Origin: Neocallimastix lanati (nom. inval.)
Taxonomy: Eukaryota > Neocallimastigomycota > Neocallimastigomycetes > Neocallimastigales > Neocallimastigaceae
Reading direction: 5' to 3'
Length of the DNA: 64,000 bases
Assembly: GCA_016946835.1 (NCBI GenBank)
Contig: JACVTC010000021.1
Coordinates: 659,501-723,500 of the forward strand
In this document: piece after piece, positions 1-64,000 of the stretch
Layout: every line of letters begins with the position of its first letter
Numbering within the stretch: the first letter of the stretch is position 1
Program-made: the position numbers and the translations under genes
Notes under the pieces: generated by a model
The model's input: the letters and a program-made list of their open reading frames with translations, nothing else
What the model was told of the DNA's origin: nothing
Database searches by the model: none

Positions 1-2812
1 ATTCATGGAGTATTTGATCATTTAAAGAGGCAATGGAAGTGGTAGCGCAAAAATTTTCAGGTTTTAAGACGTTGAAAGGAATGTCAGAGGACAGTTCTTC
101 TTCATTTGATGCATAATCAGGTCTTCGAGAAAGTGCATCAGGTTTACCATTAGCAGATCCTGCACGATAAGTGATTTTGAAGTTAAATTCTGATAAGAAA
201 AGAGCCCAACGAACAAGTCTTTGTGACATTTTCTCGGGTTTCTTTTGGTATAAAAGGTTACGATGGTCAGAGAAAATAGTGAATGGGATTGAAGTTCCTT
301 TTAAGAGATGTCTCCATTGTTCTAAAGCTTCAACGATTGCTAAAAGTTCTTTATCATAAATTGGGTAGTTTTTCTCAGCAGCAGTAAGAGATCTTGAGAA
401 GAATGCAATAGGATGAATTTTATTGTCCTTTTGAGAAGCTTGGGAAAGTATAGCGCCAATAGCAAAATTACTACTATCTGTTTCGACAAGAAAGGGTAAA
501 TCACGATTTGGGTATGCGAGTACAGAATCAGAAGAAAATTTGGATTTTAAATCGTCAAATGCTTTTTGAGTTTCAGATGTCCAAACGAATTTCTCATTTT
601 TCTTCAAAAGTGAATGAAGTGGATGTGTTAAAGCCGCAAATCCTGGAATAAAACGTCTGTAATAGTTGGCAAGTCCTAAGAAGGATTGGAGTTGTTTTAT
701 ATCAGTGGGAACAGGCCATTCAAGAATAGAGGAAACTTTTTTAGGGTCCATAAGGATACCATCAGAGGAAATTCTATGTCCAAGGAAATCCAAATAGGGA
801 ACGCAAAATTCACATTTCTTGAGTTTAGCGTACAAACCGGCTTTTCTGAGTTTTGAAAGAACTTTAATAAGATGTTCATAGTGTGTTTCTAAGTCAGGAG
901 AGAAAATTATAATATCATCAATGTAACAAAAGACAAATTTTCCGAGAAAGTCTTCGAGAACGTCATTGATAAAGTGTTGGAATACGGCAGGAGCGTTCTT
1001 CAGACCGAAAGGCATAACTAAGTATTCAAAATGACCATATTTGCAGTTAAAAGCTGTTTTGTACTCATCTCCTTCTTTTATTCTGACAAGATTATAGGCA
1101 GATCGAAGATCGAGTTTTGAAAAAACTTTTCCTTTGGCAAGGTGTACGAGCATGTCATTGATTAATGGCAAAGGGTAAGAATCGCGAATTGTAATATCGT
1201 TCAAATGTCGGTAGTCAACAACCATCCTTAACTCACCATTCTTTTTAAGTACAAAGAAAACGGGTGCACCAGCAGGGGATTTAGATTTTCTTATGAATCC
1301 TTTTGCTAACATTTCATCTATATATTCTTTAAGTGTAGTAGATTCTTTTTCTGTTAAAGGGTAAATAGGTCCATAGAAAAGAACAGTATTAGGCATAAGT
1401 TTTATTTCACAATCATAAGGTCTATGGGGAGGTAATTCATTCGCATATATTTCGCTAAAGACATCCTTAAATGGAAGTAATTTCTTTGGTAACGATTTAT
1501 TTATTTTATTACTTTCTTTATCTTCTTCTTTTTTATCATTCTTTTTAATAGTATTTAAAGGAACATAAGTAGTGAAGGCGCTGGGAAGTACAAGACAATT
1601 GGAAATACAATAGTTGGATTTGAAAGAGAGTTCTTTTGAGGCAAAGTCTATAGTGGGATTATGAGTTTCTAGCCAGTCAATGCCTAAAATAGCACAATAC
1701 GAAGGAAGGTCAACAACATAGAAACTTGTTTTACATATGTGGTTTTTATATTTTAAGGATATTGGTGCAGTTTTACCTATGATTGACTGAATACCGCCGG
1801 TTCCAGATACATTAGGGAGATTACATTCACTAGAGTAAGGAATATTGTTTTCTTTTGCGAAGTATACATCCATTAAATTAAGTTGAGAGCCGCAGTCCAG
1901 AAGAATTTTAGTTTTTGTAGAAATATTGGAAACATTAAGAGAGAATTCAAAAATTGGTAGCTTTACATCGGGTTGATCAGAAATTCTTATTCTTGGAATG
2001 GTTTTAGGTTCAAGATTAGTGATATGAGAACTGCTTGAAGAGGCTTTATTTCTGTTTACTAGTGGGCAATGGTCAAGGGAATGGTTAGCTGATCCACAAT
2101 AGGCACAAAGATGTTCTTTTCTTCTTCTTTCCTTTTCTTCGTTAGACAAAGGACCTCGGGTATTGAATTTGAAAGGCTTTTTTCCTTTATTTTGTCTTCT
2201 ATTATTATTGTTTCTGTTATTATTTCTGTTATCATTATTATTATTATTATTTGATCTGTTTTGTGGATTATAAAATTGTCTATGCGCAGCAATACGACTA
2301 TCTAGTCTAGAGGCAATAGTTTGTAATGCGAAAAGAGATCTTGGTCCTGGAAACATTTCGTATATTTTGGTAGCAATTTGATCGTTAAGTCCATTGATGA
2401 AAGCATCCATTTTAGCTTCTTCATTCCACGAAGATTCGTCAGAATATCTATTGAATTCGAGAATATAGTTTGTTATTTCACCGATGCGTCTTTGTTTAAT
2501 TGTCTTCAATTTCTGGTTAGCAATGAAAGTCGAATCGTAGCTCCCAAAAGTAGCCTTAAATCTTGAGGTGAATTGTTGATAGTTATTTAAACATGGATCG
2601 TTATTTTCAATTAAAGTAGCAGCCCAGTTCATTGCAGAGCCGTAGAGTCTAGAAATGATATACGCAACCTTTATTGGATCATTATTAAATCGTTCGGGAT
2701 CAAGCATGAATATTAGATTCATTTTTGCTAAAAATCCTTTAAAGTAACGACGATCTCCAGCGAATCCATCTTTATTGGTAGCACTGGCATTTAAAAAGGT
2801 ATCTTCTTCCAT
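1..2812 (-). CDS. Ty3/gypsy element Z: single gag-pol frame, cut by the left window edge
   Basis: One open minus-strand frame runs from ATG at 2812 off the left edge, about 937 codons. In order it shows a gag region (to about residue 170), an Asn/Arg-rich stretch, a CCHC zinc knuckle (CAYCGSANHSLDHC, near residue 236), a retropepsin-like segment near 307, reverse transcriptase (VMPFGLKNAPAVFQ and YIDDIIIF near 628), and RNase H (VETDSSNFAIGAIL near 776; PDALSRRPDY near 898). The order PR-RT-RNase H and the motifs are those of Ty3/gypsy; the integrase would lie beyond the window. Gag and pol share one frame, unlike the two-frame element A, so this is a separate lineage. The start was chosen as the first ATG after an AT-rich leader. 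No break was seen in the part present. Confidence 0.9.
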   Translation of the reverse strand, partial: MEEDTFLNASATNKDGFAGDRRYFKGFLAKMNLIFMLDPERFNNDPIKVAYIISRLYGSAMNWAATLIENNDPCLNNYQQFTSRFKATFGSYDSTFIANQKLKTIKQRRIGEITNYILEFNRYSDESSWNEEAKMDAFINGLNDQIATKIYEMFPGPRSLFALQTIASRLDSRIAAHRQFYNPQNRSNNNNNNDNRNNNRNNNNRRQNKGKKPFKFNTRGPLSNEEKERRRKEHLCAYCGSANHSLDHCPLVNRNKASSSSSHITNLEPKTIPRIRISDQPDVKLPIFEFSLNVSNISTKTKILLDCGSQLNLMDVYFAKENNIPYSSECNLPNVSGTGGIQSIIGKTAPISLKYKNHICKTSFYVVDLPSYCAILGIDWLETHNPTIDFASKELSFKSNYCISNCLVLPSAFTTYVPLNTIKKNDKKEEDKESNKINKSLPKKLLPFKDVFSEIYANELPPHRPYDCEIKLMPNTVLFYGPIYPLTEKESTTLKEYIDEMLAKGFIRKSKSPAGAPVFFVLKKNGELRMVVDYRHLNDITIRDSYPLPLINDMLVHLAKGKVFSKLDLRSAYNLVRIKEGDEYKTAFNCKYGHFEYLVMPFGLKNAPAVFQHFINDVLEDFLGKFVFCYIDDIIIFSPDLETHYEHLIKVLSKLRKAGLYAKLKKCEFCVPYLDFLGHRISSDGILMDPKKVSSILEWPVPTDIKQLQSFLGLANYYRRFIPGFAALTHPLHSLLKKNEKFVWTSETQKAFDDLKSKFSSDSVLAYPNRDLPFLVETDSSNFAIGAILSQASQKDNKIHPIAFFSRSLTAAEKNYPIYDKELLAIVEALEQWRHLLKGTSIPFTIFSDHRNLLYQKKPEKMSQRLVRWALFLSEFNFKITYRAGSANGKPDALSRRPDYASNEEELSSDIPFNVLKPENFCATTSIASLNDQILHE

Positions 2813-2889
2813 TTTCTTGCTTTTTCAAAATAGATTTATTTGATAATTTAATTATTGAAGAACTTTTATTTAAGGTAAATACAATTTAA

Positions 2890-3420
2890 ATTTCGCTTTT
2901 AATGCCTTACAACAAAAAAAAAACCGGCAAAAGCTACTAACTAGAGGTATATACTAGACCTCAAAATAAAATTAAAAACTATATATTTTAATGTCGCTTT
3001 ACCTTCACGACCAACCTATAGCCTTCGGTGACTATAGTTCCTTATTCGCCAGAGCTTATTCGAATAGAGCAACCACCGAACTGTTGAAGTTGGTTGGTAG
3101 GATGTGGTTCTCTTTTAATCCACACTCTCTTTACACTCTAGGGTTTTGAAGCCCGTTTATATTCAAATAATTAACGACTATAGTTTCTAACCTACTGAAA
3201 CTAGTTAATATACGCCGAAACTCTGTTTATGAGCTCTAACCGCTCCTAGTATATTTATCGTATTACCTTAAAAATATGGACACGAAAACTTATTAAAAAT
3301 TAAAAATTCTTTTTCTTTTTTTTTTTTTTTTTTTTTTTGTGTTGCTGTTCTTTCAGTGAATTTTAACTGAAAGAGCTGAGATGTAGGACTTACGTCTGAG
3401 CCTACCAGCGAGGGCCAACA
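2890..3420 (-). repeat. Probable 5' LTR and leader of element Z
   Basis: Upstream of the Z gag-pol start the base composition is more balanced. On the minus strand this block begins at 3420 with TGTTGGCCCTCGCTGG, a typical LTR start. It contains an 8-bp inverted repeat (CTTTCAGT/ACTGAAAG, 3350-3373) and a poly(T) tract. The inner LTR end and the primer-binding site could not be fixed, and the partner LTR is outside the window, so the boundaries are approximate. Confidence 0.4.
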
Positions 3421-3501
3421 CAAAATTAAGGAATTAAATAAAAAGAATAAAAGAGAATAAGGATTGTCTATACAGATTCTCCTTATTAGTAAATTTTGTT
3501 A

Positions 3502-3545
<44 letters not shown>

Positions 3546-3680
3546 ATTATTTAGCTAATTATTAATATATGTATTTAGTTTTAAGTATTAATTTATCTTA
3601 ATATATATTATATTCTTTCACTTAGATTATAGTTAAATTTTATCTAAAATTATGTATATGTCCACTTAATTTTCTTTCAG

Positions 3681-3920
3681 AATTTATCTAATAAATAGTA
3701 TATTTGTTCAATTAGTTTTACTATAAATTTATCTAATAAATAATATATTTGTTCAATTAATTTTACTATAAAATTTATCTAGTAAATCGTATATTTGTTC
3801 AATTAATTTTACTATAGAATTTATCTAATAAATAGTATATTTGTTCAATTAATTTTACTATAAATTTATCTAATAAATAGTACATTTGTTCAATTTATTT
3901 TATTATAGTATTTATCTAAG
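3681..3920. repeat. Tandem repeat, about 5 copies of a 45-46 bp unit
   Basis: The unit begins AATTTATCTAATAAATAGTA and continues with a TTTGTTCAATTAATTTTACT stretch. Copies start near 3681, 3726, 3772, 3818 and 3862, and a degraded sixth follows. Copies differ by a few substitutions and one-base length changes. Confidence 0.85.
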
Positions 3921-3988
3921 ATACTATTTATTCATTCACCTAAATATATTATAGAATATAGGGTTAGGGTTATATATTCATTTAATAA

Positions 3989-4020
<32 letters not shown>

Positions 4021-4311
4021 ATTAAAATCCAAAAGGTATAGGTAGAGTTTCAAAGAGGAATCCAAAGGTAGATAGAATTTAATTTGAAAGTATGTTTATA
4101 ATAAAGAGTAAGCGAAGAATCTAAGGAAAAATTGGGCAAGAATTTGAGTAAAGAAGGAATACAAAAGAAAGGTAGATAACCTATAAAAAGAAATAATCCA
4201 AAAGATACTAGATTCAAGAATAGAATTTTTTAAGGAAGTATTCCACAGAAAAAATATTGTTTTGGTGATAATATAATTTTTAGCGGTAGCCCAAGAGTTG
4301 TTTAAAGTTTT

Positions 4312-4370
4312 AAAAGAGTAGATTCCAAAAGAGTAGATTCCAAAAAAGTAGATTCTTAAAAGAGTAGATT
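4312..4370. repeat. Short tandem repeat, four copies of about 15 bp
   Basis: The unit AAAAGAGTAGATTCC recurs four times with small changes (AAAAAAGTAGATTCTT in one copy). No function is apparent. Confidence 0.8.
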
Positions 4371-4889
4371 TGTCTCGAGAAGGTTTCGTGTTTTTTGTCA
4401 AAGGGTGCTTTTATTGTAACAAATCTTAATGTTACTTAAGATTGTTATAAGGTTTTTTACACAAAAGGTTCTCGACACTAAAGTAATTCAAAATATGTTT
4501 TATTAAAATAAGTTTTTTTTTATTAGTAAAAATATAAATTATTATTTTATTAATTAATCATTGTAATATTTTAAATTACTTTAAAATTAATTAATAAAAG
4601 CACAAGTAAAAATATTTTATTATGAAATTTTACACCTATTTATAGTTTTTCAGGAAAATTAATTATTTTAAGTTATCAGTTGTTATTAGTAATTATTAGA
4701 AATAAAAGAAAATTAAAGAAAATTAAAGAAAACAAGTTTTCTTTCTAGAAAATGAATCTTAGATAAAAAATGATAAAAAATATTAATAAAATAGATTTTT
4801 CTAGTTTTATCGGTTCAATTGTTTAACCGATAAACACTAGTAATTTCTTTAATATTCTAGTTATAATAAATAAAAAGTTATTAAAATTT

Positions 4890-4961
4890 GGAAAGAGTGG
4901 GTGTCGAACCCTAAGGGTTCAGCCCGATGGTTATGGTAACTTACCATTGAACCATAGTTAC
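4890..4961 (-). tRNA. tRNA-like sequence with Pol III box A and box B (probably a pseudo-tRNA)
   Basis: The minus strand carries TGGTTCAATGG, an exact match to the box A consensus TRGYNNANNGG (4944-4954), and GGTTCGACACC, an exact match to the box B consensus GGTTCGANNCC (4900-4910). Their spacing matches that of a normal tRNA gene. The supposed acceptor arms (GTAACTA and TCTTTCC) do not pair and the anticodon stem is not convincing, so a working tRNA is unlikely. Two small palindromes (GAACCC-TTA-GGGTTC and ATGGTAA-C-TTACCAT) overlap it. An LTR retrotransposon starts 14 bp upstream of its 5' end. Confidence 0.3.
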
Positions 4962-4975
4962 TAATTTACTAATTG

Positions 4976-5502
4976 TGCTACAGTATTTAAATAAAAATGA
5001 AAATTGTCAATAAAATTGTAATAAATATAATAATTAATTATATCACAATAATAAATAATAATATAAAATTATTCAAATTTATTTAATTAATTAACAGCCA
5101 ATAGGATTTAAATTATAGTAAATTAAAAGTATAAAAAGAAAAATTATTATAAATTTTTTAAAGGGTGGTTTTTTTTGGAGAAAATAGATATACATTAGTT
5201 AAGATAAATATATTCGGGGAATATATTTATTTATAAAATATAATATAGTAATAAGTTAGAAATAAATAGTTAATAAGATTTTTTATAATACTTTATTATA
5301 AAATTGTATCACGACATAATAAATTAAATAAAATAAAATAAAACGACAAAAATAATTCTTAAAATTCTGTTTTAAAATAAAGTGTGTAGTAATTATATAT
5401 TTCTATATTAGAATATACTATTTTATTTTATACTATCTTGCAAACTCACAAAAATATTGATACTAAAATATTAATAATAAAGATTAATAAAATAACGTAT
5501 CA
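4976..5502 (+). repeat. 5' LTR of element A
   Basis: Begins TGCTACAGTATT and ends ACGTATCA, 527 bp. The same sequence recurs at 12443-12969. Confidence 0.93.
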
Positions 5503-5508
5503 AAATTT

Positions 5509-5526
5509 TGGCGCCCAACGTGGGGG
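5509..5526 (+). promoter_or_regulatory. Primer-binding site of element A
   Basis: Six bases after the LTR end lies TGGCGCCCAACGTGGGG. It starts with the TGG expected to pair with a tRNA CCA end. It is the usual minus-strand priming signal of LTR elements; the matching tRNA was not identified. Confidence 0.75.
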
Positions 5527-5661
5527 GCCAAGCAAGATTTAATAAAGAAGTATGAAAATAATAAGGAAATAATAATTAAAAATAAATTATTTAATAATAA
5601 ACCATAATTTTATAATTTTTTTTATATAATCATTACCATTAAAAATTACAAAAATCTTAAA

Positions 5662-6987
5662 ATGTTTGATGCAGCTAAATTGCAAAGAATCTTACCATTG
5701 TTAATCAATTATGGTAAAGATGTGGAAAGTTGGATAACAGATTTTTCCAAAACGATGGAACTTTATGATATAATGGAACCTCGACGCATTTTTACATGGG
5801 CTAAAGAGGCCGTGGAAGAAGATATTCAAGGCGCATTAAATTCATTAGTAAAAGGAAGAGGTGACTCAATCAGATATCCTACATTAAAGGAGATTCAAGA
5901 TACAATAGAAGAACATTTACATATAACTGAGTATGATAAATGTTCTGTTCTTAAATCTTTAAAAATTAATGAAGACGAGTCGTTAAAAAAGTTTAATTAC
6001 AAATATAAAAAATTATATAATAAACTCAGTTTGGAATATAGAAGACTTATTTCGGTCAAAGATTATACAAATGCTATTAGTTCTCGAGTATTTCCCTGTT
6101 CAAGAGTTATGATAGCGGAATGTGAAACAATAAATGAAGCATTTAAAATAGCTGAAGTAGCTGAAGAAGCTGAAAAAGAAATATCCAATGCAAATCAAAG
6201 GAGCAAAATTAATAATAATATGGGAACAAACATCATGTTTACTCAAAACCATACTAATAATAATGTATTATTGAATCACCCTTTTTACGAAAATCTTCAC
6301 TCAAGACAACTACCAATGAATCAAGATGGAAATAATACCTTTATTGGAGAAAACAATTGGAATTTTAGAGCTAGCTCATGGAACAATAATAACTCTAGGA
6401 AACCAAATTATTCGAATCATGCGGTAAATTTAAGAAATCATATGAATTATTATTCAAATAACAGTAATAATTACGTTAATAGAATGCCAAGAAGGAATTC
6501 AATAAATGGATATAATAATAAAATCAATTATGATAGGTATTCGAACAATAACAAAATCAACAATCATTATATGAATTTTAATATGATGAATAATACGAAC
6601 AAAATGAGTAATAATCAATTACTCAATGAAGGAGAAGATAACCAAAATAATATAGATTTAATAAATATAAATAATAATATGATGACTAATAATAATAAAG
6701 AATATAACAATCAAATGACTAATGGTAACACAATTAACACTAATAATATGACTCAATCTTTTAGCTACCAAAATAGGAAAAAATATCATAGTAGAACAGA
6801 AAACAACAATGTCATTAATACCTTAGTAACCAAAAATAATAATAAATTTAATGATGACAACAATTATCATGTGAATTGTTATCGTTGTACAATGGAGGGA
6901 CATAGAGCTTCAGAATGTCCGTACACATTTAAACAATTGGCTGAAATGGAAGAACAGGGTTTGATTAATAAACCTTTAAACCAATAA
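5662..6987 (+). CDS. gag: Element A gag (nucleocapsid) protein
   Basis: A 441-codon frame starting 160 bp after the 5' LTR. The first 170 residues are an ordinary mixed-charge region (WITDFSKTMELYDIM; EAVEEDIQGALNSLVKG) expected to form the capsid-like fold of Ty3 Gag. Residues from about 190 to 390 are dominated by Asn. A CCHC zinc knuckle, CYRCTMEGHRASEC, lies near residue 406 and would bind element RNA. It ends 41 bp before the pol frame, which is in a different frame. The ATG was chosen because it is the first one after the leader. Confidence 0.9.
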   Translation: MFDAAKLQRILPLLINYGKDVESWITDFSKTMELYDIMEPRRIFTWAKEAVEEDIQGALNSLVKGRGDSIRYPTLKEIQDTIEEHLHITEYDKCSVLKSLKINEDESLKKFNYKYKKLYNKLSLEYRRLISVKDYTNAISSRVFPCSRVMIAECETINEAFKIAEVAEEAEKEISNANQRSKINNNMGTNIMFTQNHTNNNVLLNHPFYENLHSRQLPMNQDGNNTFIGENNWNFRASSWNNNNSRKPNYSNHAVNLRNHMNYYSNNSNNYVNRMPRRNSINGYNNKINYDRYSNNNKINNHYMNFNMMNNTNKMSNNQLLNEGEDNQNNIDLININNNMMTNNNKEYNNQMTNGNTINTNNMTQSFSYQNRKKYHSRTENNNVINTLVTKNNNKFNDDNNYHVNCYRCTMEGHRASECPYTFKQLAEMEEQGLINKPLNQ

Positions 6988-7028
6988 ATGGGAGAAGGAT
7001 AACTTCCATTAACCAAACCAAAAAAATA

Positions 7029-10000
7029 ATGTTCAAAAATAATGACTCATGTAACAATAAAAATAATATAATGACAATGGTAGATGATCAAACAATACTA
7101 CCTATAATTAATAATAGTGTTAATGAAAAACAAAATTGTAATTACCTTAATATAAACAATAATAGTAATACTACACAAAATATATTAAATAGACCAATTG
7201 AAATTGTAGCAGCAGCTACTCGAAATTCAAGAAATAATATTAGCAAATATAATGAAAAGCCATATAATAGAAAGGAAGTGAGATTTAATTTAAAAGACAA
7301 TCCAAAACCAATACAAACGGCAGCTATGAGTCATAATAATATTAATAAGAATAATAATATTATTAATAATTATAATATTAAAAATAAAAATAATACCAAT
7401 TATAGTAATACAAATGTTAATAATAATTATAACAATATTAATAATCATAATAATAATAGGAATAATGATCATGAAAATAAAAATATGAATAATAATAATA
7501 ATAAAATTAATTATAATATAGATAATAATAATGACAATAATAACGACAATAATAATGAAGAAAATAATATTTATAATACCTTTAAAGAAAATATTGACAT
7601 AAATAATGATGATTATATTACTAATAATATAAACACTAGTCAAACAGTTGAATCAGGAAGTATAGAATCTAATGAAGATGTAATCATGATAGAAGAATCT
7701 GAAAATGATGAAAACAATGTTGATGTTGATGAAAGTAATAATATTAAAAATCATAATAAGTCCTTACCTGATAATGAAGAGAATTCCATTAGAGCAAATA
7801 ATACAAATAAGAATGAAACTCCTAATAAAAAAAATTGTAATACCCAAAAACTAGAGTATCTTGATCCTTCTTTTATCACAGAAAAAAATATTAGAAAAGT
7901 TAAAAACAAAAATAAAGAGGAGAGAATTAAAGATATAAAAAATAAAATGAAAGAAATGAATACCAATACCAAGACAAGTGAAACTCCAATGAAACAACCT
8001 GAAAAACACATCAAACTTATGGAGAAATTTGGTGATTATTATATTCAAGATTTGATAAAAGAAATTGCATCAACTGATGTAATAACAAAATTGGTCTACC
8101 TTTTAGATCTCTTCCCAAAATTTCGAACAGAATTCCTAAAAGCTTTAAAATTAACACCTAAACAAACAATAACAAATGTAATGACAGTTATTACAAAACA
8201 TAAAATAATTAAAGTTAATGGAAAAGTAGAGAATAATGATTGTGAAATATTTTTAGATACTTGCGCCAGTGTCAATGTTATTACACGTTCCGCTTTGAAT
8301 AAATTAAAAATCAACAAATCTTCTATTGGTAGAATCTCTGAAACAATATTTCAAGCGTACTCAAATTCCTCAATAGATAGTGATATCTATGATTTACAAG
8401 TCTCTATTGGTAGCAGAACTTTTAATGAATATTTTAGGGTAATCGAAAAAGATGATATTTTTGATATCTTGATTGGTGTTGATTCTCTAAAGAATAATAG
8501 ATTTGATATTAACTTAGTAGATGATACTTTATATTATATTGATGAAAATAATAATTACATTAAACTAGCAGATCTATTTTATGACATTAATCTTAATAAT
8601 ACTTACAAGGATGATGAAGAAATAGAAAAACATCAAACTACCAAATCTGAACCTTTCTTATTAACAATTACAGTTACCAATGATAAAGAAATTACGAATA
8701 CTAATGAATTACCTAACACGAAAGAACATTTAATTAATGAAATAATATCTTCTGTTCCTGATAATTTTAAAAATGAAATTAGTAAAATATTTTCAAAATT
8801 TAAAAATGTAATAGCAATCAAAACAGATGACTTAGGAAAATCAAAATTGTTACCTCATAAAATTGATTTAATTCCTCAGTCTACACCGATAAAATTAAAA
8901 GCTTACCGGTTATCTAAAGCACAAACAAAGGCTCTTAAGAAAATCTTGATTAAGCTAATAGAAAACAAATTAATAGAACCATCCTATTCTTCATGGGCAT
9001 TTCCAGTAGTACTAGTTCCGAAGAAAAACGGCGACTGGAGAATGTGTGTCGACTTTAGGGCTTTAAACAATATAACTATTAAGGATTCATATGCTTTACC
9101 CTTAATTGATGACATATTAATGTTTATTGGAAAGAACGCAAAAATACTCTCTACTATTGATCTTTTTTCTGGTTATCATCAGGTTCCAATGAATCCTGAT
9201 GATAAAGATAAAACAACATTCACTACCATGTTTGGAAACTACAAATTCTGTGTAATGCCGTTCGGTTTATGTAACGCACCGGCTACTTTTCAACGTGAAA
9301 TGAACCGGATTTTTTTTGATTTGATTGGTGTATGTTTGTTCGTTTACATTGATGATTTAGTTATATTTTCAGACTCTATTGAATCACACATTAAACATCT
9401 CACGATGGTATTTCAAATTTTAGCTGATAATGGTTTAAAGATAAATTTAGAGAAATGCTCATTTTTTAAAACAAAGGTAACACTACTCGGACACACTTTA
9501 TCGACACAAGGTATTTCACCCATTCCAGATAAGGTAAAAGTTATTGTGAATTGGCTCCCTCCGAAAAATATTACTCAATTAAAATCCTTCCTTGGAGCTA
9601 TTGGGTACTACCGAAAGTTTGTGAAAAATTTCGCACAAATTGCAAAACCACTTTTTAATTTATTAAAGAAAGATGTTCGTTATGTTTGGTCTAATGATTG
9701 TAATTATGCTTTCGAAAAATTAAAGAAAACATTAACAATGGCTCCCATTCTTGTTCCACCTGATTATTCTAAACCTTTTATTATTCGAACTGACGCTTCT
9801 AGAGATGGCTTGGGTGGAGTATTATTGCAGGTTAAAGAAAATTCTATAGAAGTTCCTATTTATTTCGAGAGTAGAACTCTTTCTTCTTCAGAATCTAACT
9901 ATAGTGTTACTGATTTAGAAGGCAAAGCAATATTTCATTGTGTTAAAAAATTTAAACCCTATTTTAGTGGAAGCTCCTTTCCTACTATTGTTTATACAGA

Positions 10001-11399
10001 CCATAAACCCCTGGTTAGTATATTTGCTAATAGAGAACCGTCAAATAATCGCCACCTTAAATGGGTTACAGAACTATCAATATTAAATGTTAAAGTTCAA
10101 TTTCAAGAGGGGAAGAGGAACGTTATTGCCGATGCTTTATCCAGATTACCTACAAAAGAAATAAATGAAAATAAAGAAATATTAAATGCATTAGTAAATA
10201 ATAACGTTTCTTCCAATAATAATAACGACAGTATAAATAAATTTATGAATGAATTTATAAATAAAAGAATTATAAATATTGATGGTATTGAATACTATAA
10301 GCAAGGAGAAAATATAAGGAAAATAATTAAGAATAAAACAAAACAGTTTGAATTAATCAAAGATGCACATCAAATTGGCCATGAAGGTATTTATAAAACA
10401 TACAATAGGTTAAAACGTGATTATTACTGGAAATCAATGAAGAATGATGTGCACAATTTTATTAAAAGCTGTCATCGCTGTCAAATATACAGACCTCAAT
10501 CGCTTAACAAAAATGTGGAAAGTATCGCTACACCTCCTGGTTATCCATTCTCTAGAGTTGGGTTAGATATCATTGGACCACTGCCACCTACAAGAAATAA
10601 TAATAAATATATAATCGTATTAGTAGATTATCTAACAAAGTGGGTAGAAGCGGAACCATTGAAAACGGTTGAAGCAGAAGATGTTATAAAATTTTTAAAA
10701 TCGGTATTTTCTCGTCATGGAATACCAGAAATACTTATTACAGATAATGGTCCACAATTCATCTCGGATAAAACCAAAGCTTTTCTTGACCTTCATGATA
10801 TATATGTACATTATATAACAACTTACCATCCAGCATCAAATGGAGAAGTAGAGAATCGAAATAAAGAGATAAGTAAATACCTACGATTACTTGGAAAATC
10901 TACCGATACTTGGGATGAAACTCTATACAGCGCTTTATGGGCTTTAAGAACCTGTAAGAATGAGGTTACAAAATATAGTAGCTTTGAATTATTATATGGA
11001 AGAAGAGACTTACAACCCTTTGAATTAACTTTAAATATAGAAAGAAGAAATGAAATGGAAAGTGAAGAAGAATATTGGTTAAGAAAATTTATTACTCACG
11101 ATAAATGGATCAAAGAAGCCATTAACAATATAGAAACAGCTAACAAATTATGGGAAGATCGTAGAAAACAAATTAAAAGATTGCGGGCTTGCTACAAACC
11201 TGGAGATTTAGTTTTAGTAAAAGTATTTAATAGACGGAAGTTGGATCCTTTTTTTACTGGACCGTTAAAAATTGTTAAACAAGAATTGAATACAGTCACA
11301 GTATGCGATCCAATTACAGGAGAAATAGCCAATCGTAATATTCATCTGAAAAACGTTATTCCTTACTTCACTGAAATAAATTTGGAAGAAGAAGAATAA
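7029..11399 (+). CDS. pol: Element A pol polyprotein: protease, RT, RNase H, integrase
   Basis: A 1,456-codon frame. The first 260 residues are an Asn-rich leader. A retropepsin-like region (DTCASVNVITRSAL) is near 407, reverse transcriptase near 640-830 (FPVVLVPKKNGDWRMCVDF; YIDDLVIF near 772), RNase H near 920 (RTDASRDGLGGVLL), integrase zinc finger near 1113 (HQIGHEG with CHRCQ), the integrase core near 1178-1275 (GLDIIGPLP, TDNGPQF, NGEVENRN), and a C-terminal GPF/Y-type module near 1384-1440 (LDPFFTGPLKIV). It lies in a different frame from gag with a 41-bp gap. Family members make Pol by frameshift, bypass or a separate start; which applies here cannot be seen. Confidence 0.93.
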   Translation: MFKNNDSCNNKNNIMTMVDDQTILPIINNSVNEKQNCNYLNINNNSNTTQNILNRPIEIVAAATRNSRNNISKYNEKPYNRKEVRFNLKDNPKPIQTAAMSHNNINKNNNIINNYNIKNKNNTNYSNTNVNNNYNNINNHNNNRNNDHENKNMNNNNNKINYNIDNNNDNNNDNNNEENNIYNTFKENIDINNDDYITNNINTSQTVESGSIESNEDVIMIEESENDENNVDVDESNNIKNHNKSLPDNEENSIRANNTNKNETPNKKNCNTQKLEYLDPSFITEKNIRKVKNKNKEERIKDIKNKMKEMNTNTKTSETPMKQPEKHIKLMEKFGDYYIQDLIKEIASTDVITKLVYLLDLFPKFRTEFLKALKLTPKQTITNVMTVITKHKIIKVNGKVENNDCEIFLDTCASVNVITRSALNKLKINKSSIGRISETIFQAYSNSSIDSDIYDLQVSIGSRTFNEYFRVIEKDDIFDILIGVDSLKNNRFDINLVDDTLYYIDENNNYIKLADLFYDINLNNTYKDDEEIEKHQTTKSEPFLLTITVTNDKEITNTNELPNTKEHLINEIISSVPDNFKNEISKIFSKFKNVIAIKTDDLGKSKLLPHKIDLIPQSTPIKLKAYRLSKAQTKALKKILIKLIENKLIEPSYSSWAFPVVLVPKKNGDWRMCVDFRALNNITIKDSYALPLIDDILMFIGKNAKILSTIDLFSGYHQVPMNPDDKDKTTFTTMFGNYKFCVMPFGLCNAPATFQREMNRIFFDLIGVCLFVYIDDLVIFSDSIESHIKHLTMVFQILADNGLKINLEKCSFFKTKVTLLGHTLSTQGISPIPDKVKVIVNWLPPKNITQLKSFLGAIGYYRKFVKNFAQIAKPLFNLLKKDVRYVWSNDCNYAFEKLKKTLTMAPILVPPDYSKPFIIRTDASRDGLGGVLLQVKENSIEVPIYFESRTLSSSESNYSVTDLEGKAIFHCVKKFKPYFSGSSFPTIVYTDHKPLVSIFANREPSNNRHLKWVTELSILNVKVQFQEGKRNVIADALSRLPTKEINENKEILNALVNNNVSSNNNNDSINKFMNEFINKRIINIDGIEYYKQGENIRKIIKNKTKQFELIKDAHQIGHEGIYKTYNRLKRDYYWKSMKNDVHNFIKSCHRCQIYRPQSLNKNVESIATPPGYPFSRVGLDIIGPLPPTRNNNKYIIVLVDYLTKWVEAEPLKTVEAEDVIKFLKSVFSRHGIPEILITDNGPQFISDKTKAFLDLHDIYVHYITTYHPASNGEVENRNKEISKYLRLLGKSTDTWDETLYSALWALRTCKNEVTKYSSFELLYGRRDLQPFELTLNIERRNEMESEEEYWLRKFITHDKWIKEAINNIETANKLWEDRRKQIKRLRACYKPGDLVLVKVFNRRKLDPFFTGPLKIVKQELNTVTVCDPITGEIANRNIHLKNVIPYFTEINLEEEE

Positions 11400-11463
11400 A
11401 TCAGATAGTTATAACGATAGTTATAAATAAACATTATAATAGTATATATAATATAATTATATA

Positions 11464-11501
<38 letters not shown>

Positions 11502-12239
11502 ATAATAATTCAAATTGTTCAATTATTAATAATATATCCATATATATGATAAACTAAAATATTAATATAGTTATAAGAGACAGATAAAAAAAAAAAAAAA
11601 AAAAAAAATAATAATAAAAATAAAAATAAAATATAAGAATAGTATATAGAATACAGATATATGAATAGAATAATATACAATAATATTATATAAATATAAT
11701 AATAAAATAATAATACATAAATATAATAATAAATAAATATATCAGTGAAATATGAATGTTTAAAAAAAAATATAATTATAATTAACATAATTAGGTATAA
11801 AATAATATTATAATATACATAAAGATAAATATAATAGATAGATACAATAATAATTTATAATAATAAAAAAGGAAGATAAACACTTAATGAATACTGGACA
11901 CAATTACAAATAACGAACCCGAAGAATAGATTTACAATATTAATCATAAATTATAATTTATTTTTTTTTTTTTTTAGATTTATTTACAATGGAGTTAAAA
12001 TATAAATAATAATAGTAATAAAAATAAAAAATGTAACATTACAGTATACATATTTTAATATATAGATAGAAATATACAATATAATTATATTTAAATAGAT
12101 TAGTAAATAATAAATAATTATTCCAATTTCAAAATCTCAAATTGCTAATTTGAAATTTCAAAATTAAAAATAAATAAAAATATATATAGGAAATGAATAA
12201 ATAAAAAATAATATTATATAATAATATTAGTATACTAAC

Positions 12240-12292
<53 letters not shown>

Positions 12293-12442
12293 ATATATAT
12301 ATACATTATAACTTTATAAGATTAATAGGATAGTAATTAACCAATAGGAAAATTATAAAAAAAAAAAAAAAAAAAAAATTTATATATATAATATAAACTT
12401 GAGGACTTCAAGGGACGAAGTCTATACTAAGTGGGGGCGTTT
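11400..12442 (+). other. Element A 3' non-coding region with long A-tracts
   Basis: About 1 kb between pol and the 3' LTR. It is almost pure A/T and holds A-tracts near 11467-11499, 11587-11608, 12243-12289 and 12358-12378. The end has more balanced sequence (CTTCAAGGGACGAAG) that also occurs at the end of the B pol frame, then the purine-rich tract AAGTGGGGGCG just before the LTR, the likely plus-strand primer. Confidence 0.7.
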
Positions 12443-12969
12443 TGCTACAGTATTTAAATAAAAATGAAAATTGTCAATAAAATTGTAATAAATATAATAA
12501 TTAATTATATCACAATAATAAATAATAATATAAAATTATTCAAATTTATTTAATTAATTAACAGCCAATAGGATTTAAATTATAGTAAATTAAAAGTATA
12601 AAAAGAAAAATTATTATAAATTTTTTAAAGGGTGGTTTTTTTTGGAGAAAATAGATATACATTAGTTAAGATAAATATATTCGGGGAATATATTTATTTA
12701 TAAAATATAATATAGTAATAAGTTAGAAATAAATAGTTAATAAGATTTTTTATAATACTTTATTATAAAATTGTATCACGACATAATAAATTAAATAAAA
12801 TAAAATAAAACGACAAAAATAATTCTTAAAATTCTGTTTTAAAATAAAGTGTGTAGTAATTATATATTTCTATATTAGAATATACTATTTTATTTTATAC
12901 TATCTTGCAAACTCACAAAAATATTGATACTAAAATATTAATAATAAAGATTAATAAAATAACGTATCA
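12443..12969 (+). repeat. 3' LTR of element A
   Basis: 527-bp copy of 4976-5502, beginning TGCTACAG and ending ACGTATCA. It is followed directly by the pol reading frame of element B1. Confidence 0.93.
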
Positions 12970-12972
12970 GTT

Positions 12973-15900
12973 GTGAGTTTCGTTACAAATAAGAATAAAA
13001 TCTCTCCAAATAATAAAAGTATAGTTAAACCATCTATTCTCAATCAACCAAATATTAAGAAAGTTAAACAACAAAAGAAAGCAATTAGGAATACAAGAAG
13101 AAGAAAAATAAGTGAAGAACTTAATAATGAAAAACAAAATGACCATGAATTAAATGATAATGATGAAATTATTATTGATGAACCAAATAATACAAAGGAA
13201 AATACAAAAGATTCTGAAATGAAAAATAATTCAGAAATCAATAATGGAAATAATAATGAAAGTAATAATGAAAATAATAAGAATAATGTAATTAACATAA
13301 TTGATGAACATAGAAAAATAAATAATGAAAATAATACCAAAGACGTTCTAACACATAGTCAATCTCTCAGTCAAACTAAACAAACCAGAAAAAGAAGTAT
13401 GACAGATATACAAATGTTAGAACCAGGTAATAAGTTTAGTATAATTAAGGAAGCCAACAACTTGTTTCCGAAAATTAGTCTTGCACAATTACTTTCTATT
13501 AGTCCTACTCTTAGGAAGGAATTAGGACAAGGATGTAAGCCAAAAATAGATAATGTATTATGCTCTCTTTATAATATTCCTATTCCAATCTTTATTGGAA
13601 AAACGAAAGAAGTATTTTTAAAAATTCTTTACGATACAGGAGCAAATGTAAATGTTATAACAACAGGATGTTTAAATAAATTTAATGATGTGAAAATTGA
13701 AGAAGATATAATAGAACAAAATATTACTTTAGCAAATGGATCTACAGTACCTACTAAATACTATGTTCCATTGAAAATTAACATTAATGATTCTTGCAAC
13801 ATTTATGAAAAATTTTATATTATAAATCAAGATAATCCATACTTTGATATTATTTTTGGAAGAAGTATCCAAAAGAAATATAGATTACTTATTGATCCAG
13901 ATGATGATTTCATATATCAGAAAACAAGAAAAGGTCTTAAAAAGATAATCCAGATAATTAACTCAAATAATACAAATAATATTCCCTTAATGAATGCTAT
14001 TTATGTATCTAAAGAAGATGAAGAAATTCGTGAATTTAACTCTACCTTAAACGAAATTCTCAATTCTGTTCCAGATAAAGTTAAATCAAAATTTGAAAGT
14101 CTTATTAATCAATACAAAAATTGTATGGCAACATCACTAAGTCAGCTAACAACTGCTAACCTTGAACCACATTCAATAATTACTACTACTGAAAAACCTA
14201 TTAAGCTAAAACCTTATAAATTATCAAAAGAGCATTCTGATATTCTAAAAGAAGAAATTATATCCTTACTTAATAAAGGATTAATTATTCCCTCGCATTC
14301 CCCTTGGTCATTTCCTGTTTTATTAGTCAGAAAGAAAAATGGGAAATGGAGACTATGTATAGATTACAGAAGGCTTAATGAAATCACTATTAAAGATTCA
14401 TATGCACTTCCTTTCATCGATGAACTTGTCTCTTCAGTTAGAGGTGCTAAAATATTTTCAGCCCTTGACTTATATTCGGGTTATCACCAAATCCCAATGA
14501 ATCCCAGAGATATCGAAAAAACTTCTTTCACAACAAAATTTGGAAACTATAATTTTGTTGTTATGCCTTTCGGTTTAACTAATGCTCCAGCTACCTTTCA
14601 AAGGGAGATGAACAGAATCCTTTTATCCCTCATTGGTAAATGCTTATTCGTTTACATCGATGACATAGTTGTATATTCTACTTCTATTGAAGAACATCTT
14701 GAACATTTAAAACAAGTATTTGAAATATTCTCCAAGTATAATCTCTCCCTCAATCTTCAAAAATGCAAAATTTTCCAAGAATCAATTGAAGTCTTAGGTC
14801 ATGTTCTTACCCCTAATGGTTTAAAAACTGTTCCTTCTAAAGTTCAAAGTATAGCCCTTTGGGAAGCTCCCAAAAATGTTAATGAACTCAGGTCTTTCCT
14901 TGGTCTTGCTAGTTATTACAGAAAATTTATACAAAATTTCTCTATAAGAGCTGACTCTCTTTTTAAACTACTTAAGAAAAATCAACCATATATATGGACT
15001 TCTGATCGTAATGAAGCTTTTGAAGACATACGTCACTGTTTATTGTCTGACCCTATATTATGTTATCCTGACTTTGATAAAGAATTTATTGTTAGAACAG
15101 ACGCCTCTACTCAAGGTATCGGTGCTGTCCTCTTACTGGTGGAGGAAGACAAATTGGAACACCCAATTTGTTGTGTAAGTCGTACTTTATCACCTCCAGA
15201 AAGAAATTACTCTGTAACTGATCTTGAAGGTTTGGCTATTAATTACGCAATCCAAAAATTCCGTCAGTACTTAATTAGTAACAAGAAACCAACTATATTC
15301 ATTACGAATCATAAACCACTCTTAGGATTTTACAAAAATACTATTCCAAATAAAGGAAGACACATGCGTTGGATAGAAGAATTTAACAAATATAAAATTG
15401 AACTAAAATATGAAAAAGGAAAGAAAAATGTTTTCGCAGACGCTCTTTCAAGACTACCTTTAAAAGACAGCGAAGATATTATAAAATGTATTAATATAAT
15501 TTTAGCTGATTTTAATCCAAAAGATTTAAACCTACCAGAAGGAATAATCAAATACTTCACTAAGAATTATCAAGTTGTTGATAACACCTTATATTATAAG
15601 AAAGATGATACTTATTTAAAAGTTATCTACCGTGATGAAGACAAAAAGGATATAATTAATCGTGCTCATTCTGTAGGACATGAAGGAGCCGAAAAAACTG
15701 TAAACAGAATACGAAATTCATATTATTGGCCCGGCATTTGGAATGACGTTAGGATGTGGATCAAATCTTACAGAAAATATCAACTTTGTAGACCAAAACC
15801 AAACCCAAAAAACACTGCAGATAATGTAACACCAGTTGAACAACCATTTACTCGTGTTGGACTTGATACGATTGGTCCTCTTCCAATTACTAAAAATGGA

Positions 15901-16716
15901 AATATGTATATTATTACATTGGTTGACTACTTCACAAAATGGGTTGAAGCTAAAGCCATTCCAAACACAAAGTCTGAAGAAGTTATAAAATTTTTAACTG
16001 AAGTTATATCAAGACATGGTCCTCCAGAAATAATTGTTACAGATAACGGAAGTTCGTTCGCATCAGATATTACTAAAATGATGATCGATCTTTATGGGTC
16101 ATGGGTGCACTTTGTATCTCCACATCATCCAGAATCAAATGGTATAATTGAAAACCGTAATAGAGAAGTAGAGAAAATTCTAAGACTCTTAGTTGAAAAC
16201 GAAAGTGATTGGGATGAATATTTACCATCCGCACTTTGGGCTCTTAGAACAACAAAAAATTCCAAAACAAAATTTAGCAGTTTTCAATTACTTTATGGGA
16301 GAAAAGACACCTGGCCATTAGAAGTAATGTTTCCAGATATTTACAAAGATCCAAATGAAACAGATGAAGAATATATTTTTAGAAGATTCCTAAGACATCA
16401 GAATTGGGTGAAACAAGCAACAGAATATTCGGATTACGCAAATCAATATTGGGAACATCGCATTGGACTATCGAAATCACTAAAGAAAAATTATAAACCC
16501 GGAGATTATGTGATGATAAGACTAATTGGAAGAAGTAAGTTAAATCCTTACTTTTATGGACCATATAAAGTAGTTAACAAACAAAAATTCAATACAGTTG
16601 TCCTCGAAGATCCTCAAACAGGAAAGCTTCTTGATCGAAATGTACATATTAAAAATGTTTTTCCTTATATCATTCCAGAAAAAGAATTAACTTCAAGGGA
16701 CGAAGTTCAATCTTAA
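12973..16716 (+). CDS. pol: Element B1 pol polyprotein: protease, RT, RNase H, integrase
   Basis: An open frame of about 1,247 codons that begins directly after element A's 3' LTR. There is no ATG at the left edge; the frame is simply open there. Residues 1-140 are Lys/Asn-rich. Then come retropepsin (LYDTGANVNVI, near 219), RT (FPVLLVRKKNGKWRLCIDYR; YIDDIVVY near 561), RNase H (RTDASTQGIGAVLL near 708), the integrase zinc-finger region (HSVGHEGAEKT near 898), the catalytic core (GLDTIGPLP, TDNGSSF, NGIIENRN) and a GPY/F module (NPYFYGPYKVV near 1190). It is clearly diverged from A but the same architecture. Two other copies of this family lie at 28.9-36.2 kb. Confidence 0.9.
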   Translation: MSFVTNKNKISPNNKSIVKPSILNQPNIKKVKQQKKAIRNTRRRKISEELNNEKQNDHELNDNDEIIIDEPNNTKENTKDSEMKNNSEINNGNNNESNNENNKNNVINIIDEHRKINNENNTKDVLTHSQSLSQTKQTRKRSMTDIQMLEPGNKFSIIKEANNLFPKISLAQLLSISPTLRKELGQGCKPKIDNVLCSLYNIPIPIFIGKTKEVFLKILYDTGANVNVITTGCLNKFNDVKIEEDIIEQNITLANGSTVPTKYYVPLKININDSCNIYEKFYIINQDNPYFDIIFGRSIQKKYRLLIDPDDDFIYQKTRKGLKKIIQIINSNNTNNIPLMNAIYVSKEDEEIREFNSTLNEILNSVPDKVKSKFESLINQYKNCMATSLSQLTTANLEPHSIITTTEKPIKLKPYKLSKEHSDILKEEIISLLNKGLIIPSHSPWSFPVLLVRKKNGKWRLCIDYRRLNEITIKDSYALPFIDELVSSVRGAKIFSALDLYSGYHQIPMNPRDIEKTSFTTKFGNYNFVVMPFGLTNAPATFQREMNRILLSLIGKCLFVYIDDIVVYSTSIEEHLEHLKQVFEIFSKYNLSLNLQKCKIFQESIEVLGHVLTPNGLKTVPSKVQSIALWEAPKNVNELRSFLGLASYYRKFIQNFSIRADSLFKLLKKNQPYIWTSDRNEAFEDIRHCLLSDPILCYPDFDKEFIVRTDASTQGIGAVLLLVEEDKLEHPICCVSRTLSPPERNYSVTDLEGLAINYAIQKFRQYLISNKKPTIFITNHKPLLGFYKNTIPNKGRHMRWIEEFNKYKIELKYEKGKKNVFADALSRLPLKDSEDIIKCINIILADFNPKDLNLPEGIIKYFTKNYQVVDNTLYYKKDDTYLKVIYRDEDKKDIINRAHSVGHEGAEKTVNRIRNSYYWPGIWNDVRMWIKSYRKYQLCRPKPNPKNTADNVTPVEQPFTRVGLDTIGPLPITKNGNMYIITLVDYFTKWVEAKAIPNTKSEEVIKFLTEVISRHGPPEIIVTDNGSSFASDITKMMIDLYGSWVHFVSPHHPESNGIIENRNREVEKILRLLVENESDWDEYLPSALWALRTTKNSKTKFSSFQLLYGRKDTWPLEVMFPDIYKDPNETDEEYIFRRFLRHQNWVKQATEYSDYANQYWEHRIGLSKSLKKNYKPGDYVMIRLIGRSKLNPYFYGPYKVVNKQKFNTVVLEDPQTGKLLDRNVHIKNVFPYIIPEKELTSRDEVQS

Positions 16717-16728
16717 CCGCCGAGGAAT

Positions 16729-17479
16729 TGATAAATAACAAAATTAATAAATCTTGAAAATTTATTATACATAAAATCAAAACTAACCTTAGCAAAGTTT
16801 AATAATAATTTAATAAAATAAAAAAATTAATTAATTAATTAATTAAAACAAATAAATTACACTTAAAAATTACATTAATACTCAGATATGAAAGAAATAT
16901 TATATATTTTTCAAAATAAAAATATTAAGATTAAATTTAAAATAAAATAATTAATTTTTATAATTAGTTTTATAATAATTTTTATAATTAATTTTATAAT
17001 TAAATAATATTTTTATAATAACAAAATTAAATAATTTATATAACAAAATATTTTTAATTATTTTTATAATAAACAAATTTATTTATTTTATTATTAAATA
17101 TTTATTTTATTATTAATTTTATTACTTTTATTTTATTTAATTATTCTTTTTATTTATAAATTATAAATAGTTTAATTTTAAAGAAAAATATAAATACTTG
17201 TAAATATTTCATGTAAATATTATTATTATTATTATTATTAATTAATTTTATAATTTTAATAATCACTTTAAATTTTGTAATGTTTAATAAATTTTAATAA
17301 AAGATTTATAAAATAAAATATTAGAAAACAAGTGTTCTAATAAACCAAATTTTTAGTGTTATTTTTAATAAAACATTTTTTTTAATTCATAAATAACTTA
17401 TACAGTTATTATTAAAATAAATTGAAATTATCACTTTTTAATTCTATATTAAAATTAAGATAATTTCTAAAATTTATCA
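16729..17479 (+). repeat. 3' LTR of element B1
   Basis: Starts TGATAAATAAC 12 bp after the pol stop and ends AATTTATCA, giving an 8-bp terminal inverted repeat (TGATAAAT/ATTTATCA). The same sequence, more diverged, occurs at 32620-33395. A short purine-containing stretch (GCCGAGGAAT) precedes it. Confidence 0.8.
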
Positions 17480-17529
17480 ATTTTTGTGTAATAATTTAAT
17501 TATAAAATTAATTATAATTAAATTATTAA

Positions 17530-19226
17530 CTACAACTTAATAATAATTAAATAATAATTATTATTAAATTGAGAAAGCAAAAAAGGATAAATATACTTAT
17601 CTTTTATAAGAAAGAGTTTATTATAACTAATTATAATAAACTAATAACACAGAATTGTCAAGAGAAAGGATTATTTTATTTTGTTTTATTTTTAAATTTG
17701 TTTTATTAAAACTTATTTTATTAAAATAGAAATATAAAATATTTATTAATGTTATTACTATATTATAATTATTATAATAATAACTCTTGATTTCTCAAAG
17801 AGAATTCAAGAGCCTTATTTATACTTTTTTGAAAAATAAGGTTAAATTAAAAAATGTTTTCTAATCTTAACAAATCTCTTATCTAGGAAAAGATTAGAGA
17901 GAAAAACCTAGATAAGATTTTTGATCGATATTCTATCCATATCGATCATCGTATCAATTAGGTAAAACCAATTACTTTTAAGAAGTAATTGGGAAAAACC
18001 CTAATTAACCGATTCGTTAATCTAATGTAATTGATCGAAAATAAAAGAATAAAATAATAAAAGATATTTCGATCATAAAATTATAAATTTACAAATAAGG
18101 AAAATAACATAATGACATTAATAAACAAAATACAGAATACATTATTAAAATACATATTAAAATACATAATACATTTGTTTACAATTTAATTAAATAAATA
18201 AACTAAAACTAATAAATTTAATAATTAAATGTATAATTAAATAAACTATAAATATTAATAAATGTATAAATAATAATTAATTAAATAAATTTGTTGTATT
18301 AAATTAATGAATATTTAATATGGAGTTAAATAAATTATTAATAATATTTAAATGAATAAATATTATATAATTAAATAAAGTTATAATAACTTTAACTAAG
18401 AAAATATAATTATTTTATTTAAAAATAATTATATTTTCTTAGTTAAGTTATTATAACTATAACTTTATTTAATTACATATAATATTTATTAAATTTATTT
18501 AATTTAATTTTAAATATTCATTAATTTAACAAAATTTATTTAATTAATTTTGAATAATATATTTACAATATGTTAAATTCTCTACTGTAACTAATGTATT
18601 CTGTATTGTATTGCATTCTGTATTTTATAATGTATTTTGTATTTTATAATGTATTCTGTATTTTATTAACTATTTAATTTTATATTTTTAATATAAGGAT
18701 AAATTATATGATCGAAATATCTTTATTATTTTATTCTTTTATTTTCGATCATTAGATTAGATTGGAAAATCGGCTAATTAAGATTTTTTCCAATTACTTT
18801 TTAGAAGTAATCGGTTTTACTTAATTAATGAGATGATCGATATGGATAGAATATCGATCGAAAACATATCTAGGTTTTTCTATCTAATCTTTTCCTAAAT
18901 AAGAGATTTGTTAAGATTAGAAAACCCTTTCTTATTTAACCTTATTTTCATAAAAAAATATAAGGCTCTTGAGTTCTCTTTGAGAAATCAAGAGTTATTA
19001 TTATAAAAACATAGTTATAATAGTAACAATTTTATATTTTTAACTTTAATAAATTAATAAAATATTTTATTCAAAAAACATATTTTAAAATCAAATTTAT
19101 ACAAACAATTCTTCTCTTACTTCTCGTGTTATTATTATAATTAATTTTATAATAAACTCTAAAGGTAAAAAAAAAATTTATCTTATTTTATTTTCTCAAC
19201 TTAATGAATTAGTCGTTAAGTTGTAG
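17530..19226. repeat. Long imperfect inverted repeat (palindrome) of about 1.7 kb
   Basis: The left arm (17530 to about 18415) reappears in reverse complement in the right arm (about 18422 to 19226). Landmarks: AACTCTTGATTTCTCAAAGA near 17782 pairs with TCTTTGAGAAATCAAGAGTT near 18980; GATCGATATTCTATCC near 17922 pairs with GGATAGAATATCGATC near 18845; CTACAACTTAA at 17530 pairs with TTAAGTTGTAG at 19226. The arms differ by several substitutions and small indels, and the centre (AACTAAGAAAATATAATTAT...) is tightly palindromic. No coding frame is seen. It could be a foldback element or an inverted duplication of an LTR-like segment. Confidence 0.8.
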
Positions 19227-19325
19227 TCAATAATTCTATTTTGAGTTAGTTCTTAATAGAATTATTACATTTTGATACGGGGTGTCACTAAATACCTTGT
19301 ATTTCCTATTAAATACTCTTAATAA

Positions 19326-20325
19326 TAGTAAAATAAAATTATTATTAAATATTCTTATTAAAATCTTTTATTAATATTAAATATAATAAAAATTATTACT
19401 AAATATTCTTATAAATTTCTTTTATTAATATTAAATATAATAAAAATTATTATTAAATATTCTTATAAATTTCTTTTATTAATATTAAATATAATTATAA
19501 TTATTATTAAATATTCTTATAAAATTCTTTTATTAATATTAAATATAATAAAAATTATTATTAAATATTCTTATTAAAATCTTTTATAATAAAAATTATT
19601 ATTAAATATTCTTATAAATTTCTTTTATTAATATTAAATATAATAAAAATTATTACTAAATATTCTTATAAATTTCTTTTATTAATATTAAATATAATAA
19701 AAATTATTATTAAATATTCTTATAAATTTCTTTTATTAATATTAAATATAATTATAATTATTATTAAATATTCTTATAAAATTCTTTTATTAATATTAAA
19801 TATAATAAAAATTATTATTAAATATTCTTATTAAAATCTTTTATAATAAAAATTATTATTAAATATTCTTATAAATTTCTTTTATTAATATTAAATATAA
19901 TAAAAATTATTATTAAATATTCTTATTAAAATCTTTTATTAATATCAAATATAATAAAAATTATTATTAAATATTCTTATAAATTTCTTTTATTAATATT
20001 AAATATAATAAAAATTATTATTAAATATTCTTATTAAAATCTTTTATTAATATCAAATATAATAAAAATTATTATTAAATATTCTAATAAAAATCTTTTA
20101 TTAATATTAAATATAATAAAAATTATTATTAAATATTCTTATTAAATATTCTTTTATTAATATCAAATCTAATAAAAATTATTATTAAATATTCTTATTA
20201 AAATCATTTATTAATATCAAATATAATAAAAATTATTATTAAATATTCTAATAAAAATCATTTATTAATATCAAATATAATAAAAATTATTATTAAATAT
20301 TCTAATAAAAATCTTTTATTAATAT
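19326..20325. repeat. Satellite-like tandem array of a 54-bp unit
   Basis: About 18 copies of a 54-bp unit beginning TATTAAATATAATAAAAATT. Many copies differ slightly, and one variant is about 10-15 bp shorter. Variant copies recur in the same order at a spacing of about 257 bp (for example the ATTACTAAATATTC variant near 19395 and again near 19652), so part of the array was amplified as a higher-order block. There are no spacers, so it is not a CRISPR array. Confidence 0.9.
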
Positions 20326-21118
20326 AAAACATAATAATAAAATAATATTGATAAGAATCTTTTAATAAAATAACTATATAAATTATTTATAAAACAATTT
20401 AATAATAAAACTTATTTAATAATAAAATATAAAATAAAATAAAATATTATAACTAATTAAAAATTCTCTTTCGGAAATCTTTAGAATGATAAAGAATTCC
20501 TTAGAATCTTTTAGAAATAATTGAATAAACTATATAATAATAAAATATATAAAACTTATAAAACTTATTTAAAATATTATAAAACTATTACTAATAACTA
20601 ATTCTGTATTTTTAATTAATAATACAAATTAATAATATAATTTCCAAGTTAAGAGATTTATCTAATATAAATTTCTTAATTAATAATTTAGGGTCTTAAT
20701 TAAATAATTAAATTATAATTTTTATATTTAAATATCTTTAAAGTCCAATATCTCGTTATCTAGTTGTCCAATAAGGTTGATTTTAACATATGTTGTAGTT
20801 CTCGTCCTTAGCTTTCTACTGAATATAATTTTAGCGGGAAATCACAATATAATATTTCCATTATTTGTTGAGTTATCGTTGTTTTTCTTCATGTTATTTT
20901 TATCAAATTCTTAAGGGTTAAATTAAATTATCTGTAATAAATAAGTCCAAACCCTTTGGTTTCTAATTCTTTAATGTTTCTAATATTTATTTTTATAATT
21001 AAAATCGAATTAAAATAATTTTTGTTAATAACTAAATTAAATTTCAATTGATCTAATAGTGAATTTTAACTTCAAATCCACTAATATTCGTGACAATTAT
21101 TAATAATATTTTATACAA
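20326..21118. other. AT-rich stretch with no recognised gene
   Basis: Lies between the satellite and the CRESS element. It contains mildly more balanced sequence near 20690-20960 but no frame or motif that could be assigned. Part of it may belong to the viral insertion. Confidence 0.5.
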
Positions 21119-21136
21119 ATAAAGGTTATTAATTCA

Positions 21137-22124
21137 TTATTTACCAATATCATGGATGCTAAAGTGGTTCAGTGATATGAAGATATTAAACAATATCTTT
21201 TAAGTTTGAAAAACTTTCAATATCTTTTGGTAACTGAACACATTGGACAGGATAATAAACATTATCATGCTTATGTTCAGTATTCTAAGCCTGCTTATTT
21301 ATCTTATAGAAAACTACACGGTGCCCATGTAGATAAATGTTTTGGGTCTGCTCAGCAAAACATTAGATATCTTAAATGTGAAGATGATAAACATAAAATC
21401 TCTTGGAATTACTTATGAATAATTGATGAAGAAGGTGATCCTTTACTTAAAGGTGGTAATTATACTGTTGGTTATTTAGAATCTTTAGAAGATCCTTATG
21501 AATTACCTGCTATTCATTACAATATTTATAATAAAATACAAAATAAGAAGAGTGATGAAGCCTTCTATAATATGTTAGACTCTATTCAAGAAGACGCTTT
21601 AAGACCTATTGAAGTAATTTATTTTATTGGTAAACCTGGTAGTGGAAAAACTTAATGCTTATAAGTATGCTCTTGCTCATTTTGATAAAAAGGAAATTAC
21701 TAAAGTTACAATTTGTAATAATTTCTTTGAATTTGTTGGTTCTTGTGAAGATAAATGTTTAGTTGTTGAAGAATTTAGACCTTCTCAATTACATCCATCT
21801 AGCCTTCTTCAATTTACTGATAAATATGGTTATTCTTGTCCAATTAAAGGTGGTCATAAATATGTTAAACCGGAAATGATTATTATTTGTTCTATTATTC
21901 ATCCTTCTCGTTTATATAGAGAAGAGAAAGAAGAACTCAATGAACAATTTACTAGAAGAATTACTCATTTATATGAAGTTAATAGTAATCATAGTTATTA
22001 TGAAATACACTTAAACCAAGTTTGTATTGGTGGTTATCCCATTGGTTATCGTACTGACTTTAATCAACTCGAAGAGTATGAAGTCACCGATAATTGGGAT
22101 GGTACACGTACAATTATTAATTAG
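21137..22124 (+). pseudogene. rep: CRESS replication-associated protein (Rep), fossil
   Basis: The N-terminal part shows HUH rolling-circle endonuclease features: a possible motif I (LFTNI) near 21140, motif II HYHAYVQ near 21262, and motif III YLKCEDDKH with the nicking tyrosine near 21369. The C-terminal part shows superfamily 3 helicase signatures: Walker A GKPGSGKT near 21630, a Walker B-like LVVEEF near 21760, motif C-like MIIICS near 21879, and an arginine-finger-like FTRRIT near 21950. The order nuclease-helicase and the total of about 320 residues match Reps of the circovirus type. In a living virus it nicks the origin and unwinds DNA during rolling-circle replication. It is broken here (about two or three breaks). 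Confidence 0.8.
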
Positions 22125-22206
22125 AATAGTTATTTTATTTTTATTTATAAAAAAGAAATACATGTAATTAATAATTAATTAAATAAAAAATAAATAAAAA
22201 TTAAAA

Positions 22207-22926
22207 TTAAGTATTTGCATTTCCTTGTGCATTACTAGATGATGCACCTGTTCCTTGTGTTTCATTATTTGAAGTGTCTTGATCAACTTCCATTGCTGAT
22301 TTAATAGAAGTTTTAGTTGGTACTTCGAGTTTTTTAGCTTGGTCAGCTGTTGGTGTAAATAGATCAGTATCAGTTTTAAATTGATAAGTAAACTTTTGAT
22401 CCATTGCACACCATCTACAATCAAATTGCTCCCTAAACATTAATTTACCTGTTAAATTAACTACTTGATTGTGGTTAGCTGCACCTGATGCGCTAGTACC
22501 TGTTATACTACCCCATACCTTAAATAAACAACCACTTGTTATATCTTTTAAACCTATATTTCTAGTATTTGATGCTGTCACTGGATTACCTGATGCAAAC
22601 GCATTTAAACTTTTAGCATATCTATAACCCCAATACCCTCTATTTATTAATGCTTTTGGTTTATGTACAAATTTATGTGTCATACTAGCACCTGGTTGTA
22701 ATCTAAAAGTATGTTTTTTAACAATTTTACAATAGATATTAAATGGGTATGATTCTGTAGGTTTAAGTGATATATCATCTATTGTTTTTTGGTTAGGGTC
22801 TGATACTAGTGTCATATTTGCACTTGTATTAAGTGGATCTGAAGCACCTGTTGTTTGATTTAAACCTGCTTTAATTAATGCTAACGGAGTATGTCTGCTT
22901 ATACTATTACACTGGTTGTCACTGTA
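22207..22926 (-). CDS. cap: Capsid-like protein of the CRESS fossil
   Basis: An open minus-strand frame converging on Rep. From the ATG at 22815 it encodes 202 residues; the frame stays open upstream to about 22926 (HTPLALIKAGLNQTTG...), so the true start may lie there. The middle has alternating hydrophobic and polar segments with KKHTFRLQPGASMTHKFVHK and INRGYWGYRYAKS, the sort of pattern seen in single-jelly-roll CRESS capsids. The C-terminus is a disordered Asn/Ser/Gln tail. Assignment rests mainly on its position opposite Rep and its size, plus a general resemblance. A chance host frame is unlikely at this codon usage. Confidence 0.6.
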   Translation of the reverse strand, partial: YSDNQCNSISRHTPLALIKAGLNQTTGASDPLNTSANMTLVSDPNQKTIDDISLKPTESYPFNIYCKIVKKHTFRLQPGASMTHKFVHKPKALINRGYWGYRYAKSLNAFASGNPVTASNTRNIGLKDITSGCLFKVWGSITGTSASGAANHNQVVNLTGKLMFREQFDCRWCAMDQKFTYQFKTDTDLFTPTADQAKKLEVPTKTSIKSAMEVDQDTSNNETQGTGASSSNAQGNANT

Positions 22927-22935
22927 TCGAATATT

Positions 22936-23435
22936 GCTTTATATTTTTTAAAATAATATTTATAATAAAATAAATAAATGATTAAATAATTAATATATAG
23001 ATAAATTTATATTTTAATTATATGAATGCTAAATAATAACTTAAATAAATCTTAATTGAATAAATATTAATTAAATTATGAATAAGTAAATGGATATATA
23101 TAAATTAATAGATAAATTATATTTTAATAATTAAATATATTTTTTATTTTAAATTATATAACCAATCATGTAATATTTAGAATAGATTTTTGAATATAAA
23201 ACTCTATATATTATTTTATTTTGACTCTGGGTCGATATTAATATTCAATCAATAATAAAAATAAAGTTTTATAATTAAATACCTTGTCAATTAATATTTA
23301 ATTTTCTTTTATTTATTGATTCCTATAACAACATAGTGATTATAGTACCCAGTTCGTTACAGATACTTTTTTTTTCGAAGAGCAATATGGGTTATGAATA
23401 GTCTTGGAATGAGCAATTGTGTCTTCTTCTGAGAA
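22936..23435. other. AT-rich stretch with no recognised gene
   Basis: AT-rich to about 23330, then a more balanced segment leading into the coding scrap at 23436. No motif recognised. Confidence 0.5.
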
Positions 23436-23609
23436 TTATGTGGTAGGTATTGAAGAAACAGGTTTATACAGTCCAAAATCTAAGCTAGGGTTGTTCCTGA
23501 CGACTTCATTAATGGAATCAATAATTTTGCCATTCCAGCTCTCGATGTACCATTCAGGCCATACTTCCATGTTTAAAAATTCATAGTATTGCCAATTAAA
23601 CAACGATCT
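23436..23609 (-). pseudogene. Unrecognised protein-coding scrap, about 57 residues
   Basis: The minus strand reads an uninterrupted, normal-composition peptide (NWQYYEFLNMEVWPEWYIES, WNGKIIDSINEVVRNN, LDFGLYKPVSSIPTT) ending in TAA at 23436. Its four Trp and few Asn set it apart from the low-complexity frames around it, so it probably derives from a real gene. The family is not recognised. It sits directly next to a gypsy integrase fossil. Confidence 0.45.
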
Positions 23610-23634
23610 TCAGGTTCTACATTGTTATTAATAC

Positions 23635-23692
23635 AATTCGATTTTCAGTTAAACCATTAGACTCCTTATGATACAATACAGTAAATTTAACG

Positions 23693-23747
<55 letters not shown>

Positions 23748-24270
23748 CTATCCCTTGTAAGTCTTGATCATATCCCAGCCACAATAGACAACTAATATCA
23801 GACAAACTTTATAGCGGGTGTATCAGGATACAACAAAGTGCTCCCATGCCATATCATTTCGGCGTCGACGCTCTCAGTCACGGATTACAGAACCACAAGA
23901 TTTGGAGATGATGGATACGGCAAGCCACAACCACATACACTATAACATTATTTATTTACTACATTACCTTTCTCCAAATTAGGAAATCTATCCTAACACG
24001 TGATGCACACGCGAATACATTAACTAATGAGGATTTACAATACGCAGGAATCACCCCGCTTCAGGCAATGTATACGTACAACTGAGAAGCACGATCATAG
24101 TGTAGACGATGACTTGTTCGATTTAGGGTTAGGTCTTAAATTCTTTTTAGGCTGTCAAATGGATTATAATGGGTGTTAAGGTGGAATTGAAGATCAGAAA
24201 ATATTTTTATAAAATCGGAATTAAATTGTACACCATTGTCAGTTGTAATAGTACTTGGTGTACTGATAAA
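23635..24270 (-). mobile_element. Ty3/gypsy integrase fossil C2, split by an insertion
   Basis: Two pieces of the same integrase core as in C1 lie at 23640-23694 (YHKESNGLTENR) and about 24188-24270 (TITTDNGVQFNSDF). Between them is foreign sequence with a poly(T) tract. It is a broken relic; only part of the core remains. Confidence 0.7.
23695..24187 (-). mobile_element. Poly(A)-tailed insert inside fossil C2, possibly a retroposed copy
   Basis: About 490 bp that interrupts the integrase fossil. On the minus strand it ends in an exact run of 50 A (23695-23744). The body has clearly more G and C than its surroundings (for example GGCGTCGACGCTCTCAGTC near 23863). This is the form of a LINE, SINE or mRNA retroposed by target-primed reverse transcription. 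No reverse transcriptase, and no Pol III box, was recognised, so the source is unknown. A related short segment occurs near 51200. Confidence 0.45.
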
Positions 24271-24976
24271 GTACGCCTAGGTTCAAGTTCTCTTGTTGGG
24301 AGAAATTTTATTTTAAGTTATTTAATTAAATTTTTATTTATTTATTATTTAAAAATAATTGTAAAATTAACATGTATTTAATTATTATCTTGAAAATATA
24401 AAATAATTATAAAATAAATTTGGCATAAAACTGTACAAAGAATAATTATAAAGAATTATTCTTGTTTTTATATTTGTAATTCATAATAAACTATTTAATT
24501 AATTCTTTTAGAATTACTATTAAGTATTTAAAATATTTAATATAAAGTATAAAATAAAATATAAAATATTAAAATAAAATATTCATAAAATAATAATAAA
24601 AATATAAATTTATTAATTAATTAATAAAATATAAAATATTAATATAAATTAATAATTATTAAAAATAATTAAAAATATAATAAAATAAAATATCAATATA
24701 AAAATAATAAAAATAATAAAAAGACATTTATAAATTATTTCAATTTTAACATGACATAAAATTTATGTAATTTTATTTTTACATTAATTTTTATGCTCCT
24801 GCGTAATTTTATGTCTTTACATAATTTTAATTTTATCATGTTATTTTCCATCACGTTTTATTTATGTCACGAATTTGCAAATGATTTATTAATTTATTTT
24901 TATGTAATTATTAATAAAATAATTTTAATAATTAAAGTTTTTATTTACGTTTTATATCATTCGTCCCTTCTTTAGT
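24271..24976. other. AT-rich stretch with no recognised gene
   Basis: Almost entirely A/T. The short frames present are low complexity. Confidence 0.6.
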
Positions 24977-26351
24977 TACAACTATGGTATAGTTGAATTA
25001 AATTTTATTATATTTTTAATATTTACTGGTCTTTCTAAAGGTAATTTTGTATTTGGGTCTACTAATTTAACAGTATTAAATTGTTCTCCTGTAACTTCAT
25101 ATGGACCTACAAAATAAGGATCAAGTTTATATCTTGAAAAATTTCTAACTAAATCACTTATTTCAATTTCGTTTTGTTTATTCATACTTGTTATTTCTTC
25201 TCTTCGAGTTTCCCAATATTTATTTTTTTTTTTTATATTATTGCAGGCGTCTATAACCAATTTATTAAGATTAATAAAATTTTCAATTAATAATTCTTCT
25301 TTTCTTCCTTGTACATTCGAAATTGGAAGAGATGAAGCTAATTCAAATGGTTGTTGATCTCTTCTTCCATAAAGTAACTAGAAACTTGAATATTTAGTAA
25401 CTGAATTTTTTGAAGTTCTTAAAGGCCATAAAGCAAAAGGTAGGACAAGATCCCATTCTTTTTCTTTACTTGCTAATAGAAGTAATAATTTTCCTATTTC
25501 TCTATTACGATTTTCAGTTAGACCATTAGATTCATGATGATACGTTACAGTAAATTTAATGTATACGTCATACAAATCCAAAAATATTTTTGTAAAATCT
25601 GAATTAAATTGTACACCATTATCAGTTGTAATTGTGTTGGGTGTACCAAATCTTGCAAAAATTTGAGACAAAAAGTTGACGACGTCATGTGAAGTAATGG
25701 TAGATAGCGGTTGTGCTTCTACCCATTTTGTAAAGTAATCGACAATAACTATAATATATTGATGTCCACTACTGGTTTCTGGTAGTGGTCCTATTATATC
25801 TAAGCCCAAGTGCGTAAAAGGAGCTTCTACTTGAGTTGCGAATTTTTCCGTAGGTTCAGGAATTTTATTTCTTTTGTTTAATTGACAGTTTTTACAATTA
25901 GCAATAAACCTTTTGATCTACTGTCATTCCCTTCCAGTAGAAAGATTTTCGTAATCGTTCATAAGTTTTATTGAAACCTTCATGTCCGATGGCATGGGCT
26001 TTCCATATAAGATTGAATTTTTCTTCATTAGTGGTAATGATTTTTCTTAAATTATCCTCTTCTTTCAAATATTTACTACTATCAATATTTATATGATCAT
26101 TAACGAATTTTTGCATAAATTCAGTAATTATTTGAATTCTCTTCATCAATAGTTTCATTATTATTTTCATTTTCTTCAATATTATTATTATTATTAATAT
26201 TATTAGAATTAATAGTATTAATGGAATATATTTTATAAGTATTATTATTATATTCTTCACTTTTATTGTCTAGTATATTATCAATATATTTTATTGAATT
26301 ATTTTTCAATTGATTTATTTGGGGAGGTTGCATTACATCAATTTTATTCAC
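24977..26351 (-). mobile_element. Ty3/gypsy fossil C1: integrase half of pol
   Basis: Read on the minus strand, the pieces follow pol order: an Asn-rich linker (26.1-26.35 kb), an integrase zinc-finger region (HAIGHEGFNKTYERLRKSFY, near 25.96 kb), the catalytic core (GLDIIGPLPETSSGHQYIIV; TDNGVQF; NGLTENRNRE, 25.38-25.81 kb) and a GPY/F-type end (LDPYFVGPYEV, near 25.1 kb). It is a third gypsy sequence group, closest in motif to A. It is broken, with several breaks, and RT and RNase H are not seen. Confidence 0.85.
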
Positions 26352-26759
26352 GTGATATATGTAAATATGTGGCTATAGCTATATTATGCTACATAATATT
26401 ATTCTATTGTATTATTTTGTTATTTCAATTCTTAAATTAATTATTAAATGAATAATTAAATAAATCATATAATGGTTAGATTTTATGATTTTAATTCTTT
26501 TACTTAAATGTTATTAATAAAAGAATAATATAAAAATATAAATGTTATTAATAATTATTCTTTTATTTAAATATTATTAAAAAAATAATTATAATGTTAA
26601 AATTATTAATTATACATTGTATTTGAATATTTATTTAAACTGTATAAATTTAATATGCTTTATGAATTAAATTTTTGAGTGACAGAATTCTGATTATTTC
26701 GTTCGATCATTCCTCATTTCTTAATTATTTACTATAAAGTAATATTTATATTATATTAT
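26352..26759. other. AT-rich stretch with no recognised gene
   Basis: Separates gypsy fossil C1 from the MULE relic. It may contain the MULE terminal inverted repeat, which was not identified. Confidence 0.5.
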
Positions 26760-28110
26760 TTAAATCAGTTAAACAATTAAACCACAAATTAATAATATTA
26801 TTTCTATCACATTTAGCATCAATTAACTTGGCTTCAATATTTTTGGAGCGTTCAATTAAGACACTAATTTCATTAGCTTTATTTATTGCTCTTTTTTTAT
26901 TTTCCGAATTCCTCTTATTTTTCTTTGATAATCATAATATGATAATTGTTCAAGTTCATTTAATTTATCTATTAATTCATAAAAAGATGGTTTTGTTAGA
27001 AATAAATTATTTAAATAATTATTGAGTGATGATGCATTGTTTGCTATATGTTCCATATTATTATAATAATTCCCAATTTTCATATCATAATCAATTAAAT
27101 ATGTTTTATAAAAATATTCTAAAAATTTTAAAAATTGACAATAATTATTTTTAAAGGAATTAATTTTAATTATAACATAAATATCAAATATGTATTCAGG
27201 ATTTATAAATGGTAAATTTGAAATAGCTTTATAATAAATAAATATATTATTATCATTTTACTTCATTATAGCATAATTTATTTTTTTAATTTCTAGTGAT
27301 TTTTTATAATGCCAAATGCAATATTTAATATTTGTATTAGGAAATATTATTTTTGCTGCTTTAGATATGTCCCTTTCAAAATCACAATGCAAATTTTTTG
27401 GTTCAATTATAGTATTATTGTTACATGTATTAGCATTTTTTTTTAACTTTTCATATAATATTTTATATGTTTCTTGTTCTTTATTTTTTAATATTGCAAA
27501 AGAAGTAGTGTAAATATTATCTAATTCTTTAACATAAGTTCTTGTAATAAATATTTGATAACTAAATTTAGGGGAAATAAAAAATGTACCATCAACAAAT
27601 ATATCATCATTATATTCCCTAAATAATTTTACTTGAAAAGGGGATTGAAAAATTATCAAATTAAAATTTATGAATATCATAAAATTTTCACCTCGCTTTG
27701 TTTTATAATACTCAGATTCACTAGGAATCTCAGCAAATGTTGTTACATTGGATGATAGTTTTTTATTTAAATTTCTTGATATTTTGGATTTAATTGAATT
27801 ATATTCTGGACATAAGTCCCATTTCTTTAGAAATTTTATTATATAGGGGTTTTATTTTTATACCAAAAGGAATTGAACTTTTTTCAATTCCATCTTTAAT
27901 TTTATGTTTCATTAAAGATAGAGATACATCGTATTCTTTTTCAGGATGATTATGTGAACTATCATATTTTAAGATTTCTTTCTTATCATTTAAAATAAGA
28001 TTTACATTTATTTATTTTTTATATTCGGTATATTTATAAACTTTGGAATTATCTTTTCTTACATATGAAAAATTAAATTTATATTTTTATTAATAATAAT
28101 TTGCTCTTTT
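26760..28110 (-). mobile_element. Mutator-like (MULE) DNA transposon relic with FLYWCH-type N-terminus
   Basis: Reading leftward on the minus strand: a FLYWCH-like zinc-binding region near 27.9-28.1 kb (NSKVYKYTEYKK, SSHNHPEKEYD), then the MULE transposase core at 27258-27680, then a C-terminal helical part at 26883-27083. The core has the first catalytic Asp in VDGTFFISPKFSYQIF, the second in LHCDFERDISKAAKIIFP, and the CIWHYKKS zinc/His motif. NNMEHIANNASSLNN probably holds the catalytic Glu. Stop codons and frame changes separate the three parts (for example stops after YAIMK near 27258 and after KKEQ near 26883), so it is dead. Terminal inverted repeats were not found. Confidence 0.75.
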
Positions 28111-28895
28111 CCCTTGTTAGACTCACATCAATAATTAGATTTTCTTCTATTTCTATATTTTTATAAATATTTTTTAATTATATAATTAAATTATTATATA
28201 TTAATTATCCAATATTATTCTTAATATTAATTTTGAAAAATTAGTTTTTCAAATAAATAAATAAATAAAGAATGTAATATGTATAAGTATATAAAATAAA
28301 ATAAATTATAATAAAAAAAATAAATATTGAATGTAATAATATAAAAGTAAAAGTATATAAAATAAAATGAAATAAATATTTATTATTTTTTTTATTAAAG
28401 AATATTAAAAACAATTTATTTTTAAAAATAAAATGTTTTATTTAATTATATATGTTAGAAAGAAAAAAAAAACATTTATATTTAATGAGATTATTAACAA
28501 CCAATAATATTAAATTACATCATTACTTGAATATAAAAAAATGTAAAAAATTTTCATTCTAAAACATTGTTCTTTAATATTCTTTAAAAAATAAAAAATA
28601 GATATTTATTTTATTTTATTTTATTTTTCCTTTCTTTTATTTTATATACTTAAATTATTACATAAATAAATAAATAATTTATTTATTTATTTATTTATTT
28701 ATACATTTTTTTTTACATGGCGTTAACAAAAAATTTTACAAGCCATTAAAAATAAATGGCGTATTGAAAATTTGTATTTTAAAAATTGGCAAAATGTACC
28801 ACATTCGATTTATTTGTCCTTTTAATTGACATAGATCATTAAAATTATGTTTTTCGTACATAGAAGAATTACCTTGGTTATATTGTAATATATAG
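28111..28895. other. AT-rich stretch with no recognised gene
   Basis: Low-complexity A/T sequence, including TAAA/TTTA microsatellite tracts near 28250-28270 and 28660-28700. No gene recognised. Confidence 0.6.
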
Positions 28896-30480
28896 GAATT
28901 TATTTTATAATATCTTTTCTGTCTTTTGAAGGTAGTCTTGAAAGAGTGTCTATGAAAACATTTTTCTTTCTTTTTTCATATTTTAGTTCAATTTTATATT
29001 TATTAAATTCTTCTATCTAATGCATGTATCTTCCTTTATTTGGAATAGTATTTTTGTAAAATCCTAATAGTGGTTTATGATTCGTAATGAATATAGTTGG
29101 TTTCTTGTTACCAATTAAGTACTGACGGAATTTTTGGATTGCATAATTAATAGACAAATCTTCAAGATCAGTTAGAGAATAATTATTTTCTGGAGGTGAT
29201 AAGGTACAAATTGGATGTTCTAATTTGTCTTCTTCCACCTGTAAGAGGACAGCACCGATATCTTGAGTAGAGGCATCTGTTCTAACAATAAATTCTTTAT
29301 CAAAATCAGGATAACATAATATAGGATCAGAAAGTAAACAATGACAAATGTCTTCAAAGGATTCATTACGTTCTGAAGTCCATATGTATGGTTGGTTTTT
29401 CTTAAGTAGTTTAAAAAGTGATTCAGCTCTAATAGAGAAATTTTGTATGAATTTTCTGTAATAACTAGCAAGACCAAGGAAAGATGTTCATTAACATTTT
29501 TGGGAGCTTCCCAAAGGGCTATACTTTGAACTTTAGAAGGAACAGTTTTTAAACCATTAGGGGTAAGAACATGACCTAAGACTTCAATTGATTCTTGGAA
29601 AATTTTGCATTTTTGAAGATTGAGGGAGAAATTATACTTGGAGAATATTTCAAATACTTGTTTTAAATGTTCAAGATGTTCTTCAATAGAAGTAGAATAT
29701 ACAACTATGTCATCGATGTAAACGAATAAGCATTTACCAATGAGGGGTAAAAGGATTCTGTTCATCTCCCTTTGAAAGGTAGCTGGAGCATTAGTTAAAC
29801 CGAAAGGCATAACAACAAAATTATAGTTTCCAAATTTTGTTGTAAAAGAAGTTTTTTCGATATCTCTGGAATTCATTGGGATTTGATGATAACCCAAATA
29901 TAAGTCAAAGGATGAAAATATTTTAGCACCTCTAACTAAAGATACAAGTTCATCGATGAAAGGAAATGCATATGAATCATTAATAGTAATTTCATTAAGT
30001 CTTCTATAGTCTATGCATAATCACCATTTCCCATTTTTCTTTCTGACTAATAAAACAGGAAATGACCAAATGGAATGCGAGGGAATAATTAAGCCTTTAT
30101 TAAGTAAGGATATAATTTCTTCTTTTAGAATATCAAAATGCTCTTTTGATAATTTATAAGGTTTTAATTTAATAGGTTTTTCAGTAGTAGTAATTATTTA
30201 ATGTAGTTCAATTTTAGTAGTTGTTAGCTGACTTAATGATGCTGCCATACAGTTTTTGTATTGATTAATAAGACTTTCAAATTTTGATTTAACTTTATCT
30301 AGAACAAAATTAAGAATTTCATTTACGGTAGCGTTAAATTCACGAATTTCTTCATCTTCTTTAGATAAGTAAATAGTATTCATTAAGGGAATATTACTTG
30401 TATTATTAGAATTATTTATCTGGATTATCTTTTTAAGACTTTTACTTGTTTTCTGATATATGAAATCATCATCTGGATCA
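28896..30480 (-). mobile_element. Ty3/gypsy fossil B3: RT-RNase H part of pol
   Basis: Minus-strand sequence closely matching element B1 pol from about residue 311 to the end of RNase H. It includes YHQIPMNSRDIEKTSFTTKF, YIDDIVVYSTSIEEHLEHLK and TIFITNHKPLLGFYKNT. Long stretches are nearly identical to B1, so it is a fairly young copy, but it is broken by several breaks. Its right end matches the point at which B2 stops. Confidence 0.88.
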
Positions 30481-30785
30481 AAAAAATCAGATAATTCAAA
30501 TAATTCAAATCAAATAAATTCCAATATTAATTCCAATCAGAATGTAAACAACAATTTAAATAACTTTATTCAAATTAATAAAAATAATCAATTAAATAAT
30601 CAAAATGATCAAAAGAATAATTCAAAATTTAAATCTAAATGGTCAAATAAATGAAACAATAAAAAATTAAAATCAAAATAATTTTTTTAATTTTACTATA
30701 ATTAAAAATAAAAATAATATAAATAAAGATTCATTTAATGTTGAAAGATTAATAGACAAAAAGGAAAATAAAGAATCAAAGTAAA
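30481..30785 (+). pseudogene. Asn/Gln-rich coding-like fragment
   Basis: A plus-strand stretch of about 100 codons reading NNSNQINSNINSNQNVN and, after a stop at 30655, FFNFTIIKNKNN and FNVERLIDKKENK. The composition resembles the Asn-rich tails of retroelement Gag proteins, but no knuckle or domain was seen. The family is not recognised. Confidence 0.3.
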
Positions 30786-31318
30786 ATAAAAAATAAGTTA
30801 AATATAACAAAATATTATAATAAATATAAAAAACGCTGAAGTACAAATTATTTTTTTTTATTTTTTATTTTATTTTATTTTTTTTTAAATTTTATTATTT
30901 ATATTTATAATAATACTTTAAGCCGCAAGGGTTAATAAAATATTTATATTTAAAAAGGTTTTAATAAAGAAATTAAGTTTTATTAACTAAGAAATTAAAA
31001 TAAAAAACATAAAGGAAAGAATATTTTTTATTAAGAATTTTACTCATATTTATTGTTTTTCAAAAGTAAAAGTTATTAAAAAATAAAAAATAAAAGTTTC
31101 TAAAAAGTTCTTAAAAATAGAAAAATTTAGATAAAATACAAAATGATAGAATTAAGAATATAATAGAATAAATTTTAATTAAACAAAAGAATTATTAAGA
31201 AATTATAGTAATTTCTTGAACTATAAAGAAACTTCTAGATCTTTTAGATAAAATTATAAAATAATAAAAAGTACAAATCGAAATATAAGTAGTTTAATTC
31301 ATGGTATTAGTTACTTAC
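30786..31318. other. AT-rich stretch with no recognised gene
   Basis: No frame or motif that can be assigned. Confidence 0.6.
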
Positions 31319-31490
31319 AACTATACCAGTAATAGTATTTCTTAAATTTTTGATAAGGGGGTAACTAAATACCTTTTATTTCCTATTAAATACTCTTATT
31401 TGTTAACTATACCAGTAATAGTATTTCTTAAATTTTTGATAAGGGGGTAACTAAATACCTTTTATTTCCTATTAAATACTCTTATTTGTT
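31319..31490. repeat. Tandem duplication of an 86-bp unit
   Basis: Two adjacent 86-bp copies (31319-31404 and 31405-31490) begin AACTATACCAGTAATAG and appear identical. Their CTAAATACCTT.TATTTCCTATTAAATACTCTTA portion also occurs at the outer edge of the long palindrome near 19284, so the unit derives from a dispersed repeat. Confidence 0.9.
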
Positions 31491-32018
31491 AAGATAATAA
31501 CTGAATTTCAATTCAATTTCAATTTCAATAATTCTGTTATTTGAATTAATATATTAATTATTTCTTGATTAAGCTATTGTTTACTAGTCAGCTGTTTTAT
31601 CTTCAGGAAAAGACTAGCAGAAAAGCCTAAAGATTTTCTTAATTGTAATAATTTTAGAACGAATTATATTTCGAAGAAATTTATTATTTAATTTATTTAT
31701 TATTTAATATTATTGTGAAAATAATTTAGAAATAATTTTAAAACATTAAATATTAAAGTTTGTTTTAATTTATTACTGATTATTTCGTATATGAGTCTTG
31801 AATATAAGTAATTACCCAAAATTAATAAAATTTATTAATAAAATAATGATAAATATAATTTTATATGTGAATATTTTATTTTATTTTTTTTAATATTTAG
31901 TATTATTATACTTAAATATTTTAATTTTTTAATTAATAAAATTTATTTTTAGTTTGATTTGTAATAAAATTTATATTTAGATTATTTTTTTAATTAATAA
32001 AATTTATATGTAAACTAA
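31491..32018. other. AT-rich stretch with no recognised gene
   Basis: Includes a slightly more balanced segment near 31560-31690 (CAGCTGTTTTATCTTCAGG) that resembles in style the palindrome arms but could not be aligned fully by eye. Confidence 0.5.
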
Positions 32019-32580
32019 TGATATAAAATGAAATATTCAAACCTTAATTAATATAAAATAGTTTTTAATATTCAAACATAAATTAATGTCATAAATCAAA
32101 TTTAAATCTAATGATTTTACAACAATTTCAATATGTGGCTTGATTTCTTTATATTAATTATATATTTAATTAATAATAAATTTTATAGCATAAATCAATG
32201 TTTTAATTATATTCTTATTATTTTATATTTATATTTATATAGTTTTTAAATATTTCCTTAAATAATAATTATTAATAGTTTATTCTAATCACAAGAACAA
32301 TTAATTAAATAGTTAATTATAACTAAATAACATAAAAATAAAGCATTTCTCGGAATTAAGTGAAGTCGAGCTGTCTTCGCTGTTATGTTAATTCTAGTCA
32401 AGATTAAATGTTATATTATGTTAAGTTAGTTTGTAATTAAAAATATAAGAAAGTTGTTAAATAGTCTTTTTAAATATATGTAGTTTTTATATAAAATTAA
32501 ATAAATAAATAAATAATAAATTAAAAAATTTAATAAATAAATCCCAACAAAAGTACATCGAACTTTTGAGTTGTATATCA
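32019..32580 (+). repeat. Solo LTR of family D (copy D1)
   Basis: Begins TGATATAAAATGAAATATTC and ends GAGTTGTATATCA, giving a 6-bp terminal inverted repeat (TGATAT/ATATCA). It is flanked by CTAA on both sides, a 4-bp target-site duplication. Other copies are at 57356-57838 and 59817-60359. A solo LTR forms by recombination between the two LTRs of a full element. Confidence 0.82.
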
Positions 32581-32582
32581 CT

Positions 32583-32613
32583 AAGAAATATAGAAAATAT
32601 TTCTATATTTCTT
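32583..32613. repeat. Perfect 14-bp hairpin
   Basis: AAGAAATATAGAAA, a 3-base loop, and the exact reverse complement. It lies in the 39-bp gap between solo LTR D1 and the B2 LTR. It may be a chance AT palindrome. Confidence 0.7.
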
Positions 32614-32619
32614 ACATTT

Positions 32620-33395
32620 TGATAAATAATGAAATTATTAAATCGAAAATACTTATTAAAATTAAATTTTAAATCAAAACTAAAATTTATCAAAAAATTT
32701 AATAAAATAATAAAAATTAATTGACTTAATAAATTAATAATTATATTATCAAAATTAATATTATTTAAATCGCAATATATAAATAAATCAAATAAATTAT
32801 ACTTAAAAAAAATAAATAAATATTAAAATAAGAAGAAAATAATATATAAAATTTTTAAAGTAAAAATATTAAATTTAAAATAAAATAATAATTAATTTTA
32901 TAATTAATTTTATAATAAAATAATAATTTTTATAATAACAATATTAATTAATTTAAATAACAAAATAATTTTTTAATTATTTTTATAATAAACAAATTTA
33001 TTTATTTAATTAATAAATATTTATTTTATTATTAAATTTATTACTTTTATTTTATTTAATTATTCTTTTTATTTATAAATTATAAACAGTTTAATTTTAA
33101 AGAAAAATATAAATACTTGTAAATATTTCATGTAAATAATTTTATTATTATTATTATTATTATTAATTAGTTATAATTTTAATAATCACTTTTAACTTTT
33201 ACAATGTTTAATAAAATTTAATAAATATTTAAAATTAACTATTAGAGTACAAGAGTTCTAATAAACAAATTCAAGTGTTATTTTTAATAAAACATTTTTA
33301 ATTCATAAATAACTTATACAGTTATTATTAAAGAAAATTGAAATTATCACATTTTAATTCTATATTAAAATTAAGATAATTTCTAAAATTTATCA
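32620..33395 (+). repeat. 5' LTR of fossil B2
   Basis: 776 bp, beginning TGATAAATAATGAAATT and ending AATTTATCA. It aligns along its length with the B1 LTR (16729-17479), differing by scattered substitutions and small indels. Confidence 0.8.
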
Positions 33396-36153
33396 GTGGT
33401 CATTCGAACCAGAGAGGCAGCTAACTTATTATTATTAAGTATTATTTATTAATACTAAAGTATGAACTAGTATAAAAATTCATAATAATAAAATAAAGGA
33501 TAAATAATATTTATTATATAATAATAATAATTAAAAATAAATACTAGAGTATGAACTAGTATAAAAATTCATAATTTATAATTAAAATAAAATTAAAAAA
33601 TATATATATATATGTATATATATATAGTGATATAATAATAAAATAATAAATAAAAATAAATTTAAAAATTAAAGAGTTATATAGGTTTATAGTTTGTTAA
33701 CAACACACTATTGGAACTAGATTCTAGGTTGAATTAGCATTCTATAAATTAGGATAGATGAAAGGGAGTAGTGGATTTTTATTATAGAGAGTAGAGCACG
33801 TATAGAATAGAAATTTTGTTAAGAGAGTAACATATTATTGTATTGATACTCTAATTCAGAGAAGGCAAAACTTTACAATAATAGTGTGAAAACTAATAAA
33901 TAGAGTATATATAATGGGTGGAGGTCGAAAATATAATAAAAAGGCTACGAAAATTTTGTGCCATGTTATATATAACTCTGTTTCCAAAATAAAATATTTA
34001 TACAAGAAAATTACATAAAATTAAAATTTAAATTATTAAAGAAACATATAAATAAATAATTAAATTGGAATTGAAGGTATAACATTTTAATTAATAAAAT
34101 AAAATACTAATTGATTAAATAAAATTCTAACATAATTACTAAATAAATAAATTGCTAAATAATTAAAGTAAACTACTACTTTAGTTTTGTTTTAAAAAAA
34201 TATTAAAATTACATTCCATCCTAAATCTAAAACATTTACTGTTAAAATAATTTACTAATTTTTTTTAAGATGAGTGATACAAAGGCCATCACTTTTAATA
34301 GAATACCTATTTTAGGTCAATCTAAAGTAGATTTTAATGATTGGAAGTTTTCTTATGAACGATAGTGTACTTCCAATAAAGTTGAAGAAGAAGAAAAAGT
34401 AGAGTGTTTAATTTCTATTACAGAAGGAATTGCCAAGAAAATAGTTATGAATTCATTAGACAAAAATACTCCTGATGATTTCACTACAATAATTAATAAA
34501 TTACAAAAACATTTCAAAGGTTTTCTTTCTAAAAACTCAAAGTTGTTAGAATTATTTACTATAATGATAAAAAATGGTAAAAATGTATCAGAATTTAATA
34601 TTAAATTCGACACTATATTAAATAAAATCAAGATTGAATTAAGCAAAGAAGTAATTATCTCCTATTATATTAATGCATTCTGTAACCTAAGTAAAACATA
34701 TGAAGTAGAACCAAAAAGTCTAGAAGATACCATGAGAATAACAACTAATAAAGAAAAGATATATAATTTAGTAGAATCTAATAGACCCAAATATAAAGGA
34801 TTGCAAGGATTCCAAAATAATTATAGAAAGAATTATAATATGCAGAATAATAATAATAATTATAATAAAAATATTACATATTAAAATGGTAATAATAATT
34901 ATCAGAAATATAACAGTAATAACAATAATACTAAACCTAATCATAGCATATTAATCGAAATATTGAAAATAGAAGAATCTTACTGAAACCTACACAAGTC
35001 CCAAATGATGAACTAGAAGAAATAACTCAAAAACTTGCTGATTTAAAAATTAATGTATGCTTAAACTGTCAAAGAATAGGTCATGTTAAAAATGATTGCC
35101 TGAATTAGAAGAAGAACATTCAAACTAAATTATAGAAGTATTCTATCTCCCAAAATAACTAAAATTGCATCATCAAATCAATCAAGAAATTACCTTAATA
35201 ATATTAATAATGAAAATAATCAAATTCTTCAAATTAATGTAGCCCAGAAAAAGAAGGTGCCTACAAATACTTTAGATAAAAATAAAATTTTCCCAAATAA
35301 TAAAAGTATCGTTAAACCATATTTACTCAACCAACCAAATATTAAGATAGTAAAACAACAAAAGAAAGTAATCAGGAATACAAGAAAAAGAAAAATAAGT
35401 GAAGAACCAAATATTGAAGCACAAAATTCATAAGAATCAAATAATAATGATGAATTTATTATTGATGAATCTAATAATACTAATGAAAATATAAAAGATA
35501 CTGAAATGAATGATAATACAGAAAATAATAATGAAAATAATAATAATAAAGTAATCAATTTAAATAATGAAAATAGCAATATAAATAATAATAATAATAT
35601 TAAAGATATTCTAACTCATAGTCAATCTCCTAGTCAATCTAAACAAATCAAGAAAAGAAAAATGACTGATATACAAATGTTAGAACCAGGAAATAAGTTT
35701 AGTATAATAAAAGAAGCCAACAACTTATTCTTAAAAATTAGTCTTGCTCAATTACTTTCTATTAGTCCTACTCTTAAGAAGTAATTAGGACAAGGTTGCA
35801 AACCAAAAATATATAATGTATTATGCTCTATAATATTCCTATCCCAATCTTCATTGGAAAAGTGAAAGAAATATTCTTAAAATTTCTTTATGATACAGGA
35901 CTAATGTAAATGTTATAACTACAGGATATTTAAGCAGATTTAATGATGTAGATATTAAAGAAAATAGTAGAACAAAATATAACTCTACCAAATGGATCAA
36001 TAGTACCTACTAAATACTATGTTCCATTGAAAATTAATATTAATGATTCTTGCAACATTTATGAAAAATCTTATATTATAAATCAAGATAATCCATACTT
36101 TGATATTATTTTTGGTAGAAGTATCCAAAAGAAGTATAAATTACTTATTGATC
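32620..36153 (+). mobile_element. Ty3/gypsy fossil B2: 5' LTR, leader, gag and start of pol
   Basis: Carries the 5' part of family B: an LTR at 32620-33395, a candidate primer-binding site (TGGTCATTCGAACCAG, 33397-33412), a leader of almost 900 bp, gag from ATG 34270 (MSDTKAITFNRIPILGQSK), a CCHC knuckle (CLNCQRIGHVKNDC, near 35055), and the gag-pol joint and protease regions matching B1 (MTDIQMLEPGNKFSIIKEAN). It is broken, with numerous breaks, and more diverged than B3 appears. It ends at the pol position where B3 begins. Confidence 0.85.
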
Positions 36154-37030
36154 AATTTAATTTGTTAAATAAATTTGATAAGAATTATTAGAATTATTAT
36201 TTAAATTTAAATATTATTTGAATTATTATTATTATTTAAATAATAAATTATTATTTAAATTATTTTGAATTAGAATTTTATAATTTTCTAAATTATTGTA
36301 ATTATTCCATTGGCCACTTATCATTGACTATTTTGTGAATTTAAAGGATTTGTAGAAAATTTTTAATCAAATTATTATAATGGTATGGTGAAATAGGATA
36401 ATTTAAAATATATTAAAGAGCAAAATTATATTGATTGGGGATATTTGGTGTATAATAATTTTGGTTATTATAATAAGAAAAATTTCCGTAATTATATGGA
36501 TAATAATAATTTGATTTATTTATATATGGACTTTGATTATATATGTTTATATTATTATTTATATTATTTGTATTAGTTGTATTATATTATCTGTGATATT
36601 ATTATTTGTGTTAAAGTGCTAGTATTATTAGTATTATTATTGTCTGTAATAGTTGTATTATTATTATTTGTATTATTGTCTGAGAAGTCAACTATGTTAT
36701 CCTATGCACTACTTCCTCGATTTCAAAATAAGGAGTTAAATTTAAAGTATCAGGAATGAAGGAAGAAGCAGAACAGTTACCTAGAGTGTCTTCAAAGAAA
36801 ACAATAGAACGGGAAATAACAAATTTATTATTTGTAACATCTTAAATACAATAAGTAGTTGGATTAGAGTCATAACCTAAAAAGATACCAGTTGGCTGTA
36901 TTTATAGCTTCCTCCCTGAAGACGTGATTTAAATGAACGATTTCTTTTATTGCTCTAGAATTTGGAAGTAACAAACGGTGTAAACGTTCTATACAGCCGT
37001 TTTGTTGAGGTTCATGAATATTTAATAGTA
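36154..37030 (-). mobile_element. Ty1/copia relic H: integrase C-terminal region
   Basis: On the minus strand near 36700-37020 are typical copia integrase C-terminal motifs: HEPQQNGCIERLHRLLLPNS and, after some distance, NKFVISRSIVFFEDTLG. Asn/Thr-rich linker-like sequence follows to about 36560, then AT-rich sequence. It is broken; RT and RNase H are not seen. It ends where the host-like block begins. Confidence 0.65.
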
Positions 37031-40000
37031 AATATTAATTACTACAAAGAATCACAATCCAAATTACAAAAAGAAAGATTAATTGAGAAATCAATAAATT
37101 CAGTAATATAGTTGATAAAAATATAAATATTGGAGAAAATAAATTAGGAATTAAGTATGATAGGAACAGAATATTGTCTGAAATTGATTATAAAACTATA
37201 GATAGAGATTCGAATAACTTAGTAGATGCTATTGATAAGTTGATAGATAAAATAGACGCAATAGATAAAAGTAAATTGTCAGAAATTGAGATGAATGAAT
37301 TAACAACAATATATTATAATTTAAAGGAGTTATATTATATCAATCAAGAAGAAAAAATATTTGAAGTTCCTTTAAATAATGAAATAGTAAATAATTTATA
37401 TAATTCAATTGGATCTAAACTAGGTTTAATTGAAAATAAAGAATATGTTGAATTGAAACCAGAAAATAGTATCTTAAAAATTCCAGATTTAGAACATTTT
37501 GAATCAGATGAAAAAACTATAACAGATGTTATTATAGATAAAAATATTCCCTTGGAAAATAAAAAATATATTATAAAAACATTAGAAAACAATATAAATG
37601 CCAATATTGAAAATTCAATAGATTCAGGAACAATCTTTAAAGCAGGACAGTTATGTAGGAATCCAAATAGTAGAGCAAATAAGCGTAGTTTAGATTGTGA
37701 ACCCAATACATCTAATTTAATTGATATTACATTTGATGAAATAGCATTGTTAATATTATCAGCAGGTAATATGGATGGTAGCATGAGTAAAGCTATGGAT
37801 GAGAATGGTGATTTAGTTCCAATTATTATAAATGTTATGGATAATGGAGAAGAAAGACAATTAAGTATCAAAGACATTATTCCAAGTTCGAGAAATTTAG
37901 AAGGTGAAAAATTTGAAGCAAAGTTTAATACAATATTTACATTGGCACAAATTGGGTATTTGGAACATTTCAGAAATCTAATAGATGAAGAAGGAAATAT
38001 TGATATTTCTGGATATTGATACAATTTTTATTTGACGTTATTAATGATAATGAAAATGAATTAAATGATATTGATATTAATGATCTTGATTTTAATAAAT
38101 TACCATCCGATATTAAAAATAAATGGAGATACAGTAATATATATGATGAGAATGAAAATGAAAATGAGTTTAATAAATATAACACCTTGTTTAAAATCAT
38201 TGTTATACATTGTAACAAATCTCCTAGTTGTAAGGAACAATTTATGGATAATAATAAATTCAATAGGAAAGACATATTGTTTAATATCATATCATTTAAA
38301 GATAATGACGATAATGGTAATTCAATTACTAATAATGCTTTTATTATAAATAATGAGATTAAACAAGCAATACATGCATTTACCCTAAATGAAATTGATA
38401 ATAATAAATATGAAATTAATGATAAGTATCCATCGAATCAAATGAGTTATTCACTTATGAATTTGTTAAATATTAATGGTAATTTAATAAATAATAATTT
38501 TGAATATGATGCTCAATATATTATTAAAGCAGGTATAGAATTATTAGCTGAATGTGAAATAAAACTTCAATTTCTTGATGGAACTATTTTAAATCCTGAG
38601 GATTATAATTTAAGTATTAATGATGTTGAAGAAGATACTATTATTGAAGATAAATATGGAGTAAAATTAGATAGTAAGTTTACTCTCAATGTTGTTGATG
38701 CGAAAATTCTTTTTGTTAAATTAGCAGAAACCAAAAATAATATTATTTATAGTGAAACTTATATATAATGAAGCACTTGAAATTTATAGTAAAAAAAATG
38801 AAGGTGATGTAACAAAAAAATTAATTAAATCTGATATAGAAACTGGATCAAAATATGTTAATGATGAATTACGTTATACAATAAGCTATTTTGTAAATAT
38901 GATTAATAAAGATAATGTAGCAATTGATAATGATTCTTTAAACTTTGATTTTGACAAAGGAGTTGCTGAATATCATGGAAATAGAAATTTAGATTTAGAT
39001 GTAATTATAGAATCATTTAATGGAATAGAAATTGATGAAACAGATACTACAACCAAAAAATATTTATTAAATATTCATAATAGACTTAAAAAAATAGAAG
39101 AGAGTTTTGATCGAGAGAATATTGATGAAGATTATAAAAATAATTCAGAAATGGTTTATAAATTAATGGATTCTTTAATTACAAAATTTGAAAATGTTTA
39201 CAAAGACAGTGATGCAAATATAAAAAGAATAGTTATAAATATTAGAAATAGTAATAAAAATATTAATAAAAGTAGCATAAAATCTAAAAACTAATTAAAT
39301 ATAGATCATATAATTAATAATGTAAATTATATGAAAGATTTTATTTTAAATAACCCAGAAAATATTTATGTTAAAGAATATTTTGATAATTTGAAATATA
39401 AAATTTTTAATGATGTTAATGATGATGAGAATAAGAATTTACCAGATTCAATTTTAAACGAAATTAATGATTTAAAATTAAAGATTAATGATAAGATAGA
39501 AAATTTCAACCAGTAAAGTTCTCCTGAAGGTCATATTGAGGAAGGTATTCATATTATTGATTTAATTAATAATTATAATGAAGTATGTTATACTGCTATT
39601 GATACGTATAACGATGGTTTTGAAGCTGAAATTATTTCTATAAATGATGAATTAAAGAATCGAGTTAATTACTTAAGATTAAAATTATTCTATGATAGAA
39701 TGAATAAAATTATGAGTAACAATCCTCAATTATTTAAATTAGATAATGGTGCTAATTTAGAATAATACATTAATCCTGATGGAATTATTATTTTGGTAGT
39801 AATAAAATAACTGAATCTACAACAGAAGAATTAAGAACAATTATAAATCAAGCTTAAATTCTAAGAGTGATGCTGTATTTATATTTACGGACGAAGATAC
39901 TAATAAATATCAATTAATAGAATTAAAACGTAGTTTATGATATCAATATAAATTAGTAGCATATGAGCCAGCGTTTATTAGAGATCCTAATGAAATTACA

Positions 40001-40437
40001 GAGTTAAACGCTATTATAAATAGAAATAATTTTCTAATATAAAAGGTACTGATATAAATAATGAATCATTCGAAGAAACTATAATTAAAAATGCAGAAAA
40101 ATACGGATCGTTATATAATAAAGTATCACATGAATCTCGTGATCCAATAACAAATATTGATGAATAGAATGAATTATTTAATGATATAAATACTAATGCT
40201 GATAATTCTGAAATAAACAGTAAAGAAGATTATATTAAATGCGTTGAAGGAGTTAAAAAAGAAACAATTTTTCTCAAAAATAACATTATATTTTCATCAG
40301 GTAAAATAGAACAAGATGTACATGACAAATTAACCAACTATTATTTCGAATCTACAGGTAAAACTTTAAAAATAGGTAAAGTTGCAACATTTAAACCTAT
40401 TGACACTAAATTTAATCCAAATAAAGATAAAAAGTAA
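37031..40437 (+). pseudogene. Decayed gene for a large Asn/Asp/Glu-rich protein, family not recognised
   Basis: Coding-like sequence covers about 1,100 codons on the plus strand, in pieces: 37111-38019 (with GTIFKAGQLCRNPNSRANKR, then SLDCEP, suggesting a KR processing site), 38016-38768 (NKSPSCKEQF), 38752-39294 (DELRYTISYFVNMINKD), 39331-39516, and less intact pieces to 40437 (GKTLKIGKVATFKPIDTKF). Pieces are joined by frame changes (about 37109, 38019, 38765) or single stops (about 39292, 39514). The composition is helical and acidic, rich in Asn. The left end is abrupt at the copia relic, so the true start may be lost. Same strand as the next two decayed genes. I cannot assign a function. 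Confidence 0.6.
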
Positions 40438-40950
40438 CTTCCCAAATGAAAATTATAATAATAAAATTATTAAAACTAATCAAAAATCTACTATACATCC
40501 AAAATCTCCAAACAGTATTATTGGTAAAAAAAAACATTCATAACTTAAAATAAGAAAATTTAATAGCAATTAAATTATATTTAATATTGCTATTCTATTA
40601 TTCAATATTGTAATACATAATATTAAATATGTATATTAATTATAATTAAATTTAAAAAATATTCTAATTAAAATGAAATAAATTATATAATTAGTTAATA
40701 GATATAAATATTGCATTAAAATATATATTAATATGTATTAAAAAAAAGTATAATATTTATATTTATTAATTAATATGTTCAAGAAATAAAATAATTTTTT
40801 AAAAGTCTATTTTTTTTTAAAAATATTAAAAAATAAATATTAAATTAAATATTTAATATTATACAAATATTTATGATTATTAAGATAAAAAATAAAATTA
40901 TTTTTTTATTTATTTACAATATTAATTAAATATATAAATAATAATCAATA
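40438..40950. other. AT-rich spacer between two decayed genes
   Basis: About 500 bp of A/T sequence with no frame. It would have held the 3' end of the first gene and the promoter of the second. Confidence 0.6.
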
Positions 40951-40964
40951 AATATTTAGAGTTA

Positions 40965-43900
40965 TTGTTAATTATAATATTTTTATCTTATACTATTAGC
41001 AAATCTTTTAATAGTACAATTAATGATGAAAATATCTTTTGTCTTTATAGTAAAAATAAAGTAATCAAAACAGTTGATCCTTTTTATTTAGATTCAACTA
41101 ATAAAACTATTTATTTTGATAGAATTGAAGATTATGCTAGATACATTGGTCAAATGTGGATTGGGGTTTCTAATTGTAAAAACGTTGTATTAGTTAATAG
41201 TGTAGGAGAATATTATAAAATTAAACCTATTAAAAAAAGATTAATTAGTAACAAAAACGATAATAATGACACTAATTATAACACAAATAGCCAAATAGAA
41301 AAAAATGATATTGATGATAATATTGTTAAACTGTTCAATACAACTAATGCTGATGATGATAATATTCTTAAAGATCGTACTATAACAGATTATAAAAAAT
41401 ATTACTATAATATTTATAAAAAGTTTATAAAAAATGGATTAAAATGTCTTGCATTAACAAGTAAAAATCCAGCATATAATCCATATCATCCAGCATTAAT
41501 TCAAGTTAGTAATAAAAATGATAAACCAGCTAACATAATTCAAGTTATGGGTATTTCATATGATGAAAATTATCAAAAGTATTTAAAGACATTAAAAGAA
41601 GCTAATGAAAATAAAAGTACAAAAGATAAATATGTTGAATGTGGTACAGTTAGAAATATGACTTCGTGTTCATCTGTTACATGTACTGTGACTTATTCTA
41701 CAGATATTCAAGACAGTATTAGTATTACAGATAGTAATGGAAATTCATATCATAAATCTTATGGTAAAGTTACAAGTAACGGTGATACATATACTGATGA
41801 AATAAATAATCAAATTGAATTAATTTCTAGTATATCTAATTCAGTATCCAATTCTGTTACAGATTCTAATGGTACTTCAAATGCATATGAACGTGTATAT
41901 ACTATTATAGATGGTCAAAGTAATTCTAATACCAATAATTATGAAGTAACACATACGGATACATCTGAAGTAACATTTACTCATACAGAATCTGAAGAAC
42001 ATACTCATACTACAACAAAGGGTGGTGAACATGTAGAAGAACATATCTGGAGTGATAGTGATGAAACTTCACATACAGAAGTATATTCAAGAATGAATGA
42101 AGAATCATATAATAAACATAAAAATGAATTTATAGATCTTAATGATAAAGATTATAAAGTTTCTGATCCTAATGAAAGATTAAAAGAAAAACAAAAAAGA
42201 AAAGTTAGTGCTACTGTAACAAAAAACCAGTCAGGTAGATCTGCTTATACACAAGCAACAGGAGAAAGTGCTATTAGTGCTGTTGGTGGATGTGGAACTG
42301 GAGCTCTTATTGGTACTATGCTTTATCCTGGTGTAGGCACTGCCGCTGGTTGTGTAATTGGTGGTTTACTTGGAGCAGCAGCAGGTGTAATCAATATAAA
42401 CAAACTGAAATTGCAGATGAGGCTAATGAAATTGCTAAAAAAGCTAATGAGCATGCAAAAGACGCTAACGATATTGTTAAAGCTACTTATTTACAGGAAG
42501 CTGAAATTTCTAATCGAGATGCGTCATTACAAATTGCTCTTAGTAATGCAGATTTTAATAATCAAAGAATAATTGCTATAATTGGCTCTAAATTTACTTC
42601 TGATACAACAAGTCATACTCATACTAGTGGTGGTAGTATTAGTGATTCTACAAATTGGTCTGATTCTCAAGCTGATACATCTGGATTTAGCAATGCATGG
42701 GGAACATCTAATGGATATTCCGATGCTTATACACGTGGTTACTCAGAAACATCATCTATAGAACATTCCGAATCTGATTCCATTTCGAAAATGATTACTA
42801 AAAACTTTAATAAGGAAACTGGATGGATTAATCAAGATACAACTACAGATACTACTAGTAATGGATATACATTTGGTTCATCTACTCAAAAATCTTATTC
42901 TACTAATTTATCTTACGATGAAGCATTAGATATTTCAGCTCAATATACATTACAAAAATCATACACATTATCTCAGGGTAAAATAGAATCATGACAAGTT
43001 ACTTTTGTAATTCCTGACGGACTTTGTTATAATTTATCTGTTTTACCTATGTTTGAAGTAGAAATTATTATCCAAACATGTGGTAACTATAATGAAGAAA
43101 TTGGTTATACATATATTACATATTAATGAGTTATTCGCCCTATTAAATTTTTAGGATTTAGTGAGATACCTATTTCTTGTAATCAAAATAAGAATGATGT
43201 TGATATTATAAATAATGATTCAGAAAATTTTGATTACATAAAGATCGATTCTAATGATTCAATTGATACTTTAAGATCAGGTAGTTACTTATCACCTGGT
43301 AATATCATAGTTTCGAAAAACAAAAAAATTTAGTTTTGGTATATTAAATACTGGTGAATTAATCTTATGTGAAGGTCCTAATATATCTTCAAAATCCACT
43401 TACCATTGGATTTTATTACAAAATACTGGAAATATTGTTGTTAAAAAAAATATTAGAACAGCATGGTCTTCATCTACTGCTAATATTTCTATTTACGAAG
43501 CTCCTTATAGAATTACATTTTCTCCATTTGGTGAATTAATATTAAGAGATAAAAATAATTATATAGTATGCCAAATTTTTAATTCATTATCTATTAATAA
43601 TTACAGTGATATTCCAAATAATAAAAAATTTAAACTATTAATATCTGATTAAGGTGAATTATATAGTGAAAATGAAAAAAACTTATGTATTATTGGAGTA
43701 ACTGGCATGATGTTAGATTATATACAGATCATGTAAGATATATTGAACCTGTAATATACGAAGTTAGTTCATGCAATGAACATCTAAGAGTTAAAAATAC
43801 GTATAATTTATTTTCTAAACCTGATATATACAATTTTAATCAAATAAAAAATGATCCTAAAACTTATCATAAGAATTTTTATTTTAATAATTTATTACCT

Positions 43901-45745
43901 GGTGAATCATTAATTTTTATTTTTGATGCAAGATTAAATGTAACTAATACTGATGTTATATTTTTTATTATTATACTGATAAATATGATAAAAAAAATAC
44001 TGATCATAAAGTCTCTAAAAATATTGGATCTTGCACTAAAAATTCTGGTATTTAAGAATTAAAATTAGAATTAAATGGGTTATTTTTATATTGTAATGAT
44101 AAAACTAAAATAACTATTGTAAAAATACCTAATATATACAATAATAGTAAAAATTTAATAGATCGTCAATTGAATATAGATATGGTATGGAAAATCCAGA
44201 TTTGATGATATTTAACACAATTACTTGGGAACCTTTATGGGAGTTAAATCCTGTTAGATACTTACATAGTTTAAAAGAAGTTAAAGAAATTAGAAAAGAT
44301 GAATATAAAAGAATTTCCGAAGATAATTATTTCACTCCTTTTGACAGGTTAATTTCTATTGATGGTAGTGGTGAATTTATATATTTATCAAATCGTAATG
44401 GATTAGAATTTAAATATGGATCATCTCCATTAATAAGAAGTATAGCTATAGAAAATAATAACTTATATATTGATAATAAAATTGTTATTAATAATAATAA
44501 AAATTTAGAATTAATTTACGACAGTACTTTTGATAAATTAGTAGCAAATAATAATATACATGAAAATATATGGGAAGCTTATGGTAAAAAAAAGTGTAAA
44601 CTCATTTCCAACGATATCAATTGTAATACATTATTCTCATATAGTAAATTAAATACACTTAATAGTCAATGGTTTATTTTATTTGATAATAATTTATATT
44701 ACAATAATATAAATTTAAATAATGCACAAGAAGTGTTTGATATTAATAATTATATGAAAACTATATATAAATTATTTAATAATGAACCTGTATATTCTTT
44801 ATCATTAAATGAAAATGGGGATATTGCATTAAATGACAATAAATATATATTTCATAAAGAATACTTTACTTCTGATGATGATTACTATTTATATGCTCAG
44901 AGAGATAATGCAATTTTAAGATCAAGTACTGGTGAATATAAATAGGCTTTGAATAAAATAATCAGTAATAGACTTTATGATGCAAATGAAATTAAAATAG
45001 GTGAATTTTTTAAAGAAGGAGAGATGATATATTGTGGTGATTACTCAATGATAATTTTTAATGGTAAATTATTATATAGATATCACAAATCAAAAACATC
45101 AACTGAAATAAAATATAATCCAAATAAATCAAGATATTTATATGAAATCAAAATTGGAATTAGTGATATTAATTTCAAAGATAAAGAAAATAATAGTTTA
45201 AATCATATTTCATCTTCATATCAAAGTTTTAATAGCAAATTGTATTGCGATAAAAATACTCGTAGTATTGTTTGAAAATTAATAATAATATTAAATGGAG
45301 ATATCCTGAAATTAATTCAAATAATAGTGATCTTCAAGATAAAAAGTACTTTTATTATGTGGTAAGTATTATCAGAAATGCTTATATGTCGCAAATAGAA
45401 TAGGTAGTAATGTAAGATATACAGATTATAGTAAAATATTAAAAAATTTCAAATGGTATTTTGAAATTGTCAATAAAAAATCTTATCTTAAATCAGTAAT
45501 TAATGATGATATTTGTTTAATAAATGATAATGGATAATGATAAAATTATTACTGGTAAATGTAATAACAATATGGATAAATCACGTATATTATATAATGA
45601 ACCAAAAAATTATATAGAAAATTTTAATTAATAAATAATATAAATGTATTAGTGGAATTGATTATAGTAATAATCGAAGTTCACCACAATATTTAACATT
45701 GGCTAATTGTAATAAAAAAGATGAAAAAATGATATGAGAAATAAA
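40965..45745 (+). pseudogene. Decayed gene for a very large secreted, Ser/Thr-rich, lectin-like protein
   Basis: The first 535 codons (40965-42572) begin with a hydrophobic signal-like segment (LIIIFLSYTIS) but lack a clear ATG. Then come an N-terminal domain (NIFCLYSKNKVIKTVDPFYL), long Ser/Thr runs with His-Thr patches (SEVTFTHTESEEHTHTTTKG), a glycine-zipper hydrophobic stretch (GGCGTGALIGTMLYPGVGTA, near residue 445) and a short coiled-coil-like part (ADEANEIAKKANEHAKDAND). Later pieces to about 45.7 kb carry repeated segments of lectin type (FGILNTGELILCEGP; ITFSPFGELILRD; CLYVANRIGSNVRYTDY) and Cys/Trp spacing like the third gene. It is broken, with several breaks. Secretion and surface binding are inferred; the function is unknown. 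Confidence 0.6.
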
Positions 45746-46119
45746 AACCTCTAATTAATATAACAATAAAATAATTATTTTAGTTAAATACTATTGAACT
45801 CTAAATTTAAAAAAATAAAAAAAATAAAAAATAAAATAAAAGAATAAAAGATAAAAAATAAAAAATGAAGAATTACAAATAAAGATAAAAAATATTAAAA
45901 ATAAAAAATATACAATAAAAAAATTAAAAATAAATCAATTAGTAATAAATGAATTTATCTTAATTTACTTTTTTAAAATGTTATATATTATTTCTATTTT
46001 AATTATTATTATTTCTTTTATTTTTAAGTATATATATATTTTAAGTTATATTTTATAATAAGATTTATAAAATGATTTATTTTTTTGTTAATTTTTTTAA
46101 AATTTTAAACAAATTATTA
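45746..46119. other. AT-rich spacer between two decayed genes
   Basis: Low-complexity A/T spacer with AAATAAAA-type repeats near 45810-45930. No gene seen. Confidence 0.6.
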
Positions 46120-48056
46120 AAATATTATCTGATAATTTATCATCATCAACATTATAAGCAGTATTATTGCTTTATCTGGGGATTTTATAGATTCCAAAAA
46201 AACAATTTGGATTTATAATGAACAAACGAAAAATCCTTTATGTTTATATACAACAGGATTTTTTGAAGGTATCATTAGTTGTGAAAAATGTGGTAATTCT
46301 GATAATTATAAATGGTATTTAAATACTGCAGTTGATGATAATAGTATTCAAATTACGTCTGTTTTAGATACGTCAACATGTATATCTATAATGATAATAA
46401 TGAATTAATTTTAAGTTATTGCAGTGATGAATCTGTTTTATATTATGATGATGTATTCAAAAATTTTGAAATAAGTGATAAATGTATTGGTATTATAGAC
46501 GAAAATAATAGTGATAGTTATCCTTATATAAATTTAGAAAATTATGTAACTAATTCAAATATATTATAGGATTTTTCAAATGTTATTCCTAGTAAAGCTG
46601 TTACTCCAACTAAAACTACTACATCTACACCAACAGCTTCATCAATTTGGCTTTATAATGAAAATACTGAACTATGTTTACGTGTTTTTAGATATGAAGG
46701 TAATATTCCAACATATGAAGAATGTGGAAATACAGACGATTTTATATGGTAAAAATCAAAGAAGGTAGTTTTTTCAAATCGAAAGATAATCCTGAATTAT
46801 GTTTAAGAGTTGATGATGAAGATGAAAGCAAAATTATGATGAATAATTGTGATACTAATGCTATTTTCCTTTATAATAATATTTATAAATCTATTGAATG
46901 TAAAAAATGTCCTGACAATTGTATTGATAATCCAAATTTCTCTAATGTTAAAAATGTAAAAAATAAAGTTTCATTATATGATTGTATTAATGAAGTACGC
47001 GATGATCAAATGTGGACTATAAAAAATTCTTTACCTAAATTAAAACCTACTACAACAACTATATATAAACCTTACTCAAACAAGTACCGTTGCATGGATT
47101 TATAATGAAAATAGTAATTTATGTTTATATAGTCCTGATTATGAAAATGGAATTCCAACTTATTCCGAATGCAGAAATCTAGATGATTATAAATGGATTA
47201 TTACAAAAAAGAAAGAAGGTTACTATTTCAAATCTAAAAGTAATTCTGAATTGTGCTTAAAGATGGCTGATGAAAATAAAATTATAATGGGTAAATATGA
47301 TAATAATGCTTTCTTTAATTACAATAATAATTATAAAACAATTATGAGTAAATATTATAATGATTGTTGTGTTGGTAATGAAAAATTACATAGCTACGGG
47401 GTAGCTTTTTATTCAGTTACAAAAAGATCTGTAACTTTATATTATTGTAGTGAAGAAGTAAATGATGATCAAATGTTGCAATTTACAACTTCATTCCCTA
47501 GAAAAATAGTTACTACAACTAGAACTACTACTACTACTACTAATACAATTTCCAAATCAAATCCTACCAGTAATAATAATTCTTGTTGCGGTAAAAATTT
47601 TAACAATAAATCATGTTCAAAAGGTGAATGTTGAAATAAAAATGGTTATTGCGGTACTGGTAGTAATTATTATGGTATAGGATGTCAAACAAGTTACGGC
47701 AGATGTAATGATGGCGGTCATTGTGGCGCTAATTATGGAAAATGTCTTAATAATAAACAATGCTGTAGTCAACATGGTTATTGTGACATTTCAGATGCTT
47801 ATTGTGGATCAAAATGTCAAAGCGAGTTTGGATTGTGCTACGGCTCTCACGATAAATGTGGTGAACAGTATGGTAGGTATAAAGATGATAAATGCTGCAG
47901 TAAATGGTTTATTGTGGTATATCAAGTTAACATTGTAAAAATGGATGCCAACCAAGGTATAGATTATGCAAATAAAAATTTAAATAGTTTGATAAATAAA
48001 TTTTCAAATCTTTACTTATTAAAGTTTTATAAAAATGATCTATTATATAAAAACTA
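46120..48056 (+). pseudogene. Decayed gene: lectin-like repeat protein with three chitin-binding (CBM18) domains
   Basis: After a short signal-like start (SIIALSG) three related modules of about 130-150 residues follow, each opening with a Trp/Cys pattern: TIWIYNEQTKNPLCLYTTG, SIWLYNENTELCLRVFRYEG, TVAWIYNENSNLCLYSPDYE. The spacing of CL...C...W resembles ricin-B-type beta-trefoil lectins. Modules are joined by Thr/Pro/Ser linkers (TPTKTTTSTPTAS; TTTRTTTTTTNTIS). The C-terminus holds three hevein-like CBM18 domains from about 47585 (CCGKNFNNKSCSKGEC; NNKQCCSQHGYCDISDAYCG; KCGEQYGRYKDDKCCS). Frame changes near 46385, 46750, 47085 and 47900 and a TGA at a Cys position in the first CBM18 (near 47632) show it is dead. 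Such cell-wall or extracellular proteins are common in anaerobic fungi. Confidence 0.78.
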
Positions 48057-48059
48057 AAT

Positions 48060-51000
48060 ATAATTCTATCTATTAAAAGCAATAAAAAATATTATACAAA
48101 AAAAAAATTATATTAAAAAAAAAAAAATAAAAAAGTAAAATAAAAAATTATAATTTATTCAATATAAATAATAATTATTATAGTAGATTCCATAGATAGT
48201 TTAGATATAGTATTTTTGGACTATTATATAATAAATTTATAAAAATATTTTTATAAAAGTCAAAAAAAGTAATAAATAAATAAATCAATAAAATAAAAAC
48301 ATAAAAATTAGGTACATTTTCAATCCATATTTTAAAAATTTATATTTTTTAGTTTAGTATTTTTATATATTTATATAGTTAAATTAATAAATAAATATAA
48401 TTTATATTAATAGTTTATATTTTGAAATTTATTTAAATATTTAAAATATGAAATAATAATAAATTCGGTTTTCGAAGGACAACTAAATAGTTAATGTTAT
48501 ATAATTATATAAAATAAATTATTAATTTATTAAAAAATATAGATATATTGGATATCTTAATTTTTATCAAGATAGTATATATTATTAATATTTTTTTATA
48601 ATAATTAATTATTCATTAAAATGAAGCTGATATATATGAAAAATTTATTAAATTTAAAAAAGAAATTTATTATTATTAATTGAATTAATAAACTCTTTAT
48701 TAAAGTATAAATGGATTAAATTAATGGCAAAATTTGTAAAAATATTTTAAATTTATAATTAATTATTTCTCATTAAGTTTGATCAAATATTATTACTAAA
48801 TAAAAATTAATAAAATTTTTATAACTAAAAATAATTTATTTATTAATTTAATTTTATATAAAAAGAATTAAATAAATTGAAATAAATTAGCTAAATTGTA
48901 AATAAAATTAATTTATATGTAAATACTAGTTTAACAAATTTAATTCTGTTTTCTATATATATATTTTTGGTAATATTCTTGTAATATTTAGCAATGGTTT
49001 TATCTTATCAAAATTTTAATAATGTACAAATTGTAATTATTTTTTTGATTTTCTAATTTATAATATACATTAAGTTATATTTATTTAATATATCTTTATT
49101 TAAAAAATACCTTATTTTTTTATTTCTTAATGTTTCTTTATTTATAATTAAATGTTAGTAGGATATAATTATCATCACTTTTATTAATATTTCTATCAAT
49201 TCATTTATTGAATTAATTTTTTTATTTATTTGATTTTTATTATTATGTGAGTAAGAATTTTAGAATAAAATAAACTTATTATACGATTATTTACTTGAGG
49301 AATGTAATTTTCATTCTGAAAAATAATTTAATTAATGTTAAAGAACATTTTGCTATAAATATCATTTTACAGACAAGAACAATAAATTTATTGTTTCCTA
49401 TTAACAAATTTTTTAATTCAAAATATGGAGAGATACAGTATTTTGATTAACAAATTATTATTTATTTAAGAAATTAAATTGACTCTAGATTTTGTATCTT
49501 GATTGTTGGCTAATAATTTGAAAACTTTAGTTTTAAATATCAAAATATTCTATTTAAGGAAATTAGATAGATATAGAAGTAAGATATATTATTATTCAAA
49601 GATTTGGGTTTTATTTTTCTTTATTATATAAGAATAAGTTATAATAATAAAATAAGTTATTATTTATATATTGTTTTACTTTAAAATTCTTTCATAAATA
49701 TTCCAATTTCTTTATTCTTTTTAGTATTAATTTCATTTTGTTTTTGCTCTATTTCTTTTACGTTTTCATTATTACTTGACTCTTTATGAATTAACTATTG
49801 TTAATGAATGCATTATTTTTTCTAATATTTTATCCATTTTTAGAGCTTGAAATAATTGAATTTTATTACCATAAATCGTTATTTTTATGTTTCACTTTTG
49901 TAATAGGGTTATTTTTACTATATTTTAATTATATTAATTTAAATTTAGCATTATTTGAAGATTTTCAATATCATAAATGCTATGAATGATGTTCTTTTGA
50001 TTTAAAAAATATTAACATATCGCAAAAAAAAAATATCCAATAATTCAAATATAATATGAATTAACTTGTTCATCAAAGAATATAATTCACATTGTTCAGT
50101 TAGTTTATTTAGATTAAGCTTTGTGTTTTCTTTAATGTGGCCAATACACCATTTTGTGAAAAAATGGAAGAATAATTCGGTAATCATATAAATTAATTTT
50201 AACTTCTCAGTTTCCTTATTACAATTATATATTAATTGAATTTGTTATAATAATAAAACTGATAGAGTAATAATAATAGTTCTCTCAAAATTTTGTATAT
50301 AATCTTTAAATAAATAATTTACATTAAAAAAAATTTATTAACTTTTGAGTCTGGGAAAATATTTCAAATATTTTAACAAGAATAAGCATTTCCAGAAGTA
50401 TCTGAGTCTGAGTGATAATATACGTAATATGACCATACTATCTATTAATAGTATTTTGTTGCCGCGAACAACAATTGCAATTTCTCTACCATTAAAATAA
50501 ACCAGTTGCTTCCTTACAGATTATTGTGGATAAATTTATTTTATTTTATTATTTTAAATATAATTATATTATTAACAAATATATATTTTAAATTAATTCA
50601 TTAATAATCTGCTGATGATAAATTTGTGTGTGTATATCATTTGTTTGATTGAATAATAAAATAAATTTTTTTTTAATCACTATGCTTAAATATATATATT
50701 ATTATATTACTATATTATATTATTTAAAGAATTTATTATAATTAATTCTATATTTTATGGAGATTATTATCTTTAATATAATAAAATAAAATTATTAATA
50801 TTATATGAAACAAAAACAAAAATAAGAATAAACATTTTTGCAGTGAAATGTCTAATCAGATTTAATAATCAACTCAATTTAAAATAAAGTAATTTTTCAT
50901 TTTATTAACTATTAACTTTATAATAAAATTGTTACATTTTGATAAAAAATGTTGCATTTTTTTTTAGACTTAGAGAAAATTTTATTTAATTTATAATAAT

Positions 51001-51060
51001 AAATTTATATATTTTAAATGAAAAATAAAAAATAAAATATATGAAATGAAATATTATATA
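48060..51060. other. 3 kb of AT-rich sequence without a recognised gene
   Basis: No long frame is seen. A plus-strand frame at 49798-49989 is hydrophobic low complexity. A minus-strand frame at 50002-50187 reads MITELFFHFFTKWCIGHIKE, which faintly recalls the FTKW segment of retroelement integrases, but nothing else supports it. More balanced patches occur near 50350-50530 with no assignment. Confidence 0.5.
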
Positions 51061-51069
51061 TAATATAAT

Positions 51070-51480
51070 TATAAAATTTCATTAGAAGAAATAGTTCCCA
51101 ACTTTTCCCATTCACCGATGAAACACCACTTCCATTATTGCGAGTAATAATTTCAAATTAATCTTTATCAGATCTTTCATTGGGAGGTGATAATCCATGC
51201 TTTTTCATTTCGACGTCGGCGCTCTTAGCAACGGTAGATTCAATGGAATACCATTTCATCATCAATCTAGAAGATCGACAAATTAATGGTATTACTTTTG
51301 TTAGGAACTCCGTGATACAAAATAAGGAATAGTCGATGAAGTTGAACTTTGTTTAAAAATATTGTCAAGTAATTGTCTTCATTCCTCATCATTAAATTTA
51401 ATTTTTTTATATATTGAACTCCCGCAAAGAGGAGCATATAAAAATGTTGCAATAATGCTTTTTTAGCAATATTTATAATG
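51070..51480 (-). pseudogene. Decayed coding-like segment, family not recognised
   Basis: The minus strand reads peptide-like pieces in changing frames, for example STVAKSADVEMKKHGLSPPN and ITRNNGSGVSSVNGKSWE. Base composition is less AT-rich than the surroundings. The segment shares a short stretch (around ATTTCGACGTCGGCGCTCTTAGC, 51207-51229) with the poly(A)-tailed insert near 23855. It may be a relic of the same dispersed sequence. Confidence 0.35.
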
Positions 51481-52249
51481 CTTCAATTACATTATATGTT
51501 CATAGATATTTCTATATATTAAATAAATTTTTAAAAATATAAGTCCCATTAATCTCTTAAAAGGAATAGAAATTCTTAGATTAAGAATTTAAGAAATACT
51601 ATTAAATAAAATATATATTAATTTAAATTAATTATTATATTAAAATTATATTATTTTAATATATTAATTATAAAATCTTTATTTTTTTTATAATAATCAA
51701 TAGTAATATTTGGATATTTAATTCCTATTTTATTCTAGAGTATTAATTTTATTCTTTCATAATAATTTATGTTATATTTTAAACTAATTATATCTATATA
51801 ATAATTGAAAATGAATATATTTGTAATAAAAATTTTGATACAATTAATATAAATAAAATTTTTAAAGTATTTTTTTATAAAAATATATAGAATATATTAC
51901 AAATCGAAACATTTGATTAGTAATATATTCTATTTACATATTATTTTATTAATCATTAGTTATAAAGGTTTTACATTAGTTATTTATTTTATTTGATATT
52001 TTTATTTATATTTATTACTTTCAACGTTGTTATTAAAATTTGTTAAGTCTAATTATAAAATTTATTATTTAATTATTAATATTTTATTAATTATTTATAT
52101 AATACAATTATTACCATAATTATTATTGCAATAATCATAAATTATTATCGTATATTACAATATGATATAATGGGTCAAAATATAATTATATATGTATTTA
52201 TAAATTATATATTTACTGTTTAAATTATTTAACTAAATTAATTTACTAA
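51481..52249. other. AT-rich stretch with no recognised gene
   Basis: A/T low-complexity sequence only. Confidence 0.6.
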
Positions 52250-53130
52250 TTTACTACACAGCTTTGTAACTTAGAAAACTAAGTAATAGACTGTTACCTC
52301 TCCATAATTAAATATCCAGTAGTAGATTTTCTTGTTTCAGAATAACTACTAAAATCTGCATCTTTAAACATTTAATTCACAATCTTATGTTAATTTTAAA
52401 ATTTAATTTGGTTTAGCTTATAAATATCAAAATATTTTAATTACATTTAACCAATATTCACAATTTGGATTATGAGATTTAATTGAAACTTTACATACCA
52501 TATTTGTAGCTATTTTAAATTTGTCTATATTATATCTTTTAAATATATTATTTAGGTATCTTTTCATATTTAATAAGTATTTATCATTTTACTTTTCAAA
52601 TTTTATTCCTTTTATGTATTTACTAATCTTATGTCTGTTATATTGAATCTTTTCTTTAATAATTTCTTTTAATTATTTATTTCATTTATTTCTCCATTGA
52701 GTAATATCGTCAATTTAAATTATTAAAATACAAATTACTTAACTTATTTATTTCAACATATATACATAGTTCACTTTTATATCTTGTGAAATTAATTTTG
52801 GTTAATTCTTTATTTAAGTATTATAGAATAATTCAATTATCATTTAGACTACTTCAAACTAGATAAACCTTTTCAATTTCCAATAACCTTCAGCTTTCTC
52901 TGAAATTTTCAAGTGTATTGTTTCTTCTAATTAAGAATTTAATATGCTACTCTGACATCAATTTGATAAATTAACTGTTTTTAGATATAAAGAAAATTTT
53001 GTAATAATGTTGATGAAAATCTCTATTAATAATTTATTCTACATTCTTGAGTGCCATTAAAAGTGCTTATAGTTATTTTCTCCTTTAAAATTTAATTTGA
53101 GAATTTACATCAATTCGTGGGGCATCCGGT
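52250..53130 (-). mobile_element. Ty1/copia relic G: RT/RNase H region
   Basis: On the minus strand near 52310-52375 the copia RNase H motif is clear: DADFSSYSETRKSTTGYLIM. Upstream on the same strand, to about 53130, weak RT-like pieces follow (INFTRYKSELCIYVEINK). It is very degraded, with many breaks, the oldest-looking copia copy here. Confidence 0.6.
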
Positions 53131-53936
53131 GGAACTTTATATTTTAATTCGTATATATTTTTTTTTCATACCTTTTATTCCTTTCTGCTTTTTTCTTTCA
53201 ATATTTAACATTTTTATAATTTAATAGAACTCATTTTTTATTAGTACTAAAAAATTCACCCTAAGTACTTAATTCAACAATTTATATTTTATTTGAATTA
53301 TTTTCATTTTCTTCATTTTTATATTTTCTTTTGAAATTTACTTTTACATGGTCTTCCATATTATCATCTATTTTAATATTATTGAACTTTATTTATTAAG
53401 TGGTTTTTATATTTTGCCTATATTTTTATCTATAATTTATTTGTATTATTGTTTTTATTATTATCTTTAACACTTAACAGTATTATTTTAATTATTATTT
53501 TTAATTTTATTTTATTATTCTTTTTATTTTTATTAATAATATTTATTCTATTATTTACACTTTTATTCTTATTTTAATTTTTTAATTATTCTTTTATTTA
53601 AATCTTTAATTTCTTTACTAAAATTACAATAATTCTAGTATACTCGGATTTTTTATTTTTTATTTTTTCATTATTTTTATCAGTTTCATCATTTAAAGAT
53701 AAAAAATTCATAATAATTTAATTTGGTTATCAACTATTTCATAATCTTTTAACGTTTTGTCTTCATTTAATTACCTACCTCACTTTTATTTAATATTTAT
53801 TTATTATTATTATTATTAGATATATTTTCTTTAGTTTTGTCAATTGCTATTGATAGTTTATCATCATTGGAAGATTTTTTATTATCTTCTGTATTTTTTA
53901 TTTTTATTTTTTATTAATTTTATTCTTTTTCTTGAT
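53131..53936. other. Low-complexity region, Asn-rich on the minus strand
   Basis: No domain recognised. Minus-strand reading gives Lys/Asn/Glu-rich fragments of the type found in gag or pol linkers, so it may belong to relic G. Confidence 0.4.
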
Positions 53937-54215
53937 TTAAATATTTTTAAGTACCGAACTGAGGAGAGTACCGTAAATTGAAATATTATTATAATATACT
54001 CTTAATAATTCTCTTAATGTAGGTGAAACAATACCTGTTATTATATTATGTCCCAATATAACAAGTATTTCATTATGATTATAATAAATATTAATATTCT
54101 TTAAAACCTTTATTTCTTTTACCATAACATTAAAATTATTTTTATTACTTATTTTAATAGTTTTCTTTCTGTCATTAGGATCTTTAATGTAAGGGTTAAA
54201 AATAATTAGAGTCAT
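53937..54215 (-). pseudogene. Relic of an ABCA-type ABC transporter nucleotide-binding domain
   Basis: The 92-codon minus-strand frame reads KEIKVLKNINIYYNHNEILV, then ILGHN, then IITGIVSPTLRELLRVYYNN and ISIYGT. ABCA transporters have just this layout: a beta-strand region, LGHNGAGKTT (Walker A), then L.G...PT.G...I.G. Here the GAGKTT of Walker A and the bases after it are missing, so the sequence jumps from LGHN to the ITG segment. ABCA pumps are numerous in anaerobic fungi. It is a short dead scrap; no other transporter part was found nearby. The assignment rests on this one pattern. Confidence 0.5.
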
Positions 54216-55135
54216 TCATTTTTCGTGTTTTTTTTAAATAATAGTCAGTAATAAAGAGATTCTCTTATTTTGCAGAAGTTATTTCCTTGAGATATAACAT
54301 TGTTAAACCACATGACAATGAATAAAAAAAATTAATTATAACATCCTTTTTTCATACTTATTTACTAAATATTTTATATATATTTATTATTATTCTTCTT
54401 AAATAAATATTTAATTAAATAAATTAAATGACATTGGTGAAAATATAAATATTGTGCAATAAATATTTAAAAAATAAATATAAAAAAATAAATTCCTATG
54501 ATTAAAATAGTAATAATATTCCCAATTGGACTTACTGACTTTGGATTTATTAATGATAGTAGAAAGAATAAAAGAAAAGTAACAACAGGATAAACTATAA
54601 ATAATTAATAAATCATAATAAACTCTGGTAAATATACATGTAAAATACTAAAATCATTGTCACGATAATTGAAATTTATAATAATAAAATAGGTTAGAGC
54701 CAAAAATAATCAAAAAATTTGAATTAGTTAAAATCCAATAATCATTATCAATACATTTATTTTTGTTTCTTTCTTTTTGTACTTTTTGTACTATTAATTG
54801 AACTAGTAAATTACAAATACAAGAAATATTATAGAAAAGGATAAACAAGGTACTAATTATTGAACACTATTTCCTTTTTGTTTTTATATAAAAGTCTATC
54901 CAGAAGTGTGTAACTAATATCAAAATTTTGACTATTTGGAGATAGCAATTTTATGATAGATTAATTTATAATCTATGGATAGTAAATGATATTTTAAAAT
55001 TTATCATTTAAACTGTTATAATATAAATAATATCAAAATACATTTTATTTTCATAGTTAAATTCAAAATAAAGTGTATTCTATTAATAATATAAGAGAAA
55101 TAGAATAATAAAGTAAATAGTAATCCCCAATTTCT
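54216..55135. other. AT-rich stretch with no recognised gene
   Basis: No supported frame. A short frame at 54660-54848 on the minus strand is low complexity. Confidence 0.6.
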
Positions 55136-55197
55136 TTTCAAAAATAAAATGAATAAGAAAGATTTGAATCTTTCTTAATCATTTTATTTTTTGAAAT
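55136..55197. repeat. Near-perfect hairpin with arms of about 29 bp
   Basis: AAAATGAATAAGAAAGATT is followed after two bases by AATCTTTCTTAATCATTTT, and the pairing extends outward through TTTCAAAAATA and TATTTTTTGAAA. It could be the core of a small foldback element or a transcribed hairpin. Confidence 0.75.
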
Positions 55198-56224
55198 AGT
55201 TTTTTTTATTTTTATTTAACATTATATCTATTTATTTGTTGATTTATTTATATTTATCTATTTATTTTTTTGAATAACAATTTTTAATTTTCATTTATAC
55301 TTATTTTTTATATTTTTATTTTTATTATATTCTATTTTTTTTTTCCATATATGATTTTAAGATTTATATAATTTTTAATAAAATTAATTATTAAATGATT
55401 AATTCCTTAATTTTTATTTTTATTATTTTTATAATTTTGTTATTAATTATATTACTATTATTATTATTTTTTTATATATAATTATTTAAAATTATTTAAT
55501 ATTGTTGGAAAAAGTAAATAAAATTGTATAGGAATGTAAATTATGTATTTGAAAATTTATAATTTATCTTAGCATTATATGTATTATTAAAAATTTTATT
55601 ATATATTTATTTTATATTTAATTTAAAATTTATAAATTATGAGCAATATTCATCTAAAAAGAAAATACATAAAAAGAAAAATATAAATAATTTTGAGAAG
55701 GTGACTTGTATAAACAGAAGAAATAATTATAATGAAGGTTTATTAATAAATGGTGAACAATTTCTTAATTTATTTATAATATTTGAAATATAATTTATTT
55801 ATGTATTAAATAAAATTATTAATAAAAATTATTTTTTATTTTTTAATAAAGGTAATTATATAATAAATAAAAAATATTTTCAAAATATTATAATTAAAAG
55901 CTGTAGATCTTTTCTTATAAGGATGAAACTAACTTTAATGTGACATATGATATAAAATGTTTTATTTGGAAATGAATCTTGATTAATTGAAATTACTTTT
56001 TATTAAGTCTTTTTTAATTAATTATAAAAATAGCTTTATTATAAATTATAAAAATAGAACATAATTTTGGTACACTTATGGGTCAACCCATATTACACCA
56101 ATTAAAAAATATTTAACAAATATGTTTAAAAACAAAATAAAATAAAAATCTATGTAAAATAAATAAACTAAAATTAAACTTCCTCCTAAAGTTTACATTT
56201 TTATAATCTTTAAATTTAGTTAAT
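55198..56224. other. AT-rich stretch with no recognised gene
   Basis: A/T low-complexity sequence. The part next to relic F may contain its 3' LTR, which was not identified. Confidence 0.5.
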
Positions 56225-57290
56225 TAAAATTTTGAAAGGATATTATTTCTAAATTTTGTCATAAATGGTCCACTTAAATATTTGGTAAAACTATCCCCTA
56301 AGCTTAATTGTGATTTTACACGTTTTGAATTAATAATTTTACCTTTCACTAATTCTTTTATTTTATGATATCTAATATCAATGTGCTTAGACTTTGGGTT
56401 TATCATTTATTATTAGCAATTATAAGTATCAGCTTGATTATCAACATTAATTATTAATTTACCTTATTTTATTTTTAATTCATTAAATATAGCTTTATAT
56501 CAATAAGCCTCTTTAACACATTCAATGATTGCGAAATATTCACTCTCAAATATAGATAAAGCTATATTTTTGCAATTTGGAAAACCAAGTAGTAGGACCA
56601 GTACCTATTTTAATTAGAATACCTGTGGTAGATTTTCTTGTGCCTTTATCACCACCATAGTCAACATCTACAAAAATTTCTAAATTATTTTCTTTATTAA
56701 ATTTAAATCCATAATTAAGATTACCTTTTAGATATTTTATTATGCACTTAACGTTTTTCCAATCTTAAGAATTGGAATTGTAGTTTTTCTAGATGCGTTC
56801 GTGACACCAAATAAAATATCAGGTATTATGGAATAATAAACTTCCAATTGCTTGTCGATATTTTGTTGAGTTGAATTGTTTCTTTCTTAAATTTGAAAAT
56901 TGGTTGAGGAGTGGGAAACTGGTTTACATTCCTTCATATTAAACCTGTCTAGAATATCATCTAAATTATTTTCTTTAATGTAATAAATAAACGTCATTGT
57001 ATTTTTCAAATTTTATACCAGTAATATAACTTTGCATAACCTAAATCAGTTAATTTAAAAATTTTACTTAGTAATTCTTTATTTTTAAAATCTTTTTTTC
57101 TTCAACTGTTAATAGGATATCATCTACATATAACCAAGTATACATACTATTTTACCTTGGTTATTTGATTTGGTCTAAACACATGGATATCTTATTGAAC
57201 ATTTGAGTTTTAGTTCTAGTAAAGTATCATTTAGCTTATCGTTCCAAGCACGTCCACTTGTTTTAACCTATAAAATGTCTTATTTAACTT
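56225..57290 (-). mobile_element. Ty1/copia relic F: RT-RNase H end of pol
   Basis: The minus strand carries the C-terminus of copia RNase H (KSKHIDIRYHKIKELVKGKI, then LGDSFTKYLSGP at 56224-56406) and, to its right, earlier RNase H and RT pieces (VDVDYGGDKGTRKSTTGILI near 56630-56680). It is broken with many breaks. It is better preserved than relic G. Confidence 0.75.
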
Positions 57291-57355
57291 CTAAAAACCA
57301 TTTTTATTTTTATCGCAACTTTCTGGAATATTAATAATAAAATAATTAGTATTAA

Positions 57356-57838
57356 TGATATAGTTTTTATTATTCCAACATAAATTAATGTCATAAATCA
57401 AATTTAAATCTAATGATTTTTTAATATTTTAAATATGTGGCTTTCTTTCTAAATATTAATTATATTTATAATTAATAAAAAATTTTATTGCATAAATCAA
57501 TTTTTAATTATATTCTTATTATTTTATATTTATATTTATATAGATATTAAATATTCCCTTAAATAGTAATTATATATATTTACAACTAATTAAATAGTTA
57601 ATTAATAACATAAAAATAAAACATTTCTCAAAATAACGAGAAGTGTAAGTAAATGTGTAATTGAAAGTATATGAAAGTTGTTAGATAGTTTTTAAATGTG
57701 TAGTCAACTATAATCATTTTACTTGAATAAATATATGTAATCTTAATAATTAAAAAAAATAAATAAATGAATAATACTTTAATAAATTTAATAAATAAAT
57801 TCCAATAATAGTACCTCGAACTTTTGAGTTGTATATCA
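57356..57838 (+). repeat. LTR of family D (copy D2), possible 5' LTR of copia element J
   Basis: Starts TGATATAG and ends GAGTTGTATATCA, 483 bp, matching D1 and D3 with internal differences. It lies 334 bp upstream of the copia gag start at 58173, so it may be that element's 5' LTR. No target-site duplication was seen. Confidence 0.7.
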
Positions 57839-59816
57839 CATATTAAAAAATAGTACATTGTTAAAAATAAAGCTTTTTATATTAAAATTTAATATTCTTA
57901 ATAATTAAATTATTATTTAGTTGATGTCTCAGAATATGTAATAAATTAGTGACTTGCTTATAATGTACATAACATTATATACATGATGTATTGGCTTAGA
58001 GTATAAAACTTATAATTCATGTACTATTCATAAAAAGAGCATCTTTAATTAATAAAAATTAAAATATATAAAAATTAAAAATTAAAAGATTAAGAGTCTC
58101 AGTGACTCAAGGGCAAACAAAATATTAATTAGAAAGCATTGAATAATAAATAATTAATTTATATATAACAAAATGGTTGACGGCATAGAGAGAGTCGCAA
58201 CTAAGGATTTATTAACCAAAGAAAATTATAAGCTTTGGTTACAAGAAATTGATTTACTTTTAACTATAAATGGAGTTGATGATTATATTAATGAAGAAAA
58301 AATAAAATATATAGATAAAAGCGAAATAATAAAAGAAGATATTTCTATATTCAAAAAAAGTCAAGAGAAGAGGAAGTTTATATTATGACATAAGTGTTAC
58401 TGAAGATATGACAAGAGCTGATATTAAAGTCAAATATTATCTTCATAAATAATAGTATATCAGATGATATAAAAGTTAAAATAAATTTTCAATCACTTAG
58501 TACTTATCAAATAATGAATCTTATCAAAAGCATGAACACTAAAAGTGATAAAAGAAGAATATTAGGGCTCAAGGATAAATTGGAAGGAATGAGATATTCT
58601 AAAGAAGAAGATATATGTCTATTTATATCAGAACTCGAAATGATATTTGATGAATTGAGTGATTTAAAATATAAAGTCTCGGATAAGAAAAAATATAATT
58701 ACTTGTATGCTGAGCTTCTAGACGACTTAATTATTGAATCAAATATGATCATTTACCATGGGAAATGAAATTAAACGGTGGAACATTTAAAATTTACCAT
58801 TTCTCACTTAATATATTTGAAAGAATTAAAAAGCAAAACAATAAAAAATAAAAATTATGTTACCTATAATTTTCAAATAAAATATAATAAACAAAGAAAC
58901 TTTAAAAGAAAAACAAACAAAAGAAGAGAAAAGAGATGCTTTATCTGCCAGAAAACCAGTCATATTGCCAAATGCTGTAACATCAACCCAGCGACCAAAA
59001 ATAAAAATAAAAATACAGCAAATAATGTTCAAGTAAAAGATAAAACCTTTAATAACTTTGATGATTCATTCTTTACGGATAATTATAATTCAGAAGAAGG
59101 AGAGTCTAGTAACTTAGCAATGATCAAAGATCATGGGAGACTAAACAATAAACAAAATTAAGAATAACAAGATGAATAGGAATAAAATTACTGATACAAA
59201 TAATAATATTAATGAAAATAATAATAATAGCACAGATATAAATAAAAATTATAAATATAATGATATAAACAAAAATTTAAACATAGGAAGAAACAACATA
59301 TTATCAGTATACAAATGTTACTATATAACTAATAACAGCACAAATAAAAATGAAAGGAGGGCAAGACTCCATCGAATATAGTATATTGGTCTTTGAATTC
59401 GGGTGCGACATATCATATGACCAATAATATAGATGGACTTATAGATATCAGTGAGTGTAATGAAACAATCCAATTTGCTGATGGAGGCTCTACACTTGCT
59501 ACCCATAGAGGTACTGTAAAACAAACACTAAAATAGATTACAATAACAATAAGATAAAATTTTATTTTATTAAATTTTTTATTAAAAATCTTCTTTCTTA
59601 ATATTTAATAATTAATAATAGTTAATAATAATTGCATCGAAAAAAATGTGAAAAATATCTTCTATTTATACTTTTCCTAAATACATTGATAATATATTAT
59701 TTTATTTAAATTACATATATTCTAATATAAAACTATCCTAATGAATTTTATTAAATAATAAATTTATAAACTATTCCTAAATTTAGAAAAATGTAATTAT
59801 TAATTAAACTAAATAC

Positions 59817-60359
59817 TGATATAAAATGAAATATTCAAACCTTAATTAATATAAAATTAGTTTTTATTATTCAAACATAAATTAATGTCATAAATCAAAT
59901 TTAAATCTAATGATTTTACAACAATTTCAATATGTGGCTTGATTACTATATATTAATTATATATTTAATTAATAATAAATTTTATAGCATAAATCAATGT
60001 TTTAATTATTCTTATTATTTTATATTTATATTTATATAGTTTTAAATATTTCCTTAAATAATAATTATTAATAGTTTATTCTAATCACAAGAACAATTAA
60101 TTAAATAGTTAATTATAACTAAATAACATAAAAATAAAGCATTTCTCTGAATTAAGAGAATAGCAATAGTAGTCGTTGTTGTGTAAAAGTTATATTATGT
60201 TAAGTTAGTTTGTAATTAAAAGAATAAGAAAGTTGTTAAATAGTCTTTTTAATTATATGTAGTTTTTATATAAAATTAAATAAATAAATAAATAATAAAT
60301 TAATAAATTTAATAAATAAATCCCAACAAAAGTACATCGAACTTTTGAGTTGTATATCA
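59817..60359 (+). repeat. Solo LTR of family D (copy D3)
   Basis: 543 bp, starting TGATATAAAATGAAATATTC and ending GAGTTGTATATCA, very similar to D1 at 32019-32580. It is flanked by ATAC on both sides, a 4-bp target-site duplication. Confidence 0.82.
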
Positions 60360-60890
60360 ATACTATATAATTTAAATTAACTACACTTATATATTTATTA
60401 TTTAAATATTATTAATAAAATCTTTATTTATTTTCAATTTAAAAACAATGTTAAAAGAGTCATGATTAAATTTTGAAACTTAATTTTCACAAAATAAAAG
60501 TTAATTATAACTAAATAACATAAAAATAAAGCATTTCTCTGAATTAAGAGAATAGCAATAGTAGTCGTTGTTGTGTAAAAGTTATATTATGTTAAGTTAG
60601 TTTGTAATTAAAAGAATAAGAAAGTTGTTAAATAGTCTTTTTAATTATATGTAGTTTTTATATAAAATTAAATAAATAAATAAATAATAAATTAATAAAT
60701 TTAATAAATAAATCCCAACAAAAGTACATCGAACTTTTGAGTTGTATATCAATACTATATAATTTAAATTAACTACACTTATATATTTATTATTTAAATA
60801 TTAATAATAAAATCTTTATTTATTTTCAATTTAAAAACAATGTTAAAAGAGTCATGATTAAATTTTGAAACTTAATTTTCACAAAATAAA
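60108..60890. repeat. Tandem duplication of a 392-bp unit spanning the end of LTR D3
   Basis: The unit begins in the last 250 bp of LTR D3 and includes about 140 bp of its right flank. A second, nearly identical copy follows with a spacing of 392 bp (GTTAATTATAACTAAATAAC at 60108 and 60500). Because it includes both LTR end and flank, it arose after D3 inserted. Confidence 0.9.
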
Positions 60891-61620
60891 TTATTAATTT
60901 AATTTGTTTTAAACTGATTTAAATCATTATAAAGCAATAATTTTTTCAGAATTAATTTTATAAAAATTATTACATTAAAAATTTGCTTTGTGGCTTAAAG
61001 AATATAATTCATAAATTTAGTTCATATGATTTATTTACTTTATTATATTATAGATTAAAGAATAATTTACATTTTTGAATTACACAAGAAAAATTTTTAA
61101 TTTAAAATGTAATTGGAATAATCACATCTTTACAGGTATATATATGGAATACATTAATAAAAAGAAAATTATTCTATGTAATGTATTGTATGTACCTGAA
61201 TTCAAAAGAAATTTGATGTCAATCGAGAACTTATGTGAGGACAAATATAAAGTAATATTTTATAATAACAAAAATTTAATATCAGTATACGACTAAAATA
61301 AAAATAAAATATTCACAACAAAATCAATTAAAACAAAAATCTATAAAGTATGGACATTTAAAAACAAACTAAAAAATAATAATGTAAAGAAAAAAATAGA
61401 ATTCAGTAATGTTGTAGAAGTAATGCTGAGTGAATATGGAAACCTGGCATAGGCTCATGGATCGTTATAATATTGAATTAATTAAAAATAAAATAGAAAA
61501 ATTGAATATCAAAAATCCATACAAGATATGCTCTTATAAAATGAAAAATAATCCATACCACAAGACAAGTAACAAAACAAAAGCCCCATTCCAACTAACA
61601 CATATGAACATTACAATTTC

Positions 61621-64000
61621 CATTTATGGAATTATTATTATCATCAGAAATTTTATTATTTTCATATGAATTAGAATTTTCAGTAGAAAAATTTTTTTAA
61701 GAATTTAAATTATTATAATTTTCTTCAGTATTTACATTTTCAGATTTTTCATCAAATTTTGAAATTTTTTATTATTAAAATTTTTTTCATCCACCGCGTC
61801 AAAAAATACATCATCAGAAAAAATATTAGGGTCTATTTTCTTTTCTTGGGTAACCTTAGTATTTTCGTTTTATTTTCATTTTTATTTACATCATTATTAT
61901 GGCTTTCATTTGATGTATTTTTCATTATCATTTTTAGTATCAATATTGATAATAAAATCAGTATTATTAATATCACCGGAATTTTCTTTTTCAGAATTAT
62001 TTACATTTTCATTTTCTACTAAATTTGAATCCAAATTTTTATGGTCATTTTGACTAGGAAAATTAATAATTGTTTCACTTTTTATCCTATTTGTCATACT
62101 AAAATTAAAGTCAAAATTTAAAAGGATGGATATCCATTTTCTTCACCTACTGAATTAGATAGAGAAAGTTTAGCCGGCTCATTTTCTTGACATATTATCT
62201 CTCTAACGTTATGAATTTTATAATCTTCATAATCCATAACAATATTAGAGTTAGTAACTTTACTAAATCTAAGGAAAATTCCTTTCTTTGAATTTGGTGA
62301 AAAATTAAATTTATTTTGATCAAAGATTTTATAATAAATGATACATCCAAAAGTCCTTATATGATCAATTTTAACTTTTTCATTAAAGAAAACTTCATCT
62401 GGGATAGTTTTCTCATAGATAAGATGGGGAGTTTTATTATATAAGTAATTTGTATATTGGATAGCAAAATCCCAAAAATTTTCAGATAATTTGCTCCAAT
62501 ATAACAAAGTTTTAGTTTAAGAAATAATGGTTTGATTAAACCTTTCTGTTAAACCATTATTTTCTGGATTGTAGGGAGGAGAATAAATATTATTTATTCC
62601 ATTATCTTTACAAAGTCTAGTTAGTTTTTTATTTCTATATTCCTTAGCATTATCAGACTTAAATATTTAAATAATATTTTTAATGATAAAAAAGTAAAAA
62701 ATTTTAATAAAATCAATAAGTAAATCAATTGTTTCTGATTTACTTTTCATTAGAAAAATCCAAATTTTATGTGATTTTTCATCAATTTCTGTTAGTATAA
62801 ATTTTTTTCCAGTAATTGAATCATTAATTGGTCCAATAATGTCGGTATCATTGTTAATTGATTCAGTTAGAGTCTTAATGCCTAATTTAGCTAATTCCAC
62901 ACCACTTATCATGTTCTTGGCAACATCTTTTGAGTATAAGACGCGTTTTCAAATAATTTTATAATTATTTATAAAGAAAGAAAATTTTCCATAACCTTCA
63001 AAAGTGCATACAGTATTATTAGCACAGGTTAATTCAATTTCTTCTTTTTTGTAGTTTTTTAATAAGTATTTATTGTTAAGTGTTCTCCTGCTCCAGAATC
63101 ATATAACCAGTAGGATTTATCATAGAAATTAATTGAAGAAATGTTCTTTAACACTTTTGACGAGTTATTTTTATAATTAATTAAATATACTGATTTATGA
63201 GATTTATTAGTGTCCTTTTTAAACATGGTCTTTATATCTTCATAATCTACATTAGCATTATATTGTTCATTTATATTATATTGTTTAATTATTCCTGTAT
63301 AATATGTTCCATTTCCTTTTTTCTTTGAAGATGATTGATTATTATTATTACTTTTACTATTGTTTGTATTCTTTTCCTTGGAATACTCTTGGTTTACATA
63401 TTTATTAAATTTACTGTTTTTATTTAACGCGTTAAACCAGCAATCAGAAGTGTTGTGATTATTTTTATTACATATATGACAGTATTTTTTATCTGCTTTC
63501 TTTGTCTGGTGATTTCTTTTATTATTATTTTTATTCTTCTTTTGGAATTTACTAGCATAGTCTATTTCCATTGGATCATCCTTAGGTTGGCTATTTGAGT
63601 TCCATTGTTGGATATAAGCAAGTTTGTATATGTCTTCTACTATTTTCATTCTAATACTAGTAAAATTATCTTTATCAGTAAGAGTAAATTTATTTGTATA
63701 ATCTTCTAGTATAGCGTTAAATAGGTATCTTAATTTTTCATCTTCAGATAATTGGAAATTTATATTATCCATGTTTTCAAAAATATCTTTTAACTGATCT
63801 ATCACGTCTAGAATTCCTTGTTTATTAGTTGTTTTTATTGAGTTTAATTTATTCAACCAGTATGATGAATCAGTAGTTGAACCACCATGTTTCTTCTTTA
63901 ATTTTGATATAATTTCACAGGAAGTATTTAGTCCTACTATTTCTCATGGATATTTATATTTATTGTATTTAGAATTTTAGATACAGATTTTTCATCCTTT
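61621..64000 (-). mobile_element. Ty1/copia fossil E: gag, protease, integrase parts; cut by the right window edge
   Basis: Minus-strand order from the right edge: gag (WLNKLNSIKTTNKQGILD), CCHC knuckle (CHICNKNNHNTSDC, near 63450), protease (YDSGAGEHLT, near 63080), integrase core part (NDTDIIGPINDSITGKKFIL, 62.67-62.91 kb), integrase C-terminal part (YNKTPHLIYEKTIPDEVFFN; HIRTFGCIIYYK, 62.12-62.51 kb), and an Asn/Glu-rich linker to 61.62 kb. RT and RNase H are not present in the window. It is broken with several breaks. It differs clearly in sequence from J. Confidence 0.82.

What the first reader, a model, noticed from the sequence alone, without database searches (positions are those of the whole stretch)
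21119..22935. Fossil circular Rep-encoding ssDNA virus, with capsid-like gene, in a fungus-like genome
Seen: HUH nuclease and SF3 helicase motifs (HYHAYVQ, YLKCEDDKH, GKPGSGKT, MIIICS) on the plus strand, and a convergent capsid-like frame on the minus strand, in a 1.8-kb unit. Known: this convergent layout is typical of circovirus-like CRESS viruses; most endogenous cases keep only Rep. Inference: a nearly full-length genome was captured, so this lineage, perhaps an anaerobic gut fungus, may host or have hosted CRESS viruses.
Basis: partly seen in the sequence, partly recalled or inferred. Interest (0 to 1): 0.88.

Follow-up and report, generated by a model that had tools for sequence, protein, structure and literature searches.

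The report
Fossil DNA virus in gut fungus
A piece of a small circular DNA virus, carrying most of its replication gene and half of its shell gene, is built into the chromosome of an anaerobic gut fungus, and related pieces elsewhere in the genome suggest that such viruses have infected these fungi repeatedly.

Summary
In detail: a Rep-like region (HUH and SF3 motifs, plus strand) and an open capsid frame (minus strand) converge here. The viral insert is 21,179-22,894 (1,716 bp). It splits a low-copy host repeat; its joined flanks match four virus-free copies elsewhere in the genome, so it is integrated, without target-site duplication. Rep lacks motif I and is damaged in at least two places; Cap is only the C-terminal half of a ~400-426-aa capsid. 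That is roughly 60% of an estimated 2.9-kb circle, so 'nearly full-length' is too strong. Capsid relatives have basic N-termini and a jelly-roll model resembling CRESS capsids. Rep falls in a clade with 39 relatives, two of them Piromyces sp. E2 proteins; 17 lie on 2.5-3.1 kb contigs. Eight other partial loci lie in this genome, one with Rep and Cap head to head, as a circular source predicts. The host is an anaerobic gut fungus by dockerins and composition. Ten paper searches listed no CRESS virus from this phylum; an endogenous DNA virus is known from a chytrid. New lineage and host phylum, known kind of element.

The parts
21179..22894 (.). endogenous viral insert, 1,716 bp, a contiguous fragment of a Rep/Cap genome
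   Evidence: Rep and Cap homology runs to both ends (21179 and 22893); host repeat on both sides matches empty paralogous copies
21179..21652 (+). Rep piece 1: HUH endonuclease domain (motif I missing) to Walker A; stop at 21416-21418
   Evidence: tblastn residues 33-190 of P0048, 76.6% identity; stop-to-stop frames
21260..21280 (+). HUH motif II, HYHAYVQ
   Evidence: translation; both His columns invariant in the clade A alignment
21368..21394 (+). motif III region with candidate catalytic Tyr, YLKCEDDKH
   Evidence: translation; Tyr column invariant in the clade A alignment
21629..21652 (+). SF3 Walker A, GKPGSGKT; frame breaks immediately after
21654..22124 (+). Rep piece 2: rest of SF3 helicase and C-terminus, uninterrupted
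   Evidence: tblastn residues 192-347 of P0048, 84.6%; 89.7% to P0055
21753..21776 (+). Walker B region, KCLVVEEF
21876..21893 (+). motif C region, MIIICS
22125..22206 (.). 82-bp spacer between the convergent 3' ends of Rep and Cap
   Evidence: ORF ends
22207..22894 (-). Cap, C-terminal half (residues 229-425 of P0002), open; basic arm and first strands absent
21158..21178 (+). left half of the interrupted host repeat
   Evidence: matches four empty copies on C434, C187, C160, C752; the 20-base head is found at 6 places including this one at <=1 mismatch, control 0
22895..23373 (.). right half of the interrupted host repeat
   Evidence: 78.8-81.6% identity to the same four copies
20322..21094 (.). 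upstream high-copy host element; the copies compared end here and run into different flanks
   Evidence: 39 other scored copies of 451 candidates at 94-97% for 20700-21120; extent and end from 7 copies

Best explanation
The insert is a fossil, truncated copy of a circular Rep-encoding ssDNA (CRESS) virus of a lineage that infects, or infected, anaerobic gut fungi. The source virus is inferred to have been a circle of about 2.8-3.0 kb carrying a ~340-aa Rep and a ~400-426-aa jelly-roll capsid in opposite directions, replicated by Rep nicking and rolling circle. Viral DNA that lacked the origin-side segment (Cap N-terminus, intergenic region, Rep N-terminus) was joined into a break in a low-copy host repeat, probably by end joining since there is no target-site duplication, and then began to decay. 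Shown: Rep and Cap homology, insert limits, empty sites, frame damage, eight further partial loci in the same genome, one with the opposite permutation. Inferred: the circle, its size, the rolling-circle mechanism, end joining, and that the fungus itself was the host.
Confidence: 0.93

Rival explanations
1. The virus belongs to another gut organism (ciliate, amoeba, animal) and its DNA entered fungal chromosomes by accident; the fungus was never a replicating host.
For: Integration alone does not prove productive infection; the sister-set Reps (clade B) have unknown hosts, one being named after a pheasant (P0133).
Against: Nine loci in one genome, beside different relatives in the Rep tree, and gene models in Piromyces sp. 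E2 mean repeated entry over time into one group of fungi. Insert GC is 28.8%, close to the 26-29% coding GC tabulated for these fungi (PMC12341934, passages).
Confidence: 0.15
2. Assembly chimera or contamination: free viral DNA from the gut was joined to fungal contigs.
For: Raw reads are not available here.
Against: The insert splits a host repeat whose four other compared copies are uninterrupted; it sits about 681 kb into a 1.70-Mb contig; eight further loci are on seven other contigs and once more on this one; Rep is damaged.
Confidence: 0.02
3. The Rep comes from a plasmid or a rolling-circle transposon and the minus-strand frame is unrelated to a capsid.
For: HUH Reps also occur in plasmids; a high-copy host element ends 84 bp to the left.
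Against: 1 of 72,556 plasmid records matches, at 23.5% identity; no relative confirmed in prokaryote genome contigs; Cap relatives have basic N-termini and a capsid-like model; Rep and Cap models are consecutively numbered in Piromyces.
Confidence: 0.02
4. The Cap half has been kept by the fungus for a function (domesticated, for example interfering with capsid assembly or feeding RNA interference).
For: Cap has no stop over 229 codons while Rep is damaged in at least two places.
Against: With two or three lesions spread over about 1.6 kb of coding DNA, none falling in the Cap part is expected about one time in three to five (my estimate, not a call); no expression data; the N-terminal arm and early strands are missing.
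Confidence: 0.05

Closest known systems
CRESS viruses and endogenous elements of Entamoeba and Giardia (Naryaviridae, Nenyaviridae, Vilyaviridae; Kinsella et al. 2020, PMC7493932, passages read)
   Same: Small circular ssDNA viruses of gut eukaryotes whose host was inferred partly from insertions in host genomes; low GC in Naryaviridae; Naryaviridae capsids average 179 or 439 aa there, about 400-426 aa here.
   [quoted passage not shown] Vilyaviridae average 59% GC, the insert is 28.8%. Sequence kinship not tested: their proteins were not at hand.
BdDV-1, endogenous DNA virus of the chytrid Batrachochytrium dendrobatidis (Clemons et al. 2024; cited in PMC11115238, passages read; that it is CRESS-like is recalled, the paper itself is not held)
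   Same: A DNA virus integrated in the genome of a zoosporic fungus.
   Different: Other fungal phylum; sequence not at hand, so kinship untested. It is found in some isolates and is reported to reduce growth and raise virulence; here partial copies lie at nine loci and no phenotype is known.
Unnamed clade B gut CRESS viruses (P0116 'Cressdnaviricota sp.', P0133 'Syrmaticus ellioti CRESS-DNA-virus sp.')
   Same: Labelled viral Reps among the 120 listed matches; sister set in the Rep tree.
   Different: Rep about 300 aa on ~2.0-kb contigs (13 of 15 rows at 1.8-2.5 kb) against about 335 aa on ~2.9-kb contigs.
Circoviridae
   Different: Capsid ~400-426 aa; no circovirus-type origin recognised; no significant sequence match of the capsid to a solved structure.
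BFVD entry A0A4D6TZF0 (no name at hand)
   Same: Best structural match of the capsid model, E 2.4e-36, 32% identity, 459 aa.
   Different: Source virus and host unknown to me.

Membership tests
Cressdnaviricota (CRESS DNA viruses) | Rep with HUH endonuclease plus SF3 helicase | tested here: met
   Motif II, motif III region, Walker A and B and motif C regions present in the insert; motif I absent by truncation but present in relatives; profile match to CRESS Rep structures
Cressdnaviricota (CRESS DNA viruses) | jelly-roll capsid with basic N-terminus | tested here: met
   In relatives only: model of P0002 matches CRESS capsids and has an Arg/Lys-rich arm; the window's own copy has lost the arm and first strands
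Cressdnaviricota (CRESS DNA viruses) | circular genome | tested here: inconclusive
   Opposite permutations at two loci and a 2.5-3.1 kb contig mode fit a circle; no closed contig seen
Cressdnaviricota (CRESS DNA viruses) | origin stem-loop with nonanucleotide | tested here: inconclusive
   Origin side missing in the window; C744 stretches fold no better than shuffles
Circoviridae | Rep groups with circovirus and cyclovirus Reps | not tested
Circoviridae | small capsid and ~2-kb genome (recalled) | tested here: not met
   Full-length capsid relatives are 395-426 aa; clade A contigs are most often 2.5-3.1 kb, 17 of 39
Genomoviridae (fungal CRESS viruses) | geminivirus-type Rep catalytic domain (PF00799, recalled) | tested here: not met
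   0 of 2 clade A proteins scanned with a nuclease domain, P0024 and P0025, match PF00799 at E<=1, while P0025 passes Viral_Rep PF02407; clade B P0026 matches PF00799 at E 0.052, below cut-off
Naryaviridae / Nenyaviridae | sense Rep and Cap frames (PMC7493932) | tested here: not met
   Rep + and Cap - in the window, opposite directions also at C744
Vilyaviridae | Rep kinship and high GC (59% average, PMC7493932) | tested here: inconclusive
   Insert GC 28.8%, but decay in an AT-rich host lowers GC; Rep kinship not tested
Endogenous viral element | integrated in host chromosome, empty site known | tested here: met
   Four empty paralogous sites; raw reads not seen
Host in Neocallimastigomycota | fungal dockerins and AT-rich large genome | tested here: met
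   150 of 150 scored candidates match PF02013 above cut-off, 1,440 candidates in all, 0 of 14 control genomes; 199 Mb; window GC 21.6%, against 16-22% reported (PMC12341934, passages)

The most novel reading that the evidence does not exclude
Anaerobic gut fungi are natural hosts of a still circulating, unnamed, family-level lineage of CRESS DNA viruses (about 2.9-kb genomes, ~340-aa Rep, ~400-426-aa capsid) in herbivore guts, and their genomes hold an archive of repeated captures, including one from a virus whose Rep joined this lineage's nuclease domain to a foreign helicase (C15).
Probability: 0.7. Interest if true: 0.72.

Novelty: new member of a known kind. Interest (0 to 1): 0.62.

Why it matters
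It ties a set of unassigned Rep and capsid sequences to a host group. Anaerobic fungi are main fibre degraders in herbivores; the mycoviruses that I found described from them are RNA viruses (PMC7482067, passages). A capsid gene beside Rep, with a mapped empty site, is stronger evidence for a true virus than a Rep-only insertion. The question whether DNA viruses infect and affect gut fungi becomes testable with cultures and existing metagenomes.

Tried and rejected
Three IMG/VR scans and one scan of prokaryote genome contigs confirmed no relative. Pfam gave nothing for the window's Cap or for 5 of 5 relatives scanned; PHROGs gave only chance-level matches for it (best E 0.031 for P0018); PDB sequence searches gave one match at E 1.3 and none. 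Origin stem-loop: three 121-base stretches folded no better than shuffles (z -0.48, 0.36, -1.11). I first took the stop at 21,173 as Rep damage; the empty-site comparison shows that it is host sequence. I first read a contiguity between window 18397-19269 and the right flank on C434 as one larger insertion; the base-level view showed a host repeat of its own there, so I dropped that. The host repeat's head resembles a tRNA A-box from memory, but ARAGORN reports no tRNA in the four copies and Rfam none in the two searched. The phage and plasmid collections gave only distant Reps: 5 of 50,697 records (bajarodino viruses, 23.7-25.9%) and 1 of 72,556. The Rep could not be placed among named CRESS families, because no labelled references were at hand. 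Sister fungal genomes could not be searched; Piromyces appears through protein records only. A search of the genome with the nearest capsid, P0002, did not complete, so Cap loci may be missed.

Full report
What is there. The longest stop-free run inside the insert is 228 codons; 500 dinucleotide shuffles never exceeded 124.

Limits of the insert. The right flank from 22,895 matches four other places in the genome at 78.8-81.6% identity. Those four places carry, directly before it, a 20-base sequence that in the window lies at 21,158-21,177 (with one mismatch), on the far side of the viral DNA. Joining the window's two flanks (21,120-21,178 and 22,895-23,060) gives a sequence that aligns with all four copies, without a gap at the junction in three of four and with small gaps a few bases to the right in the fourth. 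So 21,179-22,894, 1,716 bp, was inserted into one copy of a low-copy host repeat without a target-site duplication. The 20-base head occurs at six places, the window included, at up to one mismatch, the reversed control at none. Viral homology runs to the same limits: Rep from 21,179, Cap to 22,893. A high-copy element (39 other scored copies of 451 candidates, 94-97%) ends about 84 bp to the left.

Rep. Piece 1 (21,182-21,652) matches residues 33-190 of P0048 at 76.6%, piece 2 (21,654-22,121) residues 192-347 at 84.6%, and up to 89.7% to P0055. Motif I, at residues 19-24 of P0048, is outside the insert. There is a stop at 21,416-21,418, around which the frame by eye seems to slip out and back, and the frame changes after Walker A. 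By themselves the window pieces give only weak PDB matches (9pqj E 0.0023 for piece 2; 2hwt E 0.04 for part of piece 1). A profile of the relatives finds CRESS Rep structures, best 9pqq at 1.1e-10, a redondovirus Rep (PMC12981564, passages). The Rep profile search gave 602 proteins at E<=1e-6 of 4,376 candidates, 120 listed. Of the 120 I put 55 in a tree, 39 of one kind (clade A) and 16 of another (clade B), with six pieces from five loci of this genome. Clade A with all six pieces is parted from clade B at SH-aLRT 100, in a quick tree without bootstraps; pieces of different loci sit beside different relatives, but the two window pieces do not fall together, piece 2 being unresolved. Two pieces, from C124 at 1.03 Mb and C412, are sisters and may share one origin.

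Other copies. Searches of the genome with P0048, P0063, P0008, P0026 and two of the window's own pieces give nine loci including the window: C124 at 1.03 Mb, C412, C15, C744, C224, C335, C699 for Rep, C112 and C744 for Cap. C335 and C699 rest on weak matches (E about 4e-6 to 6e-5). The longest Cap pieces at C744 and C112 carry 11 stops each. C744 has Cap on minus and Rep on plus, head to head, the opposite permutation of the window. C15 has a 286-codon open frame whose first half is 68.5% identical to P0039 over 143 residues and whose second half is a different SF3-like domain (PF00910, E 0.0024, below cut-off), with altered HUH and Walker A residues by eye.

Host. The genome has 199 Mb in 762 contigs and 150 of 150 scored dockerin candidates above cut-off, of 1,440 candidates, none in 14 control genomes. 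PMC12341934 (passages) reports 16-22% GC and tabulates 234-632 dockerin proteins for anaerobic fungi, and 187-201 Mb for three Neocallimastix. I therefore place the host in Neocallimastigomycota, probably near Neocallimastix.

Mechanism and confidence. The missing Cap N-terminus, intergenic region and Rep N-terminus would be one contiguous arc of a circle, so a single linear fragment was probably captured. That the ends were joined by the host's break repair is inferred from the absence of a duplication. Extant viruses are inferred from intact long relatives on 2.5-3.1 kb contigs, 17 of 39 clade A Rep rows and 10 of 17 Cap rows; I could not see those contigs.

Prior work. Ten paper searches, each listing at most 20 papers, listed no report of a CRESS virus in this phylum; the library lacks most subscription papers. 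A survey of early-diverging fungi reports RNA viruses there (PMC7482067, passages). An endogenous DNA virus of a chytrid, BdDV-1, is known (PMC11115238, passages).

Noticed in passing
L027 4093-4953 minus (G000:C15): Open 286-codon Rep-like frame joining a clade A nuclease half to a different SF3-like half, with altered HUH and Walker A residues: a recombinant Rep, changed in its active sites but not in its frame.
   Followed up: partly
window 19335-20349 and 20322-21094: Minisatellite with 54-bp unit (108- and 257-bp higher periods) next to a high-copy element that ends ...GTGACA; a TGTCAC occurs near 19,282, so the two may be ends of one transposon.
   Followed up: partly
window 7029-11399 and 12973-16716: Two long open reverse transcriptase/RNase H/integrase polyproteins, Ty3/gypsy-like in domain order, the first preceded by a gag-like frame at 5662-6987 without Pfam match.
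   Followed up: no
C160:87673, C187:25872, C434:514574, C752:68332 (G000): Low-copy repeat with a conserved 20-base head that looks like a tRNA A-box from memory but is not called a tRNA by ARAGORN or Rfam; it is the kind of site into which the virus inserted.
   Followed up: partly
proteins P0022 and P0025, both on a contig of 8,982 bases: Rep split in two gene models, possibly on one metagenomic contig: perhaps a further endogenous copy in another fungus.
   Followed up: no
window 37174-39294 and 40965-44945: Series of long plus-strand frames; the two tested have no Pfam match. Possibly secreted or surface fungal proteins.
   Followed up: no
L028 7598-7672 (G000:C744): ARAGORN calls a tRNA with an undetermined anticodon about 2.3 kb from the C744 viral locus.
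   Followed up: no
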